DNA from: Spirochaetota bacterium
GTDB lineage: Bacteria > Spirochaetota > UBA4802 > JAFGDQ01
Direction of reading: 5' to 3'
Length of the DNA: 53,178 nucleotides
NCBI GenBank assembly: GCA_034190085.1
Contig: JAXHTS010000074.1
Coordinates: 1-53,178 of the forward strand
The number at the start of each line of letters is the position of its first letter. The stretch's first letter is position 1. Position numbers and translations under genes: made by a program. Under the pieces are notes generated by a model that ran no database searches, had not been told where the DNA came from, and saw only the letters and a list, made by a program, of their open reading frames with translations. Below, piece after piece: positions 1 through 53,178 of this stretch.

Positions 1-318
1 ACTTTTAGCATCGGGATAGAGATTATCATTCAAATGTTTAGCAAGTTTGTTTTTTTGCTCTTCAGATAAATAACTCTCTTTTCCCCTGTAATTGTATCTT
101 AATAGACCATCAAGGTTTTTTGTCCTATATATTTTATAGTAACGTCGAATTGTTGAATCATCGAGAAGAAGTATCTTGGCAATCTCATCATAACTGTAAT
201 CATGGTTCAGTAGAAGAATTGCTTTTATCTTATCTGCATTTTTGATGTCTCTTCTTCTTTTCGCTTCTCGATGGGCGTCTTTAAGCTTTTGGATTTGTTC
301 TGTATTTAGAAAGTTCAT
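1..318 (-). CDS. IS630-family transposase, 5' part, cut by window edge
   Basis: Reading from the ATG at 318 toward base 1 gives an open frame of about 106 residues that runs off the window. The N-terminus is a helix-turn-helix of the IS630/homeodomain-like type, with a YSYDEIAKIL segment followed by DDSTIRRY. It is followed by a GKESYLSEEQ linker and a PDAKS segment. The linker and what follows closely resemble the start of the second IS630 copy at 45707-46537 (GKSSYLSQGQ, SDAKS). The DDE catalytic domain lies outside the window, so intactness cannot be judged. The family inserts at TA dinucleotides by a cut-and-paste DDE mechanism. The ORF is not in a longer operon and nothing downstream depends on it. 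Confidence 0.8.
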   Translation of the reverse strand, partial: MNFLNTEQIQKLKDAHREAKRRRDIKNADKIKAILLLNHDYSYDEIAKILLLDDSTIRRYYKIYRTKNLDGLLRYNYRGKESYLSEEQKNKLAKHLNDNLYPDAKS

Positions 319-811
319 ATACTTTCTAAATCGTATAAATCGTATTAGCTCATTAAGAATTATTTCGTAAACTTATTGCGTTTTAGTATAACAGCAAATT
401 CATACTGGGATAACAAATTTATAACAAGAGCTAAAGGCTGTTTCATTATTTTTTGACATTTGATGTGAAAATGATTATCTATTTATTAAAGCATTGTAAA
501 TTAAAAAATGAATTATACGCGATTTGTTTTACTCTATGAGGTTGCAATTCAAGGTGCTGTGAAATTTATCAATTAATCAAAATTATTATTGCAATAGCCC
601 AATATATAGCTAAACATGCCCTATGATTTGATTGAATATCTTTATATTGAGAGGATTATAAATATATTCCATATTGTTGCCAACATGGAATACAAAAAAA
701 GGATTGCTCAAAAATAGAGGTTAATAAGAATTAATTTCCCTTTTCGATTAACGAAACATTTAATAACAGCAACATCGATGTGGCAAATCTAAATATAAGG
801 AGCATGTAAAC
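319..811. other. Intergenic stretch, no gene seen
   Basis: About 490 AT-rich bases between the IS630 gene and the lipoprotein gene. No coding frame is convincing. An imperfect inverted repeat lies near 667-690 (TTCCATATT, then GTTGCC, then AACATGGAA; one mismatch in a 9-bp stem), which could be an operator or merely chance. The last bases hold the Shine-Dalgarno of the next gene. Confidence 0.5.
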
Positions 812-2467
812 ATGATAACAAAGCGGGTAAATCTTAGTCGAATTAAATCAAGTATTTCGTCTATTATTATATGTTTTCTAATCCTCCCTTTTTGTGTTAC
901 AGTATGCAATAATGATAATTCAGGATCAAATATACCCTTACCTCCCCCGGGAGGTTCAGGTAATACAACTGTAACCCCTGATGGCGGGACAGTGACTGAT
1001 CCTAGCGGGGCTTCTGTATCTATTCCTCCTGGCGCTCTGACAGAGTCGGTGGACATCTCCATTAAAACTTACAGCGACAATTCTTCATTACCCCCTGGTT
1101 GGTGCCCTGTGCCAGGTTTGGCCGGTGTGGTTGAGTTTGGTCCTGATGGTCTTACGTTCCAGAAACCTGTTACAGTAACAATCCCTGCTTCTAATCCGAT
1201 GACACCCGGTGAAAAATTTCCTCTGCTACTCTGGGAATCTGAGAGTGACACTGTAGTTCAAACTGGTTTTATTGCATCAGTAAATGCAGATGGGAATTCA
1301 TTTAGCGCGGAGGTCACTCATTTTTGCGGTTATGGAGGCATAGATGTCAACTACCTCATTGAGGGAGGCGATCCGGAAACCTTTCTGGATCTCTATGTTG
1401 AATGGTATATGAACGGTGGAGAAAGGATGAGGTCAGTTGCGGATTTTATAAAACTGGGAGACAAGAGAGCCAAGAACAATGAATGCTGGGAGGTGGTTGG
1501 GTTGGACTTTATCCTTGACTGGGAGATAAATGGCCAGAGAGACGGGATAATGAAACGGGTAGGAAGATCGACAGATAACGCAGATGCTCCATTGATCATG
1601 ATTGCCGTTGATTGGGATATCAGCGATGGCAATTCAATGTCTGTATTTATCCAATTGACCATTGTCGCATATTATGATTGCACAGCGCCTGAAATGACGG
1701 TTAATGCAGCCCCCCCAACAGTCGCTAAGGGCGACATGTCTGAAGTGACATCTACGCTTCTATGCGAGGGAACGCCTATGGTTGACAAGGTGGTGCAATT
1801 TGAGGTGTCTTCAGGTCCTGGCGATGTTACTCCTGAAACTGCCTCAACATCATCAAACGGCAAGGCGCAGGTTACCTTCATCGCCGAGGATGACGATGCG
1901 GTTGTAAAAGCAACCCATGAGGCATGCATGGATGATACACCGAAATCAATTACAGGCGAGCAGAAAATTAAAATAGTACCCACTGAGTTTACTCTGGATA
2001 TTTCCTATGATCAGACTATGGAGGAATACTGTGTAATTTATGATACAATTGTTTATAGTGGGTCCATTCCATTCAGTGTTACCGCCATCAATCCTGATGG
2101 ATCTGGCAATCTTGATGGACAAGGCACGTGCATGTTTGGCGGAGACGGCCAGGGCTATGATCCAGATGATTGCTCAGTTGATTGCACATGGACAAAAGAA
2201 GGCGAAGTGGAGTTTACAATCACCGGCACATTGATAGTCTCTGAAACAGAAGATCCAAAGCTGGAGCTGACATTGTCACCTAATTTTGACACAACGATGA
2301 CACTTTACTGTCCGGATGAACCTCCTCTTACATACCCCTATATGGTTGGAGGGGAGCCATATACATTTACCATTCCAATGGAGGATGGATACACAATTGA
2401 TCATCAGGAGCAACCGTCACCACAAGTCAATACACATATAACGTATGTTCTTCACATTTTGGATTAA
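812..2467 (+). CDS. Predicted lipoprotein with ZU5 and Ig-like (Big_1) domains
   Basis: 551 residues. The N-terminus is a basic region, a hydrophobic stretch and a cysteine at residue 32 in a VTVC context, a relaxed lipobox of the kind accepted in spirochaetes, so an outer-membrane lipoprotein is inferred. After a Gly/Pro-rich linker comes a ZU5-like domain at about residues 55-175, with the typical GGTVTDPSGASVSIPPGAL pattern. An invasin/Big_1-like Ig domain lies at about residues 295-390 (start APPTVAKGD, end NGKAQVTFIA). The C-terminal third is cysteine-rich and not recognised. An AAGGAG Shine-Dalgarno lies about 10 bases before the ATG. A strong hairpin follows the stop (2507-2531). The role is probably surface display or adhesion, but no partner is evident. 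The gene is monocistronic. Confidence 0.75.
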   Translation: MITKRVNLSRIKSSISSIIICFLILPFCVTVCNNDNSGSNIPLPPPGGSGNTTVTPDGGTVTDPSGASVSIPPGALTESVDISIKTYSDNSSLPPGWCPVPGLAGVVEFGPDGLTFQKPVTVTIPASNPMTPGEKFPLLLWESESDTVVQTGFIASVNADGNSFSAEVTHFCGYGGIDVNYLIEGGDPETFLDLYVEWYMNGGERMRSVADFIKLGDKRAKNNECWEVVGLDFILDWEINGQRDGIMKRVGRSTDNADAPLIMIAVDWDISDGNSMSVFIQLTIVAYYDCTAPEMTVNAAPPTVAKGDMSEVTSTLLCEGTPMVDKVVQFEVSSGPGDVTPETASTSSNGKAQVTFIAEDDDAVVKATHEACMDDTPKSITGEQKIKIVPTEFTLDISYDQTMEEYCVIYDTIVYSGSIPFSVTAINPDGSGNLDGQGTCMFGGDGQGYDPDDCSVDCTWTKEGEVEFTITGTLIVSETEDPKLELTLSPNFDTTMTLYCPDEPPLTYPYMVGGEPYTFTIPMEDGYTIDHQEQPSPQVNTHITYVLHILD

Positions 2468-2506
2468 ATAACACTTGACCAGTTGTCCCTATTCTTCAAC
2501 AATTAG

Positions 2507-2531
2507 GAATTCCCCAATTTTTGGGGAATTC
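2507..2531 (+). terminator. Hairpin terminator after the ZU5/Ig lipoprotein
   Basis: A perfect 11-bp stem, GAATTCCCCAA/TTGGGGAATTC, with a 3-base T loop, about 40 bases after the stop of the upstream gene. There is no long T tract after the stem, so termination may be only partly intrinsic. Confidence 0.65.
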
Positions 2532-2632
2532 TATTCAGGATGATAAGCTATTGTCGTATAGATGCAACTCCCTAAAATAGAGTTTTTCCCGTTTGACAAT
2601 AACCAGTCTTTTAGTAAATAATCGGATATGAA

Positions 2633-3571
2633 ATGTCAGATAATGTAATTACAATCGATTGTCATCACTTCTTTCCGGAGGTGGCTGCTGCATATCTTTT
2701 AATTGAGGGCAGGAGGGCGGCTTTTATTGAAAATAATACCCAGTATGCTGTGCCAAGGCTATTATCTGCTCTAAGGGAACATGGTCTCAAACCTGAGGAT
2801 GTAGAGTATATAATCATTACTCATGTGCATCTGGATCACGCGGGCGGAACATCAGCGCTTGCAAAGGAGTGCACGGAGGCTGTTGTGTTGGCTCACGAGA
2901 GGGCAGCTAGGCATGTTATAGATCCTGAGAAGCTTATTACAAGCGCCACAGCTGTATACGGTGAGGATAATTTTAAAAGGATTTTCGGAGTGATTGAGCC
3001 ATTGGATGAAGGTCGTGTTCGTGTGGTTGAAGATGGCGAGACAATAAAACTTGGAGAGAGAAAGCTCAGGTTTATCTACACATTGGGACACGCAAAGCAT
3101 CATATGTGTATCTATGATTCCCATTCTAATGGAATTCTTACAGGAGATTCATTTGGCATTGCGTTTCCAGCTCTACAAGGTGGAAAGAGATCATTTCTTT
3201 ATCCATCAACCTCGCCCACTGACTTTGATCCTGAAGAAGCGCGAAAGAGCATTGATGCAATTCTAAATACTGGAGCGGATGTCGCCTATTTAACGCATTT
3301 TGGTCTTTTCAAGGAGATGAAGGAAGGGGCGGAGATGATGATAGAATATATAAATAAAATGGAAAATATCCTTAAGGATGCTATTAACTCTGGGAAGGAT
3401 AGTGTTTGTCTGGAAAAATATTGTAAAGAAAGGGTTTTTAAATTTTTTAAATCTGAAATTGAGAGCAGAGGATTGCGGCTTTCACCGGAAATCCTTCAAT
3501 ATGTGAAGAGTGATATTGACCTCAATGCTCAAGGGATTGCTTTTATCGCACAAAAAAGAATAAACGAATAA
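2633..3571 (+). CDS. Metallo-beta-lactamase-fold hydrolase
   Basis: 312 residues, presumably cytoplasmic because there is no signal peptide. The defining motif HVHLDH (H64, H66, D68, H69) lies after IIITH. Further metal ligands fit GHAKHH (about residue 153), TGDS (about residue 170) and THFG (about residue 220). The family binds two metal ions and hydrolyses thioesters, lactones, phosphodiesters or similar bonds; the substrate cannot be told from sequence. The roughly 90 residues after the core are charged and helical, a common extension in the MBL group with HxHxDH and a C-terminal helical domain. The gene stands alone between the 2507 hairpin and a dispersed repeat. Confidence 0.85.
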   Translation: MSDNVITIDCHHFFPEVAAAYLLIEGRRAAFIENNTQYAVPRLLSALREHGLKPEDVEYIIITHVHLDHAGGTSALAKECTEAVVLAHERAARHVIDPEKLITSATAVYGEDNFKRIFGVIEPLDEGRVRVVEDGETIKLGERKLRFIYTLGHAKHHMCIYDSHSNGILTGDSFGIAFPALQGGKRSFLYPSTSPTDFDPEEARKSIDAILNTGADVAYLTHFGLFKEMKEGAEMMIEYINKMENILKDAINSGKDSVCLEKYCKERVFKFFKSEIESRGLRLSPEILQYVKSDIDLNAQGIAFIAQKRINE

Positions 3572-3615
3572 GATCGGTAGTGTATGAATATATCGAATAA
3601 TTAAATTATATCCTA

Positions 3616-3721
3616 TGTTATTCCAGCTGTACTGTAGTGCTGGAATCTTCTGAATTTTTAAGGATATCATAAATTCCTGCATTCGCAGAGCCTGCACCTG
3701 TGCATGCGGGTGAATGACAAC
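3616..3721. repeat. Dispersed palindromic repeat, copy A
   Basis: An intergenic element of about 105 bases bounded by TGTTATTC and GAATGACA (one mismatch as an inverted repeat). It contains a hairpin ATTCCAGC/GCTGGAAT and the core GGAATCTTCTGA. Its reverse complement aligns with 5608-5685 through GCAGGAA, a CCTT-AAAAA stretch, CAGAAGATTCC and a closing GGAAT-ACA. This looks like a MITE- or REP-like family. Confidence 0.6.
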
Positions 3722-3777
3722 AGATATGATATTTTTAAAAAATTAAAACACCATCATAACATCTATAGCCTTTTGTC

Positions 3778-3806
3778 TTGACAGATAGAAACAGTGATAT
3801 TATCTA
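3778..3806 (+). promoter_or_regulatory. Candidate sigma70-type promoter for the nitrilase gene
   Basis: TTGACA at 3778-3783, a 17-base spacer, then TATCTA at 3801-3806. This is about 110 bases before the ATG of the carbon-nitrogen hydrolase. The -35 box is perfect and the -10 box is only moderate. Confidence 0.4.
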
Positions 3807-3918
3807 TATTACAAAATCGATCTCAGTCTCTACCTATGAGAGAAGAAAATAATCGGTACAAATACAGTTATATCAACCCCTTGTTTATATTAATACGATC
3901 GGTTATGGTATCTCCAAA

Positions 3919-4635
3919 ATGCAAAGAGTAAGAGTAGCCCTCATCCAGAAACAGCTTGGCATAAGAATCACTCACAAGGATGCTGATGAGATAAGAAGTT
4001 TCAGGCCTCACTTTGTATGTTTCCCCGAATATTTTTTTGTGAATAAAAAGATTGGAACCAATCTACAGACAATCCACAACTTTAAAAAGCAGAGGAATAG
4101 AATTAAAACCCTCTCTAAATGCCTAAATACAGTAGTCATTGGTGGAACCACCCCTGAGATATCCGGAGGGGAAATATATAATACCTCATTTGTATTTGAT
4201 AATGGAAGACTTCTCGGTTATTATCGAAAGCGAAATCTTTATTTTACAGAACATGAGGCTATCACTCCTGGAGACAGCTATAATGTCTTTTCTTCCTATG
4301 GGATAAAGTTCGGGATTCTAATATGCGCTGATGTTTTCAAGGATGATGGCTTTTTGGCAATGAGGGGACTGGGAGCTAGAATCGTATTTATTCCAACATA
4401 CTCGCCGAAACGAATAGAGACTCCTGAAGAAAAATTTAAAAGAGATGTGGACATCTTTGTTCATGGCGCTTCCATTTCAGATGCGGTCATTGTAAAGGTA
4501 TGCGGTGTCAAGTCAGAGTTTAGGGATTTCCTCCAGGCAAGAAGCCTTATCGCCGATAAAAACGAAGTGCTCTACAGGGTAAACCCTGATGAGGAGGAGA
4601 AGGAGATGATAATTAAAAAGGAAATTGTGATATAA
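3919..4635 (+). CDS. Carbon-nitrogen hydrolase (nitrilase superfamily)
   Basis: 238 residues with the full Glu-Lys-Cys triad of the superfamily in the right order: E37 in FPEYFF, K104 in YYRKRNLYFTEHE and C136 in GILICADVF. The protein is expected to be a cytoplasmic amidase that hydrolyses a non-peptide C-N bond through a cysteine thioester. It is slightly shorter than the usual 260-280 residues because the C-terminal strand region is trimmed. The ATG follows GGTATCTCCAAA with a weak Shine-Dalgarno, but the MQRVRVALIQ start fits the family's first strand. The metallophosphoesterase gene follows 102 bases later on the same strand. The substrate is not predictable. Confidence 0.85.
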   Translation: MQRVRVALIQKQLGIRITHKDADEIRSFRPHFVCFPEYFFVNKKIGTNLQTIHNFKKQRNRIKTLSKCLNTVVIGGTTPEISGGEIYNTSFVFDNGRLLGYYRKRNLYFTEHEAITPGDSYNVFSSYGIKFGILICADVFKDDGFLAMRGLGARIVFIPTYSPKRIETPEEKFKRDVDIFVHGASISDAVIVKVCGVKSEFRDFLQARSLIADKNEVLYRVNPDEEEKEMIIKKEIVI

Positions 4636-4737
4636 TTATTGCTGGGTCATTGAGCAATTATACAATATTATCTTCCAAACCTGATTGACTTTCCTGCTTT
4701 TCGGGAGATAAGGCAAATAAGATGATGGTGAATAACG

Positions 4738-5577
4738 ATGTCTTGTGTGAGGCTTTTGCAAAGGAATGGCGTAAAGAGGGTAATTGCTGTAAGCGACATA
4801 CATGGATGGTATAGGCCTCTGGTTGAGCTATTTGAAAGGGTAGGGATAATTGAGAGGGTTGATGAAGATGGAGGCAACACATTTAAGATAGGGGGAGATC
4901 GCCTTCAGTATAAGGGTAGCGAGACACTAATTATCATTCCTGGCGATTTTGTGGATGCGGACGCGGAGGGGCGAAAGGTCTTAGATCTAATCTCGAATCT
5001 GGAAAGGGAGACCTTGAGGACAGGAGGGGAACTCATAGCCTTGTTAGGTAATCATGAGAGAAATCTTTTACAGGAAGATCTGAGATATTGGGATCAAATT
5101 GAGGAATACTATGAATGGCTTGAGAGTAGGCCCTTGGTTGCAATTGTGAATAATGTATTATTCATTCATGGAGGCATAAGCAAGAAGGCCTATCATATGA
5201 TTGAAGAGTCCTGTAGAGATGATGAGGATTTCGTTACCTGCTTCACACGAAGCCTTGAGGAGGATGCCAATATATGTTGGCAGGTCACCAACAGGACATT
5301 TGCCTTGCAGGATGAAGAAACCCTGAGCAAGATAATGGAAAGTATTCGTATTGAATATATGGTGATAGGGCATGCACCAATTTATGGCAAAAATCGGGAA
5401 GAGATTAAACTAGTAGGGCCCCAAATTGGGGGAAGGATGAGGGTCTTTAACATTGATGCTGATATGGGGGACTGGCATATTGAGGGTGAGATTATAAAGA
5501 AGGGAGGGGCGCTTTCCATGTGCTGGATGGATGATGGATTAGAGATAGAATATATTTACAGGAATAGTCAACTTTGA
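4738..5577 (+). CDS. Metallophosphoesterase, PPP/Shewanella-like phosphatase type
   Basis: 279 residues carrying all calcineurin-like metal motifs: D20 and H22 (SDIHG), D70 and D73 (GDFVD), N105 and H106 (LGNHER), H144 (FIHGG) and GHAPIYG near residue 214. GDFVD, GNHE and HGG together are characteristic of PPP-family protein phosphatases and their bacterial relatives rather than of nuclease-type enzymes, so dephosphorylation of a protein or small phosphoester is likely. There is no signal peptide. The start is uncertain by a few codons because the Shine-Dalgarno is weak. It probably shares a transcript with the nitrilase gene. Confidence 0.85.
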   Translation: MSCVRLLQRNGVKRVIAVSDIHGWYRPLVELFERVGIIERVDEDGGNTFKIGGDRLQYKGSETLIIIPGDFVDADAEGRKVLDLISNLERETLRTGGELIALLGNHERNLLQEDLRYWDQIEEYYEWLESRPLVAIVNNVLFIHGGISKKAYHMIEESCRDDEDFVTCFTRSLEEDANICWQVTNRTFALQDEETLSKIMESIRIEYMVIGHAPIYGKNREEIKLVGPQIGGRMRVFNIDADMGDWHIEGEIIKKGGALSMCWMDDGLEIEYIYRNSQL

Positions 5578-5607
5578 TATACCAGTACAAAAAAACACAG
5601 CGCATCT

Positions 5608-5685
5608 GTTCTCATTCCATCAAATGCAGGAACCTATAACCTTCTAAAAAAACAGAAGATTCCGGTACTTCGGTCGGAATGACAT
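5608..5685. repeat. Dispersed palindromic repeat, copy B
   Basis: Second member of the element at 3616-3721, in opposite orientation and shorter. It runs from TCATTCC to GGAATGACA, with CAGAAGATTCC and an inner GATTCCG/CGGAAT hairpin near 5658-5680. The rest of the gap to 5888 holds no gene that I can support. Confidence 0.6.
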
Positions 5686-5888
5686 AGGTGGACCTTGCTG
5701 GAGGATGATTCGAATATTTCCCAAATTGTGTTGATGACTACGCCTTTTCTCTGCACTCAGCGAAGATCAAGGCAGGCGCCACTCCCTTCAGCTTTACAAT
5801 TCTAATTGATACTAACCAATATTACTAATTCCCCACGTATAAAATGATAATATTACAGGAGAACATAAAATCTATGCTTCCAATTGTA

Positions 5889-7247
5889 TCAGGAAGCCGG
5901 GCTCTTGCCTCTGTATGTTAGGATGTCCATCAAAGTGACAACATCCTTCAACTCCTCCAGATTTGTAATAAGCTGTAATGACCGATCAACCTCTCCCTTG
6001 GGCATGATTAAAGAGGCACAGTCAGTATACTTGATCTCTGTATCGCTCATAGTCACGGGATTGTCCACAAAACCCTTTGGTGAATTAACTTTATGAGAGA
6101 GCACATTGCCATCGCGCAACGTCACTAACACCTCTGAACCTAAGGCTGTCTCTTCAGTGTTGTTGTACTTAGCCCTTTCAACCAATCTCTTAATCACAGG
6201 CTGATTAACCTTCTCATCAGTAAAGTGCTTTAGTCCTACTTCACCCTCCACAAGGGCAGTCGCCACACAATACTCATTGCTGAATTTGCCCTCTAGTCCG
6301 GTTTGAGGATTAGAATGAATTGTGGATTTAGCCAAACCCGGATTTATTCTAATCTCAATGTCCTCTATCTCTTCAGGATTGATATCGTAGTTTTTGTTTA
6401 AATACAAACCACAATCAATGGTGGCATGAGTGCCTGCGCAAGAGGGATAGGGTTTCATCGAGAGGTCCTTGGCCACGGTGTACTCCTCTCCTAATGACTT
6501 ACCTATCTCATTAGCGTCAATCTCAGCCCCTCCTGCAAAGACTCTGCAAAATCCTTGCTCTCCTTCCAGGATGTTTTCATTTGCTGTAAAACCCTTTTTT
6601 GCCAAGATTGCGGCGACTACACCATTCTTTGCGGCATTCCCAGCATGAAGGGGTTTAGTCATTGTGCCAAAATTTTCCTTTAGACCATTTGATAGGGATG
6701 AGGCAATTCCGAGAGCCATTCTTGTTTGGTCGACGGTAAGATTCAACAGCTTGGCCGCAGCAGCGACAGCGCCGATGGCTCCTATGGTTGAAGTAGTATG
6801 CCAGCCTACCATATAGCTCTGCAAGCCGCATAACGGTGACACCGCAGCGCCGGTCTCAAAGCCAATAACATAAGAGAGAAGTATCTCCCTGCCGGATAGA
6901 TGTAACTTCTCTGATATTGACAAAATTGCAGGGAGAAGCGCCACTGTAGGATGACCAACAAAGGCTGCTGCATAATCATCATAATCAAGGGAATGAGCGA
7001 TGTTTCCATTTGCCCAAGCAGCCTGAGAAGCTGTGGTTTTGAGATTCCCGCCGATAATTCCAGCCTCAGCTACCCCACCCTCCTCTTTAATATATTCATT
7101 TAAGATTTTACACCCAGGATCATCACACCCTGCAAGCATAACCCCCAGACAATCAAGAATTGCCTGTTTCGAGCTGTTTATTGCCTCCTTGGGGATCTTC
7201 TCATAGCTTGTATCTGTTATAAACTGAGCTACCTTCTCTGTACCCAT
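5889..7247 (-). CDS. MmgE/PrpD family protein, copy 1
   Basis: 452 residues, full length for MmgE/PrpD. The family includes 2-methylcitrate dehydratase (PrpD), cis-aconitate decarboxylase and related enzymes that eliminate or isomerise tricarboxylates. Typical blocks are present: LAGCDDPG near the N-terminus, NGNIAHSLDYDDY (about residues 84-96), GWHTTSTIGAIGAVAAAA, a GTMTKPLHAGNAAKNGV block and MKPYPSCAGTHATID. A very strong AAAGGAGGAG Shine-Dalgarno precedes the ATG. The exact substrate is unknown. A paralogue sits at 14905-16248. A MAPEG gene lies upstream on the same strand, 109 bases away. Confidence 0.9.
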   Translation of the reverse strand: MGTEKVAQFITDTSYEKIPKEAINSSKQAILDCLGVMLAGCDDPGCKILNEYIKEEGGVAEAGIIGGNLKTTASQAAWANGNIAHSLDYDDYAAAFVGHPTVALLPAILSISEKLHLSGREILLSYVIGFETGAAVSPLCGLQSYMVGWHTTSTIGAIGAVAAAAKLLNLTVDQTRMALGIASSLSNGLKENFGTMTKPLHAGNAAKNGVVAAILAKKGFTANENILEGEQGFCRVFAGGAEIDANEIGKSLGEEYTVAKDLSMKPYPSCAGTHATIDCGLYLNKNYDINPEEIEDIEIRINPGLAKSTIHSNPQTGLEGKFSNEYCVATALVEGEVGLKHFTDEKVNQPVIKRLVERAKYNNTEETALGSEVLVTLRDGNVLSHKVNSPKGFVDNPVTMSDTEIKYTDCASLIMPKGEVDRSLQLITNLEELKDVVTLMDILTYRGKSPAS

Positions 7248-7356
7248 TGTACTCCTCCTTTCTGATAAATTATTATGAAAGACCTCTTTTCATATCTTTG
7301 ATTATAATAATCCCTCAGCGGATTATTATGCTTTTATTGATATCCCTTTCAATAAA

Positions 7357-7731
7357 TTATGCTGCCAATATAAACAGGGCCACCACACATCCTAAAGAAC
7401 CCATCCATACAAGACTCCGCAAAGTCGCAAGATCAGCAATATAGCAGATTCCATAGATTATCCTGAGTATCAAGTATGCGATTGCGAGCCCATCAATCTG
7501 ATTTTGAGCAACACTAAGTTGATGAGCAATAATAATAGCTGCTGCAAAGGGGGCAAATCCCTCGTAGGCATTCTCCTGTACCCAGTTGGCACGCTGACGG
7601 TATCCAGTAAGACTCGCTAGAAAATTGCGCGGTTGATTGTTGTTGAATCTCCTCTCCCCTGCCTTGGCAATGCCTGCAAATACCATTGGATAAAAAATCA
7701 TTACGAATAAAATCCAATAAGCAAGTGTCAT
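7357..7731 (-). CDS. MAPEG family membrane protein
   Basis: 124 residues with four predicted membrane segments. The MAPEG hallmark is clear: an NWVQENAYEGFAPFAA segment after the first loop, and RIIYGICYIADLATLRSLVW near the C-terminus. The family comprises small membrane proteins related to microsomal glutathione transferase; bacterial members of this short kind are mostly uncharacterised. A GGGAGG Shine-Dalgarno lies just upstream of the ATG. It probably belongs to one transcript with the MmgE/PrpD gene that follows it, although no functional link is known. Confidence 0.85.
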   Translation of the reverse strand: MTLAYWILFVMIFYPMVFAGIAKAGERRFNNNQPRNFLASLTGYRQRANWVQENAYEGFAPFAAAIIIAHQLSVAQNQIDGLAIAYLILRIIYGICYIADLATLRSLVWMGSLGCVVALFILAA

Positions 7732-8063
7732 CTTTTTCCTCCCACTCTTTTATTTAAACTAAATATCACTAAAATAAAATATCTAAAAAAGTCAAGATAT
7801 TACCTAATAAATAAAAAATTTTATATTGCCGCTCAATATTGGATATGAATAAAAAATTATCACTTCCAATAATTAAGCTAATTCACAGAGGTAATTTATG
7901 AGTTGCTTATACAGATAAGAGACTAAGGAATCAACGAATATGTAGGATTATTAGGGGTAAATGTTTATGATAATTTTATAAATTATTGTGAACCTCTATC
8001 CGTAAACCTAAGAGGTGTCATTTCGCGGTTGCATTGTTGAAATAAAATTCTGCATTTAACAAA
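7732..8063. other. Intergenic stretch, no gene seen
   Basis: About 330 AT-rich bases between the MAPEG gene and the TPR/Mrr-like gene. I see no coding frame, strong hairpin or repeat, only A/T-rich tracts that could hold the MAPEG promoter. Confidence 0.4.
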
Positions 8064-9425
8064 TTACAAAACAGGCCTATTTAATCTAATTTTTCCAATT
8101 ATTCTACTAAGTTCATTCGAATCAATAAGCTCAACATTCCTTGAGGCCATTGCGTTCTTAACCTTTTGACTAAAGCCTGAGGTAGTAATATAAATGCAAT
8201 TATTGCATTTTTCATTAACTGCCATTTTATAAAAGGCATCTACCTGATCAATCGATATTTCCCTAGTTGTTCTATTAAAATATATTATAGTAGATGGGTC
8301 ATTCATCCTTTTAATATTAAAAGCTCGATATAAGTTTTCATTTTCATTTACCGTCTGAGTCGATGTGATGTTATAGTTCAGTCTTGCTATCAATTCGATT
8401 ATTAGGGGTTGAAGCCCACTCATCGGTGTTGTAAAGAGTAATTTCATGGTTTCATTATTTAGTATTTCTTTATAGCCTTCTATTTTAGATTGAATATCTC
8501 GATATCCCGGTTTATCCCTTGCAATTTCCTGCCACTGAAACACGGCATCCTCTATTTCATTATTTTTCTCATAGCATTCAGCAAGAAGATATCTATAATC
8601 AAGGGACTCCTCCGCCTTCTTCTTAAGTTTATCCACTCCCAATTCAAGGGTTGCTATTGCCTCCCTATATTTTGACTGATGTAAATATATCTCTCCTAAA
8701 TTATAAAGGCTATTAATAAAGAATTTATTATCACTTTTTGAATTCTCAAACATCTCAATTGCTGCATCAAAATCCTTCATATCCCTTTTAATAAGTCCCA
8801 AATAGTAATATGCCTCATGTTGATCCTTTAAAAATTCAATTACCTTGGAGAGAAATTGTTCAGCTTCATCGTATTGTGAGAGATGGTATAGGGATATTCC
8901 TAAGGGAAGGTAACAATCCATTTGGGATGGATCAAGCTCAAGGGCCTTTGTAAGATAGGCTAATGCGCTTTCAAATTGTCCCTGATTATATAAGGCCTGG
9001 CCAACCCTATTATTTGCCAATATGTCATCGGGATTTAATGTCAGCAGTGCTATATATTCTTGAACCTCCCTTTGCCATTGACCGGTTTTATTATATAGCA
9101 TTGCCAGTTGGCTGTGTATCTCTTGTTCACTCACAAATTTTTTATAATCAGTAATGGATTGGATACTATTTAATTCAGCTATCGCCAGAAGATATTGCTT
9201 CTGATCAATGTAGATTTGAACTCTTAAGTATCTTGCTGGAACATGATCATTCTTTTTTTCTATGATTTTCTTTACAATCTCGGATGCTTTTTGATAATCG
9301 TTATTGTTTATATATTCCTCTGCATTTCGCAGTCGTGCGGTCAGTTGGGCAGAACCAAAAACAAAAAAAACCAAAAAGCCAATGGGAATGATTATCAAAA
9401 ATAGGTAATAATAGATTGATATCAT
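8064..9425 (-). CDS. Membrane-anchored TPR protein with degenerate Mrr-like domain
   Basis: 453 residues. One N-terminal membrane segment (about 4-25) is followed by tetratricopeptide repeats from about residue 32 to 315. These are recognisable by pairs such as NNRVGQALYNQGQFESAL and YNLGEIYLHQSKYREAI. The last 110 residues look like the restriction-endonuclease-like Mrr fold: a GLQPLIIELIARLNYN helix, a YFNRTTREIS strand in place of the usual (Q/E)xK catalytic strand, IYITTSGFSQKVKNAM, and VELIDSNELSRII. The catalytic acid and lysine are not visible, so this is probably a binding module rather than a nuclease. No Shine-Dalgarno is obvious at the ATG. Both neighbouring gaps are large, so it is likely monocistronic. 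Confidence 0.7.
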   Translation of the reverse strand: MISIYYYLFLIIIPIGFLVFFVFGSAQLTARLRNAEEYINNNDYQKASEIVKKIIEKKNDHVPARYLRVQIYIDQKQYLLAIAELNSIQSITDYKKFVSEQEIHSQLAMLYNKTGQWQREVQEYIALLTLNPDDILANNRVGQALYNQGQFESALAYLTKALELDPSQMDCYLPLGISLYHLSQYDEAEQFLSKVIEFLKDQHEAYYYLGLIKRDMKDFDAAIEMFENSKSDNKFFINSLYNLGEIYLHQSKYREAIATLELGVDKLKKKAEESLDYRYLLAECYEKNNEIEDAVFQWQEIARDKPGYRDIQSKIEGYKEILNNETMKLLFTTPMSGLQPLIIELIARLNYNITSTQTVNENENLYRAFNIKRMNDPSTIIYFNRTTREISIDQVDAFYKMAVNEKCNNCIYITTSGFSQKVKNAMASRNVELIDSNELSRIIGKIRLNRPVL

Positions 9426-9788
9426 GGTATTTATTCTGAATTCACTGCGATGTCACTCAATTATTTCTGCACAGAAATTATTCATCAGAGATTCGATATT
9501 ATTCCAATATAAAATACTATACGTCATAAAATGATACAAGGCAACCACAATTTCATTGCCAATTTGTGAAGGATTATATCAAAAGTCTTGGAAGATATAT
9601 TGAAAGGGATGAATGATGTATTTAAAACAACGGGAATAGTACTCGAGGTTTGAATCAAAAGAAAATCACCTACATTGCTTGCAGTCACTTAATTGATGTA
9701 TCAGGATATCATTTAACTATGTATCATCTAACATAGAGATTACATCTAAGATAATGAAAGAAGGGGTTTGTAATATAAAAGCATTCTA
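9426..9788. other. Intergenic stretch, no gene seen
   Basis: About 360 bases between two minus-strand genes. I see no reading frame, terminator-like hairpin or repeat. It presumably contains the promoter of the TPR gene and the 3' end of the CaiB transcript. Confidence 0.4.
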
Positions 9789-11027
9789 TTATATTACTTT
9801 TTCTTCCCTTAAATTCTGAATCTCTTTATCTGAAAATCCCATCTCTTGAAGTATTTCATCAGTATGCTCCCCAAGGGTAGGGGCTGTTTTATCCATTCCA
9901 GCACTATAGTCACTAAAATGAACAGGATATCCCGGAATCTTAATATTACCAAGATCAGGATGCTGAAAATCAGTAATATATTCATTCTCCAATGCTTGAG
10001 GATCAACTAAAACATCCTCAAAGTTCTGTATGGGACAGAACATCAAACCATGTTCAACAAATAATTCCATCCATTCATCTAACATCTTAGTGGCAAAGAC
10101 CTTGTCAAAAATTTCTACCAGTTCAGCACAATTTTCTCTTCTTTTTTCTTCATCGCAAAAACGTGAATCATCAATGAGATGCTCTTGGCCAGCAGCTCTG
10201 CATAATGGTTCCCAATATCTTTCAGGAGGATGATGAACACCCATTACCCATTTGCCATCCTTGCTGCAGAAACAATTGCGAAGGGGAGAGTTGTGTTCCC
10301 TGTCTAAGACGCCGCTCAATGTGCCAAATCTTGCCAAGCTGTTTGCCATTATGTTAGCGCTCATAAGCCAAATACCCGTACTGTATAGGGATACATGTAC
10401 CTCTTGACCCGTTCCAAATCTCTCCCTTGCTAAAAGTGCTGTAAGTATTGCATGGCTGGCTGCAATTGCAGTAGATTGATCTAGGACTGCAAGGTGTATT
10501 AGGCTTGGCATCATGCTATTCGCGGCAAACATCATTCCAGATTTTGCCTGTCCTAAGGGATCATAGGCCCCCATGTCGCATACTGGTCCCTCAGGACCAA
10601 AACCCGAAACGCTTGCATAAATAATTTTTGGGTTAATTTCGGAAATTTTTGTGTAATCTAAGCCCTTTTTTATTTTAGTACTTTTGCGAAGATTAGTAAC
10701 AAAAACATCACTATCCTTCAAGAGTTGATTAAAAATATTTCTCCCCTTTTCCTGACCTATGTCCAGTATAATTCCCCTCTTGCCACGATTAGAATAATCG
10801 AACATTAGATTGCGATCATGGGGAAGTTGGAAAGATATGTTCCCTGCATCAACCCAGCCCCGCAAGGGATCACCTGCTTTAGTCTCTATCTTAATTACTT
10901 CAGCGCCAAGGTCACTCAATATGGCGCTGGCGCCCGGCCCAGCATGGAAGATGCCATATTCAAGCACTCGAATCCCATCCAAGGGCTTCGTTCCATTTTG
11001 TGTTTTATTATCTTTATCCTGATTCAT
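9789..11027 (-). CDS. CaiB/BaiF family CoA-transferase
   Basis: 412 residues, standard length for class III CoA-transferases, which move CoA between acyl groups through an aspartyl-CoA thioester. The N-terminal block LDGIRVLEYG-HAGPGASAILSDLGAEVIKIE and RGIILDIGQEKG are typical. D156 in AYDPLGQAKSG is the expected catalytic aspartate. The C-terminal LGEHTDEILQEMGFSDKEI tail is also characteristic. The start is preceded by a run of seven G followed by TAGTAA. Its job is probably activation of a carboxylate for the CoA-dependent genes at 14.9-20.5 kb, an inference from context only. The acid substrate is unknown. Confidence 0.9.
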   Translation of the reverse strand: MNQDKDNKTQNGTKPLDGIRVLEYGIFHAGPGASAILSDLGAEVIKIETKAGDPLRGWVDAGNISFQLPHDRNLMFDYSNRGKRGIILDIGQEKGRNIFNQLLKDSDVFVTNLRKSTKIKKGLDYTKISEINPKIIYASVSGFGPEGPVCDMGAYDPLGQAKSGMMFAANSMMPSLIHLAVLDQSTAIAASHAILTALLARERFGTGQEVHVSLYSTGIWLMSANIMANSLARFGTLSGVLDREHNSPLRNCFCSKDGKWVMGVHHPPERYWEPLCRAAGQEHLIDDSRFCDEEKRRENCAELVEIFDKVFATKMLDEWMELFVEHGLMFCPIQNFEDVLVDPQALENEYITDFQHPDLGNIKIPGYPVHFSDYSAGMDKTAPTLGEHTDEILQEMGFSDKEIQNLREEKVI

Positions 11028-11336
11028 TTACTACCCCCCCAATATGATGAGCGACTGCACCACTCAAATAATAAGACCTATATGTATGTTTATAATTTTA
11101 TCTTACTTGAATTCCTTAATTATTAATGTAATTTATTGCCGATTTTTACAAGAGCCCGGATATCAAAATTCTTTAATAATTGATCTATTTAATTAATAAG
11201 GCTACTTAAGTCAAGGATAAATAATAGATACATCTTGAGTAAAATAATTGTTTTCTTGACAGTTGATTTTCTTAAAGCGAGAATCTACTCAAATAAGCAC
11301 TTCGCTATTGTATCATTATATTCATGGGAGAATCAT

Positions 11337-12050
11337 ATGCAGGAGAATAATAAAACAAACGCATTTATATTTGGGGTATCTATATTTTTGGGTTTGGCTA
11401 TACTAGGCCATCTGCTGGCCAGCGCGGTTATTAAATTTAAGGAGTATGAGCGCACCGTCATTGTCAAGGGGCTATCAGAGCGTGAATATGAGGCAGATAT
11501 AGTTATTTGGCCAATTCAGTTCACTATAGCAAGCAATGTTCTAGGAAACCTTTACAACTCAATCGAATCTAACGCCTCAAAGATCAAAATATTTCTTGAG
11601 TCAAATGGTATCAATTCCAATGAAATATCTTTCTCTTCACCAGCAATCACTGATAAATCCGCCCAGCAATATGGCAATAATTTCAAGGCAGAGTTTCGCT
11701 ACACCGCGCTTCAAACAGTTACGGTTTATTCAAAGAATGTCAAGGATGTTCGTGCTGTTATGAGTTCACTATCTAAGCTTGGGAAAAAGGGAATAGTATT
11801 TACAGATAGCAACTATCAGATAGAGTATATCTTTACAAGGCTAAATGAAATAAAACCGGAAATGATAGCGGAAGCAACGAAAAAGGCGAGAGAAGTTGCG
11901 CAAAAATTTGCAGCCGATTCTCAGAGCGAACTTGGAAAAATCAAAAAGGCTTATCAGGGGCAATTCAGCATAAGACCGAGGGATAAAAATAATCCGCATA
12001 TTAAGAGGGTACGTGTTGTATCCACTGTTGAATACTATTTATCAGATTGA
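11337..12050 (+). CDS. SIMPL domain-containing protein
   Basis: 237 residues from the ATG at 11337. The open frame extends to a TTG at 11235, but the later ATG has a GGGAGA Shine-Dalgarno and gives a sensible anchor. A single membrane segment (about residues 9-30) is followed by a SIMPL (DUF541) domain with a VKGLSEREYEADIVIW strand, SSLSKLGKKGI and the helix ATKKAREVAQKFA, ending in VSTVEYYL. SIMPL proteins are periplasmic or membrane-anchored oligomers linked to stress or signalling functions; the role here is unknown. It is convergent with the IspH fusion gene downstream. Confidence 0.85.
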   Translation: MQENNKTNAFIFGVSIFLGLAILGHLLASAVIKFKEYERTVIVKGLSEREYEADIVIWPIQFTIASNVLGNLYNSIESNASKIKIFLESNGINSNEISFSSPAITDKSAQQYGNNFKAEFRYTALQTVTVYSKNVKDVRAVMSSLSKLGKKGIVFTDSNYQIEYIFTRLNEIKPEMIAEATKKAREVAQKFAADSQSELGKIKKAYQGQFSIRPRDKNNPHIKRVRVVSTVEYYLSD

Positions 12051-12201
12051 GGATAAATATAATTCACCCAGACACAAAGAAGCGCTGCTCTCTCGTTCTT
12101 ATAGTAATATTAGCAGAGATTTCCTCTAAATCAAACAATAACTACTTAACTTAATTGAAGTCATAGGTTTTAACAAGCAATCAATACAGCTAACAACTCC
12201 T

Positions 12202-13932
12202 TTAGTAATAGACAGTTATAGCGATTAGGTATAATACAATAAAAAGAAGAAGATTCAATTCAACCAAGAATTCATACTTGAGTGATATGAGGTAATTTAA
12301 CCGTAAAAAAAAGATAAGTAAGACACAATAGTAGATGATAGTAAATGAAAAAAATGTCATTATGTAATAAGAATGAATTAAGCTACTAATAACATATATA
12401 ATAAGTGATATAGCTGAGATGCCAATGCTGATCAACCTTGTAATCCGAGCGCCCTGTCGTATAGGAAAACTCTCCTTGCCCTGGATTATATCCCCCTGAT
12501 GGCTGATTATGCTGAGCAGGATATTCCTCATTAAGAAGAATGTATAAAGGAACAATAGAAGTGGTAGTGTTAGGGACAGATCAATCCCAAGATGCATTGC
12601 CGGTAATATAGCTGATATAACCATCCATATACCAGAGGTAATAAAGATTTGCGCATTATAAAGCGATTGATAAAACCCATCTTTAGTCTTATGGATTATA
12701 TTACCCATTATTCCGGTTAAAGGGATCAATCCAAAAAGTGTTGATACATAAGTTACAATAATTGGCCAATCATAATTGAGTGTTAACAAAAAGGATATGA
12801 ATAAGGAGCTAAAGGAAAGGAAGAGAAAGGACTTCTTCCATTTGTTATATAGTGAAAACTTATAGGGATTACTCGTCTTTAGATAATTGATTTGAGAATA
12901 ATTACTGATTGTATTAACTGAAAGAAAATAGAAAAAGCTTAGAAAGGAGAGCCTGTAATCAATTGCCTTCAATAAATATAACTGCACAAAGCATGTAATA
13001 AAGAATGATGTAATAGCAAAGAGGATATTTGTTCGTACAAAAAATTCAATAGAACGCTTTAAAAGAGAAATTATGATATTGCTTTTCTGATATTTAAAAT
13101 CATAGAGACAATCTAGAACATTATTAATTATCCATCCCGGCGTTGAAGCTCCAGCCGTTACTAGAACATGAATGACATCATTAAAGTCATGGTGCTTAAG
13201 GTCTTTCTCTGTCTCTATATGAAGGGTCTTGATCCCTTGATCGATTCCAATTTGTGCAAGCCGTTTTGTATTAGCCGAGTTTTTCCCCCCAACCACAACA
13301 AGCGCATCAATCCCATGTTCAATAGCATATATTACATCCCCCTGCCTTTTGTAGGTGGAATCACATATGGTATTGAAAACAATTATATCAGGAAATTTTT
13401 CTTTTAATAATAATTCTATCCTATTGAATAGCATGCTATCAAAGGTTGTTTGTGATACGAGTATCAGCTTTTCCTTCAAAGCAATTTTGTCTATATCACC
13501 TATATCTGTAATAATAAAGGCTCCTGAGGTAGCATAACTCATGAGACCTATCACCTCTGCATGATTCCTGTCTCCAGTGATAAGAGTAAAATATTCCTCC
13601 TGTGCATATCTTTTGATGATTCCCTGAACCCGAGCAACCCTTGGACAAGTGAGATTTATACATCTGGATGCTTTCTCCCTAATCTCGTTTTGAATATCAA
13701 ATGTAACGCCGTGAGTTCTAATTGCAACAGTCCGATTATCTATCGCATCAAGATTATCTATTGTAATAAGCCCTCTGCTTTTGAGAACCTCTATGGTCTG
13801 AGGATTGTGAATCAATGGTCCATAGACACTAATATCTTCATTACCGCTATTTATCTCATTAACGATTCGCAGGACAGCGTTTTTAACTCCCATACAGAAC
13901 CCGGAGTTGGATGCAAGGCTGATTTTCATCAT
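12202..13932 (-). CDS. ispH: IspH (LytB) fused to a UbiA-like membrane domain
   Basis: 576 residues. Residues 1-285 are 4-hydroxy-3-methylbut-2-enyl diphosphate reductase, the last enzyme of the MEP isoprenoid pathway. The three [4Fe-4S] cysteines are present (C13 in SGFCMGV, C96 in NLTCPRV, C190 in NTICDST), as are substrate-binding H42, H74, H124 and E126. Residues about 286-576 hold around nine membrane helices in a UbiA-type arrangement. The second UbiA motif is recognisable as SHQGDIIQGKESFPIRQG. However, the first motif (NDxxDxxxD in active enzymes) reads NYSQINYLK, so its aspartates are gone, and only one acidic residue remains in the second. The reductase should be active; the prenyltransferase half is probably not. 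No clear Shine-Dalgarno precedes ATGATG. Confidence 0.85.
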   Translation of the reverse strand: MMKISLASNSGFCMGVKNAVLRIVNEINSGNEDISVYGPLIHNPQTIEVLKSRGLITIDNLDAIDNRTVAIRTHGVTFDIQNEIREKASRCINLTCPRVARVQGIIKRYAQEEYFTLITGDRNHAEVIGLMSYATSGAFIITDIGDIDKIALKEKLILVSQTTFDSMLFNRIELLLKEKFPDIIVFNTICDSTYKRQGDVIYAIEHGIDALVVVGGKNSANTKRLAQIGIDQGIKTLHIETEKDLKHHDFNDVIHVLVTAGASTPGWIINNVLDCLYDFKYQKSNIIISLLKRSIEFFVRTNILFAITSFFITCFVQLYLLKAIDYRLSFLSFFYFLSVNTISNYSQINYLKTSNPYKFSLYNKWKKSFLFLSFSSLFISFLLTLNYDWPIIVTYVSTLFGLIPLTGIMGNIIHKTKDGFYQSLYNAQIFITSGIWMVISAILPAMHLGIDLSLTLPLLLFLYTFFLMRNILLSIISHQGDIIQGKESFPIRQGARITRLISIGISAISLIIYVISSLIHSYYIMTFFSFTIIYYCVLLIFFLRLNYLISLKYEFLVELNLLLFIVLYLIAITVYY

Positions 13933-14119
13933 AACATTATTATCTTATGTACATATAATATGCTAAACTTGGAATGACTTTTACTAAGCTTTTGATGAGA
14001 AAAGGCAACCAAAAAAGATAAATCAAGCGTATCTTTATAACAGCTGCTCGCAATGAATGGTGTTTTCTCATTTGATTTATGGATTAACATTATTAGAAAT
14101 ATTTTAATAATAAGTAAAT

Positions 14120-14782
14120 CTAAATTGGTTTAATGCATTCTGGTGAATTGTTTTTCGGGGAATTTACATATGTAGATACCTCATATCCCTCCATTTTATG
14201 AGACTCATCTGTATTAAGCATGGGAAGTAATAGCTTCTTATCCTCAATAGCAGAGTTAAGCCATATATACTCATCCTCTTTATTTATAATTGCTGGCATG
14301 CGGTTGTGGATCTGTTTCACTAACTCATTAGCCTCAGTAGTAATAATTGTACAGGTGTTAATTGGCTCTCCTTTTTTGGGTATCCAGGTCTCATGCAGAC
14401 CGGCAAATCCCATTGGCCTTTCAGATCTTTGGCGTAAAAATACAGGAACCTTCATTTTCCCATCCCTTCGCCATTCATAAAATCCATCCGCAACAACCAG
14501 GCACCTACGGCTTCTAAAGGCGTATTTATAACTCGGTTTTGTATAAATCGTTTCAGCACGCGCATTGATCATCCTTCTCCCAATAGAGGGATCCTTTGCC
14601 CAAAATGGAATGAGACCCCACTGAAATTGATGAAGCCTTCTCGTTCCATCATCTATGATTATGGCCACATCCTGTCCCGGCGCAACATTATAGCTTGGTT
14701 TGAGATCGAAGGTTACCTCTTCAACCTCAAACTCTTCTTCAATTACAGCCTTGCTGCATATTTGTGCAAAACGACCACACAT
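14120..14782 (-). CDS. SRAP-domain protein (YedK/HMCES family)
   Basis: 220 residues. It begins MCGRF, so Cys2 is exposed after methionine removal; the family uses this cysteine to form a thiazolidine crosslink with abasic sites in single-stranded DNA. The other active-site residues are present: N73 in MINARAE, E103 in FYEWRR and H159 in IHNRMPAI. The rest (SYNVAPGQDVAII, QWGLIPFWAKD) is canonical, and the length matches E. coli YedK. It stands alone on the minus strand, so regulation by a nearby SOS gene is not evident. Confidence 0.93.
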   Translation of the reverse strand: MCGRFAQICSKAVIEEEFEVEEVTFDLKPSYNVAPGQDVAIIIDDGTRRLHQFQWGLIPFWAKDPSIGRRMINARAETIYTKPSYKYAFRSRRCLVVADGFYEWRRDGKMKVPVFLRQRSERPMGFAGLHETWIPKKGEPINTCTIITTEANELVKQIHNRMPAIINKEDEYIWLNSAIEDKKLLLPMLNTDESHKMEGYEVSTYVNSPKNNSPECIKPI

Positions 14783-14904
14783 AAAAAACTATAACTTTAT
14801 ATCATTAGTATTGAGAAGCGGATATTATTTACTATTGTGCATATCATAATGTCAAGGCAATAAAGTGAGGAATGGGGTGGTCTTTGCATAACGAAATCGA
14901 TTGG

Positions 14905-16248
14905 TTAGCATATAATTTTCATTAACTCTGAAATATCCTTCACATCCTCCAGGTTATCGAACATTGATACACTCTTATCTATGTTATCCTTGGACAGGAG
15001 AAGACTGGCACACCCTCTATATTTCTCCACCATCTCTACTTGAGAGAGCGGATTATTGGGGTATCCCCTGGGGAGTTCTATGCGTTTAGACAGCTTCGTC
15101 CCATTGGTTGATTCTACATCAATTTTAGTAGCAAAGAATGGTATTTCATCATCAATATTGATAACAATCCTATCAATGATATTTTTTATCTCTTGTTCAT
15201 TAACTCGTGAATCCGTAAAGTCATCAAGCATAAGCTTGCCATCCCTCAATGCCCTGGCAATGCAATATTCAACGCTAAATTTAGCCTCCAGGCCTGTTTG
15301 GGGATTATGATGAAGCATTACAGAATTCATCATATTATTGAAGGAACATACTATCTCTTTTATATCCTCTTGTTTAAGATTATGTTCTTGAACCATATTG
15401 AGCATAATCTCAATTGCTGAATGGGTCTCTGCACAACTGGAGTATAGCTTAAATGCGATGCCTGTTTTTACAATTTCAAAGGTCTTGCCAAGATTTTCCA
15501 CAATGCTTTCCAGTGGCGGAAAGCCATTACCTCGATATACCTGAAAGAACCCTAATGGGGCTTCAAGTATATCCTGGTCAGCAGTGAAACCCCTTTTAGC
15601 CAGCATTGCTGAGGTTACGCCACTCCTTGCGGCATTGCCCGCATGGAATGGTTTTGTCATGGTACCAAAGTTTTGTCTCAATCCAGCGGTCTGAGAAGCA
15701 GCCATCCCCATCGCAGTTCTTACTCTTCTGGCATCTAATTTCAACAGCCTTGCGCTCGCAGCTGCGGCTCCAATTGTTCCGGTTGTTGATGTGCCGTGCC
15801 ATCCCCTAGCATAATGATCGCCATTCAGAACAATGCCTATTCTCGCTGCAACCTCAAGCCCAATAACATAGGCCTCGATAAGCTCCCGACCTGATGCTTT
15901 CAGCATTTCACCCAATGAAAGGATAGCAGGAAATAGCGGCACACTAGGATGGCCAAGTACAGCAACACAGATGTCGTCAAAATCTTCAGCATGTGCCATT
16001 ATTCCATTAGCAAATGCAGCCATCTCTGGGCTAGTTTTAAGTTTTGGGCCAATCACAGTGGAAATAGGCAAAGCTCCCATATCCACAACATAATCTGTAA
16101 TAATCCTTCCTATCTCCTGTTTTGCTCCAACAAAAGCGCATCCTGTACAATCCATCATTGCATTTTTGGCAGTCCTTATTCCCTGTGCTGGTATATCATC
16201 AAATTTTGTGTTTACAACAAAATCTGCTAATTTCTCAGTAGTATTCAT
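14905..16248 (-). CDS. MmgE/PrpD family protein, copy 2
   Basis: 447 residues, full length. It shares the family blocks with the copy at 5889-7247: NGIMAHAEDFDDI, GWHGTSTTGTIGAAAASA, GTMTKPFHAGNAARSGV and NPQTGLEAKFSVEYCIA. The motif that reads KPYPSCAGTHATID in copy 1 is KLYSSCAETHSAIE here, which suggests a changed active site or substrate. AGGAGG lies nine bases before the ATG. It is the last gene of the five-gene minus-strand run with the enoyl-CoA hydratase, hydrolase and SDR genes, so a dehydratase, decarboxylase or epimerase role in that pathway is inferred. Confidence 0.9.
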   Translation of the reverse strand: MNTTEKLADFVVNTKFDDIPAQGIRTAKNAMMDCTGCAFVGAKQEIGRIITDYVVDMGALPISTVIGPKLKTSPEMAAFANGIMAHAEDFDDICVAVLGHPSVPLFPAILSLGEMLKASGRELIEAYVIGLEVAARIGIVLNGDHYARGWHGTSTTGTIGAAAASARLLKLDARRVRTAMGMAASQTAGLRQNFGTMTKPFHAGNAARSGVTSAMLAKRGFTADQDILEAPLGFFQVYRGNGFPPLESIVENLGKTFEIVKTGIAFKLYSSCAETHSAIEIMLNMVQEHNLKQEDIKEIVCSFNNMMNSVMLHHNPQTGLEAKFSVEYCIARALRDGKLMLDDFTDSRVNEQEIKNIIDRIVINIDDEIPFFATKIDVESTNGTKLSKRIELPRGYPNNPLSQVEMVEKYRGCASLLLSKDNIDKSVSMFDNLEDVKDISELMKIIC

Positions 16249-16398
16249 CCTCTCATCCCTCCTTAATCCTTAATATGTTTTTCAAAATCATACCTGTAAT
16301 AAATCAACTTAATACGAAATTGTAGTAATTAATAATATATTATAAAGCAACCTAAAAAGGCACTTCCTTCTTCTTCGGGAGGATAAGGAGTCAATGAT

Positions 16399-17208
16399 TC
16401 AGCAACCGCTGAAATTAGGTGTCCGTTTTTCGAGGAAAGCGGTCATCCCTTCTATTGCATCGGATGATCTTATAAGATTGGACTGTATCTTTGCCACCCT
16501 ATCAAGCGATGCACCTGTATTGAGAAGATCCTTAGCAGCGGCTAAAGCAAGCGGCGCTCGACTGATAAGCTTCTCCGTTAGTTCTTGCACTGCCTTATCA
16601 AGATCATTTCCTTCAACAACCTGATTGACCAGACCGATATTTACAGCTTCCTGAGAACTGATGAGATCTCCTGTCATAATTATTTCCTTTGCCCTTGCAA
16701 GGCCTATGAGAAGGGGGAGTCTGGTGGTTCCGCCTAGGCCTGGAATTATACCAATTTTTACATCCGTCAATCCAAGCTTCGCCCCTTTTGATGCAATGCG
16801 AAAGTCACAAGCAAGGGCCAATTGCAGTCCTGCACCAACGGCATGACCATTGATTGAGGCAATCGTGGGTTTTGGAATATTCTCGACCCTATCGAACACG
16901 CCCTGAATATTTTTCATGCCCTGGGCGATTACATCATCGTCGTTATTAGCATCAACAGGGATTTCAGCATGATTTTGTCTGCTCATTACACCTGAAAGAT
17001 CGGCGCCACAGGAGAAAGCCCGCCCAGCCCCCTTAAAGACGACCATACGTATATCCCGCTCGTTCGAAACGATCTCTGCTACCTGTCTCAAGCCTTCAAA
17101 CATATCCATATCAAAGGCGTTAAGTTTTTCAGGCCTGTTGAGAGTAACATTTAAGACTGATCCCTGCTGATTACAGATAAGATTTTTAAGTTCGGGTATC
17201 TTAATCAT
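16399..17208 (-). CDS. Enoyl-CoA hydratase/isomerase family protein with altered glutamates
   Basis: 269 residues of crotonase fold. The CoA-binding and oxyanion-hole blocks are present: NRPEKLNAFD, GAGRAFSCGADLSG, NGHAVGAGLQLALACDFRIA and IGIIPGLGGTTRLP. In the hydratase alignment, the two catalytic glutamates (E144 and E164 of the mammalian enzyme) read Q (GAGLQLALACD) and D (LGLTDVKIG). Ordinary hydration is therefore doubtful, while isomerase, thioesterase or dehalogenase-like chemistry remains possible. GGAGG lies just before the ATG. It sits between the MmgE/PrpD and alpha/beta hydrolase genes with gaps of 150 and 100 bases. Confidence 0.88.
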   Translation of the reverse strand: MIKIPELKNLICNQQGSVLNVTLNRPEKLNAFDMDMFEGLRQVAEIVSNERDIRMVVFKGAGRAFSCGADLSGVMSRQNHAEIPVDANNDDDVIAQGMKNIQGVFDRVENIPKPTIASINGHAVGAGLQLALACDFRIASKGAKLGLTDVKIGIIPGLGGTTRLPLLIGLARAKEIIMTGDLISSQEAVNIGLVNQVVEGNDLDKAVQELTEKLISRAPLALAAAKDLLNTGASLDRVAKIQSNLIRSSDAIEGMTAFLEKRTPNFSGC

Positions 17209-17308
17209 ATCTCCTCCACAATAAATTTTCTCCCATGCTAATTATAATTCACTTACAGAACTATTCGAAAGGATGGATATTAATGAACAGCGCTGATAAA
17301 AGTAACCG

Positions 17309-18097
17309 CTATAGCCTTTCCACAAACTCAAAAACCAACCCATTAAATAGATCCGGCGCCTCAATAGCAGCGGCATGACCTGTAGGCAGTATCTTAAGTT
17401 CAGAGTCATTTATATCCCTTTTCATAGATTCAGCAATGCTCACTTCCATAAATGCATCATTCTCTCCGGCAATGATCAACACCGGGCATTTTAACTGACT
17501 TAAATCAGGCGTAGCCTCAAATTCTGAGAACATCGCCTGCATAACTGCTGGATATGAGGATGGATCATTCTGCATCTTAATTTCCATGTACTTCTTGAAT
17601 TCTGATGGTTTTCTCTCTTTATAATCAGGAGAAAAAGAGCCAACAGCCATCATCTCAGAAATAGCTTTGTTATCGCCCTTCTCGAGAATATCCATCATTA
17701 ATTTTGCTCTATCTTCCATTTCCGCTGTTCTTGATCCTCCCACAACACTATTGGCAAATATTAATCCTCTGGTCAATTCAGGATGCTTAAGTGTAAATTT
17801 CAGACCTATCCGTCCTCCCATAGAATATCCAAGCACACAGACAGATTTAATATTAAGGGCCATAAGCAATTCATAGAGGTCATCAGCAAATATATCCATT
17901 GAATAGGAAGCGGCTTCTGTTTTTGTCTTCCCAAAGCCTCTGACATCATAGGTAAGAACCCTGTAATTTTCTGCAAGCGCCGGTACTTGATGATACCACA
18001 TATTCAGATTGTCACTGAAGCCATGAATCAGCACCAAACAAGCGCCATTTCCAGTTAATTCATAGTTTGTCTCTACTCCATTTGTCTCAATTAGCAT
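17309..18097 (-). CDS. Alpha/beta-fold hydrolase
   Basis: 262 residues. Catalytic triad: S92 in the nucleophile elbow GYSMGG, Asp in IAGENDAF (about residue 213) and His in PTGHAAAIE (about residue 241). The oxyanion loop is LIHGFSDN. The size and motifs match 3-oxoadipate enol-lactonase or meta-cleavage-type hydrolases, but no specific substrate can be assigned. There is no signal peptide. A strong GGGAGGGGG Shine-Dalgarno precedes the ATG. It lies 68 bases from the SDR gene upstream on the same strand and probably shares its transcript. Confidence 0.88.
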   Translation of the reverse strand: MLIETNGVETNYELTGNGACLVLIHGFSDNLNMWYHQVPALAENYRVLTYDVRGFGKTKTEAASYSMDIFADDLYELLMALNIKSVCVLGYSMGGRIGLKFTLKHPELTRGLIFANSVVGGSRTAEMEDRAKLMMDILEKGDNKAISEMMAVGSFSPDYKERKPSEFKKYMEIKMQNDPSSYPAVMQAMFSEFEATPDLSQLKCPVLIIAGENDAFMEVSIAESMKRDINDSELKILPTGHAAAIEAPDLFNGLVFEFVERL

Positions 18098-18165
18098 ATT
18101 CCCCCTCCCTTATTATTCAATAAAAGATATTCTTTTGAAATAGGTGGCAATAATTTACTTCATAT

Positions 18166-19005
18166 TTATTGCTTGGCTTTGATGTCGAATATTTTGTATA
18201 AATAATCCCTACAATATACGTATGATAAAATCTTAAAATATAATTCAGGAAGATAACGTTTAAATCTCCATGCGAACTTCCCATCCAATTGAGTAATCAC
18301 ATACATGCGCTTTTTCTTTATGGATTTCACTACATGCTGTGCAATCCTCTCAGGAGTGACTGAGGCCTTCTCCATACATGCTTCAAAAAACTTTCGTTGT
18401 CCTTCATCAGTACAGATAAACTGATCCATTAGATTGCTTTTAAAAAAGGTTGGAGCCACCACAGTAACGCCAATATTCTTCTTTGCAAGTTCAACACGAA
18501 GAGTCTCAGACAGGGAGATGACACCCGCCTTGCAAACATTATAACTGCTCATCTCAGGTAATGAAACAATGCCTGCACTTGATGCGATATTAACAATATA
18601 ACCTTCCCCCTGTTCTGCAAGCACTGGAATAAAGGTTCTACATCCATATATTACACTCTTGAGGTTTTCGTTTATAATCCAATCCCAATCTTTTACTCCA
18701 ATTTTCTCCATATAACCGGCGGCAGCTACGGCTGCATTATTAACTAAGATATCAATGCCACCCCATTCTTTTTTGAGAATTTTCGCAATTCTGTCAAACC
18801 CTGTGGCTCTTTTTACATCACAGATTATTTCAAAACCTTCTCCCCCCTTCTTGTTGACAAGCTCCACTGTCTTTTTTGCCCTATCCTGATTTATGTCAGC
18901 TACAGCAATTCTACATCCCTCCTTTGCGAATTCGATTGCCATTGCTCTTCCCAAACCACTACCAGCTCCTGTTATTAGGATTCTTTTGCCAGCAATATGA
19001 ACCAT
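18166..19005 (-). CDS. Short-chain dehydrogenase/reductase
   Basis: 279 residues from the ATG at 19005. The frame runs on to a TTG at 19032, but AAGGAGAG sits directly before the later ATG, and residue 8 of the family starts there. The Rossmann motif TGAGSGLGRA, the NNAA motif and the Ser-Tyr-Lys triad (NIASSAG, then YNVCK with Y155 and K159) are all in place. It is an NAD(P)-dependent oxidoreductase, probably acting on an alcohol/ketone or a 3-hydroxyacyl substrate. The C-terminal 40 residues are basic and aromatic (WRFKRYLPELYFKIL), a membrane-associating tail seen in some SDRs. It is the second gene of the minus-strand run. Confidence 0.88.
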   Translation of the reverse strand: MVHIAGKRILITGAGSGLGRAMAIEFAKEGCRIAVADINQDRAKKTVELVNKKGGEGFEIICDVKRATGFDRIAKILKKEWGGIDILVNNAAVAAAGYMEKIGVKDWDWIINENLKSVIYGCRTFIPVLAEQGEGYIVNIASSAGIVSLPEMSSYNVCKAGVISLSETLRVELAKKNIGVTVVAPTFFKSNLMDQFICTDEGQRKFFEACMEKASVTPERIAQHVVKSIKKKRMYVITQLDGKFAWRFKRYLPELYFKILSYVYCRDYLYKIFDIKAKQ

Positions 19006-19584
19006 TTCATCTCTCCTTATATAATTCAACAAGTCATTACATCAATAACTATAATTTCTTTGAGAACCCTTATAGATTGATGTTTAATATTATTAATGGC
19101 AACAAGCCACTCAATTTCTCTAAAACTCTTGTAGTTTATAACTCCAAAATAAATTCAAATACAAACAGAGTGATTCTGTTGTTATTCAGTGTTCATAATA
19201 TTTAACGGACTCAATACTAATTATTGCCATCTACCTTAAGATGTAATCTTCATCCTCAAAATGACAGAATAAAAAAGACTAAGCTGGATATCTACCAACT
19301 TCAACGGTTGAAATCCAAACTTAGCCTTAGCGGGACTATTAACTTCACCCTTAATAATCCATTAGCATATCGTTGTGTTCAGCAGTTGGATTATTTTAGT
19401 ATAATACAACTGCTGAATAATACTGATTAGATTATAACTAATAAAAAATATTATTGTAACAAATTGTTTTGTGATTAAGGAGGCATCAGCCCTTGTGCTA
19501 TTGATATAAGGCCCCCCTTCTCCTGATTTCATATATTTTTGTTAATAGAGCCTCCCAAGATTTCCGAATATAAGTCGATCATAT
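19006..19584. other. Long intergenic stretch with two structured segments
   Basis: About 580 bases separate the two SDR genes. I see no convincing gene. Two structured segments lie at about 19279-19326 (CTAAG/CTTAG, GGAT/ATCC and an inner CAAC/GTTG) and 19378-19417 (listed separately). A terminator, a small RNA or a decayed mobile element are all possible. Confidence 0.4.
19378..19417. other. Long near-perfect hairpin in the SDR intergenic region
   Basis: TTCAGCAGTTG, one mismatch, ATTAT, a TTTAGT loop, ATAAT, then CAACTGCTGAA: 16 paired positions. The 11-bp outer arms are perfect and the sequence is a fully symmetrical palindrome. There is no flanking T run, so it is not a standard intrinsic terminator. 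It could be an operator, an IS end or a structured RNA. Confidence 0.6.
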
Positions 19585-20523
19585 TTAACCTAAAATTTCA
19601 GAAAACACAGAAGTTAAGTCCTCTGGCGGCGGGGCTTTTTTGACCATTTCTCCAACCTTAGGGCCAAGCTCCTTTGGCTCCCATCTAGCTTTTCCCTTCG
19701 AGATGCTGCCAACTGTATGCCATCCCTGAAATAACCATACCTTATCTCCACCTACCCTAAATACACGTCCCGTTACATCTTTAGCATCATCGCTAGCCAA
19801 ATAAATTGCCATTGGAGCAACGTTGTCTGGATGCTGAAAGTCAAACTCTCCTTCTGGAACCGGCTTCCCCAACATTTCCGCGGTTTGTGGTGTAGCATCA
19901 ACAGTTAATCTTGTCCTTGCCATAGGAGCGATCGCGTTGCTTGTAACACCATATCTTGACAGTTCCCCAGCACATATAACAGCCATTGCCGCTATTGCTG
20001 CCTTTGCTCCACCATAGTTGGTTTGTCCAGGATTTCCCAATAAGCCGGCATCTGATGTCATACTCACTATTCTCGGATTAAGGATATTGCCTGCCTTATG
20101 CTGATCCCTCCAATAGGCGCTGGCATGTCTCATACAGTTCCATGTTCCTTTGGCATGCACAGCAAATACTGCATCAAACTCCTCTTCTGACATCTTAAAC
20201 ACCATCCTATCCCTTAAGATGCCTGCATTATTAATCAAAATATTCAATTGACCGTAATTATCCACTGCAGTCTGAATAATGCGCTTAGCCCCTTCAAAAT
20301 CTGACACACTCTCATAATTTGGCGCTGCTTCTCCGCCATTCTTCTTTATCTCATCTACTACCTCATCCGCAGGACTCTTTGCTCCACCTGATCCATCAAA
20401 ATGTCCGCCAAAGTCATTAACTATTACCTTTGCTCCTTCTTTGGCTGCGAGCAAAGCTATACCACGGCCAATACCACGACCAGCACCAGTAACTATTGCC
20501 ACCTTGCCATCCAATATACCCAT
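19585..20523 (-). CDS. SDR family oxidoreductase, HSD17B4-like
   Basis: 312 residues from the ATG at 20523, which has GGGAGG nine bases upstream. An in-frame ATG eight codons earlier lacks a Shine-Dalgarno. The motifs TGAGRGIGRG, NDFGG with a GSGG insertion, LINNAGILRDRM and S157 (TSDAG) with Y170 and K174 (NYGGAK) match the 3-hydroxyacyl-CoA dehydrogenase part of peroxisomal multifunctional enzyme 2 (HSD17B4) and its bacterial homologues. The extended C-terminus (KVWLFQGWHTVGSISKG) is typical of that subgroup. It likely oxidises a 3-hydroxyacyl-CoA. It is the promoter-proximal gene of the five minus-strand genes, although the 550-base gap after it may separate transcripts. Confidence 0.9.
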   Translation of the reverse strand: MGILDGKVAIVTGAGRGIGRGIALLAAKEGAKVIVNDFGGHFDGSGGAKSPADEVVDEIKKNGGEAAPNYESVSDFEGAKRIIQTAVDNYGQLNILINNAGILRDRMVFKMSEEEFDAVFAVHAKGTWNCMRHASAYWRDQHKAGNILNPRIVSMTSDAGLLGNPGQTNYGGAKAAIAAMAVICAGELSRYGVTSNAIAPMARTRLTVDATPQTAEMLGKPVPEGEFDFQHPDNVAPMAIYLASDDAKDVTGRVFRVGGDKVWLFQGWHTVGSISKGKARWEPKELGPKVGEMVKKAPPPEDLTSVFSEILG

Positions 20524-20866
20524 TACTTTATACCTCCCTTTATTCATTAATAATTTAATTAGAAGCCTATAGGTGATTCAGGATTATAATACTATAAGTC
20601 GATATGTATCATCCTACCTTCTAACAAGAATTACAATTTTTAGATAATGAACATTAATTTCAACTTTTTTTTCTGTTTTATAGAAAGAAAAGTAGTAACA
20701 TCTTCAGAATTTACAGGGTGGTGCTGTAATCTATGCAACTGGCGAGGATTATGACACTTTTAAGGGTTAAGAGGGACATAACCTTTTATTATAAAATCCT
20801 TGGTTTCATGAGGGCTTTATGATAAAAGTTCCTTCAATATATCAAAATAATAGAAAAATATTAATA
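20524..20866. other. Divergent intergenic region, no gene seen
   Basis: About 340 bases between the minus-strand SDR and the plus-strand lipoprotein, so promoters for both directions must lie here. I can only identify the plus-strand one at 20867-20894. Confidence 0.4.
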
Positions 20867-20894
20867 TTGACAATTCCCGAGAGAACTATACAAT
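20867..20894 (+). promoter_or_regulatory. Strong sigma70-type promoter, possibly leaderless
   Basis: A perfect -35 TTGACA (20867-20872), a 16-base spacer, then TACAAT (20889-20894). The expected start of transcription is only a few bases before the ATG at 20905, and no Shine-Dalgarno is present. The mRNA is probably leaderless or nearly so. Confidence 0.55.
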
Positions 20895-20904
20895 ATTTAA
20901 CATA

Positions 20905-21354
20905 ATGAGAAAGAGAAAATATATTATATCCTTCATGTATGTTTTATTGATTCTTTTTCTTCCACAATGTGGCGAGATGAGCAACAACGAGGGTGTTGAT
21001 GAAGGAGATATATCCAACAACCTCTCAAAGGAGCCCAAATATTATACTTCCGGGAATGAGGGCCGGTGGGAGTCACAAGCTGATTCCCATACTCCAATTA
21101 TTACATTTAATAACAATGATAAAAATACTATTGAGGTTTGCATTCCATTTCTTCCCAGGAAAAATCCCCGTCATTTTATTGAGGTGATCGCTCTTATGCA
21201 GGGGGAAAAACAGATCGCTTCGAAAAAAATTCCATTCTCTTTATCAAGAGCAAAAGCCACATTTACATTACCCGACCCAGATAGAGCTGATTATTGGATT
21301 GTTGCTAAATGCAATCTTCATGATATGTGGAAAGCTCCGGTTAAAAGAAAATGA
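20905..21354 (+). CDS. Small predicted lipoprotein
   Basis: 149 residues. A basic start (MRKRK), a hydrophobic core and C22 in FLPQC form a relaxed lipoprotein signal. The mature part has a short acidic linker and then a beta-rich domain with NDKNTIEVCIPFLPR, EVIALMQGEKQIASK and ATFTLPDPDRADYWIVAKC. This resembles a small Ig/beta-sandwich fold such as the SoxYZ or thiosulfate-carrier type, but I cannot name a family. The following lipoprotein gene starts about 115 bases downstream on the same strand. Function unknown. Confidence 0.7.
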   Translation: MRKRKYIISFMYVLLILFLPQCGEMSNNEGVDEGDISNNLSKEPKYYTSGNEGRWESQADSHTPIITFNNNDKNTIEVCIPFLPRKNPRHFIEVIALMQGEKQIASKKIPFSLSRAKATFTLPDPDRADYWIVAKCNLHDMWKAPVKRK

Positions 21355-21470
21355 ACTAATTAACATATCTTTATGGCAAGATATATGTAACCATCCAAAA
21401 ATCACCACCAGAGGCGGTGTTTTTATAAGACAATTTATCCTGATAAAGAAACTTCAACTAATCATAAATT

Positions 21471-22460
21471 ATGAATTCAAAATTGAAATATATTAGGTTC
21501 AATTATATTCAGCTAAGACAAGCCTTCATTGCTTCTTTAATCCTAATTATCGGAATCGGATGTTCTGCTGATCTGGAAGATTTCATTCCGAATTCTCTTG
21601 GAGAAAAGAAGGAGGCGATTCTGCAAAAAAGAATAAAGGGGAACATGAGTCGTGAGTTATTCAATAAAAATAAAATCTTAAACAAATTGCTAACAGAATT
21701 TAGTCCTTCTCAAATAAGCGGCGGGATCTACAATTATAGTGGTATTATAATCTACTTTGGTGTTGCAAAATATGCAAATGCTGATGAAGGCTATGGGGTC
21801 TATTCTGGATTAACAGCAATTCCTCGGGAGCGATGGGAGTACAATGATGGTGAAATATCTTATAAAGCGCCTTTTGTTGCAGGATGGAAGGGAATTTATG
21901 CATTCTGGTTTTATTCTTCCACAAACCCCACTACCTATTCATCTTTTTACAGGAACTACGGAGAAGAATTGCTGGAACGGATCAAGATATCGCATAACTC
22001 AAAAATAAGCAATCGCGCTTATCATCACAATCTTTTGCCCTTGGAGAACCGCTATAAAAACTCAATATTCTATACTAAATCCCGCATTATTTATGGCATT
22101 GATTTTGAAAATGCCTATGGCGCCACTTATCAGCTTGGGAGGAATGCTGCGCAAGTATATATTGGAAAATTCGATTCAGAGGACGCGGCTAAGAGTAAAT
22201 TATTAGGTTGGATCGATCTGTTAAAAAATAGATCTAAAAAACCACAACCCTTTACTATTATGATAGGCAGCCCTGAAAAGGCCTTTTATTGGGAAGAGAA
22301 TTCAGGAACACAGGCAATATGCCAATATAGGTGGATGATCTTTTTGATCAATGATCTTCCTCATCTTACCTTTGCAGAGAATATTATTCGCAATATATAC
22401 AGGAATATTCAAAGTAACAGGGATGAGATATTACCTAAACAGGATAATAAGGGTAACTAA
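21471..22460 (+). CDS. Predicted lipoprotein, DUF6599-like
   Basis: 329 residues with C31 after IIGIG, a good lipobox. The pattern of the mature part fits the DUF6599 type of secreted protein: SGGIYNYSGIIIYFGVAKY, YGVYSGLTAI and FVAGWKGIYAFWFYSS in the first half, then IIYGIDFENAYGATY and TFAENIIRNIYRNIQ in the second. The assignment rests on pattern similarity only. It is predicted to be anchored in the outer or inner membrane facing the periplasm. No Shine-Dalgarno stands out before the ATG (AATCATAAATTATG). It is convergent with the giant lipoprotein gene; the hairpin at 22548-22573 separates them. Confidence 0.65.
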   Translation: MNSKLKYIRFNYIQLRQAFIASLILIIGIGCSADLEDFIPNSLGEKKEAILQKRIKGNMSRELFNKNKILNKLLTEFSPSQISGGIYNYSGIIIYFGVAKYANADEGYGVYSGLTAIPRERWEYNDGEISYKAPFVAGWKGIYAFWFYSSTNPTTYSSFYRNYGEELLERIKISHNSKISNRAYHHNLLPLENRYKNSIFYTKSRIIYGIDFENAYGATYQLGRNAAQVYIGKFDSEDAAKSKLLGWIDLLKNRSKKPQPFTIMIGSPEKAFYWEENSGTQAICQYRWMIFLINDLPHLTFAENIIRNIYRNIQSNRDEILPKQDNKGN

Positions 22461-22547
22461 TAATTCGCCCTAATCCGCTTAGCAGAGAACAGGAAATGCT
22501 GACGGTTGCCATATGGAAAAAAAAAATAAATTGAAGATGACAAAGAT

Positions 22548-22573
22548 ATGCGAGAGGTTTTACCCTCTCGCAT
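22548..22573. terminator. Bidirectional terminator between convergent lipoprotein genes
   Basis: A perfect 10-bp stem, ATGCGAGAGG/CCTCTCGCAT, with a 6-base loop between the stops of the DUF6599-like and 1851-residue genes. A-rich sequence on the left side (22517-22528) supplies a T run for the minus direction. Confidence 0.75.
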
Positions 22574-22624
22574 AATGATAAAATAGATTGAAGGGATTAA
22601 TATCAAATTCTTGCCGCTTTCCGA

Positions 22625-25600
22625 CTAATTGTTCTTTTGACGATAAACAGCCACCGGAGTCCCGCTTTTGCCAGCGCAGATATAGATAAAGTAATCAGCG
22701 CCCTGTTGGATGGAAATTGCCGAGAATATATTTTTCATATCAGCCGGATTGCCAAGGCCGTTTGTGCCTACTCGTTCAAAATCATCCTCAGTTGTGGGGT
22801 TGGCCACATTGGTACGATAAACTTGTATGCCATCAATCGGATTATCATACCCGATGTAGAGATAGCTGCCATTTGCAACAACCATTGACAATGTGCGGTT
22901 TTCATTATCACCGAGGTTTGTAATGCCATCCATTATGCTGCTTAAACCGTCAATCAATTCCCAATCGTCAGATTCGCATGTTTCGTTTTCAGGATATACA
23001 TCTCCTCCAGCCGTAGGGTCGCATTTCCATAACTGAGCTTCCCTGTTATCATCGGTTCCATCATTACACCCGGGAATGATATGCACATCTTCATCTCTTG
23101 TATCTGTACCAGATGTTGTGCATGTTGTTCTGGTAACATAGAGCCTGCCATTGTATTCAGCCCATTGAGCAAAGGCGCGATCTCCCGCTATTAGATCGTA
23201 AATCTTTGGCAATTCAACAGAAAACCTTGAATTGCCATTATTCCATACAGGCAATACGCTTGTATAATTAAAGGTATAAGAGAGGGTAGTGTTATAATTC
23301 TTTGGATAATCGTGCGGTGATTCTAATCCTGGTGAACTATCTATCTCAAAGCCTGTTGATGTAATTGCTTTTACTTGGGTTACTGCATAGCCCCAAGCTC
23401 GTGTAGCAAAGATACCCCCATTATCATCCAAACGTATCTTGACAACATTACCTGGTACTGTAATCGTTTCCCCTGCCAGATCATCCTGAGCAAACCAATA
23501 TTGCGTGCCGCTTCTAAATGGATTCTCAATGGCATTATCGTTTATATCATAGATATAGATCTTGTCATCGCTGTTAGACATATAAAGCTCGGTGTTGGGA
23601 TCAAAGGTTACCTCCAGTCTCTCCCTTGGCGTGATCTCTACCCAATCAGATGGGCAGTCTGCATATCCATTGTCAATATATGTGCATGGCATCGGATTGC
23701 TGCTATTGGACCGTATAATACCGCCATCGCGATTAGTAAAATTATGTCCGCCATTGGCTAAATAGATATGGTCATTAAAAATGAACATAGAGTCAACACC
23801 GATATAATAACCATAGTTAGCATGCATAAGATCTATGTTGCCTCCGAAAAAATCCATTCCATTGATAAAAATTCTTTCACCCTTATCACCATTAGTTGCA
23901 TCACAATTGTCTGGTGTTGCACAATATGTTGCGTCATCTGAATTAAAGCTAACCCGTCCAAAATCAGGGGCATTTGTTGTGCCTGTATCATTGCGCTTTG
24001 CCAAACCTATATATGTTCTCGAATCCATTATTACCGCGCTTTGAAGCCCTGCTGTAACAGTACCGGTTATATCCCCTAAATCGACATAACTAAAATTCAG
24101 ATTAGTGTCAGTGTCCATTGTATAGTAATAATAATCAAAATAGGGATTTTCTCCATATCTTTCAGGCGTCCTTGCGCCGCCGAATAACATTATCTCTGAG
24201 GAGTCCATAACTGTGGAAATGAATACGCCCCTGCCGTCCTCATTGTCCGGGCCGCAGCCATCGGTTTTATCAGAGCTGTTTTCAATGCAACCTGAATGGC
24301 CTATGGTAACATAAGGAGGGGCAGAGCCACTAACGCTGCTGTCATTGCTGTGAACATCCGATCCATCGGTATCCTGAGAAAATTCGAAGGAAATATTTAC
24401 AGGATTTGTGCCGTCAGGCTCAAATCTGACAGCCCCATTCCCATTCTTATTTGGGCCGATGTATACCTTGTCTTCATAGGAGGTCACATATCCGAAATCG
24501 CTGCCATCGCCTAAGGGATCGCATGAGATTGGCCCTTCGTCAAAGGAATCGACAGAGTCCCCGCATCCAGTCCAGAAGACCCTATCATTAGGAGCTGATT
24601 GCAAGGTCTCAGTTGGGGAGATGCCAGTGGTTGTAATAACATTAGAGCCATTATCAAAACCATCTCCATCTATCCCGTTTGCTCCAATAACAAGATAACT
24701 CACTCCATTCTGATCCTCTCCATTTATGTTTGAGATAGTCACTTCATTCTCTTTGCCGATGCCACCCCTCACAGCGGTGTCGATATCGCCTAAATCATTA
24801 GGACCCTTAAATTTATAGTTTGCAATATTTTCACCACTGTCCGCACCGAATCCGCTCATTACAGGCTTGTTAAATATTACAGCCATTGACTTCAATGTGA
24901 GACAGGTGCCAGCTACCATCTTGAGCTGCTCATTGCCAAGAAATGTTCCAAACTTGGGATTTATTATGAGCACCCCATCATCCTGATCCATGATATCCTC
25001 ATCAACCTCCAATTTGTAGGTCACCTCAGGGCATTGTGGAGCATCGGTCGTCAATTCATACACAGCGCCATCTGCATCCTTTTGGGTAACATCAATGAGA
25101 TTGATATCCGCGCATCCAAAGGGATCATTCTCCTCGCTTAGGGTGTAATTCCCGACCTCTAAAGCTTGAGTTGTGTTTACTGGCTCGGAATAAATTATTC
25201 GCAACTTCGTGTCACCGGTAGCAAAAACACTGAGGACATAAGGAGAAATTGCCCCTGATAATTCTACTTGATTGTAAGAGGCTACTGGATTATCCTCGAT
25301 ATCATATATTGAATCTACAGCAGCAGAGATTCGGTCAACATATATATCATTATTTGTCAAATTTGTGTCTAAGATAACTGAGATTATACTATCGCATCCA
25401 TTGGAATCGAGAATTCCGCAGATAAAGCTTGCATCGTCACCACTGTTGTTATCATAGAGAAAGTCCAATGTTTCAAAAGTCTCATCGCAAATCCCTCCAG
25501 CGCTGCCATCAGCATCTACAGGCTCGCTGAAATTGATCGATAAAACATCGGTGCCTGTCACCCCGCTTGCTGAAGTGATAATCGGTGAGGCGCCATCAGA

Positions 25601-28180
25601 CTCAGCTATGTCAATTGTGTTTATTTGTGCAATCTCATTGCCAACTGCATCAATGAGCTGGGGTGAGCTGCTGCTGCTTATATCCGGTTTGTCGCCAGTA
25701 TCATATATATCTGAACCCTCTAATTCATCGAATTTGATATATAAAACATTGTCGTTCGCTATATCGCTTTCAGGTGCTGAGGTGCCATGAGAGAGTATCA
25801 CATTGTCATGTCCAAGGATAAACCAATCAGATTGATTGTCACCTGCGTTGTTTGCTATATAACCAGGGAAGGAGCTGTCTATTATCGTTTCTGAAAATGT
25901 GAGTTTGTAATAATCTATCTTTCCATTATTATCAGTATCCATTGTTAAGGACTCAGTGACGAAAGGTAAAACTCCATCAATAATCAAATCACTTCCATTC
26001 GCGATCGTTTCCTTCCCAGAAAGGGAGAGATTGGCGTCATTGCCGGCATCATCCCTAAGCACGGCTGTGGCATCAAGTGCGATTGCTATTGAATCCAGAT
26101 CACTGCTCTCATCGCCTAATCCGACAGAATAAATCCCTGTAAAGGTGTCAGTTGGAAAACCGCTGGAAGTAATTGAAATCATATCTGATGTATCAAGAAG
26201 GATATTCATCACACCATCTGTTAATGTCACAATCTCGTTCATGGTAACAGTTATATTGATATTTTGTCCTATTCCATAGGCTCCATTCAATGTTGTGGAG
26301 GTAATGGCTGCTATGCTTGGAGCTGTTGCATCCCACGTGAAATTGATGTCATCATATGCGCTGTTTCCGGCTGCATCCATCACAGTTAATCTGATCGTAT
26401 AATCTCCATCCATATCTGCGCTAATTATCGTATCTTCCATAGCAGGATCCCCAAAGACAATATTTCCCGGACCATTCTCCTTCGTCCATGCAAAACTCGC
26501 TATACCGCTTCCGGTTCCGTCTGTACTCGCATTCTGCATCATCGGTGCGTTTGTAATCTGATCAACTCCAGCATCAACCGCAGGATCAGCGGTGTCCCAT
26601 GTGAAGTTGATGTCATCATATGCGCTGTTTCCGGCTGCATCCATCGCAGTTAATCTAATGACATAATCACCATCCGCATCTGCGTTAATCATTGTATCCT
26701 CTGCATTAGCATCGCTAAAAATAATATTCCCTAGCCCGCTCTCCTTTGACCAAGTAAAACCCGCTATACCACTTCCTGTTCCGTCTGTGCTCGCATCCTG
26801 GTTCGACGCAGTGTTAGTCGTTTGATCAACCCCTGCGTCTACTATTGGCGATGTTGCATCATAATTGATGCTGAACTGTAATGCTTCAGCATTTGGATTT
26901 CCCGCAATATCATGCGCTGCGCCTGAAGCCACGTCAACTGTCACAACGCCATCACTACTTGGAGTAATATCTGCTGAGTATTGACTCTGAGATAAAGAAT
27001 TAAAATTATTGGATATGCCATTGCCAACTACAATATCGCTAATGTCAAAATCACTGACATCTTCAGTAAACTCAATCATTATCGTAAATGGCGATGTGTT
27101 GGTTGGATTTAACTCAGGTGATGATATTGTCACTGTCGGCATTGTGCTGTTATATGTGATCGCAAACTGATTTGAGGCTATGTTCAGATTTCCGGCATCA
27201 TCTTGCGCCTTGCCTGCCGGCAGATCAATTGTGACAGCTCCATCTACAATTGGTGTTATCATAGCTGTAAACTGTCTTTCAGAAAACACAGTAAGATTAC
27301 TTGCAGTTCCATTGCCAATGACAAAGTCATTAATTTCAAATCCTAATACATCCTCACTAAAGTCGATTGTTACAGGGAATGAGCTGTTAGTTGGATCTGA
27401 TTGAGATGTGGAAATTGCTACCGTCGGCGGTATGCTGTCATATATGATTATGAAGGGCGATTCTGAGTCATCACCTTCAGATGAGTCCTTGGCTTTCTCA
27501 TTGCCATTTCCAGCTAAATCATGAGCCACGGCTGCAGCAACGCTAACCATAACAGATCCCTCACCCGCCGGCGTTATCTCCGCTGTGTACTGACTTTCGG
27601 ATAAGGATATTAAATTATCAACCACGCCATTATCAACTACTATATCATTCAGTTCAAAGCCATAAACGCCTTCGCTAAAACTAACAGCTATTATAAATGA
27701 GCTGTTAATTGGCCCTGATTCTACTGATCCTATTGTTGCTGTTGGTCTTGTGCCGTCATATATTATCACATACCGTTCACCGGCCTTATTGCCATTGCCC
27801 ATCAGGTCATGTGCAACAGACTCATCTACATCAATTGTCACAGGACCATCGCTTTCAGGCGTTATCTCTAGTGTGTATTGGCTTGGTGAAATTGAAGTGA
27901 AATTATCAGTTGCGCCATTATCAACTTTAATATCATCTGCTTCAAATCCTATGACAGCCTCGCTAAAAACAATTGTCACAATAAAGGGGGATAAATTAAT
28001 GGGGCTACGAGATACAGATGATGTTATCTCCACAGTTGGTTGAATGATATCCGAATTAATTCTTTTATATTTATCCCTCTCATCAATATAGCTATTGAAC
28101 ACATCACCGTTACAATGCACAAGAACAAGGGATAATATGATAAGGATAATGTTTAATATACTTTTTTGAAATCCGTTCAT
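22625..28180 (-). CDS. Giant lipoprotein with Ig-like, PKD-like and propeller-like repeats
   Basis: 1851 residues. C23 in LVLVHC is a relaxed lipobox. Four tandem Ig-like repeats of about 100 residues follow (starting near residues 48, 146, 253 and 350), each beginning P-T-V/A-x-I and containing a FSE-V-GFE-NDI-V-NG block and S-SQYTAEITP. Two PKD-like repeats of 88 residues (near 448 and 536) share a nearly identical stretch. Further Ig/cadherin-like domains run to about residue 1150. The C-terminal 650 residues repeat a KVYIG/TYIGLA/YIYLANGG pattern suggesting a beta-propeller. AAGGAGAG precedes the ATG. A barrel gene lies 82 bases upstream, probably in the same operon. The protein is a likely surface adhesin or fibre; its ligand is unknown. 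Confidence 0.85.
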   Translation of the reverse strand: MNGFQKSILNIILIILSLVLVHCNGDVFNSYIDERDKYKRINSDIIQPTVEITSSVSRSPINLSPFIVTIVFSEAVIGFEADDIKVDNGATDNFTSISPSQYTLEITPESDGPVTIDVDESVAHDLMGNGNKAGERYVIIYDGTRPTATIGSVESGPINSSFIIAVSFSEGVYGFELNDIVVDNGVVDNLISLSESQYTAEITPAGEGSVMVSVAAAVAHDLAGNGNEKAKDSSEGDDSESPFIIIYDSIPPTVAISTSQSDPTNSSFPVTIDFSEDVLGFEINDFVIGNGTASNLTVFSERQFTAMITPIVDGAVTIDLPAGKAQDDAGNLNIASNQFAITYNSTMPTVTISSPELNPTNTSPFTIMIEFTEDVSDFDISDIVVGNGISNNFNSLSQSQYSADITPSSDGVVTVDVASGAAHDIAGNPNAEALQFSINYDATSPIVDAGVDQTTNTASNQDASTDGTGSGIAGFTWSKESGLGNIIFSDANAEDTMINADADGDYVIRLTAMDAAGNSAYDDINFTWDTADPAVDAGVDQITNAPMMQNASTDGTGSGIASFAWTKENGPGNIVFGDPAMEDTIISADMDGDYTIRLTVMDAAGNSAYDDINFTWDATAPSIAAITSTTLNGAYGIGQNINITVTMNEIVTLTDGVMNILLDTSDMISITSSGFPTDTFTGIYSVGLGDESSDLDSIAIALDATAVLRDDAGNDANLSLSGKETIANGSDLIIDGVLPFVTESLTMDTDNNGKIDYYKLTFSETIIDSSFPGYIANNAGDNQSDWFILGHDNVILSHGTSAPESDIANDNVLYIKFDELEGSDIYDTGDKPDISSSSSPQLIDAVGNEIAQINTIDIAESDGASPIITSASGVTGTDVLSINFSEPVDADGSAGGICDETFETLDFLYDNNSGDDASFICGILDSNGCDSIISVILDTNLTNNDIYVDRISAAVDSIYDIEDNPVASYNQVELSGAISPYVLSVFATGDTKLRIIYSEPVNTTQALEVGNYTLSEENDPFGCADINLIDVTQKDADGAVYELTTDAPQCPEVTYKLEVDEDIMDQDDGVLIINPKFGTFLGNEQLKMVAGTCLTLKSMAVIFNKPVMSGFGADSGENIANYKFKGPNDLGDIDTAVRGGIGKENEVTISNINGEDQNGVSYLVIGANGIDGDGFDNGSNVITTTGISPTETLQSAPNDRVFWTGCGDSVDSFDEGPISCDPLGDGSDFGYVTSYEDKVYIGPNKNGNGAVRFEPDGTNPVNISFEFSQDTDGSDVHSNDSSVSGSAPPYVTIGHSGCIENSSDKTDGCGPDNEDGRGVFISTVMDSSEIMLFGGARTPERYGENPYFDYYYYTMDTDTNLNFSYVDLGDITGTVTAGLQSAVIMDSRTYIGLAKRNDTGTTNAPDFGRVSFNSDDATYCATPDNCDATNGDKGERIFINGMDFFGGNIDLMHANYGYYIGVDSMFIFNDHIYLANGGHNFTNRDGGIIRSNSSNPMPCTYIDNGYADCPSDWVEITPRERLEVTFDPNTELYMSNSDDKIYIYDINDNAIENPFRSGTQYWFAQDDLAGETITVPGNVVKIRLDDNGGIFATRAWGYAVTQVKAITSTGFEIDSSPGLESPHDYPKNYNTTLSYTFNYTSVLPVWNNGNSRFSVELPKIYDLIAGDRAFAQWAEYNGRLYVTRTTCTTSGTDTRDEDVHIIPGCNDGTDDNREAQLWKCDPTAGGDVYPENETCESDDWELIDGLSSIMDGITNLGDNENRTLSMVVANGSYLYIGYDNPIDGIQVYRTNVANPTTEDDFERVGTNGLGNPADMKNIFSAISIQQGADYFIYICAGKSGTPVAVYRQKNN

Positions 28181-28262
28181 TATTTACTCTCCTTAATTAT
28201 TATCTTTTTTTAATATAATTTTGTTGTTAAATATTAATTCAAGTTGCTCTCTTAATGGAATT

Positions 28263-28907
28263 TTATAACCTCATTCCAACAAATATTGAGGCATCCAGGG
28301 CTTTAGCGCTCTTGCTCTCTAAATAGTAGTAATGCTTTACTTCAACACCACTGATATATCTTTTATAAATGCTCTTCATAAAGGCAATCCCAAGGGTTGG
28401 GGTTAAATCCAAGGATGATTTTCCATAATCAACATTTGAAAAAACTTGTCTTGATTTAACATGCGTTAATCCAACCCCCACCTTTAATTCAACGGTCAGG
28501 ATCGGGATATAGGGAATACAATAAGTAATTGAGGGGATGCCCCATATAAATCGTATTTGGCCATCATAATCCTTATCCTCAATTTCAGCATATCCTAGTT
28601 CAAATTCTACTCCAATTGAATCCCAATAAATACCATGATACTGGGCAAATCCCTTTAGGGATATCCCTGGTTTCATAATATTCCCAACATCGCCCAATGC
28701 CTTATAATATCCACTGCTTATTCCTACCTGAAAAAGCGTAATCTCATTTGGATTATCCAAATTGTTTTCATTGATTGATTCAGATAATACTTCATCCTGC
28801 TTTAAAGGGGATACCATTTCAGCTTTAACATCCTTATTCTGCATCATAATAACAAAGGTTAAAAATATGATTGTCATACCTACTAGTATTAATTTTTTAC
28901 TCTTCAT
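28263..28907 (-). CDS. Predicted outer-membrane beta-barrel protein
   Basis: 214 residues with a signal peptide ending near VKA-E (about residue 30) and no lipobox. The mature part alternates polar and hydrophobic residues in strands such as QVGISSGYYKALG, GVEFELGYAEIED and LTVELKVGVGLTHV. It ends in a classic barrel signal, ASIFVGMRL. The size fits an 8-strand barrel. AAGGATGG lies before the ATG. It is encoded immediately before the giant lipoprotein and may help display it at the surface, which is an inference from position only. Confidence 0.7.
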   Translation of the reverse strand: MKSKKLILVGMTIIFLTFVIMMQNKDVKAEMVSPLKQDEVLSESINENNLDNPNEITLFQVGISSGYYKALGDVGNIMKPGISLKGFAQYHGIYWDSIGVEFELGYAEIEDKDYDGQIRFIWGIPSITYCIPYIPILTVELKVGVGLTHVKSRQVFSNVDYGKSSLDLTPTLGIAFMKSIYKRYISGVEVKHYYYLESKSAKALDASIFVGMRL

Positions 28908-29271
28908 AAATTACCATCCTTATGTTTTAATACCAACAGTCATGTGCACCATTATAAAATATAAAAAAAAGTAATCCCCGGCAAATTAATGTATAATAAA
29001 TCCTTTTATTTATAATAAACTAATTAATTCTGATTGATGGATTTGCCTCACTATGCTTATTGCCGATGATATTAAAATTTGTATATCTGGTTTGATGTCT
29101 ATGGAAAATGATTTGAAGGTTTTACATACCAGAGTGACAACATCACCCGAACAGGTTAACAGAAGCATTTGATAGTTTATGAAAGTCAATACAACATGAG
29201 GTTGGGTAAGGAAGGTAACCTATATGATTTTCATAATATTGATTTTGTGCTAGGTCGCTATTACGGAATAT
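28908..29271. other. Intergenic stretch, no gene seen
   Basis: About 360 bases between the barrel gene and the Nudix gene, both on the minus strand. I find no coding frame, strong hairpin or repeat. Confidence 0.4.
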
Positions 29272-30090
29272 TTATAATAATCCGGCAAAGTATCCCTTGT
29301 CTAATTTTTTATGAACTAATGGAAGTGATAGTAAATCAGGTGGTTGGAAATTGAATGCTAACTCTAAAAATATTGTCACAACCCTATAGGTGGCTCCCCA
29401 AAGAATCTCTGTCTCATTTTGGTCTATATGCACAAAGCAAGGATAATCTTCAGAAAGCATAGTCATCTCACTTACAAGTTTTGGATCAATATCCAATCTC
29501 ATTCTCGCATAATAATCTGGATTTAATAGATCTTCCAATGGTACATAGATTACCCTCTCTACCTCCCAGTTTGGGAAAAATCTTTTTTGACATGAAATCC
29601 AGCCTATCATTGGATACATTACCCTGCGAGCCATATAGAGGTCCTGTGATGGCAGTGGCCCAAGAAACCTCACACCGAATGGATTCAAACGCATCTCTTC
29701 AAAACATTCTCTAAGGCAGGTAGCAAAGAGAAGTGACATCTGTTTCGCTTCTTGTGGATAACTACTGTGACACCGTGACCAGTAAGGCCAACGGGCTAGG
29801 GGAAATCCTGGCCAAGGCAATATGCTTGCTATATAAGAATCCAAACGATGAGACAAGCTTCCCCCAGGACAACAGAGGTCGCCAGCTTGTCTAACACTTC
29901 GGGATCTCTTATTTAATATTAAACATGGCCTTTCCATTTCCTTTCGTAATCCTAAGAGTAACAAAACTGCGGTTGAGTTCTTCAAATCCGATGGCTTATT
30001 GGTAAATATCTCTTCGAATCGATTACTTGTGTAATTAATGCGTAATATGTGTTCAAATAGAGCAGTGCTGTCCTTTAATAAATCATGCAT
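29272..30090 (-). CDS. Nudix hydrolase, CoA-pyrophosphatase-like, with split Nudix box
   Basis: 272 residues. The motif LNKRSRSVRQAGDLCCPGG matches the signature that precedes the Nudix box in CoA pyrophosphatases (NUDT7/NUDT8 type). The helix part of the box, RECFEEMRL, lies about 50 residues later instead of directly after GG. The intervening insert is aromatic and proline-rich (LPWPGFPLARWPYW). The second EE pair, needed for metal binding, is present; the usual Gly after it is Arg. Cleavage of a nucleoside diphosphate-X substrate is likely. The Shine-Dalgarno is weak, so the start is uncertain. It is monocistronic. Confidence 0.8.
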   Translation of the reverse strand: MHDLLKDSTALFEHILRINYTSNRFEEIFTNKPSDLKNSTAVLLLLGLRKEMERPCLILNKRSRSVRQAGDLCCPGGSLSHRLDSYIASILPWPGFPLARWPYWSRCHSSYPQEAKQMSLLFATCLRECFEEMRLNPFGVRFLGPLPSQDLYMARRVMYPMIGWISCQKRFFPNWEVERVIYVPLEDLLNPDYYARMRLDIDPKLVSEMTMLSEDYPCFVHIDQNETEILWGATYRVVTIFLELAFNFQPPDLLSLPLVHKKLDKGYFAGLL

Positions 30091-30735
30091 ATGCGTTTTG
30101 ATTTCCTTTTGTTGAAAGATATCGGATTGCGATACAACTAAATCAAGAATTTAGTCCATAATGTAATCGATGAAATGAATGCATCATAACAATATCCCAT
30201 CTGATTTATTATGATGTTACAAATCTGTTGTAATATACGAAATGGCGTTTAATATTGAAAAGCCTGACTTCGCCTTTAGGATTGCAGCAAAGAATAAATC
30301 ACCTGTCTTGGATGTATCCGCTGTATGCAGGAGACAGAGAAGGTTTTTCATAGATTAGTCATTAACTATGTCTCTGTATATGCTTCAGAATACATTACCA
30401 AAATGAGATGAATTGATTTTTTACAATATTATTTATTATCCAGAATATGTTTAATGAATCAATAATATAAGAGATGATGAAATTGTGTCAAGTTGTATAA
30501 ACCTACATCCAGAATATGAATTTGTCAATCAAGGGGATCAATAATTTTTTGTATCATTATCGGAGTAGCATCTTTCTCTTTCTGTATGTATAAATAATTG
30601 TCTTATGATGATATTATTCAATTTATATCTCATCAAAAACATTACATTTTTACTTCTTTTATTATTTTGCCTTGACATTCTCTTTATTTTTATAGGTCTC
30701 TTACCTAACGATTTACTCATAATAAAAGGTGCTGT
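30091..30735. other. Divergent intergenic region, no gene seen
   Basis: About 645 bases between the Nudix and MFS genes, which are transcribed away from each other. A TTGACA at 30672 lacks a good -10 at normal spacing. No repeat, RNA gene or ORF of convincing composition was seen. Confidence 0.4.
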
Positions 30736-31899
30736 ATGGACAAAAAAATTTTTAGCGTTCTATTCTTCTCCATTTTTTCAGCTATTTTAGGCGTTGGTAT
30801 AGTGGTGCCCTTTCTGCCAGTATATGCTCACGATCTTGGAGCCAGCGGAGTCTATATAGCCCTTATCTTCGGGGCATTTTCCCTTTCTAGGGCCTTTTTC
30901 TTGCCATATTTCGGAAGATTATCAGATATCAAGGGTCGCAAGCCATTTATTATGAGCGGTCTCTTAATCTATGCATTGGTATCCATCGCCTTCTTCTTCT
31001 CTGAGGATATAAACTCGTTAATAATTATTCGTTTTATACAGGGAATCGGGTCAGCCATGGTCCTGCCAGTTACACATGCGTATATAGGGGAGATAACCCC
31101 GCCCGGCAGGGAGGGCTTTGCAATGGGCCTATTCAACATATCGTTATATGGCGGACTTAGCCTTGGCCCCTTAGCAGGCGGAATAATAAAAGACAGGTTT
31201 AATATTCAGGTTACATTCGGTTTTATGGGTATTTTTGCATTAATTGCCCTCATATTATGCATTTCAATGCTTCCATCCAGATCATCCGAGAAGCATTCAC
31301 TTCGACGCGGGAAACCGCAAACATACCGCAATCTATTAAAGGATAAGTTAATTACAAGTCTGTTTATCTTCAGGATGTGTTACACAACCTGTATCGGTAT
31401 TGTATGGTCATTCCTACCTGTTTTGGCTGATGGCGAATTCGCGCTTTCCAGTTTTTTAATTGGGGTTCTTGTAATGATAGGGGTTCTTATTAGCGGATTA
31501 TTGCAGACCCCCATGGGCTATTTAGCAGACAGGGTTGATAAAAGGAATCTGATAATAATCGGCGGTTTGCTTACAGCAGTAGCTATCTTTTCACTTGAAT
31601 TTGCCAATGGATTTTGGGACATGTTGTTCTCCAATATCGCCTATGGTCTTGGGGGAGGCATTGCCATGCCTGCGCTAATGGCAATCAGTGTGGTAAAAGG
31701 GAATCAGATGGGTTCAATGGGTTCGATAATGGCACTCTTGACTCTGGGGCATACGATAGGGATGTTTTCCGGCTCTCTGTTTGCCGGCATCATGATGGAT
31801 TTATTCGGTCTTCATGTTGTATTTTATTCAGGAGCTATTATTATGCTGCTGGGTGTCGGGATATTTTATACACTTATGATGAGAGAAGAGATCAATTGA
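30736..31899 (+). CDS. MFS transporter
   Basis: 387 residues with about twelve predicted membrane helices. MFS motif A, GRLSDIKGRKPF, lies between helices 2 and 3 (about residues 61-72), and a second copy, GYLADRVDKRN, lies at the equivalent position of the second half. The loop ITPPGREGFAMG and the GGLSLGPLAGG helix match drug:proton antiporters (DHA1/TetA-like). It is probably an export pump, but the substrate is not predictable. A modest AAAGGTG precedes the ATG. The gene ends just before the bidirectional hairpin at 31905. Confidence 0.88.
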   Translation: MDKKIFSVLFFSIFSAILGVGIVVPFLPVYAHDLGASGVYIALIFGAFSLSRAFFLPYFGRLSDIKGRKPFIMSGLLIYALVSIAFFFSEDINSLIIIRFIQGIGSAMVLPVTHAYIGEITPPGREGFAMGLFNISLYGGLSLGPLAGGIIKDRFNIQVTFGFMGIFALIALILCISMLPSRSSEKHSLRRGKPQTYRNLLKDKLITSLFIFRMCYTTCIGIVWSFLPVLADGEFALSSFLIGVLVMIGVLISGLLQTPMGYLADRVDKRNLIIIGGLLTAVAIFSLEFANGFWDMLFSNIAYGLGGGIAMPALMAISVVKGNQMGSMGSIMALLTLGHTIGMFSGSLFAGIMMDLFGLHVVFYSGAIIMLLGVGIFYTLMMREEIN

Positions 31900-31904
31900 T
31901 GTTG

Positions 31905-31943
31905 CTTCATGGGAGAACCATAAACATTAGTTCTCCCATGAAG
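31905..31943. terminator. Bidirectional terminator between MFS and elbB genes
   Basis: A perfect 14-bp stem, CTTCATGGGAGAAC/GTTCTCCCATGAAG, with an 11-base loop. It lies six bases after the MFS stop and 27 bases before the end of the convergent ElbB gene. Confidence 0.85.
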
Positions 31944-31969
31944 ATTATAACTTATTGCTGGTTGATCAT

Positions 31970-32734
31970 TTATTTTGTCATCTTCAAAACCTTCTCCACG
32001 CATTTTTCAATTCCTTTAGCAACATGGGCAATTGATGGCCCCAGCATGTAGGCAGGTGTGGTAACAATCTTATTAGATTCATCGACCGCAATATCATCCA
32101 CTGCGCATACAATATGTTTTGCTCCCATCTCCTCGATTGCCCCGGCTGTTGCTTGATCATTGCCGATTGTAATCTGTGGATTATGTTTGCCCAACACCTT
32201 CGCGGCAAGGACAGGGGCGATGCACAAAAAGGCTAGAGGTTTTTTGGCCTTATGCATCTCTGTGATGAGACGTTCGACATCTGGATTAACCTTACAGTCC
32301 TTTCCCTCTAAGGCAAATGTGCATAGATTCTTTGCTGCTCCGAATCCGCCCGGAAAGATCAATGCATCTATATCGCCTGCCTTTATATCCTTAATATCCT
32401 TAATATCACCACGGGCTATCCTTGAAGACTCAAGTAGAATTCTTCTCTTTTCCCCTGAGACAGACTCGTTGTTCATATGATTAATAACATCTTTTTGATC
32501 AGCATCAGGAGCCATGTTAATAATTTGAGCTTGTGCTCTATCAAGTGCGAGCAGAGTAATGGTGGCCTCATGGATTTCACTACCGTCAAAAACTCCACAA
32601 CCAGATAAAACGACTCCAACCTTAACATTTGGATACTTTTTCATTTTTCCCCCTCCATCTTGTTTGGTGCAAGAGGCTACTGATAGTAAAAGAGCAAGTA
32701 ATATAAAGTGAATAATTTGGATTAACCACTTCAT
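31970..32734 (-). CDS. elbB: ElbB-type DJ-1/PfpI protein with lipoprotein signal
   Basis: 254 residues. From residue 31 on this is a full-length ElbB (isoprenoid biosynthesis glyoxalase / ES1 family): VGVVLSGCGVFDGSEIHE, DALIFPGGFGAAKNLC, the nucleophile-elbow C171 in LAFLCIAP, and TTPAYMLGPSIAHVAKG. Residues 1-22 are a textbook lipoprotein signal (hydrophobic core, VASC lipobox, C22), unlike the cytosolic E. coli enzyme. Both possible starts have strong Shine-Dalgarnos: GGGAGG before 32734 and GGAGGGGG before an internal ATG at 32644. ElbB has glyoxalase activity in E. coli; the substrate here is unknown. The divergent AsmA-like gene begins about 220 bases away. Confidence 0.88.
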   Translation of the reverse strand: MKWLIQIIHFILLALLLSVASCTKQDGGGKMKKYPNVKVGVVLSGCGVFDGSEIHEATITLLALDRAQAQIINMAPDADQKDVINHMNNESVSGEKRRILLESSRIARGDIKDIKDIKAGDIDALIFPGGFGAAKNLCTFALEGKDCKVNPDVERLITEMHKAKKPLAFLCIAPVLAAKVLGKHNPQITIGNDQATAGAIEEMGAKHIVCAVDDIAVDESNKIVTTPAYMLGPSIAHVAKGIEKCVEKVLKMTK

Positions 32735-32955
32735 CCAGAGCCTCCCTTTATATTTAATTATTCTTTTTTGTACATGAATTGTATAATAAAAAAAGATTTG
32801 TCAACAAAAAAACGATCAATTAGTATCTCCTATTATCACACTTAAGGGGCTATTGGAGTCTTCTTTATTTCTGGTGTGAGCAATTAAGTTTCCAACCTAA
32901 TTCGATGTAAGGGAGTAGTGGAGAGGATAAGACCAAGCATGAATAGGTTGGAGAT

Positions 32956-35778
32956 ATGGATTTGCTGAGGAATAAAAAAGTGAGTATAAATGTAGATGTG
33001 AAGGCGTTGTCACTTAGAATATTTTTTAGGATATTAAGGATTGTGCTTTTATGGATACCGGCAACAATAATCATACTGATAATCATAATTCTTCTTGCCT
33101 TAAAGTTTTACCTTTCACCCAAAAGGGTAGAAGGTCTAATAGTGTCAAATTTCAACAAACATTCATATGGCGACATATCATTAAAGGTTAGGGAATTCAG
33201 CCCTTATGGTGGTTTCCTGATCGAAAATATTTTAATCAGAAACGGGGAAGAATTCAGTCATACGAAGTTTTTGGAGATTGAAAGTCTTGTCTTAAGATAT
33301 GGATTCTTCTCAATGCTCATTGGGGATATCCGGTTTGATGAGATTGGCATATATAAACCAAGGATATATTTAACAGAGAAAAATGGTATTTGGAACCCTG
33401 CCCGTCTGATGAAACCAGGGGAGGAAAAACCTGAAAAAGAGGAAGAAGAAAAAATTGAAAAACTTCATGATAAGGGCGCTCCTTTGGATGAGATCAATCT
33501 GCCAATATCAATTGAATTTCTATTTAAATTTATACTGAAAGATCTCAGGCTATATGTTAAGGGGGAGGGGCTCCATTCGTCCATTGAGGGATTGACCCTT
33601 GATGTGGATTTATGGTTGCCTCCATTTAAGCGAATCCCGATGTCCTTGGATGTTGTTTCGCTAATAAACAGAATGAGCCTACAATTAAATCCAAAGGGTG
33701 AAATGGATGTGTCCTTTTATTCAAACGATGCTAAGCTGAATCATCCGCTTATTTTAACATGGAAATTGATCTTTGGCAGAGGGGAAGAGAAAGAGCCAAC
33801 ATTTTCAAGCCTTTTTGTATGCGGTGTAAATAGAGCCCCTGTTCGATATAAGAAGATCCTTCTAACGCCGCTTAATCTTTTAATTTCCTATGACATCTTT
33901 TACCATCCGGTAAGGGATTATCTAAGATTAAATCATCTTAATATTTCATTCCATGATAAGAAGTGGTTCAATCTTGAAGGCGTAATCAGGGATATAACAA
34001 AAAATCAAGAGATTGATATAAGGATGACCGAGAGCATAATCCATCTCGACGATTTATATCCCTATTATCGGAGTATCACCGGAGACAGAATTACACGATT
34101 CAATGGCGATATTTCAATTTTTCCATTTACTATTAGTGGTAATCCCTCAAATCTGGATATTGATGGCAATGTAAATCTTAGGAGGATATGGTATAAAAAT
34201 CTATCCATGGAGGCGACGATTCCACAGCTTGTAATTCCCATATCTCTACATAAAAGGATGAATGATATGGAGATAGCCGTGGGATTACGAATGCCACACC
34301 TCCTTTATTCCTTGGAGAGGAATAAAGGAGGTGATAACGGACTAGCGATGGGTTTGAATATATCATCATACAATAACTTTAAAGAGGTCTCGATAAATAA
34401 GTTTGATCTCAGATTTTATAATCCGGTAGATGAGAGGAATGCGCTCCATGTTGCCCTTGAAGGAGATATAAACCTAAAGCGCGGTATCTCAGGAAGAATA
34501 AGCTTATCAAGGTTTACTTTCCTAAAAGAGCCCCTTCTTGGCATGCTTCCAGGTAATATTAAGACCTCACTTGATTCTGTTCCCTTGAATAAGCCTGTGG
34601 ACATGAATATGAATGTTAATTTATCTATGAAAAGCGGCACAACTGAAGCGGATATGGATATGCTTATAAAAATACCAGATTTTGACATTAATGATTTAAG
34701 GATTAGCGTGGATATTATTCAGGATGACAAGGAGAAAAAAATTGTGTTGAATCGGTTTAACATAGCAAGCAAGTCCAGGGGGCTAAGCATTAGTGCAAAT
34801 GGCGCTGCAGATATTGGAAGATCCCCTTTTTCAGATTCCGACCTTAATCTTCAGGTGAAGATCGATTCCCCTAAAATGAAGCCTGTATACGGACCATGGG
34901 AGACATCAGGGCTCATTCAGCTTGCAGCCCATATGAGTGGGGATTTGATGACTGGCAGGGCTAAGGGTTCATTGCAGATAGACAATTTGTTTGTAAAGAA
35001 TGAAGAGGAGATGATATCGGTGGAGGATCTGAATTTCAACTTCCCCTTTGAATACTATTTTACCCCAGAGAACAAGGGTGTGTCCAGAATACTCCTTGAT
35101 AAGAGTCAGATAATTGATAACGAAAATTTCAAGGAGAGAGAAAATTTTACCATTAAATCGATCAAGGCTAAACATCCGGCAAGGGAGATGTCTTTTGAAT
35201 ATCTCAAAGACTTTGCTGCAACCATGTTTTTCAGGAATAACACCTTTGAGATTGTAAAGCTAAAGGCATATGTTCTCGATGGATCCCTGTATGGGAGGGA
35301 TATTCTCTTCAATCTTGCAGATATGAAGCTTGAGAATATGGAGTATAGATTGATCCTGGATGTGCCCAATGTGGATATTGGAAAGCTGGACGATCCCGAT
35401 CCTCACCATAAAAAGCGAGATGCGGAGCTATCGCTAAATGCGAATTTTGTGGGCAGGGGTGTTGATTTCAGCAAGGAGCTTAACATGAAGGGTTACATCA
35501 ATATCTATAAGATTGGAGAAAAGTTTGCAAACCGTCTTCTCAAGGGGCTTAATACTGAGAAGGGCAAATCCAAACTTGGCATGGCTCAATTTGTCGTGGA
35601 TAACTCAATGGATGTTGAGGGATTTAATTTCAATCTTGATAAGGGTCTGATGTATCCAACTGTAACTTTTTCGAGAAAGGCGATAGGATTTCTCTTCGGC
35701 ATTGAGAATAATCGTGTTAAATATGACAGAATGCCTATTCAGGAATATTTGAGAAGCGTTTCAAAGGGAGATAAATAA
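32956..35778 (+). CDS. AsmA/YdbH-like envelope protein
   Basis: 940 residues with one N-terminal membrane segment (about 27-52) and a long beta-rich periplasmic part. The start has the AsmA family look: LKFYLSPKRVEGLIVSNFN, then GDISLKVREFSPYGGFLIENI and VDNLF/LDDLY repeats throughout. A lysine/glutamate linker (EKPEKEEEEKIEKL) follows the first domain. The C-terminal part (KGYINIYKIGEKFANRLLKGL, then FNFNLDKGLMYPTVTFSR) matches AsmA_2-like ends. Proteins of this kind (YdbH, TamB, YhdP) form a hydrophobic groove that moves phospholipids across the periplasm. It is the first gene of a tightly packed operon; the YdbL-like gene next to it supports a YdbH-type role. Confidence 0.75.
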   Translation: MDLLRNKKVSINVDVKALSLRIFFRILRIVLLWIPATIIILIIIILLALKFYLSPKRVEGLIVSNFNKHSYGDISLKVREFSPYGGFLIENILIRNGEEFSHTKFLEIESLVLRYGFFSMLIGDIRFDEIGIYKPRIYLTEKNGIWNPARLMKPGEEKPEKEEEEKIEKLHDKGAPLDEINLPISIEFLFKFILKDLRLYVKGEGLHSSIEGLTLDVDLWLPPFKRIPMSLDVVSLINRMSLQLNPKGEMDVSFYSNDAKLNHPLILTWKLIFGRGEEKEPTFSSLFVCGVNRAPVRYKKILLTPLNLLISYDIFYHPVRDYLRLNHLNISFHDKKWFNLEGVIRDITKNQEIDIRMTESIIHLDDLYPYYRSITGDRITRFNGDISIFPFTISGNPSNLDIDGNVNLRRIWYKNLSMEATIPQLVIPISLHKRMNDMEIAVGLRMPHLLYSLERNKGGDNGLAMGLNISSYNNFKEVSINKFDLRFYNPVDERNALHVALEGDINLKRGISGRISLSRFTFLKEPLLGMLPGNIKTSLDSVPLNKPVDMNMNVNLSMKSGTTEADMDMLIKIPDFDINDLRISVDIIQDDKEKKIVLNRFNIASKSRGLSISANGAADIGRSPFSDSDLNLQVKIDSPKMKPVYGPWETSGLIQLAAHMSGDLMTGRAKGSLQIDNLFVKNEEEMISVEDLNFNFPFEYYFTPENKGVSRILLDKSQIIDNENFKERENFTIKSIKAKHPAREMSFEYLKDFAATMFFRNNTFEIVKLKAYVLDGSLYGRDILFNLADMKLENMEYRLILDVPNVDIGKLDDPDPHHKKRDAELSLNANFVGRGVDFSKELNMKGYINIYKIGEKFANRLLKGLNTEKGKSKLGMAQFVVDNSMDVEGFNFNLDKGLMYPTVTFSRKAIGFLFGIENNRVKYDRMPIQEYLRSVSKGDK

Positions 35779-36392
35779 TGAATTCTTTAAGAATATATAT
35801 CGTTTCGTTTTTCCTTTCTTCATTCATATTCTCAGGGTGTTCCTCTAATATCCCTATACTAAGGGATATTCCGAGCTGCTGTCTAATATCCCCCCCGGAT
35901 ATTCATCTTACTGGGGAAAAGACAGTGGTTGAACGTCAGATTGTAGGTGAATATAGAGAACTCGAGAAGGATGCATGGGTAATCTCATCAGTAAAAACCA
36001 ATATTCAAAAATCAAAGGGTACTTACATCGCCGGGGGTGATAGGCAGATATTACTGGCGCTGAAGATAAGGGAATTTCATGAGGACAAGATCAGGGGATA
36101 TAAAGGCGAGGGTGCAATTGGAGAGAAGAATAATGGCTTCGTCAAATATATGCGAAATCCTAAATATGATGGAGACAGGAATTTAAAGACTATTCTTACA
36201 AGGGTTATTAATGAGGAGAACAGGGCTAGGAAAATCATCTTTGCGAGAACCCTAAAAAGGTCAGGAATAAAAGAGCCAAGCGAGAAAGAGATAGAGGCCT
36301 TTGGCAGAATTTTTGCAGAGGAGCAAAGAGCGCTTGCAAAAAAGAATGATCTTATCCAGAACAATTCTGGGAAATGGATTAGAAAGAGATGA
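35778..36392 (+). CDS. Lipoprotein with YdbL-type DUF1318 domain
   Basis: 204 residues. Its ATG shares one base with the stop of the AsmA-like gene. C21 in FIFSGC is a canonical lipobox. After a linker comes SPPDIHLTGEKTVVERQIVG and LEKDAWVISSVKTN. The last 100 residues match DUF1318/YdbL: KGEGAIGEKNNGFVKY, VINEENRARKIIFARTLKRSGI, EIEAFGRIFAEEQRALAKKND and a NNSGKWI end. In E. coli, YdbL is a small periplasmic partner of YdbH together with the lipoprotein YnbE. Here the lipoprotein and DUF1318 features are on one chain. Its stop overlaps the ATG of the giant gene (ATGA), so translation is probably coupled. Confidence 0.8.
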   Translation: MNSLRIYIVSFFLSSFIFSGCSSNIPILRDIPSCCLISPPDIHLTGEKTVVERQIVGEYRELEKDAWVISSVKTNIQKSKGTYIAGGDRQILLALKIREFHEDKIRGYKGEGAIGEKNNGFVKYMRNPKYDGDRNLKTILTRVINEENRARKIIFARTLKRSGIKEPSEKEIEAFGRIFAEEQRALAKKNDLIQNNSGKWIRKR

Positions 36393-39300
36393 AGATAAAA
36401 AGCATATTTAAGTTTCTGTTGCTTCTGATTATACCTATCACCATTGCTTGTGATGAGAAGATGAAGCATGATATTCTATTCAATTATTACAAGATACTCA
36501 AAAAGGAATACAAGTTTGTTGGAAAGATTGTACCTGTTACTATTGGGCAGTCAATAGAGATAGATGGAGTCTTTACAAGGGATGGATCATATTTTTTCTA
36601 TTCCTCAGACAGGGAAAGAGGGAATTATGATATATATCTGAGATCCCTGACAGATATAACCACGGTGAGAATTACGAGTCATGCGTCAAAGGACATATCC
36701 CCTGCTATCTCTCCCAATGGGAAATATCTTGCCTTCATTTCTCAGAGGGAGGATCCTGAGGGTGATATATATGTTGTAAAGGTTAAACCAAAAAGGATTA
36801 TTGAGGATGCCAAGAAAACTAAAACAGAAGTGCCATCCCTTGATCCATTCGTAAATAATATAACCCAGTTTCAGGACCCAGCATCAAAGACCATTAAGAT
36901 AATTAAAGACGCTTCTCCGACATGGTCGCCGGACAGCAATAGTATTGCTTTCTCCTCAGTAAGGGATGGATTGGAAAACATTTGGCTGATACATCGAAAG
37001 GGGAAGAATCTGATACAGATTACCAAAAAAGGAGGCATGTACCCGCGCTTTTCTGAGGATGGCAGGTCTATTATCTATATTTCTTATAGGAACAAGAAAA
37101 GCAATGGGGATGTATATATTAAGGATCTTGCCACAGGAAAGGAGAGAAGGGTAACTGATACCGGATGGATTGAACTATACCCATCATTTCTGGGAAATAG
37201 TGATGAAATAATCTATACGCTTATCGACAGGGATACGAATAATGATGGCAAGATTGATCTACAGGATAACTCTACCATCTATTATAAGAATCTAGGTTTG
37301 GGTGAGGAATACCCCCTTACCCTATACTCAACATCCTCCTTTGCTCCAAGATGGTCCCATCTCTTTAATCTGCCTGATAAGAAGGATTATGAGGAGGTGG
37401 TAGTCTTTTCCGATCAGGTTGGACAGAATATAAATCTCAATATTATTCCTAAAGATGGCATCATCCCAAATCGTGGAAGCGCCAGCAGACAATACAATCT
37501 GGCGGGTAGATATCTTGATGAGTATGATGATATGGAAAGGTATCTCTTCTGCCTTGAAAGGGTTTATCACTTCTTCGGAAGGAGAAAGGATGTCGATTCG
37601 ATTATCTTTGTTTCAAAGGCTCTATTGGATGCGGCAAAAAAATATAAAGAATTGGGTAACCTTGAAAAGGCAGAGGGGTTGAAATCCCTCTTAATGTCAT
37701 TATCAAGGAACAAAAATGATTTCAGATATATCACATCGCAATATCTTGAGAATATCCTTTCCGGAAAGTCTGCCCAAGGGATACTGTTAAACACGATTGA
37801 GAGGCTTGGGAATGACAAGAAGGGGGGAGGCTATATTCCCTATCTCATGGAGGAGCTTGGCGATGAGTATTATAGACTTGGAAGAAGAGAGGATGCAGTT
37901 CGGACTTATAGCAAGATCAATAAAGAATATCCCAAATATAAGAGAGCGCTGCATATACATTTGAGATTGGGAAGTTTAACCTACAAATCCCTTCAAAGGG
38001 AGATCTCTCCTTCATTGCTTAAAGTCTTGGGGTCATCTAATATTGACCTAAAGAATGAGACAATCAACAGATTGATATTCATCTTTGACAAAGAGAAAAA
38101 CCCGAGAAGGAGGATTTCTATTGCTCAGGGGATGCTAAAGAGATATGGGGATAAAAAAAATCTCCCCGCATTGATCGAATTTATCCTGGGGAAAACCTAC
38201 ATGGAGATGGGTGATTTAAGGAGTGCGGCGTCACATCTTCATGAGTCCCTGGATCTTGTCAGAAGGGTTGACCTTTTATTCTACAAATCAAATTATCTTT
38301 TGGGACGTATTGCAGAGAGGGAGAAGGGACTCATTGATGCAGAAAGGCATTATTTTCAGATAGCGAGATGGTATCAACTGCGGTGGAAGCAGTCGAGCAT
38401 TACTGCTGTGGTTAATAAACTGATAGAATACTATGAGGAGAGTGGTGAAAGAGCCGAGATCTCAGGCAATTTTTACGAGGCGATGATGCTATATAAGAGG
38501 TATGTTGAGATTTTAACATATCTTCATTTGATAAAGAGATTTGAGGATATATATAATGAGCAAGCGGCTAGAGCGCATGTGTTATACATTGATGCCTATT
38601 CCTCATGGAAGGGGGAGGATGTTAGCAGGCTGAGAGAATTAGAGAAGGAATATCTTAAAAGATTGCCGATAGCCAGAATGGATTTCGATAAGGCTCACAT
38701 CTATGGTTTGGGATACATTTACACAAAGATGGCGTTGTCGCATGACGATGGAGGTTTTTCGCTTATATCAGGGATAAGGGGCATTGTGAAAAGCGATATA
38801 GATGGGATGATGGATAATTTCAGTAAGGCAATAGATCAGATTGAATGGGCGCTCTTTATCGATGATACCTTTATTGATCCATATATTCTGAAGGGATGGA
38901 TATATCAATTTGTGGATTTGCAAAGGGTAATGGATGAGAAGAAGACAGGGGGGAAGAATGGTGAGATGTTTAGCGAATTCTTTCCCGAATATCTCTGGGA
39001 GAGCAATATCTCAATCTATGAGAAGGCTTTGAATACCTGCGATGAGGCTATGTATCCTGAGAAGGAGGGGAACCTGCACCTAAACATAGCCAATACATAT
39101 TTTTTACTTACAAACTACCCAAAAGCGCTTCATCATTATGAGCTTGTGAAAAAGTTCAAGGGGAGTTTTAACTCAAAGGTTGAGGAGGCTCTCCTATACT
39201 ATCACTTGGGGTATTGTTATTGGCAGGAAGACCAGATTGCCAGGGCACGTGAGGAGATGCGCAGGACTCTCTATATCTATGAAACCCTTGCCTCGGGCAA

Positions 39301-42300
39301 GATCAGGAGATACAGGATTCAGATATTTCCCCTATATAGATTTTTTGCTCTCTTTAGCAGAACAGAGGGAAGATATGATGATGCAATAAAATGGTATAAT
39401 AAAATCCTAAAACATTCAGAAGCATATAAAATTGAGATCGATAGAGCCAGATACATGCAGGAGATCGCATATTGTTATAAGGCAATGGGTCAAGTTGAAG
39501 ATTCTCTATTTTTTTTAAAAAATGCTGAAGCGCTTTTAAAACACTATAAGGATGATGAGAGGGGGTATAAATTGAGATGGAGGATTTTCGGATTCGGCCC
39601 CCTTCATTTCTGGGATCTTGGCCCTGATAACGCTATTATAGGAGAGAATAAGATATACACTGAATTGGATACACTCAGTAAGAGGCTTTTAAATCTATCC
39701 CTCAGGTTGGACATCTCTCTTGACAAAGGGGAATACTATAAGGCTATTGAGTATTATGAAAGGAGGCTCAGTCTTCTAAAAGGCAGGGATAATGAGGTAG
39801 ATCATGAGATGAAGATAAAGGCCTTGAACAATATCGGGTATTGCTATTTTAGGTTGAGTAGATATGTTGAAGCCAGGGAATATTTTAATAGAGCGTGGGA
39901 CTACGCAGCTGATTCTGATGTGGATAACCAGGAGGGCATATTTACCTCTATTATGAACATGTCCAACCTTTATGCATTTCTATTAGAGAACAATATCGAA
40001 TCTTTAGAGGAGCCCATTAGGGAGATTGAGCTATTAACATCTAGGATCAGCGAGTATAGGACAAATTATGAAAAGAAGAGATTTAACCAGGAGCTGGATA
40101 TATTAATAGACCTTGCGAAGGCGCAGGGAAGAGGGGTAAGGGATGAGGAGATAGAGACAATTAGAAATAGGATATCCAAGGATGGAGCGGCTAAATACCA
40201 TAAGCTGAACATCGTTATGGGAATGCTCAAGTACCTTAAGGCAGAGATGTTGTTTAATAGAGGGATTGATATAGCTGCTGATACGAAGAGGAAACGGATT
40301 GAAGGCTCATTAAAAATCCTCAGGATAAATAGGAACATATTCAATCTATATAGGGATGCAACAAAAAGGTTTGAGAATGCGCTAATGCAGGCTGATGAGA
40401 AACAATCGAAAAGGCTGAGGTTAAAGCTGTTGCTGAGCCTGTCGGTCTGTCAGGAAAGGATTGGATTCCTGGATGAGGCCCTTGAGTCTTTATTTAGGGC
40501 CAAGGAAATTGGTGAAAACTATATGTACAAGGACCTCCTTTGGCGTGTCCACTATAGGTTAGCCGGTTTTATGGAAAAACATGGGATGGAGATTGAGGGC
40601 GAGGGCTTTAGAGAAATAGCTGAAGAATATTACAGGAAGGCCGCGGGTATTGTTGAGGATATTCCATATTTTTTCACTGAAAGCATATACAGGGTTAAAG
40701 ACCTATATGATGACTATATTGGTCTTTTGATGGATAAAAAAAATTGGGACCGGGTTTTAGCGCTTTCAGAAAAGAGGTATGCGATATTAAGATTATTTGC
40801 CGTTGTCCGATCCTCGCCTGGATTTCATAATGATATGGACAGGGAGTATTTCTCAGTTTACTTGGGAATTGTGAAGGAAATTAATTCCCTACAGAATAAT
40901 ATCTCAGGAGTATTGGAGAAAGGCGACCCCCCCAACTCAAAAAGGATTTTGAATATCACAAGTGAGTTACAGAAAAAGAGAAGAGAGTATTCTGATTTTG
41001 TGAAAACCCTTCAAAAGGAAAGGCCGCTATTTGCCTCATTTATATCCATATCTGAGAGTGAAATCCCTGAGTATGATGATAATGTTGTGATATATAAATT
41101 TATTGAGAGGAATGGCGAGTATTATGCTTGGAGGATCATCACTGGCAGATTCGAGTTTAGAAGGCTAACCGCAGAGGCAAGCGGCTCTGTGCCCAATATG
41201 ATTTCCAAATTTTTAGGCGAAGATGAGAGGGAGCGGCGCCATAGATTCATTGTTCTGAATGAGGCATCCCTAAAACTGTTTAGAGAGTTTGGTAACAGAA
41301 TGGATATTCCTCCATTTATGTTTGCGCCATCAGTTGATAGAGTCAAATACTTCCTGTCATCAAATAATATTTCCATGGGAAGCCTCTACTATAACGGAAG
41401 GGGGTTGAAGGGGAGATTATCGAAACTATCCGATTTTAAAAATATCAGTGTGATAGAAAGGGATGATGGGAAGCTTGAATTATCAAGCTACTCGATACTA
41501 GTTGATCAAAGAGATGAATTAAATCCCTTCCTTCTCTTTACAAAAAGGCTTGAACCCACCCTAATCGTAAAAGGGATAAGCGATATTGATTTAGACTATA
41601 TAAATCTTTTAATTGAATCATCTCTATACTCTGGTGTTAATACCATATGTCTTTTCATTGACATGAATTTGGATTCGGTTTCTAAGGCATTGCAGATTTC
41701 ACTGAGACAGCCACTTGATGAGACACAAAAAGAGCTTGGGCCTGTTAGCAATGTAATGGCCCTAGGATTTAAGGGTTTTGAGAAAACAGATAGATACCAG
41801 GGATTGCTTGAGGTTAAGGATCGGGAGTATAATAAATTTCTTCAGGAATTGAAAAACGGGGATGTTGCACGGGCGGGAATGCATCTAAACAGATGGCGTG
41901 GGTATGGTGATGGGAAGACTAATGAGGAGATATTATATTATTTAGGTCTTGCGGAAGTTCAAGCATTGAAGGGCGAGTTAGAAAATTCGCATACCCATTT
42001 AATCAAGGCTCTGCAATTGTCCAGGGACATATCCTCTGATTTATATACGAGAGCCCTATCATATAGGATTTTACTTCTTTTACAAAGCGGCGCTATTGCC
42101 AGTGCTAAAGCATTAATAAATGAGAGTGATGATCTTCCTGGTTTTTCTAATTCTATTGACTGCTCCATTTATGAATCGATAATAGCTCTAGCTATTGATG
42201 GAATAGAACCGCATGCTGATGAGTTTGGCAATGCAGGTTTTAGGGGTGTTTCGTTTATCCCAATCAATAAACTAAGGTTATTGCTAGCGGAGTATCTATA

Positions 42301-44311
42301 TCTCTTTGAATACATGGGAAAGGCCAGGGAAGTGCTATCTCATTGGGTAAAAGATTATCCTGAATCGGATCAAAAGATTTTGAAAGCAGGATGCATGATG
42401 GGCAAACCCACTGATTCGCTACCATTCTCCAAAAGAGCAAAGGCTATTGTTAGCCTTCAGGGGGATGCTATGAAGATGGAGGATTTGGGGAATAGAGCCA
42501 TAATACTAGCTGAAGGGGATGGCAAGTATGATTACTTCTCTCCATATCCAGTCATGTATACATTAAGGATACTTTTGAATAATAACAATTTCAAGGCAGC
42601 GCTATCATTTATTAATAATATAAACATCAATGAGATTTATGATAATTCATTATGGATGGATGTGATTCCACTTCTCTCAATCATTAAGAGGATATACCTC
42701 TCGGAAGAGAGATACGAGGATGTGCTAAGCATGGAAAAGATGATAGAGATGCTATCACATAGACTAGGCATATCTTCCCTTTTAAAGAATGTTCTTTATG
42801 ATGAGGGAGTGAATTTATCACTACTTGGCAGAGATAGGGAATCTTACCAAGCAGCTATTAGGGGAATAGAGTTAACAAATAAAGAAGATAACCTCTTTTT
42901 AAAGTATCAGCTTCTCTTGATGGAGAATGAGATGCGGCTTGGTAAGATTGATGAGGCCCTTGCAAGGGGAGAGGGGATAAAATCGAATTATGATAATGAA
43001 TATCCCTTTGTTCTTGATCTATTATTGTCACGAATAGAATTGTTGAAGATTTTAAAGGAGGGAAAGGTCTCTGAACATGAATGGGAAAGGGTGGAAGCCC
43101 TCATTATAAGGGCATTGGATCTTTTGGACAGAAATCCAGGTATGTTAAAGGAGTTTAATAGAATAGACTTAATATCTGAGTGTCTGGATTTTCTGATATC
43201 CTATAAGATGAGCAGGATGGATTATTTGAAGGCCTTAGTGTATGCTGAGGTCAAGAAGCAGATTTATGTCAGGTTGAAAATGCCTGTGAAGGCTTCACCA
43301 ATGATCCCTAAAGGGATAAAAGAGGAGTTTAGGAATATGGTTGAGGAAGATAGGGGGGAAAGGTTTATAGGCCTTCTGCAGAGATACCCGGGATTACAGC
43401 TAAACTCCTTAATCAAGATGCTCCCTGTGGAGGAATATCAAAAAAAAATGCCAGAGGACTTCATAACGCTATATCTTGTAAAGAATGGTATGGATATACT
43501 TGCTTGGATTATTACAAAATCATTTATTGAACCCTTGAGAATTAAACAAGGGTATAGGGATGTTAGCAAGATTTTACCAAGATATAGGGAGCGCCTAACT
43601 AAATTTGAGAATACAGTGAAAATATCTGAGGAGTTGTTCAGCATTTTCAAGCCCATCAGCAAATACTACCAGGGAAAGGGTGGTATTATATTTATTACTG
43701 ATAAGGAGCTTGAACAAGTGCCTTTTGAGATTATGGGGGAAAAGACTTTATTGGTGGAATCCCACAGTATTGTCTATATTTCATCAATAATTTCTGCGCT
43801 TAGAAGCTACAAATCCAGGAACAGGATAGTAAGTATATTGAATTTGCAGCAAAGAGATATATTTTATGAGCTTGAAGAGGTGGCAATTAAAGAATCGGGA
43901 ATTAACTATAGAATAACTGACTCCGTTAACAGCGGAATTGCGCACATTCAGCATCCACTTTTATATAATTCAATGAGGGGAGAGTTTTATTTTGGAGATA
44001 AATTAATCAATAGCCTACTTGCAGGGGTTGAGATAGTCTATATTCCATCGATTGATTTTACCCATCGAGTGAGTTGCTCCAAATTTGCAATTGCAAGCTC
44101 CCAGGAGGGTGTAAGAGGATTGATAATAAATGATGCTGAACTACATGATGTTAATAATGCGATATTTATCGATAACTTGTACAGTGAAATAAATAGAGAA
44201 TCGAGCCTAATTAGAGCCTTTGAACACGCCAAATACTCAATAAGAGCCAATAATCGATATAAACATCCAGCGTATTGGGCAGGTATAAGGCTCTATTTAA
44301 ATGGCTTATAA
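36389..44311 (+). CDS. Giant lipoprotein: TolB-like propeller, TPRs, two degenerate CHAT domains
   Basis: 2640 residues. C21 in LLIIPITIAC is the predicted lipidation site. Residues about 45-350 contain PD40/TolB-type blades (YFFYSSDRERGNYDIYL, SPAISPNGKYLAFIS, SPTWSPDSNSIAFSS). TPR repeats run from about 380 to 1500 and 1800 to 2300. Two CHAT-like (caspase-HetF-associated) domains lie at about 1540-1790 and 2340-2640. In the second, a His-rich HIQHP sits where HxxxH is expected, but the catalytic Cys position reads IPSID, so protease activity is unlikely. In the first, neither His nor Cys is evident. The start overlaps the preceding stop (ATGA) and the FecR gene follows 63 bases later. The protein is probably an envelope scaffold or sensor; no described homologue is known to me. 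Confidence 0.8.
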   Translation: MKIKSIFKFLLLLIIPITIACDEKMKHDILFNYYKILKKEYKFVGKIVPVTIGQSIEIDGVFTRDGSYFFYSSDRERGNYDIYLRSLTDITTVRITSHASKDISPAISPNGKYLAFISQREDPEGDIYVVKVKPKRIIEDAKKTKTEVPSLDPFVNNITQFQDPASKTIKIIKDASPTWSPDSNSIAFSSVRDGLENIWLIHRKGKNLIQITKKGGMYPRFSEDGRSIIYISYRNKKSNGDVYIKDLATGKERRVTDTGWIELYPSFLGNSDEIIYTLIDRDTNNDGKIDLQDNSTIYYKNLGLGEEYPLTLYSTSSFAPRWSHLFNLPDKKDYEEVVVFSDQVGQNINLNIIPKDGIIPNRGSASRQYNLAGRYLDEYDDMERYLFCLERVYHFFGRRKDVDSIIFVSKALLDAAKKYKELGNLEKAEGLKSLLMSLSRNKNDFRYITSQYLENILSGKSAQGILLNTIERLGNDKKGGGYIPYLMEELGDEYYRLGRREDAVRTYSKINKEYPKYKRALHIHLRLGSLTYKSLQREISPSLLKVLGSSNIDLKNETINRLIFIFDKEKNPRRRISIAQGMLKRYGDKKNLPALIEFILGKTYMEMGDLRSAASHLHESLDLVRRVDLLFYKSNYLLGRIAEREKGLIDAERHYFQIARWYQLRWKQSSITAVVNKLIEYYEESGERAEISGNFYEAMMLYKRYVEILTYLHLIKRFEDIYNEQAARAHVLYIDAYSSWKGEDVSRLRELEKEYLKRLPIARMDFDKAHIYGLGYIYTKMALSHDDGGFSLISGIRGIVKSDIDGMMDNFSKAIDQIEWALFIDDTFIDPYILKGWIYQFVDLQRVMDEKKTGGKNGEMFSEFFPEYLWESNISIYEKALNTCDEAMYPEKEGNLHLNIANTYFLLTNYPKALHHYELVKKFKGSFNSKVEEALLYYHLGYCYWQEDQIARAREEMRRTLYIYETLASGKIRRYRIQIFPLYRFFALFSRTEGRYDDAIKWYNKILKHSEAYKIEIDRARYMQEIAYCYKAMGQVEDSLFFLKNAEALLKHYKDDERGYKLRWRIFGFGPLHFWDLGPDNAIIGENKIYTELDTLSKRLLNLSLRLDISLDKGEYYKAIEYYERRLSLLKGRDNEVDHEMKIKALNNIGYCYFRLSRYVEAREYFNRAWDYAADSDVDNQEGIFTSIMNMSNLYAFLLENNIESLEEPIREIELLTSRISEYRTNYEKKRFNQELDILIDLAKAQGRGVRDEEIETIRNRISKDGAAKYHKLNIVMGMLKYLKAEMLFNRGIDIAADTKRKRIEGSLKILRINRNIFNLYRDATKRFENALMQADEKQSKRLRLKLLLSLSVCQERIGFLDEALESLFRAKEIGENYMYKDLLWRVHYRLAGFMEKHGMEIEGEGFREIAEEYYRKAAGIVEDIPYFFTESIYRVKDLYDDYIGLLMDKKNWDRVLALSEKRYAILRLFAVVRSSPGFHNDMDREYFSVYLGIVKEINSLQNNISGVLEKGDPPNSKRILNITSELQKKRREYSDFVKTLQKERPLFASFISISESEIPEYDDNVVIYKFIERNGEYYAWRIITGRFEFRRLTAEASGSVPNMISKFLGEDERERRHRFIVLNEASLKLFREFGNRMDIPPFMFAPSVDRVKYFLSSNNISMGSLYYNGRGLKGRLSKLSDFKNISVIERDDGKLELSSYSILVDQRDELNPFLLFTKRLEPTLIVKGISDIDLDYINLLIESSLYSGVNTICLFIDMNLDSVSKALQISLRQPLDETQKELGPVSNVMALGFKGFEKTDRYQGLLEVKDREYNKFLQELKNGDVARAGMHLNRWRGYGDGKTNEEILYYLGLAEVQALKGELENSHTHLIKALQLSRDISSDLYTRALSYRILLLLQSGAIASAKALINESDDLPGFSNSIDCSIYESIIALAIDGIEPHADEFGNAGFRGVSFIPINKLRLLLAEYLYLFEYMGKAREVLSHWVKDYPESDQKILKAGCMMGKPTDSLPFSKRAKAIVSLQGDAMKMEDLGNRAIILAEGDGKYDYFSPYPVMYTLRILLNNNNFKAALSFINNININEIYDNSLWMDVIPLLSIIKRIYLSEERYEDVLSMEKMIEMLSHRLGISSLLKNVLYDEGVNLSLLGRDRESYQAAIRGIELTNKEDNLFLKYQLLLMENEMRLGKIDEALARGEGIKSNYDNEYPFVLDLLLSRIELLKILKEGKVSEHEWERVEALIIRALDLLDRNPGMLKEFNRIDLISECLDFLISYKMSRMDYLKALVYAEVKKQIYVRLKMPVKASPMIPKGIKEEFRNMVEEDRGERFIGLLQRYPGLQLNSLIKMLPVEEYQKKMPEDFITLYLVKNGMDILAWIITKSFIEPLRIKQGYRDVSKILPRYRERLTKFENTVKISEELFSIFKPISKYYQGKGGIIFITDKELEQVPFEIMGEKTLLVESHSIVYISSIISALRSYKSRNRIVSILNLQQRDIFYELEEVAIKESGINYRITDSVNSGIAHIQHPLLYNSMRGEFYFGDKLINSLLAGVEIVYIPSIDFTHRVSCSKFAIASSQEGVRGLIINDAELHDVNNAIFIDNLYSEINRESSLIRAFEHAKYSIRANNRYKHPAYWAGIRLYLNGL

Positions 44312-44374
44312 AATTGACTTGAAAATAATCTTCTAATTTACTATAGTAATTACAAATATTATGGAGGACAACTC

Positions 44375-45451
44375 ATGTTAATATTCAAAATCTTTAATAT
44401 AAGGAAAATTTTTACTTATTTAATCATGTTTTTTGTTTTTATTGTACTATTCTCTGTTTCAGGATTTTCCCTTGAAATTTCATTTCTTGTTGGAAAGGTT
44501 GATCTCATCAGAAACGGCAAGAAAATTGGGGCTGGTATAGGCATACAGGTTGTTTCAGGGGATATGATAATTACAGGAAAGGGGGGATTGGTCGTTTTAT
44601 CTTATACCGATGGCAGTGAAATAAAAGTATTTGAGACCAGCAAGATTAGGATCGGCAGTAAGAATATCAGGTATTCTGATAACCCCTCAGTGATTTCTGG
44701 TGTTGTGAGGGGTAAATTTGCAAAATTATTAAAGGGTTCAGAGCGCAAAGTATATTCTCCAACTACTGTCTGTTCAGTCAGAGGGACAGATTTTCTTGTC
44801 GGTGTGAGCGATGGAATCGATTCTAAAGTAGAGTTGAGCGAAGGGACGCTTGATCTTTATAATCCCTATGGGAATGTAAACCTAAAGGGGAAACAAAATG
44901 CTGACATAGGAGTGGCGGATGTCCCCAGGAAAAAGACCGGAAGAGGAATGCCAATCAAAGTCTGGAAAAATCAGAGGGATGAGGAATTCATCAGGGATCC
45001 TGAAAGCAAGAGTAATAAACTGAATTCTTATATTGAATTTTTTAATACCAGAAGCGCAGATATTACGGATGACATCGTTTTTTTTGATAAAAATCAGACT
45101 AACGCGCAAACAATGGAAAAGAAGCGGTTAGAAGAAACAAATATTGAGCTTGAGGATCTGCAAATCAGTGTGACAGATGATATGATTCTTAATGAGGGAA
45201 CAAATTCATCCCTTGATAACATTTTAAATAAATTTCAAAAGGATAAGGGAGAAATTTACAATACCTTTTTAGGTATCAAAGAGGAATCAAATAAGGTACT
45301 TGAGCAGCAACGAAGAAATTACGAAGCAATAAAGAGTGTCAGAGAAGCATACCAAAAGGCGTATAATGATATTATAGGAAAGCATAAAGACTATATGAAT
45401 AAGTTGAAGGGAGGCTTCAATAAGAGTGATTATATTCCAAAGAAGGAATAG
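44375..45451 (+). CDS. FecR-domain secreted protein
   Basis: 358 residues with a signal peptide or anchor (hydrophobic to about residue 35, ending GFSLEIS). A FecR-like domain follows at about 38-165: VGKVDLIRNGKKIGAGIGIQ, SGDMIITGKGG, VVLSYTDGSEIKVFE and YSPTTVCSVRGTDFLVGVSDG. The C-terminal 150 residues are charged and likely helical or coiled coil (KRLEETNIELEDLQ, ILNKFQKDKGEIYNTFLGIKEESNKVLEQQR). FecR domains outside iron signalling are common in spirochaetes and deltaproteobacteria and are thought to be structural. GGAGG precedes the ATG. It is the last gene of the four-gene envelope group. Confidence 0.85.
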   Translation: MLIFKIFNIRKIFTYLIMFFVFIVLFSVSGFSLEISFLVGKVDLIRNGKKIGAGIGIQVVSGDMIITGKGGLVVLSYTDGSEIKVFETSKIRIGSKNIRYSDNPSVISGVVRGKFAKLLKGSERKVYSPTTVCSVRGTDFLVGVSDGIDSKVELSEGTLDLYNPYGNVNLKGKQNADIGVADVPRKKTGRGMPIKVWKNQRDEEFIRDPESKSNKLNSYIEFFNTRSADITDDIVFFDKNQTNAQTMEKKRLEETNIELEDLQISVTDDMILNEGTNSSLDNILNKFQKDKGEIYNTFLGIKEESNKVLEQQRRNYEAIKSVREAYQKAYNDIIGKHKDYMNKLKGGFNKSDYIPKKE

Positions 45452-45706
45452 ATAACTAAAAACACTAACACTAGCAAGTTTGAAGCTTAAGCGAATGCCC
45501 TATCCACTGTGAATTGACTTTCAATGTTTTAAGGAGAGAGATGTAAAGGATTCATTTGATAAACAGCAACAGCTATTGTAGCAACAGCGCGAAAAATCGC
45601 AGTTATTTATTATAACATGTTAAAATATGGACAATGGTATCATGATTATGGATGTGAACATTATAAACAACAATATATACCCAAACGATTTTGGTTTACG
45701 AAAGAT
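45452..45706. other. Flank of the decayed IS630 element
   Basis: About 255 bases between the FecR stop and the IS630 3' end. It contains short CAACAGC repeats near 45568-45588 and otherwise nothing I can identify; the outer end of the IS630 element should be here. Confidence 0.4.
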
Positions 45707-46537
45707 TTAAACAAGAGCTTTACCAGTAATTTCAAAGTTTTCAGTTAATCTTGATCTCAATTCGCTTTCATACTCGTGAAAATTATTAAGGAAATGAAAG
45801 CAAGCATTTTTAAATTCAAGGAAAGTATCATAATATTTATTGTAATGAATAACCTTATGAAGCAATTTCCACAATCATTCAATTAGGTTCAAGTTTGGTG
45901 AGTATGGTGGCAAAAAAACTGTCACGATCTTTGAATTTTTTACATAACCTTTTACTAATTTTGAACGGTAGTAACGAGCATTATCGATAATAACAAAAGG
46001 CTGTTCTGCTAATGGATTTGCTTCTTCAATTTGTTGAAATAACGCAATAGTAGATTCTGAATTAATACGTTCGTCTTCCCAATGAATAAAATTGAAATCT
46101 TCAATATTTATTGCGCCATTTATATTGATACATTTTCTACCTGTATTGCTTGGGATTTCTTTTGTTGTTCCTTTTTTTATCCAGCCATTAGCAGGCATGG
46201 AATTATGTTGAGGATGAACACCATCCATAAAATATATACGATCGTGTTCACCTTTAAGATCTTTGATCTTTTTATATATCTCGTTAATAAATTTTTCTTG
46301 TACCAAAGGATTCGCTTTGCCTGGAACACGTTTTGTTTTCTTGTATACAAAACCAAGTCTATGAAGTAATGAAACGATACTTTTCGGACTATATACTATG
46401 TTAAATGTTTCTTTGACATATTCGACAATACTTTTAGCATCTGAATAAATACTATTTTCTAAATGTTTGCTGAGCTCAGCTTGTTGACCTTGAGATAAAT
46501 AACTGGATTTACCTTTATAATTGTTCTTAAGTAAGGT
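45707..46537 (-). pseudogene. IS630-family transposase with nonsense codon, 5' end lost
   Basis: The frame (236 residues from the first Met at 46585, homologous from about 46537) contains the IS630 DDE core: YFMDGVHPQHNSMPANGW (first Asp), a PFVIIDNARYY block (second Asp) and PPYSPNLNLIE (Glu). The codon right after LIE is TGA (45875-45877) where relatives have Arg, probably CGA to TGA. Reading on through it gives LWKLLHKVIHYNKYYDTF to a TAA at 45707, the normal end. The upstream part, which should encode the HTH domain (about 60 residues as in the copy at 1-318), is replaced by the IS1182-like element at 46538. The copy is therefore dead twice over. Confidence 0.85.
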
Positions 46538-46555
46538 TTCCTGAAAAAGTCGAAA
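46538..46555. repeat. Left terminal inverted repeat of the IS1182-like element
   Basis: TTCCTGAAAAAGTCGAAA; matches the right end in reverse complement with one mismatch. Confidence 0.75.
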
Positions 46556-46651
46556 GTCCTGAAGAGTTGAAATTTTTTGTGACATAATGTTTGCATTAAG
46601 TGCAAGGAAAATGTAAGAATTAGCTCAAAACCCTTGCACACGAAGGAACGG

Positions 46652-48016
46652 ATGTATAGAAGGAAGCCATTAGGACAGCTTGAATTTGAAGATTTTTATC
46701 TTCCCTTTGGAGGTAAGCTCTGAGGTGACAACAGGTGGGTGAAGCTTTCAAAAGTGATTTCATGGGATGAGATAGAAGGATTATATTCAGATAACTTTTC
46801 AAAGCGGATGGGAACGCCTACCAAGCCTTCAAGGATGGCGCTTGGAGCATTGACAATAAAAGAGCGTTGTGGATTTACAGATGATTATCCTTTTGATCCA
46901 TCAATGATGATACATTTTAGGAAGCGTTTTAATCGTTATATGCTGAATGTGATAAACGAGTTAATAATAGATAATAAGAGGAAGGGGTGTGATCCACAAG
47001 TCACCAATTTAGATGTTGATGATGGGTGTGAGGATACCGAGGATAATGAAGGTAAATTGATACTTGATGCTACTTGCACGCCATTAGATATAAGATACCC
47101 AACGGATTTATCACTATTAAATGATGCCCGTGAGAAGCTTGAAATAATAATAGATATTTTACATTAACCGTTTAAGGGTAAGGAGAAGAAACCACGTACA
47201 TAAAGGGAGAGAGCCAGGAAAGATTACTTGAAGACAGCAAAGAAACGCAAGAAGACATATAAAGAGATAAGAAAGTCAAAAGGTAAGCAGTTACGGTATA
47301 TATTTCGTGATTTACGATATATTGAGGATCTTGTATCAAGGAGTTCGTTAGAGTTATTATCTAAAAGACAACATAAAGATTTACTTGTGATACATGAATT
47401 ATACAGACAGCAGAAGGAGATGTATGATAGAAGAGAGAATCGCATAGATGCCCGCATAGTAAGCATATCACAGCCTCATATATGTCCTATAGTGAGAGGC
47501 AAAGCATCGTCTCCGACTGAGTTTGGGGCGAAGATCTCACTATCGCTGGTTGATGGTTATGCAAGGCTTGAAGAATTAAGTTGGGATAATTACAATGAAT
47601 CATTAACATTGATAGATCACTTAGAAAGATATAGAGAAAGCTATGGTTGTTATCCTGAATCATTACAGGTGGATAGTATATACAGAACGAGAAAAAATAG
47701 ATCATTTTGTAAAAACCATGGCATAAGGATTTCCGGACCACCTCTTGGTCGTCCTCGCAAAGAGGACAAGTTGGGCAAAAATTTAAAGCATGAAAAACAG
47801 GATATGAGAGATCGAGTAGCCATTGAAGGTAAGATTGGAGAAGGCTAGAGACGTTATGGGTTATCCAGGATAATGGCAAAGTTACCTGAGACAAGCGAAG
47901 CAGGTATATGTATTACCATTTTGGTGATGAATCTTGAAAGGAAGCTTAGGCTTCTTTTTGCACAAATTTTGTTGAGGCGATTTAAACGTTATCAATGGCT
48001 AAGGTTAGCCGTATAA
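46652..48016 (+). pseudogene. IS1182-like transposase with four in-frame stops
   Basis: A single 454-codon frame from ATG 46652 (MYRRKPLGQLEFEDFYLPF) to TAA 48014. It is interrupted by TGA at 46721, TAA at 47165, TAA at 47201 and TAG at 47846, without any frameshift. The translation around the stops stays typical of IS1182/IS5-superfamily transposases: WVKLSKVISWDEIEGLY, FDPSMMIHFRKRF, LILDATCTPLDIRYPTDLSLLN, KDYLKTAKKRKKTYKEIRK, PIVRGKASSPTEFGAK, and RRYGLSRIMAKLPETSEA near the end. About 25 residues normally found between IKERCG and DDYPFDP seem to be missing, an in-frame deletion. The stops of all three kinds rule out recoding of one codon; this is decay. Confidence 0.8.
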
Positions 48017-48023
48017 ATCAATT

Positions 48024-48040
48024 TTTGACTTTTTCAGGAA
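48024..48040. repeat. Right terminal inverted repeat of the IS1182-like element
   Basis: TTTGACTTTTTCAGGAA; the reverse complement of the left end, differing at the fourth base. It directly abuts the gmd remnant. Confidence 0.75.
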
Positions 48041-48323
<283 letters not shown>

Positions 48324-48348
48324 TTATCAACTTTCAATTCTATGGCTA

Positions 48349-49332
48349 CTAATCAATCCCAAAGAGATTATTATCTTCATAAAGCAAACCCTGATAACTT
48401 CCCCTCCTGATAAACTCATCCTCAATAGCTTTTATTACTGTCCCTTTATGTAGACCCCATAACGGAGCAACCAATGTAGCCTCATCTCTGTCACCCAAAA
48501 GCCGATGGATTATTATATCGGGTCTCAACCTTTCAATAAAATCACATATAGTAGATATGTATTCATTGAATGTGATTGTTTTAATTTTACCATCTAAATA
48601 ATACTTCTCTAAACTTGTTCCTTTAATCACATGAAGGTGATGAAATTTTATTCCGCGTACGGGCATGGAGGATATTTCCCTTGCTGTTTCCATAATCTCA
48701 TCCCACGATTCATCAGGTATTCCAATTATGATATGTGCGCAGACAGGAATCCCCCTCTGTGATGCCCTAAATATTGAGTCCCTTGTCGCAGTGTGCAGAT
48801 GACCTCTCTGTAGTAGTCTTAAACTCTTCTCATGCATGGACTGCATACCTATTTCAAGCCAGAGTTCAAAGTTATCCCTCTTGTAATCAGCAATAAGATC
48901 GATAACCTCTTCTGTAAGACAATCCGGCCTTGTTGCTATCATCATGCCTATCACATCCTCAAAAGCTATTGCTATATCGTATAGCTCTTTTAATTCTGCT
49001 GTTGAAGCATATGTATTGGTATAGGCTTGGAAATATGCGATATATTTTGTCTTTGCATCCCTTCTCCTAAGGCTATTTTTAGCATTATCCATCTGTTTGG
49101 TAATGTGGGAAAGCCCATAGGAAGTAGGAGAGGCTGATCCATCTTCAGAGCAATAGATACACCCTGAGGTTCCGATTGTGCCATCACGATTGGGACATGA
49201 AAGATTGGCGTTTATTGGGAGTTTATATAGGCTTGTGTTGAATTTATACTTAAGATAATCGCCAAAAAAAAGATAAGGCTTCCCGAACCAATTTCCTGAT
49301 TTATAGTGATTTATGTTTCTCTTGGAAGGCAA
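48349..49332 (-). CDS. Radical SAM protein, TIGR01212 (YhcC) family
   Basis: 327 residues. C46, C58 and C61 form the family's Cx11CxxC cluster motif (SCPNRDGTIGTSGCIYC). Further blocks match TIGR01212: YIAYFQAYTNTYAS, IGMMIATRPDCL, WLEIGMQSM, HLHTATRDSI, HIIIGIPDESWD and KFHHLHVIKGT. The function of the family is unknown; a tRNA or small-molecule modification role has been suggested by relation to Elp3-like enzymes. The only upstream start in frame is TTG at 49332, which lies inside the end of the amidase gene (32-base overlap), so the exact start is uncertain. It is likely cotranscribed with the amidase. Confidence 0.9.
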   Translation of the reverse strand: MPSKRNINHYKSGNWFGKPYLFFGDYLKYKFNTSLYKLPINANLSCPNRDGTIGTSGCIYCSEDGSASPTSYGLSHITKQMDNAKNSLRRRDAKTKYIAYFQAYTNTYASTAELKELYDIAIAFEDVIGMMIATRPDCLTEEVIDLIADYKRDNFELWLEIGMQSMHEKSLRLLQRGHLHTATRDSIFRASQRGIPVCAHIIIGIPDESWDEIMETAREISSMPVRGIKFHHLHVIKGTSLEKYYLDGKIKTITFNEYISTICDFIERLRPDIIIHRLLGDRDEATLVAPLWGLHKGTVIKAIEDEFIRRGSYQGLLYEDNNLFGID

Positions 49333-51055
49333 AGTAGGAATTCTTCATATATTGATGATTTTGATACCTTAATGGATTTAGAGCGATCTGACTCACCCTC
49401 TTTACACTCTTAACTACTAAATTTTTCTTTAATTTAAGGACATAAATACCGATAGTAAATTTGGTCCTCTTTTTTTTCCATTTCCAATAATATACATATC
49501 TCTTTTTCTTTTTGGAATATTTTTTTACCTTTACCCTTTTATATCTATAAGAATTTCTAAAGGATTTAAGGAGCTTCTTCTCAACTTGTGGGCTGGGGGA
49601 GAGGGCTTTTTGTATAGCTTCTCTTAAACTCTGCTTTTTTTCAATAGCAAGTATAATAGGGGTAGTCCGGGAGGCTTTATTAATATCAAGAGATGTTACG
49701 ATGTTTCCTTGCCTCCCCTTCTTTGAAGTTTTCGAATCCTCTCCCTTTAACAGGTTGTTGATTATATTCGCATATTCTTCATTATAGCTAACAAAAATAG
49801 GTCTCTCCCTGAAGAGTCTGATTGCCTTTTTTAGATACCTAACCCCATGTTTTTTGGCTTTAATGAGCCGTTTACCTCTTTTATAATATTTTTCTGCTTT
49901 AATAAGGCAACCCTTGATTTTTTTATATGGCTTAACAAGCTCTCTATATTTTGATCTGTTATATTTCCTCTCAATGACTTTAATAGTTGATACTGCCTTT
50001 TGGGTATCACAATTTTGAATATAGAAGATTGCAATTCTGGAGAGTTTAAGCAGTGTTATTTTATCTGTAGATATGTCGTTAATTTTCTTAATCTTTTTAC
50101 CCGAGATATCAATGCCAAAGATCTCTCTAACGCTCTCAAGAAAAGCCTTATATTGAGATTCTGCGATCTTTTCTTGATATTCAGGATTCCTCAATCTTGC
50201 TTCATCCTTTGGATTTGATATAAATCCGCATTCGAAAATAAGGGAGATAGGAAAATCAACAAAATAGCTAAATCTATCATCAGCGACAGTGCCGAATTCC
50301 CATGTGTTTGGCTTCAAACCATGAGAGATGAGTCTTTTTTTTAGTTTGGATGCATACTTTTTTGAAAATCCGGTAACATCATACTTATTATAGAGGGTTA
50401 GGAAGCCATGATGTGAACTTCTTTTATATGTAAGATATTTATACCCGTTCTCGCCATGAGTAATATGAATTCCAGGCATATCAACCTGACCGCTTGCTTT
50501 GAATAGGCTGGAAATATTATTTAGATGTACGCTAATGATCATGAATGCTTTTTCTTTGTTTGCTGTTTTCACTGTTTCAGAAAAGCGAATATTCTTATAA
50601 ACATCACTCTCTTCCTTCATAACTCCCAGAAAATCATTTGTAGATTTAATATCTAAATATCTGTTATCAGAAAGATATTTATACAGCTTTCTGGAAATCA
50701 TAATCGAGTACATCTCCTCCGTAAGGCCAGTGCAGCTTATTCTTCCTGTGGCTTCTCCTTCCCATCTCCCATCTGCCAGCTTTCCATGTGCTGGATCAAA
50801 GAAGATGGTTATTTTATCCCCCTTTAATAAATTCAAGTATAGATCTCCATAGATATCATCAATCTGATTCAATATTTCCATAAGAATTTTCTGATTCTTT
50901 ATGCTTGTCTCTTTCTGCAATATAGAATTGATAACCTCAGGTTGAAATCTGTAGCCGTAACTATTGGTGGTGTTGTCAGAGGAGTTTGCGGTTAATGTTG
51001 AATAAGTAATAATAAACAAAAACAACAATATATGAATATATAGTTTTAATTTCAT
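49301..51055 (-). CDS. N-acetylmuramoyl-L-alanine amidase (Amidase_3), long form
   Basis: 584 residues. The signal peptide runs to about residue 23 (TLTANS). The Amidase_3 zinc fold is at about residues 80-320: H90 in FFDPAHG, the acidic GEATG segment, His in ISVHLNN (about 175) and the catalytic Glu in LIFECGFISNPKDEARL. The enzyme should cut the amide between MurNAc and the stem peptide in the periplasm. The 260-residue C-terminal part is very basic (KKYSKKKKRYVYYWKWKKKR) with a helical stretch before it, and probably binds the anionic wall or membrane. The stop lies inside the radical SAM gene. Confidence 0.88.
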   Translation of the reverse strand: MKLKLYIHILLFLFIITYSTLTANSSDNTTNSYGYRFQPEVINSILQKETSIKNQKILMEILNQIDDIYGDLYLNLLKGDKITIFFDPAHGKLADGRWEGEATGRISCTGLTEEMYSIMISRKLYKYLSDNRYLDIKSTNDFLGVMKEESDVYKNIRFSETVKTANKEKAFMIISVHLNNISSLFKASGQVDMPGIHITHGENGYKYLTYKRSSHHGFLTLYNKYDVTGFSKKYASKLKKRLISHGLKPNTWEFGTVADDRFSYFVDFPISLIFECGFISNPKDEARLRNPEYQEKIAESQYKAFLESVREIFGIDISGKKIKKINDISTDKITLLKLSRIAIFYIQNCDTQKAVSTIKVIERKYNRSKYRELVKPYKKIKGCLIKAEKYYKRGKRLIKAKKHGVRYLKKAIRLFRERPIFVSYNEEYANIINNLLKGEDSKTSKKGRQGNIVTSLDINKASRTTPIILAIEKKQSLREAIQKALSPSPQVEKKLLKSFRNSYRYKRVKVKKYSKKKKRYVYYWKWKKKRTKFTIGIYVLKLKKNLVVKSVKRVSQIALNPLRYQNHQYMKNSYFAFQEKHKSL

Positions 51056-51425
51056 CTTATTATATTTATCGAAATATTTTTTTCTAAATTAAGTATAATG
51101 ATATTTATCAACTTTTCAATAAAAATATTGATGAATAGTCATTAAATTATTGCTTTTTATTTATATATGAACGATACTTAATAACAGCTTGTGAATACGT
51201 GAGAGTAACCTGTTATATGAAGTGTAATTATTCATACTCTTCAATAACGTGTCACTCTTGTCAATAGGCAATCACCCTAAAATGCAGATCTGATTACCAA
51301 TGGATGAGTTAAAAGATATTATTCCCACCTGAGGGAGAAGAGAATCTAAACACTATATTTGTCTATTAGTCGACTATTGCTTATCATAAATTAAATCTCA
51401 ATACAATAGATTTTATGAGGCTAAA
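51056..51425. other. Divergent intergenic region, no gene seen
   Basis: About 370 AT-rich bases between the minus-strand amidase and the plus-strand PilZ gene. Promoters for both should lie here but none stands out. No repeat or structured element was found. Confidence 0.4.
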
Positions 51426-51983
51426 ATGAAAAAAGATATTAAGTATGAGGAATTGTCTCAGGAAATAAAGAAAGAGATTAATAAATATTATAATATTGAA
51501 AAGGAAAAGAATAGTAAACTGGACTTTGGGAATGCAATGGTAGATTGGTTTAATGATCAGTTTGATCAATGGATAACCAAGAAGTACAATAAAAACAAAA
51601 ACAGCAATCAAAGGCAGCATTATCGACTGGATATTGAACTCCCTGTTAGAATAGTTGAGACACTTATTGAATCCTCATCAGAGGAGCGTGATGCAATTGG
51701 GTTTGTTGGCACAATATTAAACATCAGCAAGGGTGGTTTATACTTCAAATCAGATTATCCCTTTGAGAGTTCGAGCATAATAATGGTACAAATTGACTTA
51801 TCCGAGATAGATAAGGAGCTAAATGATATTGAGGCTCTTGCAATGGTTGTACGATCTGAAAAACTGAAATTAAATAATACATATGGAATAGGAGTGATGT
51901 TTAGCAGCATATATGATGAGCATAAGGAAAATCTTGATCTATTTATTTTTAAAAACGTAGCGTATCATATCTATCCGCACTGA
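51426..51983 (+). CDS. PilZ-domain protein (predicted c-di-GMP receptor)
   Basis: 185 residues. The C-terminal 120 residues are a PilZ domain with both c-di-GMP-binding motifs intact: RxxxR as R63-QHY-R67 and NxSxxG as N99-I-S101-KG-G104. The N-terminal 55 residues are charged and helical (KYEELSQEIKKEINKYY) with a WFNDQFDQW segment, perhaps a dimerisation or partner-binding helix. The protein is cytoplasmic. TGAGG lies before the ATG. No diguanylate cyclase or motility gene is in the window, so the controlled process is unknown. Confidence 0.88.
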   Translation: MKKDIKYEELSQEIKKEINKYYNIEKEKNSKLDFGNAMVDWFNDQFDQWITKKYNKNKNSNQRQHYRLDIELPVRIVETLIESSSEERDAIGFVGTILNISKGGLYFKSDYPFESSSIIMVQIDLSEIDKELNDIEALAMVVRSEKLKLNNTYGIGVMFSSIYDEHKENLDLFIFKNVAYHIYPH

Positions 51984-52035
51984 GAAATATATTAACAACA
52001 TTGCCAAGTTGTAATCTGCATATAATCGTGAGGTT

Positions 52036-52512
52036 CTATCTCCTTACAGATAAATCATCAACAAACTGCTTTATGTCTGTTTTTTCTACCTCAAAAAAAT
52101 ATATATTGCTCCCCTTGGTCTCCCTAGTCTCCTGCCTTAAGGTGCCATACTGATTTATCATATTCAGGAGTTTAGCATTAACATTTCGACCGATTATTCT
52201 ATTCTTTGATGTCAGGTAATGGCGAAGCGAACTGAGCGCCCTTCTCTTAGCCCTATTCTCAATTGCATTTGAGTCAGGATCTTGATCTCCCTTGGGTTCT
52301 ATAATGATTATTCTAAATAAATCCCTGGAGATAAAACCCTCACTTTGGTAATCCCTAGGGGAAGCATATTCTTTTTCTAAGCGATTCTGATGAGAATCAT
52401 CCCCTTCTTTTTTCACTCCCTTAAGGCATGAAATGCTGCAAAGGGATATACCTAAAAAGGTCAATAGCGCTCTTTTAGAGCAGTATAATATTTTATTGAT
52501 TCCCTTTTTCAT
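52036..52512 (-). CDS. Small predicted lipoprotein, member 2 of a tandem pair
   Basis: 158 residues. C29 in LCSISC is the predicted lipidation site (C25 is less likely). The mature part has a YQSEGFISRDLFRIIIIEP strand region, then a helix-rich region (AIENRAKRRALSSLRHYL) and an EVEKTDIKQFVDDLS end. It is similar to the gene just upstream (YKTDGFLDYDHYQVIING, then VERRESALANAK), so the two arose by duplication. The arrangement resembles LPP20/FlgT-like small lipoproteins but is not conclusive. Its start overlaps the upstream gene's end by 20 bases, so translation is likely coupled. Confidence 0.7.
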   Translation of the reverse strand: MKKGINKILYCSKRALLTFLGISLCSISCLKGVKKEGDDSHQNRLEKEYASPRDYQSEGFISRDLFRIIIIEPKGDQDPDSNAIENRAKRRALSSLRHYLTSKNRIIGRNVNAKLLNMINQYGTLRQETRETKGSNIYFFEVEKTDIKQFVDDLSVRR

Positions 52513-53002
52513 CCTTCAGATGAAATTGTACTTTAATGGACTTAATTTCCTTATAGAGATTGTCTTTAAAGATTCTATAAACAATGACAACTGAGTTGTC
52601 TTCATCGTAATACTCAAAGGCAATATATCCAAAGTCTAAATATTTCAGCAACTTTACATATAGGATATCCTTAACTTCACCTATATTCAATACATGTTTT
52701 GTGCTATTTATCTTTAATTGCTGAAATTGATATTTTAAGATAAAATTAGTTAGCTTTGTAATTATGACATTATGCATCTGGCTTTTGGCATTTGCGAGAG
52801 CACTCTCTCTTCTCTCAACTAATCCAACATCTTTTTCATTAGGGAAACCATTAATAATCACCTGATAATGATCATAATCCAGAAATCCATCTGTTTTATA
52901 ATCCTTTAACAGCATGTTAGTATCATAAACCTTGAGTGTGCATGATAGGTTTATCAGACCGATGATAAGCGCTATACTAATAAACTTGCTCGATTTCTGC
53001 AT
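52493..53002 (-). CDS. Small predicted lipoprotein, member 1 of a tandem pair
   Basis: 169 residues from the ATG at 53002. The open frame extends to 53101, but only the later Met gives a lipoprotein signal (KSSKFISIALIIGLINLSC, C21). The mature part has a LLKDYKTDGFLDYDHYQVII motif shared with the next gene, a helical VERRESALANAKSQMHN segment and a beta-rich end (YIAFEYYDEDNSVVIVYRIF). It is not recognised as a named family. It is probably outer-membrane anchored and works with its downstream paralogue. No strong Shine-Dalgarno is visible. Confidence 0.65.
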   Translation of the reverse strand: MQKSSKFISIALIIGLINLSCTLKVYDTNMLLKDYKTDGFLDYDHYQVIINGFPNEKDVGLVERRESALANAKSQMHNVIITKLTNFILKYQFQQLKINSTKHVLNIGEVKDILYVKLLKYLDFGYIAFEYYDEDNSVVIVYRIFKDNLYKEIKSIKVQFHLKDEKGNQ

Positions 53003-53119
53003 GCATTTATTCTGAATTGAGTTATCAAGCCACCTTAGCTGTTTGTAATATATTGCTTTACTTATAAAATATTCAAGATTAGCAAAATCGCCGCAATGCA
53101 TTCAAGGATTCGGGGATTT

Positions 53120-53178
53120 AAGTGAGAATGCAGGGTACGATCGTAGTGGCGGGCGGGCGGGAGGCGAGGAGGGAGGAG
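53120..53178. other. GC-rich low-complexity end of the window
   Basis: The last 40 or so bases are built from GGCGGGC and GGAGG-type units, unlike the AT-rich rest. There is no gene. It looks like an assembly or library artefact at a contig end, or a short foreign tail. Confidence 0.5.

Follow-up and report, generated by a model that had tools for sequence, protein, structure and literature searches.

Gene content of the locus

The window analysed here is a stretch of 53,178 nucleotides (contig JAXHTS010000074.1) from a Spirochaetota bacterium. It carries four consecutive genes coding for an AsmA-superfamily protein, a DUF1318 lipoprotein, a giant secreted lipoprotein and a FecR-domain protein (table 1). 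The first junction reads TAATG, a 1-base overlap, and the second ATGA, a 4-base overlap; the gap between the giant and FecR genes is 63 bases. The four open reading frames reported in the first-pass annotation, with their common strand, positions, overlaps and gap, all match the window DNA. Transposase fragments lie downstream of the FecR gene, and there is no gene for an ECF sigma factor among its neighbours in the window. Promoter and terminator scans of the DNA stayed at chance level, and Rfam gave no match.

Table 1. Genes and protein features of the locus, with positions in the window.
Feature	Position	Strand	Remarks
AsmA-superfamily gene	32956..35778	+	940 aa; protein with long beta-groove, putative lipid bridge between the membranes
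Predicted N-terminal inner-membrane helix, AsmA protein residues 18-52	33007..33111	+	AlphaFold model
Beta-groove, AsmA protein residues 73-907	33172..35676	+	nearly all strands; AlphaFold, Foldseek
DUF1318 (YdbL-family) lipoprotein gene	35778..36392	+	204 aa
Lipobox cysteine (FSGC), DUF1318 lipoprotein residue 21	35838..35840	+	sequence; C21 shared by ≥90% of 23 orthologues
Strongly conserved N-terminal segment, DUF1318 lipoprotein residues 33-67	35874..35978	+	SC..I.PP.I.LTGEKT.IERQIVGDYRELEKDAW; proposed YnbE stand-in
DUF1318/YdbL domain, residues 104-203	36087..36386	+	profile match
Giant secreted lipoprotein gene	36389..44311	+	2640 aa
Lipoprotein signal peptide (ITIAC), giant residues 1-21	36389..36451	+	sequence; not kept in all orthologues
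TolB-like PD40 beta-propeller, giant residues about 48-345	36530..37423	+	profile matches; best-conserved region
TPR/helical repeat region, giant residues about 365-1540	37481..41008	+	profile matches
First alpha/beta domain, giant residues 1565-1793	41081..41767	+	strand/helix order resembles CHAT domain
C-terminal degenerate CHAT domain, giant residues 2358-2637	43460..44299	+	lacks catalytic His-Gly or Cys motif
FecR-domain gene	44375..45451	+	358 aa, secreted; frequent neighbour within the order, outside the core

Conservation and co-occurrence of the genes

The coupling of the giant protein to the AsmA/DUF1318 pair had been said to fail if homologues of the giant never co-occurred with the pair in other genomes; they do co-occur with it. 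The order to which the source genome belongs is represented by 46 genomes. The full set of three genes is present in 36 of these, side by side in 35; the remaining 10 have none. Triplets are also found in two other families (f34 and f11). Both core junctions are overlapping or abutting in the 25 loci checked, which come from three branches of the phylum, and all carriers in the order of the source genome share one gene order; the arrangement is therefore more than chance.

Across 178 Spirochaetota genomes, the giant is present in 79, the DUF1318 lipoprotein in 79 and the AsmA protein in 83. The giant and DUF1318 occur together in 76 genomes, each occurs without the other in three, and 96 have neither; these genomes are related by descent, so that p-values exaggerate their independence. 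Every giant-bearing genome has the AsmA protein. Of the three DUF1318 genomes in which no giant passed the threshold, the one checked (G124) has a 2610-aa giant adjoining the DUF1318 gene. The giant is unlinked yet retained in Brachyspira murdochii and Turneriella parva, and all three genes are missing from two related Brachyspiraceae genomes (G084 and G091). An apparent giant of 11,060 aa in another genome (G041) is an artefact arising from a run of N. The DUF1318 gene behaves as a hub, adjoining the AsmA gene in some genomes and the giant gene in others (G116, G072 and G078). A scan for DUF1318 returned 26 loci, 25 of them titled as spirochaete metagenome-assembled genomes and one as ‘uncultured bacterium’, with no other phylum named.

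The FecR domain is recognizable in the window protein (31.2 bits against a cut-off of 24). Strong FecR orthologues occur in four genomes devoid of the three-gene set (G001, G012, G026 and G043), and outside the order the FecR gene is not adjacent to this set; both observations rule it out as a fourth component. The ‘four-gene operon’ of the first-pass annotation is thus reduced to a three-gene core, with FecR just a frequent neighbour within the order. That the other genes also adjoin by chance, with no functional link, is scarcely credible: FecR does act as a mere neighbour, but for the three-gene core chance is contradicted by the overlaps kept in several families, the co-occurrence of unlinked genes and their joint absence. 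We conclude that, in Spirochaetota, the AsmA protein, the DUF1318 lipoprotein and the giant form an envelope module encoded by three genes.

The AsmA-superfamily protein

The window protein shows two hallmarks of the AsmA superfamily, namely an N-terminal membrane helix with an AsmA/chorein-like motif and a long repeating beta-groove. Residues 30-165 match AsmA (PF05170, E = 5e-5) and DUF748 (PF05359, E = 1.5e-5), both below the gathering scores; a distant orthologue (G053) exceeds the AsmA cut-off (E = 1.8e-15). The AlphaFold model has a pLDDT of 84. Its best match in the PDB by Foldseek is the bridge-like lipid-transfer protein LPD-3 (E = 2.4e-5), and ApoB100 is also among the best, with low TM-scores (0.14). 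The protein was first labelled ‘YdbH-like’, a label that finds no support in sequence comparison: profile comparison with the single Escherichia coli sequences of YdbH, TamB, YhdP and AsmA gave nothing significant.

The closest named family is NCBIfam LIC_11026_fam (NF047499), a hypothetical equivalog of Leptospira. Judged by its profile score, just under the curated cut-off (323.6 bits against 325; E = 2.6e-96), the window protein is a clear homologue of this family, which has no assigned function and names no partner genes. LIC11030 is listed as a cell-shape protein (COG1664) and is unrelated. Shorter AsmA-family proteins, of about 520 and 700 aa, are present in the source genome and in relatives without the module; the module is therefore not the sole candidate bridge.

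The DUF1318 lipoprotein

The first-pass identification of this protein holds well: the DUF1318 domain scores 37.1 bits against a cut-off of 27, and the lipobox cysteine is conserved among the orthologues (table 1). Comparison of the domain with E. coli YdbL by hhalign gave a probability of 95% (E = 3e-8). As in the E. coli YdbH–YnbE–YdbL system, a YdbL-family partner is encoded with the AsmA protein; the genes are clustered with tight junctions and the set includes a lipoprotein. YnbE is the third part of the E. coli system and docks on YdbH. The spirochaete set differs in that it has no separate YnbE, its DUF1318 protein is itself a lipoprotein with an extra conserved N-terminal segment, its AsmA protein has no significant YdbH match, and it adds a third protein of 2400-2700 aa. 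The YnbE domain (PF13617) was detected in none of the 178 Spirochaetota genomes, whereas the E. coli and Caulobacter controls were positive. The N-terminal segment finds no support as a YnbE homologue from hhalign or Pfam; by analogy alone, it may stand in for YnbE.

The giant protein

Taken whole, the giant matches PD40 with 85 bits and CHAT with 25.6 bits (cut-off 24), along with several TPR families. With the C-terminal domain isolated, the CHAT score (PF12770) rises to 33.2 bits, and CHAT is matched in 14 of 18 orthologues; TPR–CHAT structures are among the Foldseek matches of the C-terminal half (E = 1e-8 to 1e-6). No conserved His-Gly or Ser-Ala-Cys motif is present in the CHAT domain in the orthologue alignment, and an active CHAT protease is ruled out by the missing catalytic residues. 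Residues 1565-1793 have the secondary-structure order of a second CHAT domain, but sequence comparison lends this no support (hhalign probability 3.7%, no Pfam CHAT match). The lipobox is absent from three orthologues (G002, G008 and G009); lipidation of the giant is thus not essential. Of the earlier description as a ‘CHAT lipoprotein’, the CHAT fold at the C-terminus stands, but the catalytic dyad is missing, the bulk of the protein is a propeller with helical repeats and the lipobox is not universal.

The giant resembles TPR–CHAT proteins (Csx29/Craspase, separase), in which a CHAT domain likewise comes after an array of TPRs. Unlike them it is secreted, is far longer than Csx29, carries a TolB-like propeller and lacks the catalytic His/Cys. 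Like TolB of the Tol–Pal system it has a periplasmic PD40 beta-propeller, but its score of 110.6 bits is far under the TolB cut-off of 343, and the propeller is fused to a giant repeat protein. The giant is not known from any described lipid bridge, and our literature search found no description of the three-gene set.

Relationship to TamB and lipopolysaccharide

Outside Brachyspiraceae, TamB is found in one of the 55 genomes with the set and in 61 of the 94 without it. This near-exclusion suggests that the module replaces TamB in most of the lineages carrying it. Both are present in Brachyspiraceae. The TamB domain (PF04357) has no match anywhere in the source genome, several module-less genomes of its order also lack a detectable TamB, and a part of the Spirochaetota appears to be without this protein. 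The module shares with TamA–TamB the pairing of an AsmA-superfamily bridge with an outer-membrane partner; its partners are lipoproteins or secreted repeat proteins, not a beta-barrel. A link to lipopolysaccharide was rejected: LpxC is missing from 19 of the 22 module-positive genomes of the order, and many genomes that do have LpxC are without the module.

Proposed function

The reading that we favour, at somewhat better than even chances, is that the module combines a trans-envelope lipid bridge (the AsmA protein), a dedicated DUF1318 partner and a giant scaffold or regulator, and that it stands in for TamB in most carriers. The N-terminal helix of the AsmA protein would be anchored in the inner membrane, with its body reaching toward the outer membrane, and lipids, most likely phospholipids, would travel along the hydrophobic beta-groove. 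At the outer membrane, the DUF1318 lipoprotein would use its N-terminal segment to dock onto the C-terminus of the bridge, as YnbE does on YdbH, and its YdbL domain would chaperone or control this contact. We infer both the lipid cargo and the docking. The giant would bind the AsmA/DUF1318 pair, probably through the DUF1318 lipoprotein, on the periplasmic or outer-membrane side; its role as scaffold or regulator is a guess. Of the first-pass idea, in which a giant protein is added to a lipid-bridge pair, the coupling is strongly supported by adjacency and by matched profiles that include unlinked genomes, with further support from the near-exclusion with TamB and the lipid-bridge-like fold; a specific YdbH identity and the four-gene unit are not supported.

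TamB also has roles in protein assembly, and its near-exclusion with the module fits protein transport equally well. The module might accordingly move or assemble proteins (outer-membrane proteins, surface lipoproteins), as do TAM or the AsmA-like GspN, the giant being a receptor or chaperone with protein-binding folds (TolB-like propeller, TPRs). One study (PMC12802150) links GspN to the transport of lipoproteins to the cell surface. We regard protein transport as unlikely: the structures that match the AsmA model best are lipid proteins, and the set that includes DUF1318/YdbL has been tied to lipid homeostasis of the outer membrane (PMC8593681).

Rather improbably, the giant could serve envelope proteases or peptidoglycan enzymes as a scaffold, in the manner of LbcA or NlpI, with lipid flux along the AsmA bridge doing no more than regulate it. 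In Pseudomonas, the LbcA–CtpA complex responds to AsmA-protein levels (PMC12569750), and the giant is built of repeats with a dead peptidase-like domain. However, no protease or peptidoglycan hydrolase gene was seen to recur beside the giant in the examined loci, where a minority of the neighbours were annotated singly.

Very unlikely, in our estimation, is a stress sensor whose propeller or CHAT domain reads lipid or protein damage and signals inward, in this order through a response regulator–SpoIIE phosphatase. Several relatives have a receiver–SpoIIE phosphatase gene between the giant and FecR genes, and the transmembrane anti-sigma factor DdvA is among the Foldseek matches of the C-terminal half of the giant, but that match may rest on repeats alone and no part of the giant is predicted to be cytoplasmic. 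The phosphatase gene is missing at the window locus, so the core does not need it.

Implications

Phospholipid delivery to the outer membrane has come under study only recently, for the most part in Proteobacteria. Among the Spirochaetota are Leptospira, Brachyspira, Treponema and Borrelia. Deeply separated branches of this phylum have kept the module together, whether or not their genomes carry lipid A genes. The giant of this putative bridge set is important because TamB, the common bridge protein, is missing from most spirochaetes that possess the set, and the hypothetical family NF047499 gains a likely role. The named three-gene set opens the question to deletion and pull-down work in the cultured species T. 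parva or B. murdochii. In its boldest form, which we hold possible but somewhat short of even odds, many spirochaetes would construct their outer membrane by means of a trans-envelope lipid conduit of new make that replaces TamB, composed of an AsmA bridge, a lipoprotein merging the YnbE and YdbL roles, and an obligate giant propeller–TPR–pseudoCHAT subunit of 2300-2700 aa.

Organization of the locus and core membership

The sequence reproduces exactly the four genes placed by the first-pass annotation, together with the spacing that it gave them: the first two genes overlap by 1 base (TAATG), the second and third by 4 bases (ATGA), and 63 bases lie between the third and the fourth. Domain searches detect AsmA/DUF748 signals at the N-terminus of the first protein, DUF1318 in the second, a PD40 propeller, TPRs and a weak CHAT domain in the third (the giant) and a FecR domain in the fourth.

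Table. Coordinates of the features of the window.
Feature	Position	Strand	Basis
AsmA protein, 940 aa	32956-35778	+	domain search
DUF1318 lipoprotein, 204 aa	35778-36392	+	domain search
Giant, 2640 aa	36389-44311	+	domain search
FecR protein	44375-45451	+	domain search
Two kinds of transposase fragments (HTH_33/DDE_3; DUF772 and DDE_Tnp_1_2), immediately downstream of the FecR gene	45875-47848		
1851-aa Big_12/PKD Ig-like repeat protein	22625-28180	-	
264-bp tandem repeat, 1.9 copies, 78% identity, inside the Big_12/PKD gene	26331-26830		
TPR array fused to Mrr-type restriction-endonuclease-like domain	8064-9425	-	
LytB/IspH protein, 576 aa; Pfam match spans residues 4-276 only	12202-13932	-	

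The order to which the window belongs was sampled with 46 genomes (its own and 45 relatives). AsmA, DUF1318 and giant are all present in 36 of these and contiguous by coordinates in 35 of the 36, a contig end cutting some giants; in G030 the set is split by a contig end. None of the three is found in the remaining 10 genomes. Weak AsmA matches in G031 and G034 are other, shorter AsmA proteins. Exact junctions were measured at 25 loci. The distance from AsmA to DUF1318 is -4 to +4 bases at 24 of these and 43 bases at the other; between DUF1318 and the giant there are -4 to +6 bases, or else an apparently longer overlap that hinges on the choice of start codon.

FecR orthologues lie near the set in about half of the module-positive genomes of the order, in several relatives with a receiver-SpoIIE phosphatase gene between giant and FecR. 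Strong FecR orthologues also occur in genomes without the module, and in other families FecR never adjoins the set; the core is therefore composed of three genes, and not of four as first annotated. SpoIIE-type phosphatase genes are found downstream of the giant at loci L066 (with a receiver domain), L070, L071, L064 and others, and are absent from the window locus.

Distribution in Spirochaetota

The proteins of the order, supplemented by a few distant orthologues, served to build profiles that were run against 178 Spirochaetota genomes. The giant is present in 79 (E <= 1e-40), DUF1318 in 79 (threshold 1e-6) and AsmA in 83 (threshold 1e-20); 76 genomes have both giant and DUF1318, and all 79 giant genomes have AsmA. 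Within the phylum, homologues of the giant do co-occur with the AsmA/DUF1318 pair, in keeping with the coupling claimed in the first-pass annotation. Fisher p values are about 1e-42 to 1e-46, inflated by the relatedness of the genomes, and about 1e-23 to 1e-25 by genus, provided that the giant and DUF1318 genera all fall within the 41 of 96 genera with AsmA, as the genome lists imply. Three genomes have a giant and no DUF1318 match, two of them less than 84% complete. In three genomes of family f34 (G124, G101, G120) the pair is present and the giant below threshold; direct inspection of G124 revealed a 2610-aa giant beside DUF1318.

Contiguous triplets are found in the order, in f34 and in two genomes of family f11. 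DUF1318 adjoins the giant and not AsmA in G078, G072 and G116, the last two having additional DUF1318 copies. In some f11 genomes (L125-L129; G132, G072) both the giant and the DUF1318 gene are present twice, which suggests duplicated modules. In the Brachyspira family (f15) AsmA and DUF1318 are adjacent and the giant lies elsewhere, and in the f22 genomes seen all three are apart. The genomes compared include those of Brachyspira murdochii 56-150T (G146; 3,241,804 bp, PMC3035287) and Turneriella parva HT (G095; 4,384,015 bp, PMC3746428), both of which retain the giant away from the pair. G084 and G091, both from the Brachyspira family, lack all three genes, although the giant of their relatives is unlinked. 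That the genes are kept together or missing together even where they are unlinked is the strongest argument for a giant that acts jointly with the pair.

Properties of the three proteins

The AlphaFold model of the AsmA protein (pLDDT 84) has a single membrane helix (18-52) followed by near-unbroken beta-strands to residue 907. Its best PDB match is the bridge-like lipid-transfer protein LPD-3 (E 2.4e-5, probability 0.92, low TM-score), followed by ApoB100. The sequence scores 323.6 bits against the Leptospira hypothetical family LIC_11026, near the cut-off of 325; comparison with single E. coli AsmA-family proteins gave no significant match that would place it in a subfamily. The window genome also encodes shorter AsmA-family proteins, so redundancy is likely.

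Comparison of the DUF1318 domain with E. coli YdbL gives a probability of 95% (E 3e-8), and with the solved YdbL structure 28oj an E of 0.005; Pfam DUF1318 is matched by each of the 23 orthologues. A strongly conserved segment lies between the lipid-anchored cysteine and this domain. YnbE was detected in none of the 178 Spirochaetota genomes, the E. coli and Caulobacter controls being positive, and the tight junctions leave no space for a separate ynbE gene in the set; we therefore propose that the conserved segment may take the place of YnbE.

Conservation along the giant is highest in the propeller and TPRs, over the first 1400 residues. Residues 1445-2640 are modelled (pLDDT 87) as two alpha/beta domains with helical repeats between them, and the top Foldseek matches include separase and the Craspase TPR-CHAT protease Csx29, the TM-scores across the full model being low. 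By sequence, 14 of 18 orthologues have CHAT as their C-terminal domain, and catalytic motifs are absent from it. A lipobox is present in most orthologues, but not in those of G002, G008 and G009, whose signal peptide is of the ordinary type. Shorter giants without the C-terminal CHAT part occur in family f4 (about 1785 aa; L065, L072 (G005, G014)) and in G017 (L074; 1429 aa, with an in-frame TAA within the match).

TamB, LPS and possible function

TamB (PF04357) exceeds the cut-off in one of 55 module-positive versus 61 of 94 module-negative genomes, the Brachyspira family, which has both, being excluded. Here and for LpxC, G124, G101 and G120 are all counted as module-positive, the giant being confirmed in G124 only. 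In the order, TamB is found only in G012 and G026, both without the module, and several module-less genomes have neither. This is what replacement of TamB would look like, among related genomes that are not independent. The module is not tied to LPS, since LpxC is missing from 19 of the 22 module-positive genomes of the order in the sample. LpxC is found in G000 (the window genome) to G003 and in no other sampled member of the order, most of which seems to have lost lipid A synthesis.

In E. coli, outer-membrane lipid homeostasis is served redundantly by the bridges YhdP, TamB and YdbH (PMC8593681), and YdbH acts together with the lipoprotein YnbE, according to a statement in PMC11784454 citing Kumar et al. 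2024. From this frame we infer that the module is a lipid bridge that has a lipoprotein as partner and the giant as accessory; lipid cargo, docking and the role of the giant are all part of this inference. The main rival is that the module transports protein instead of lipid. The module is real and conserved, is apparently undescribed in the literature searched, and is best filed as a variant of the AsmA-type lipid-bridge kind.
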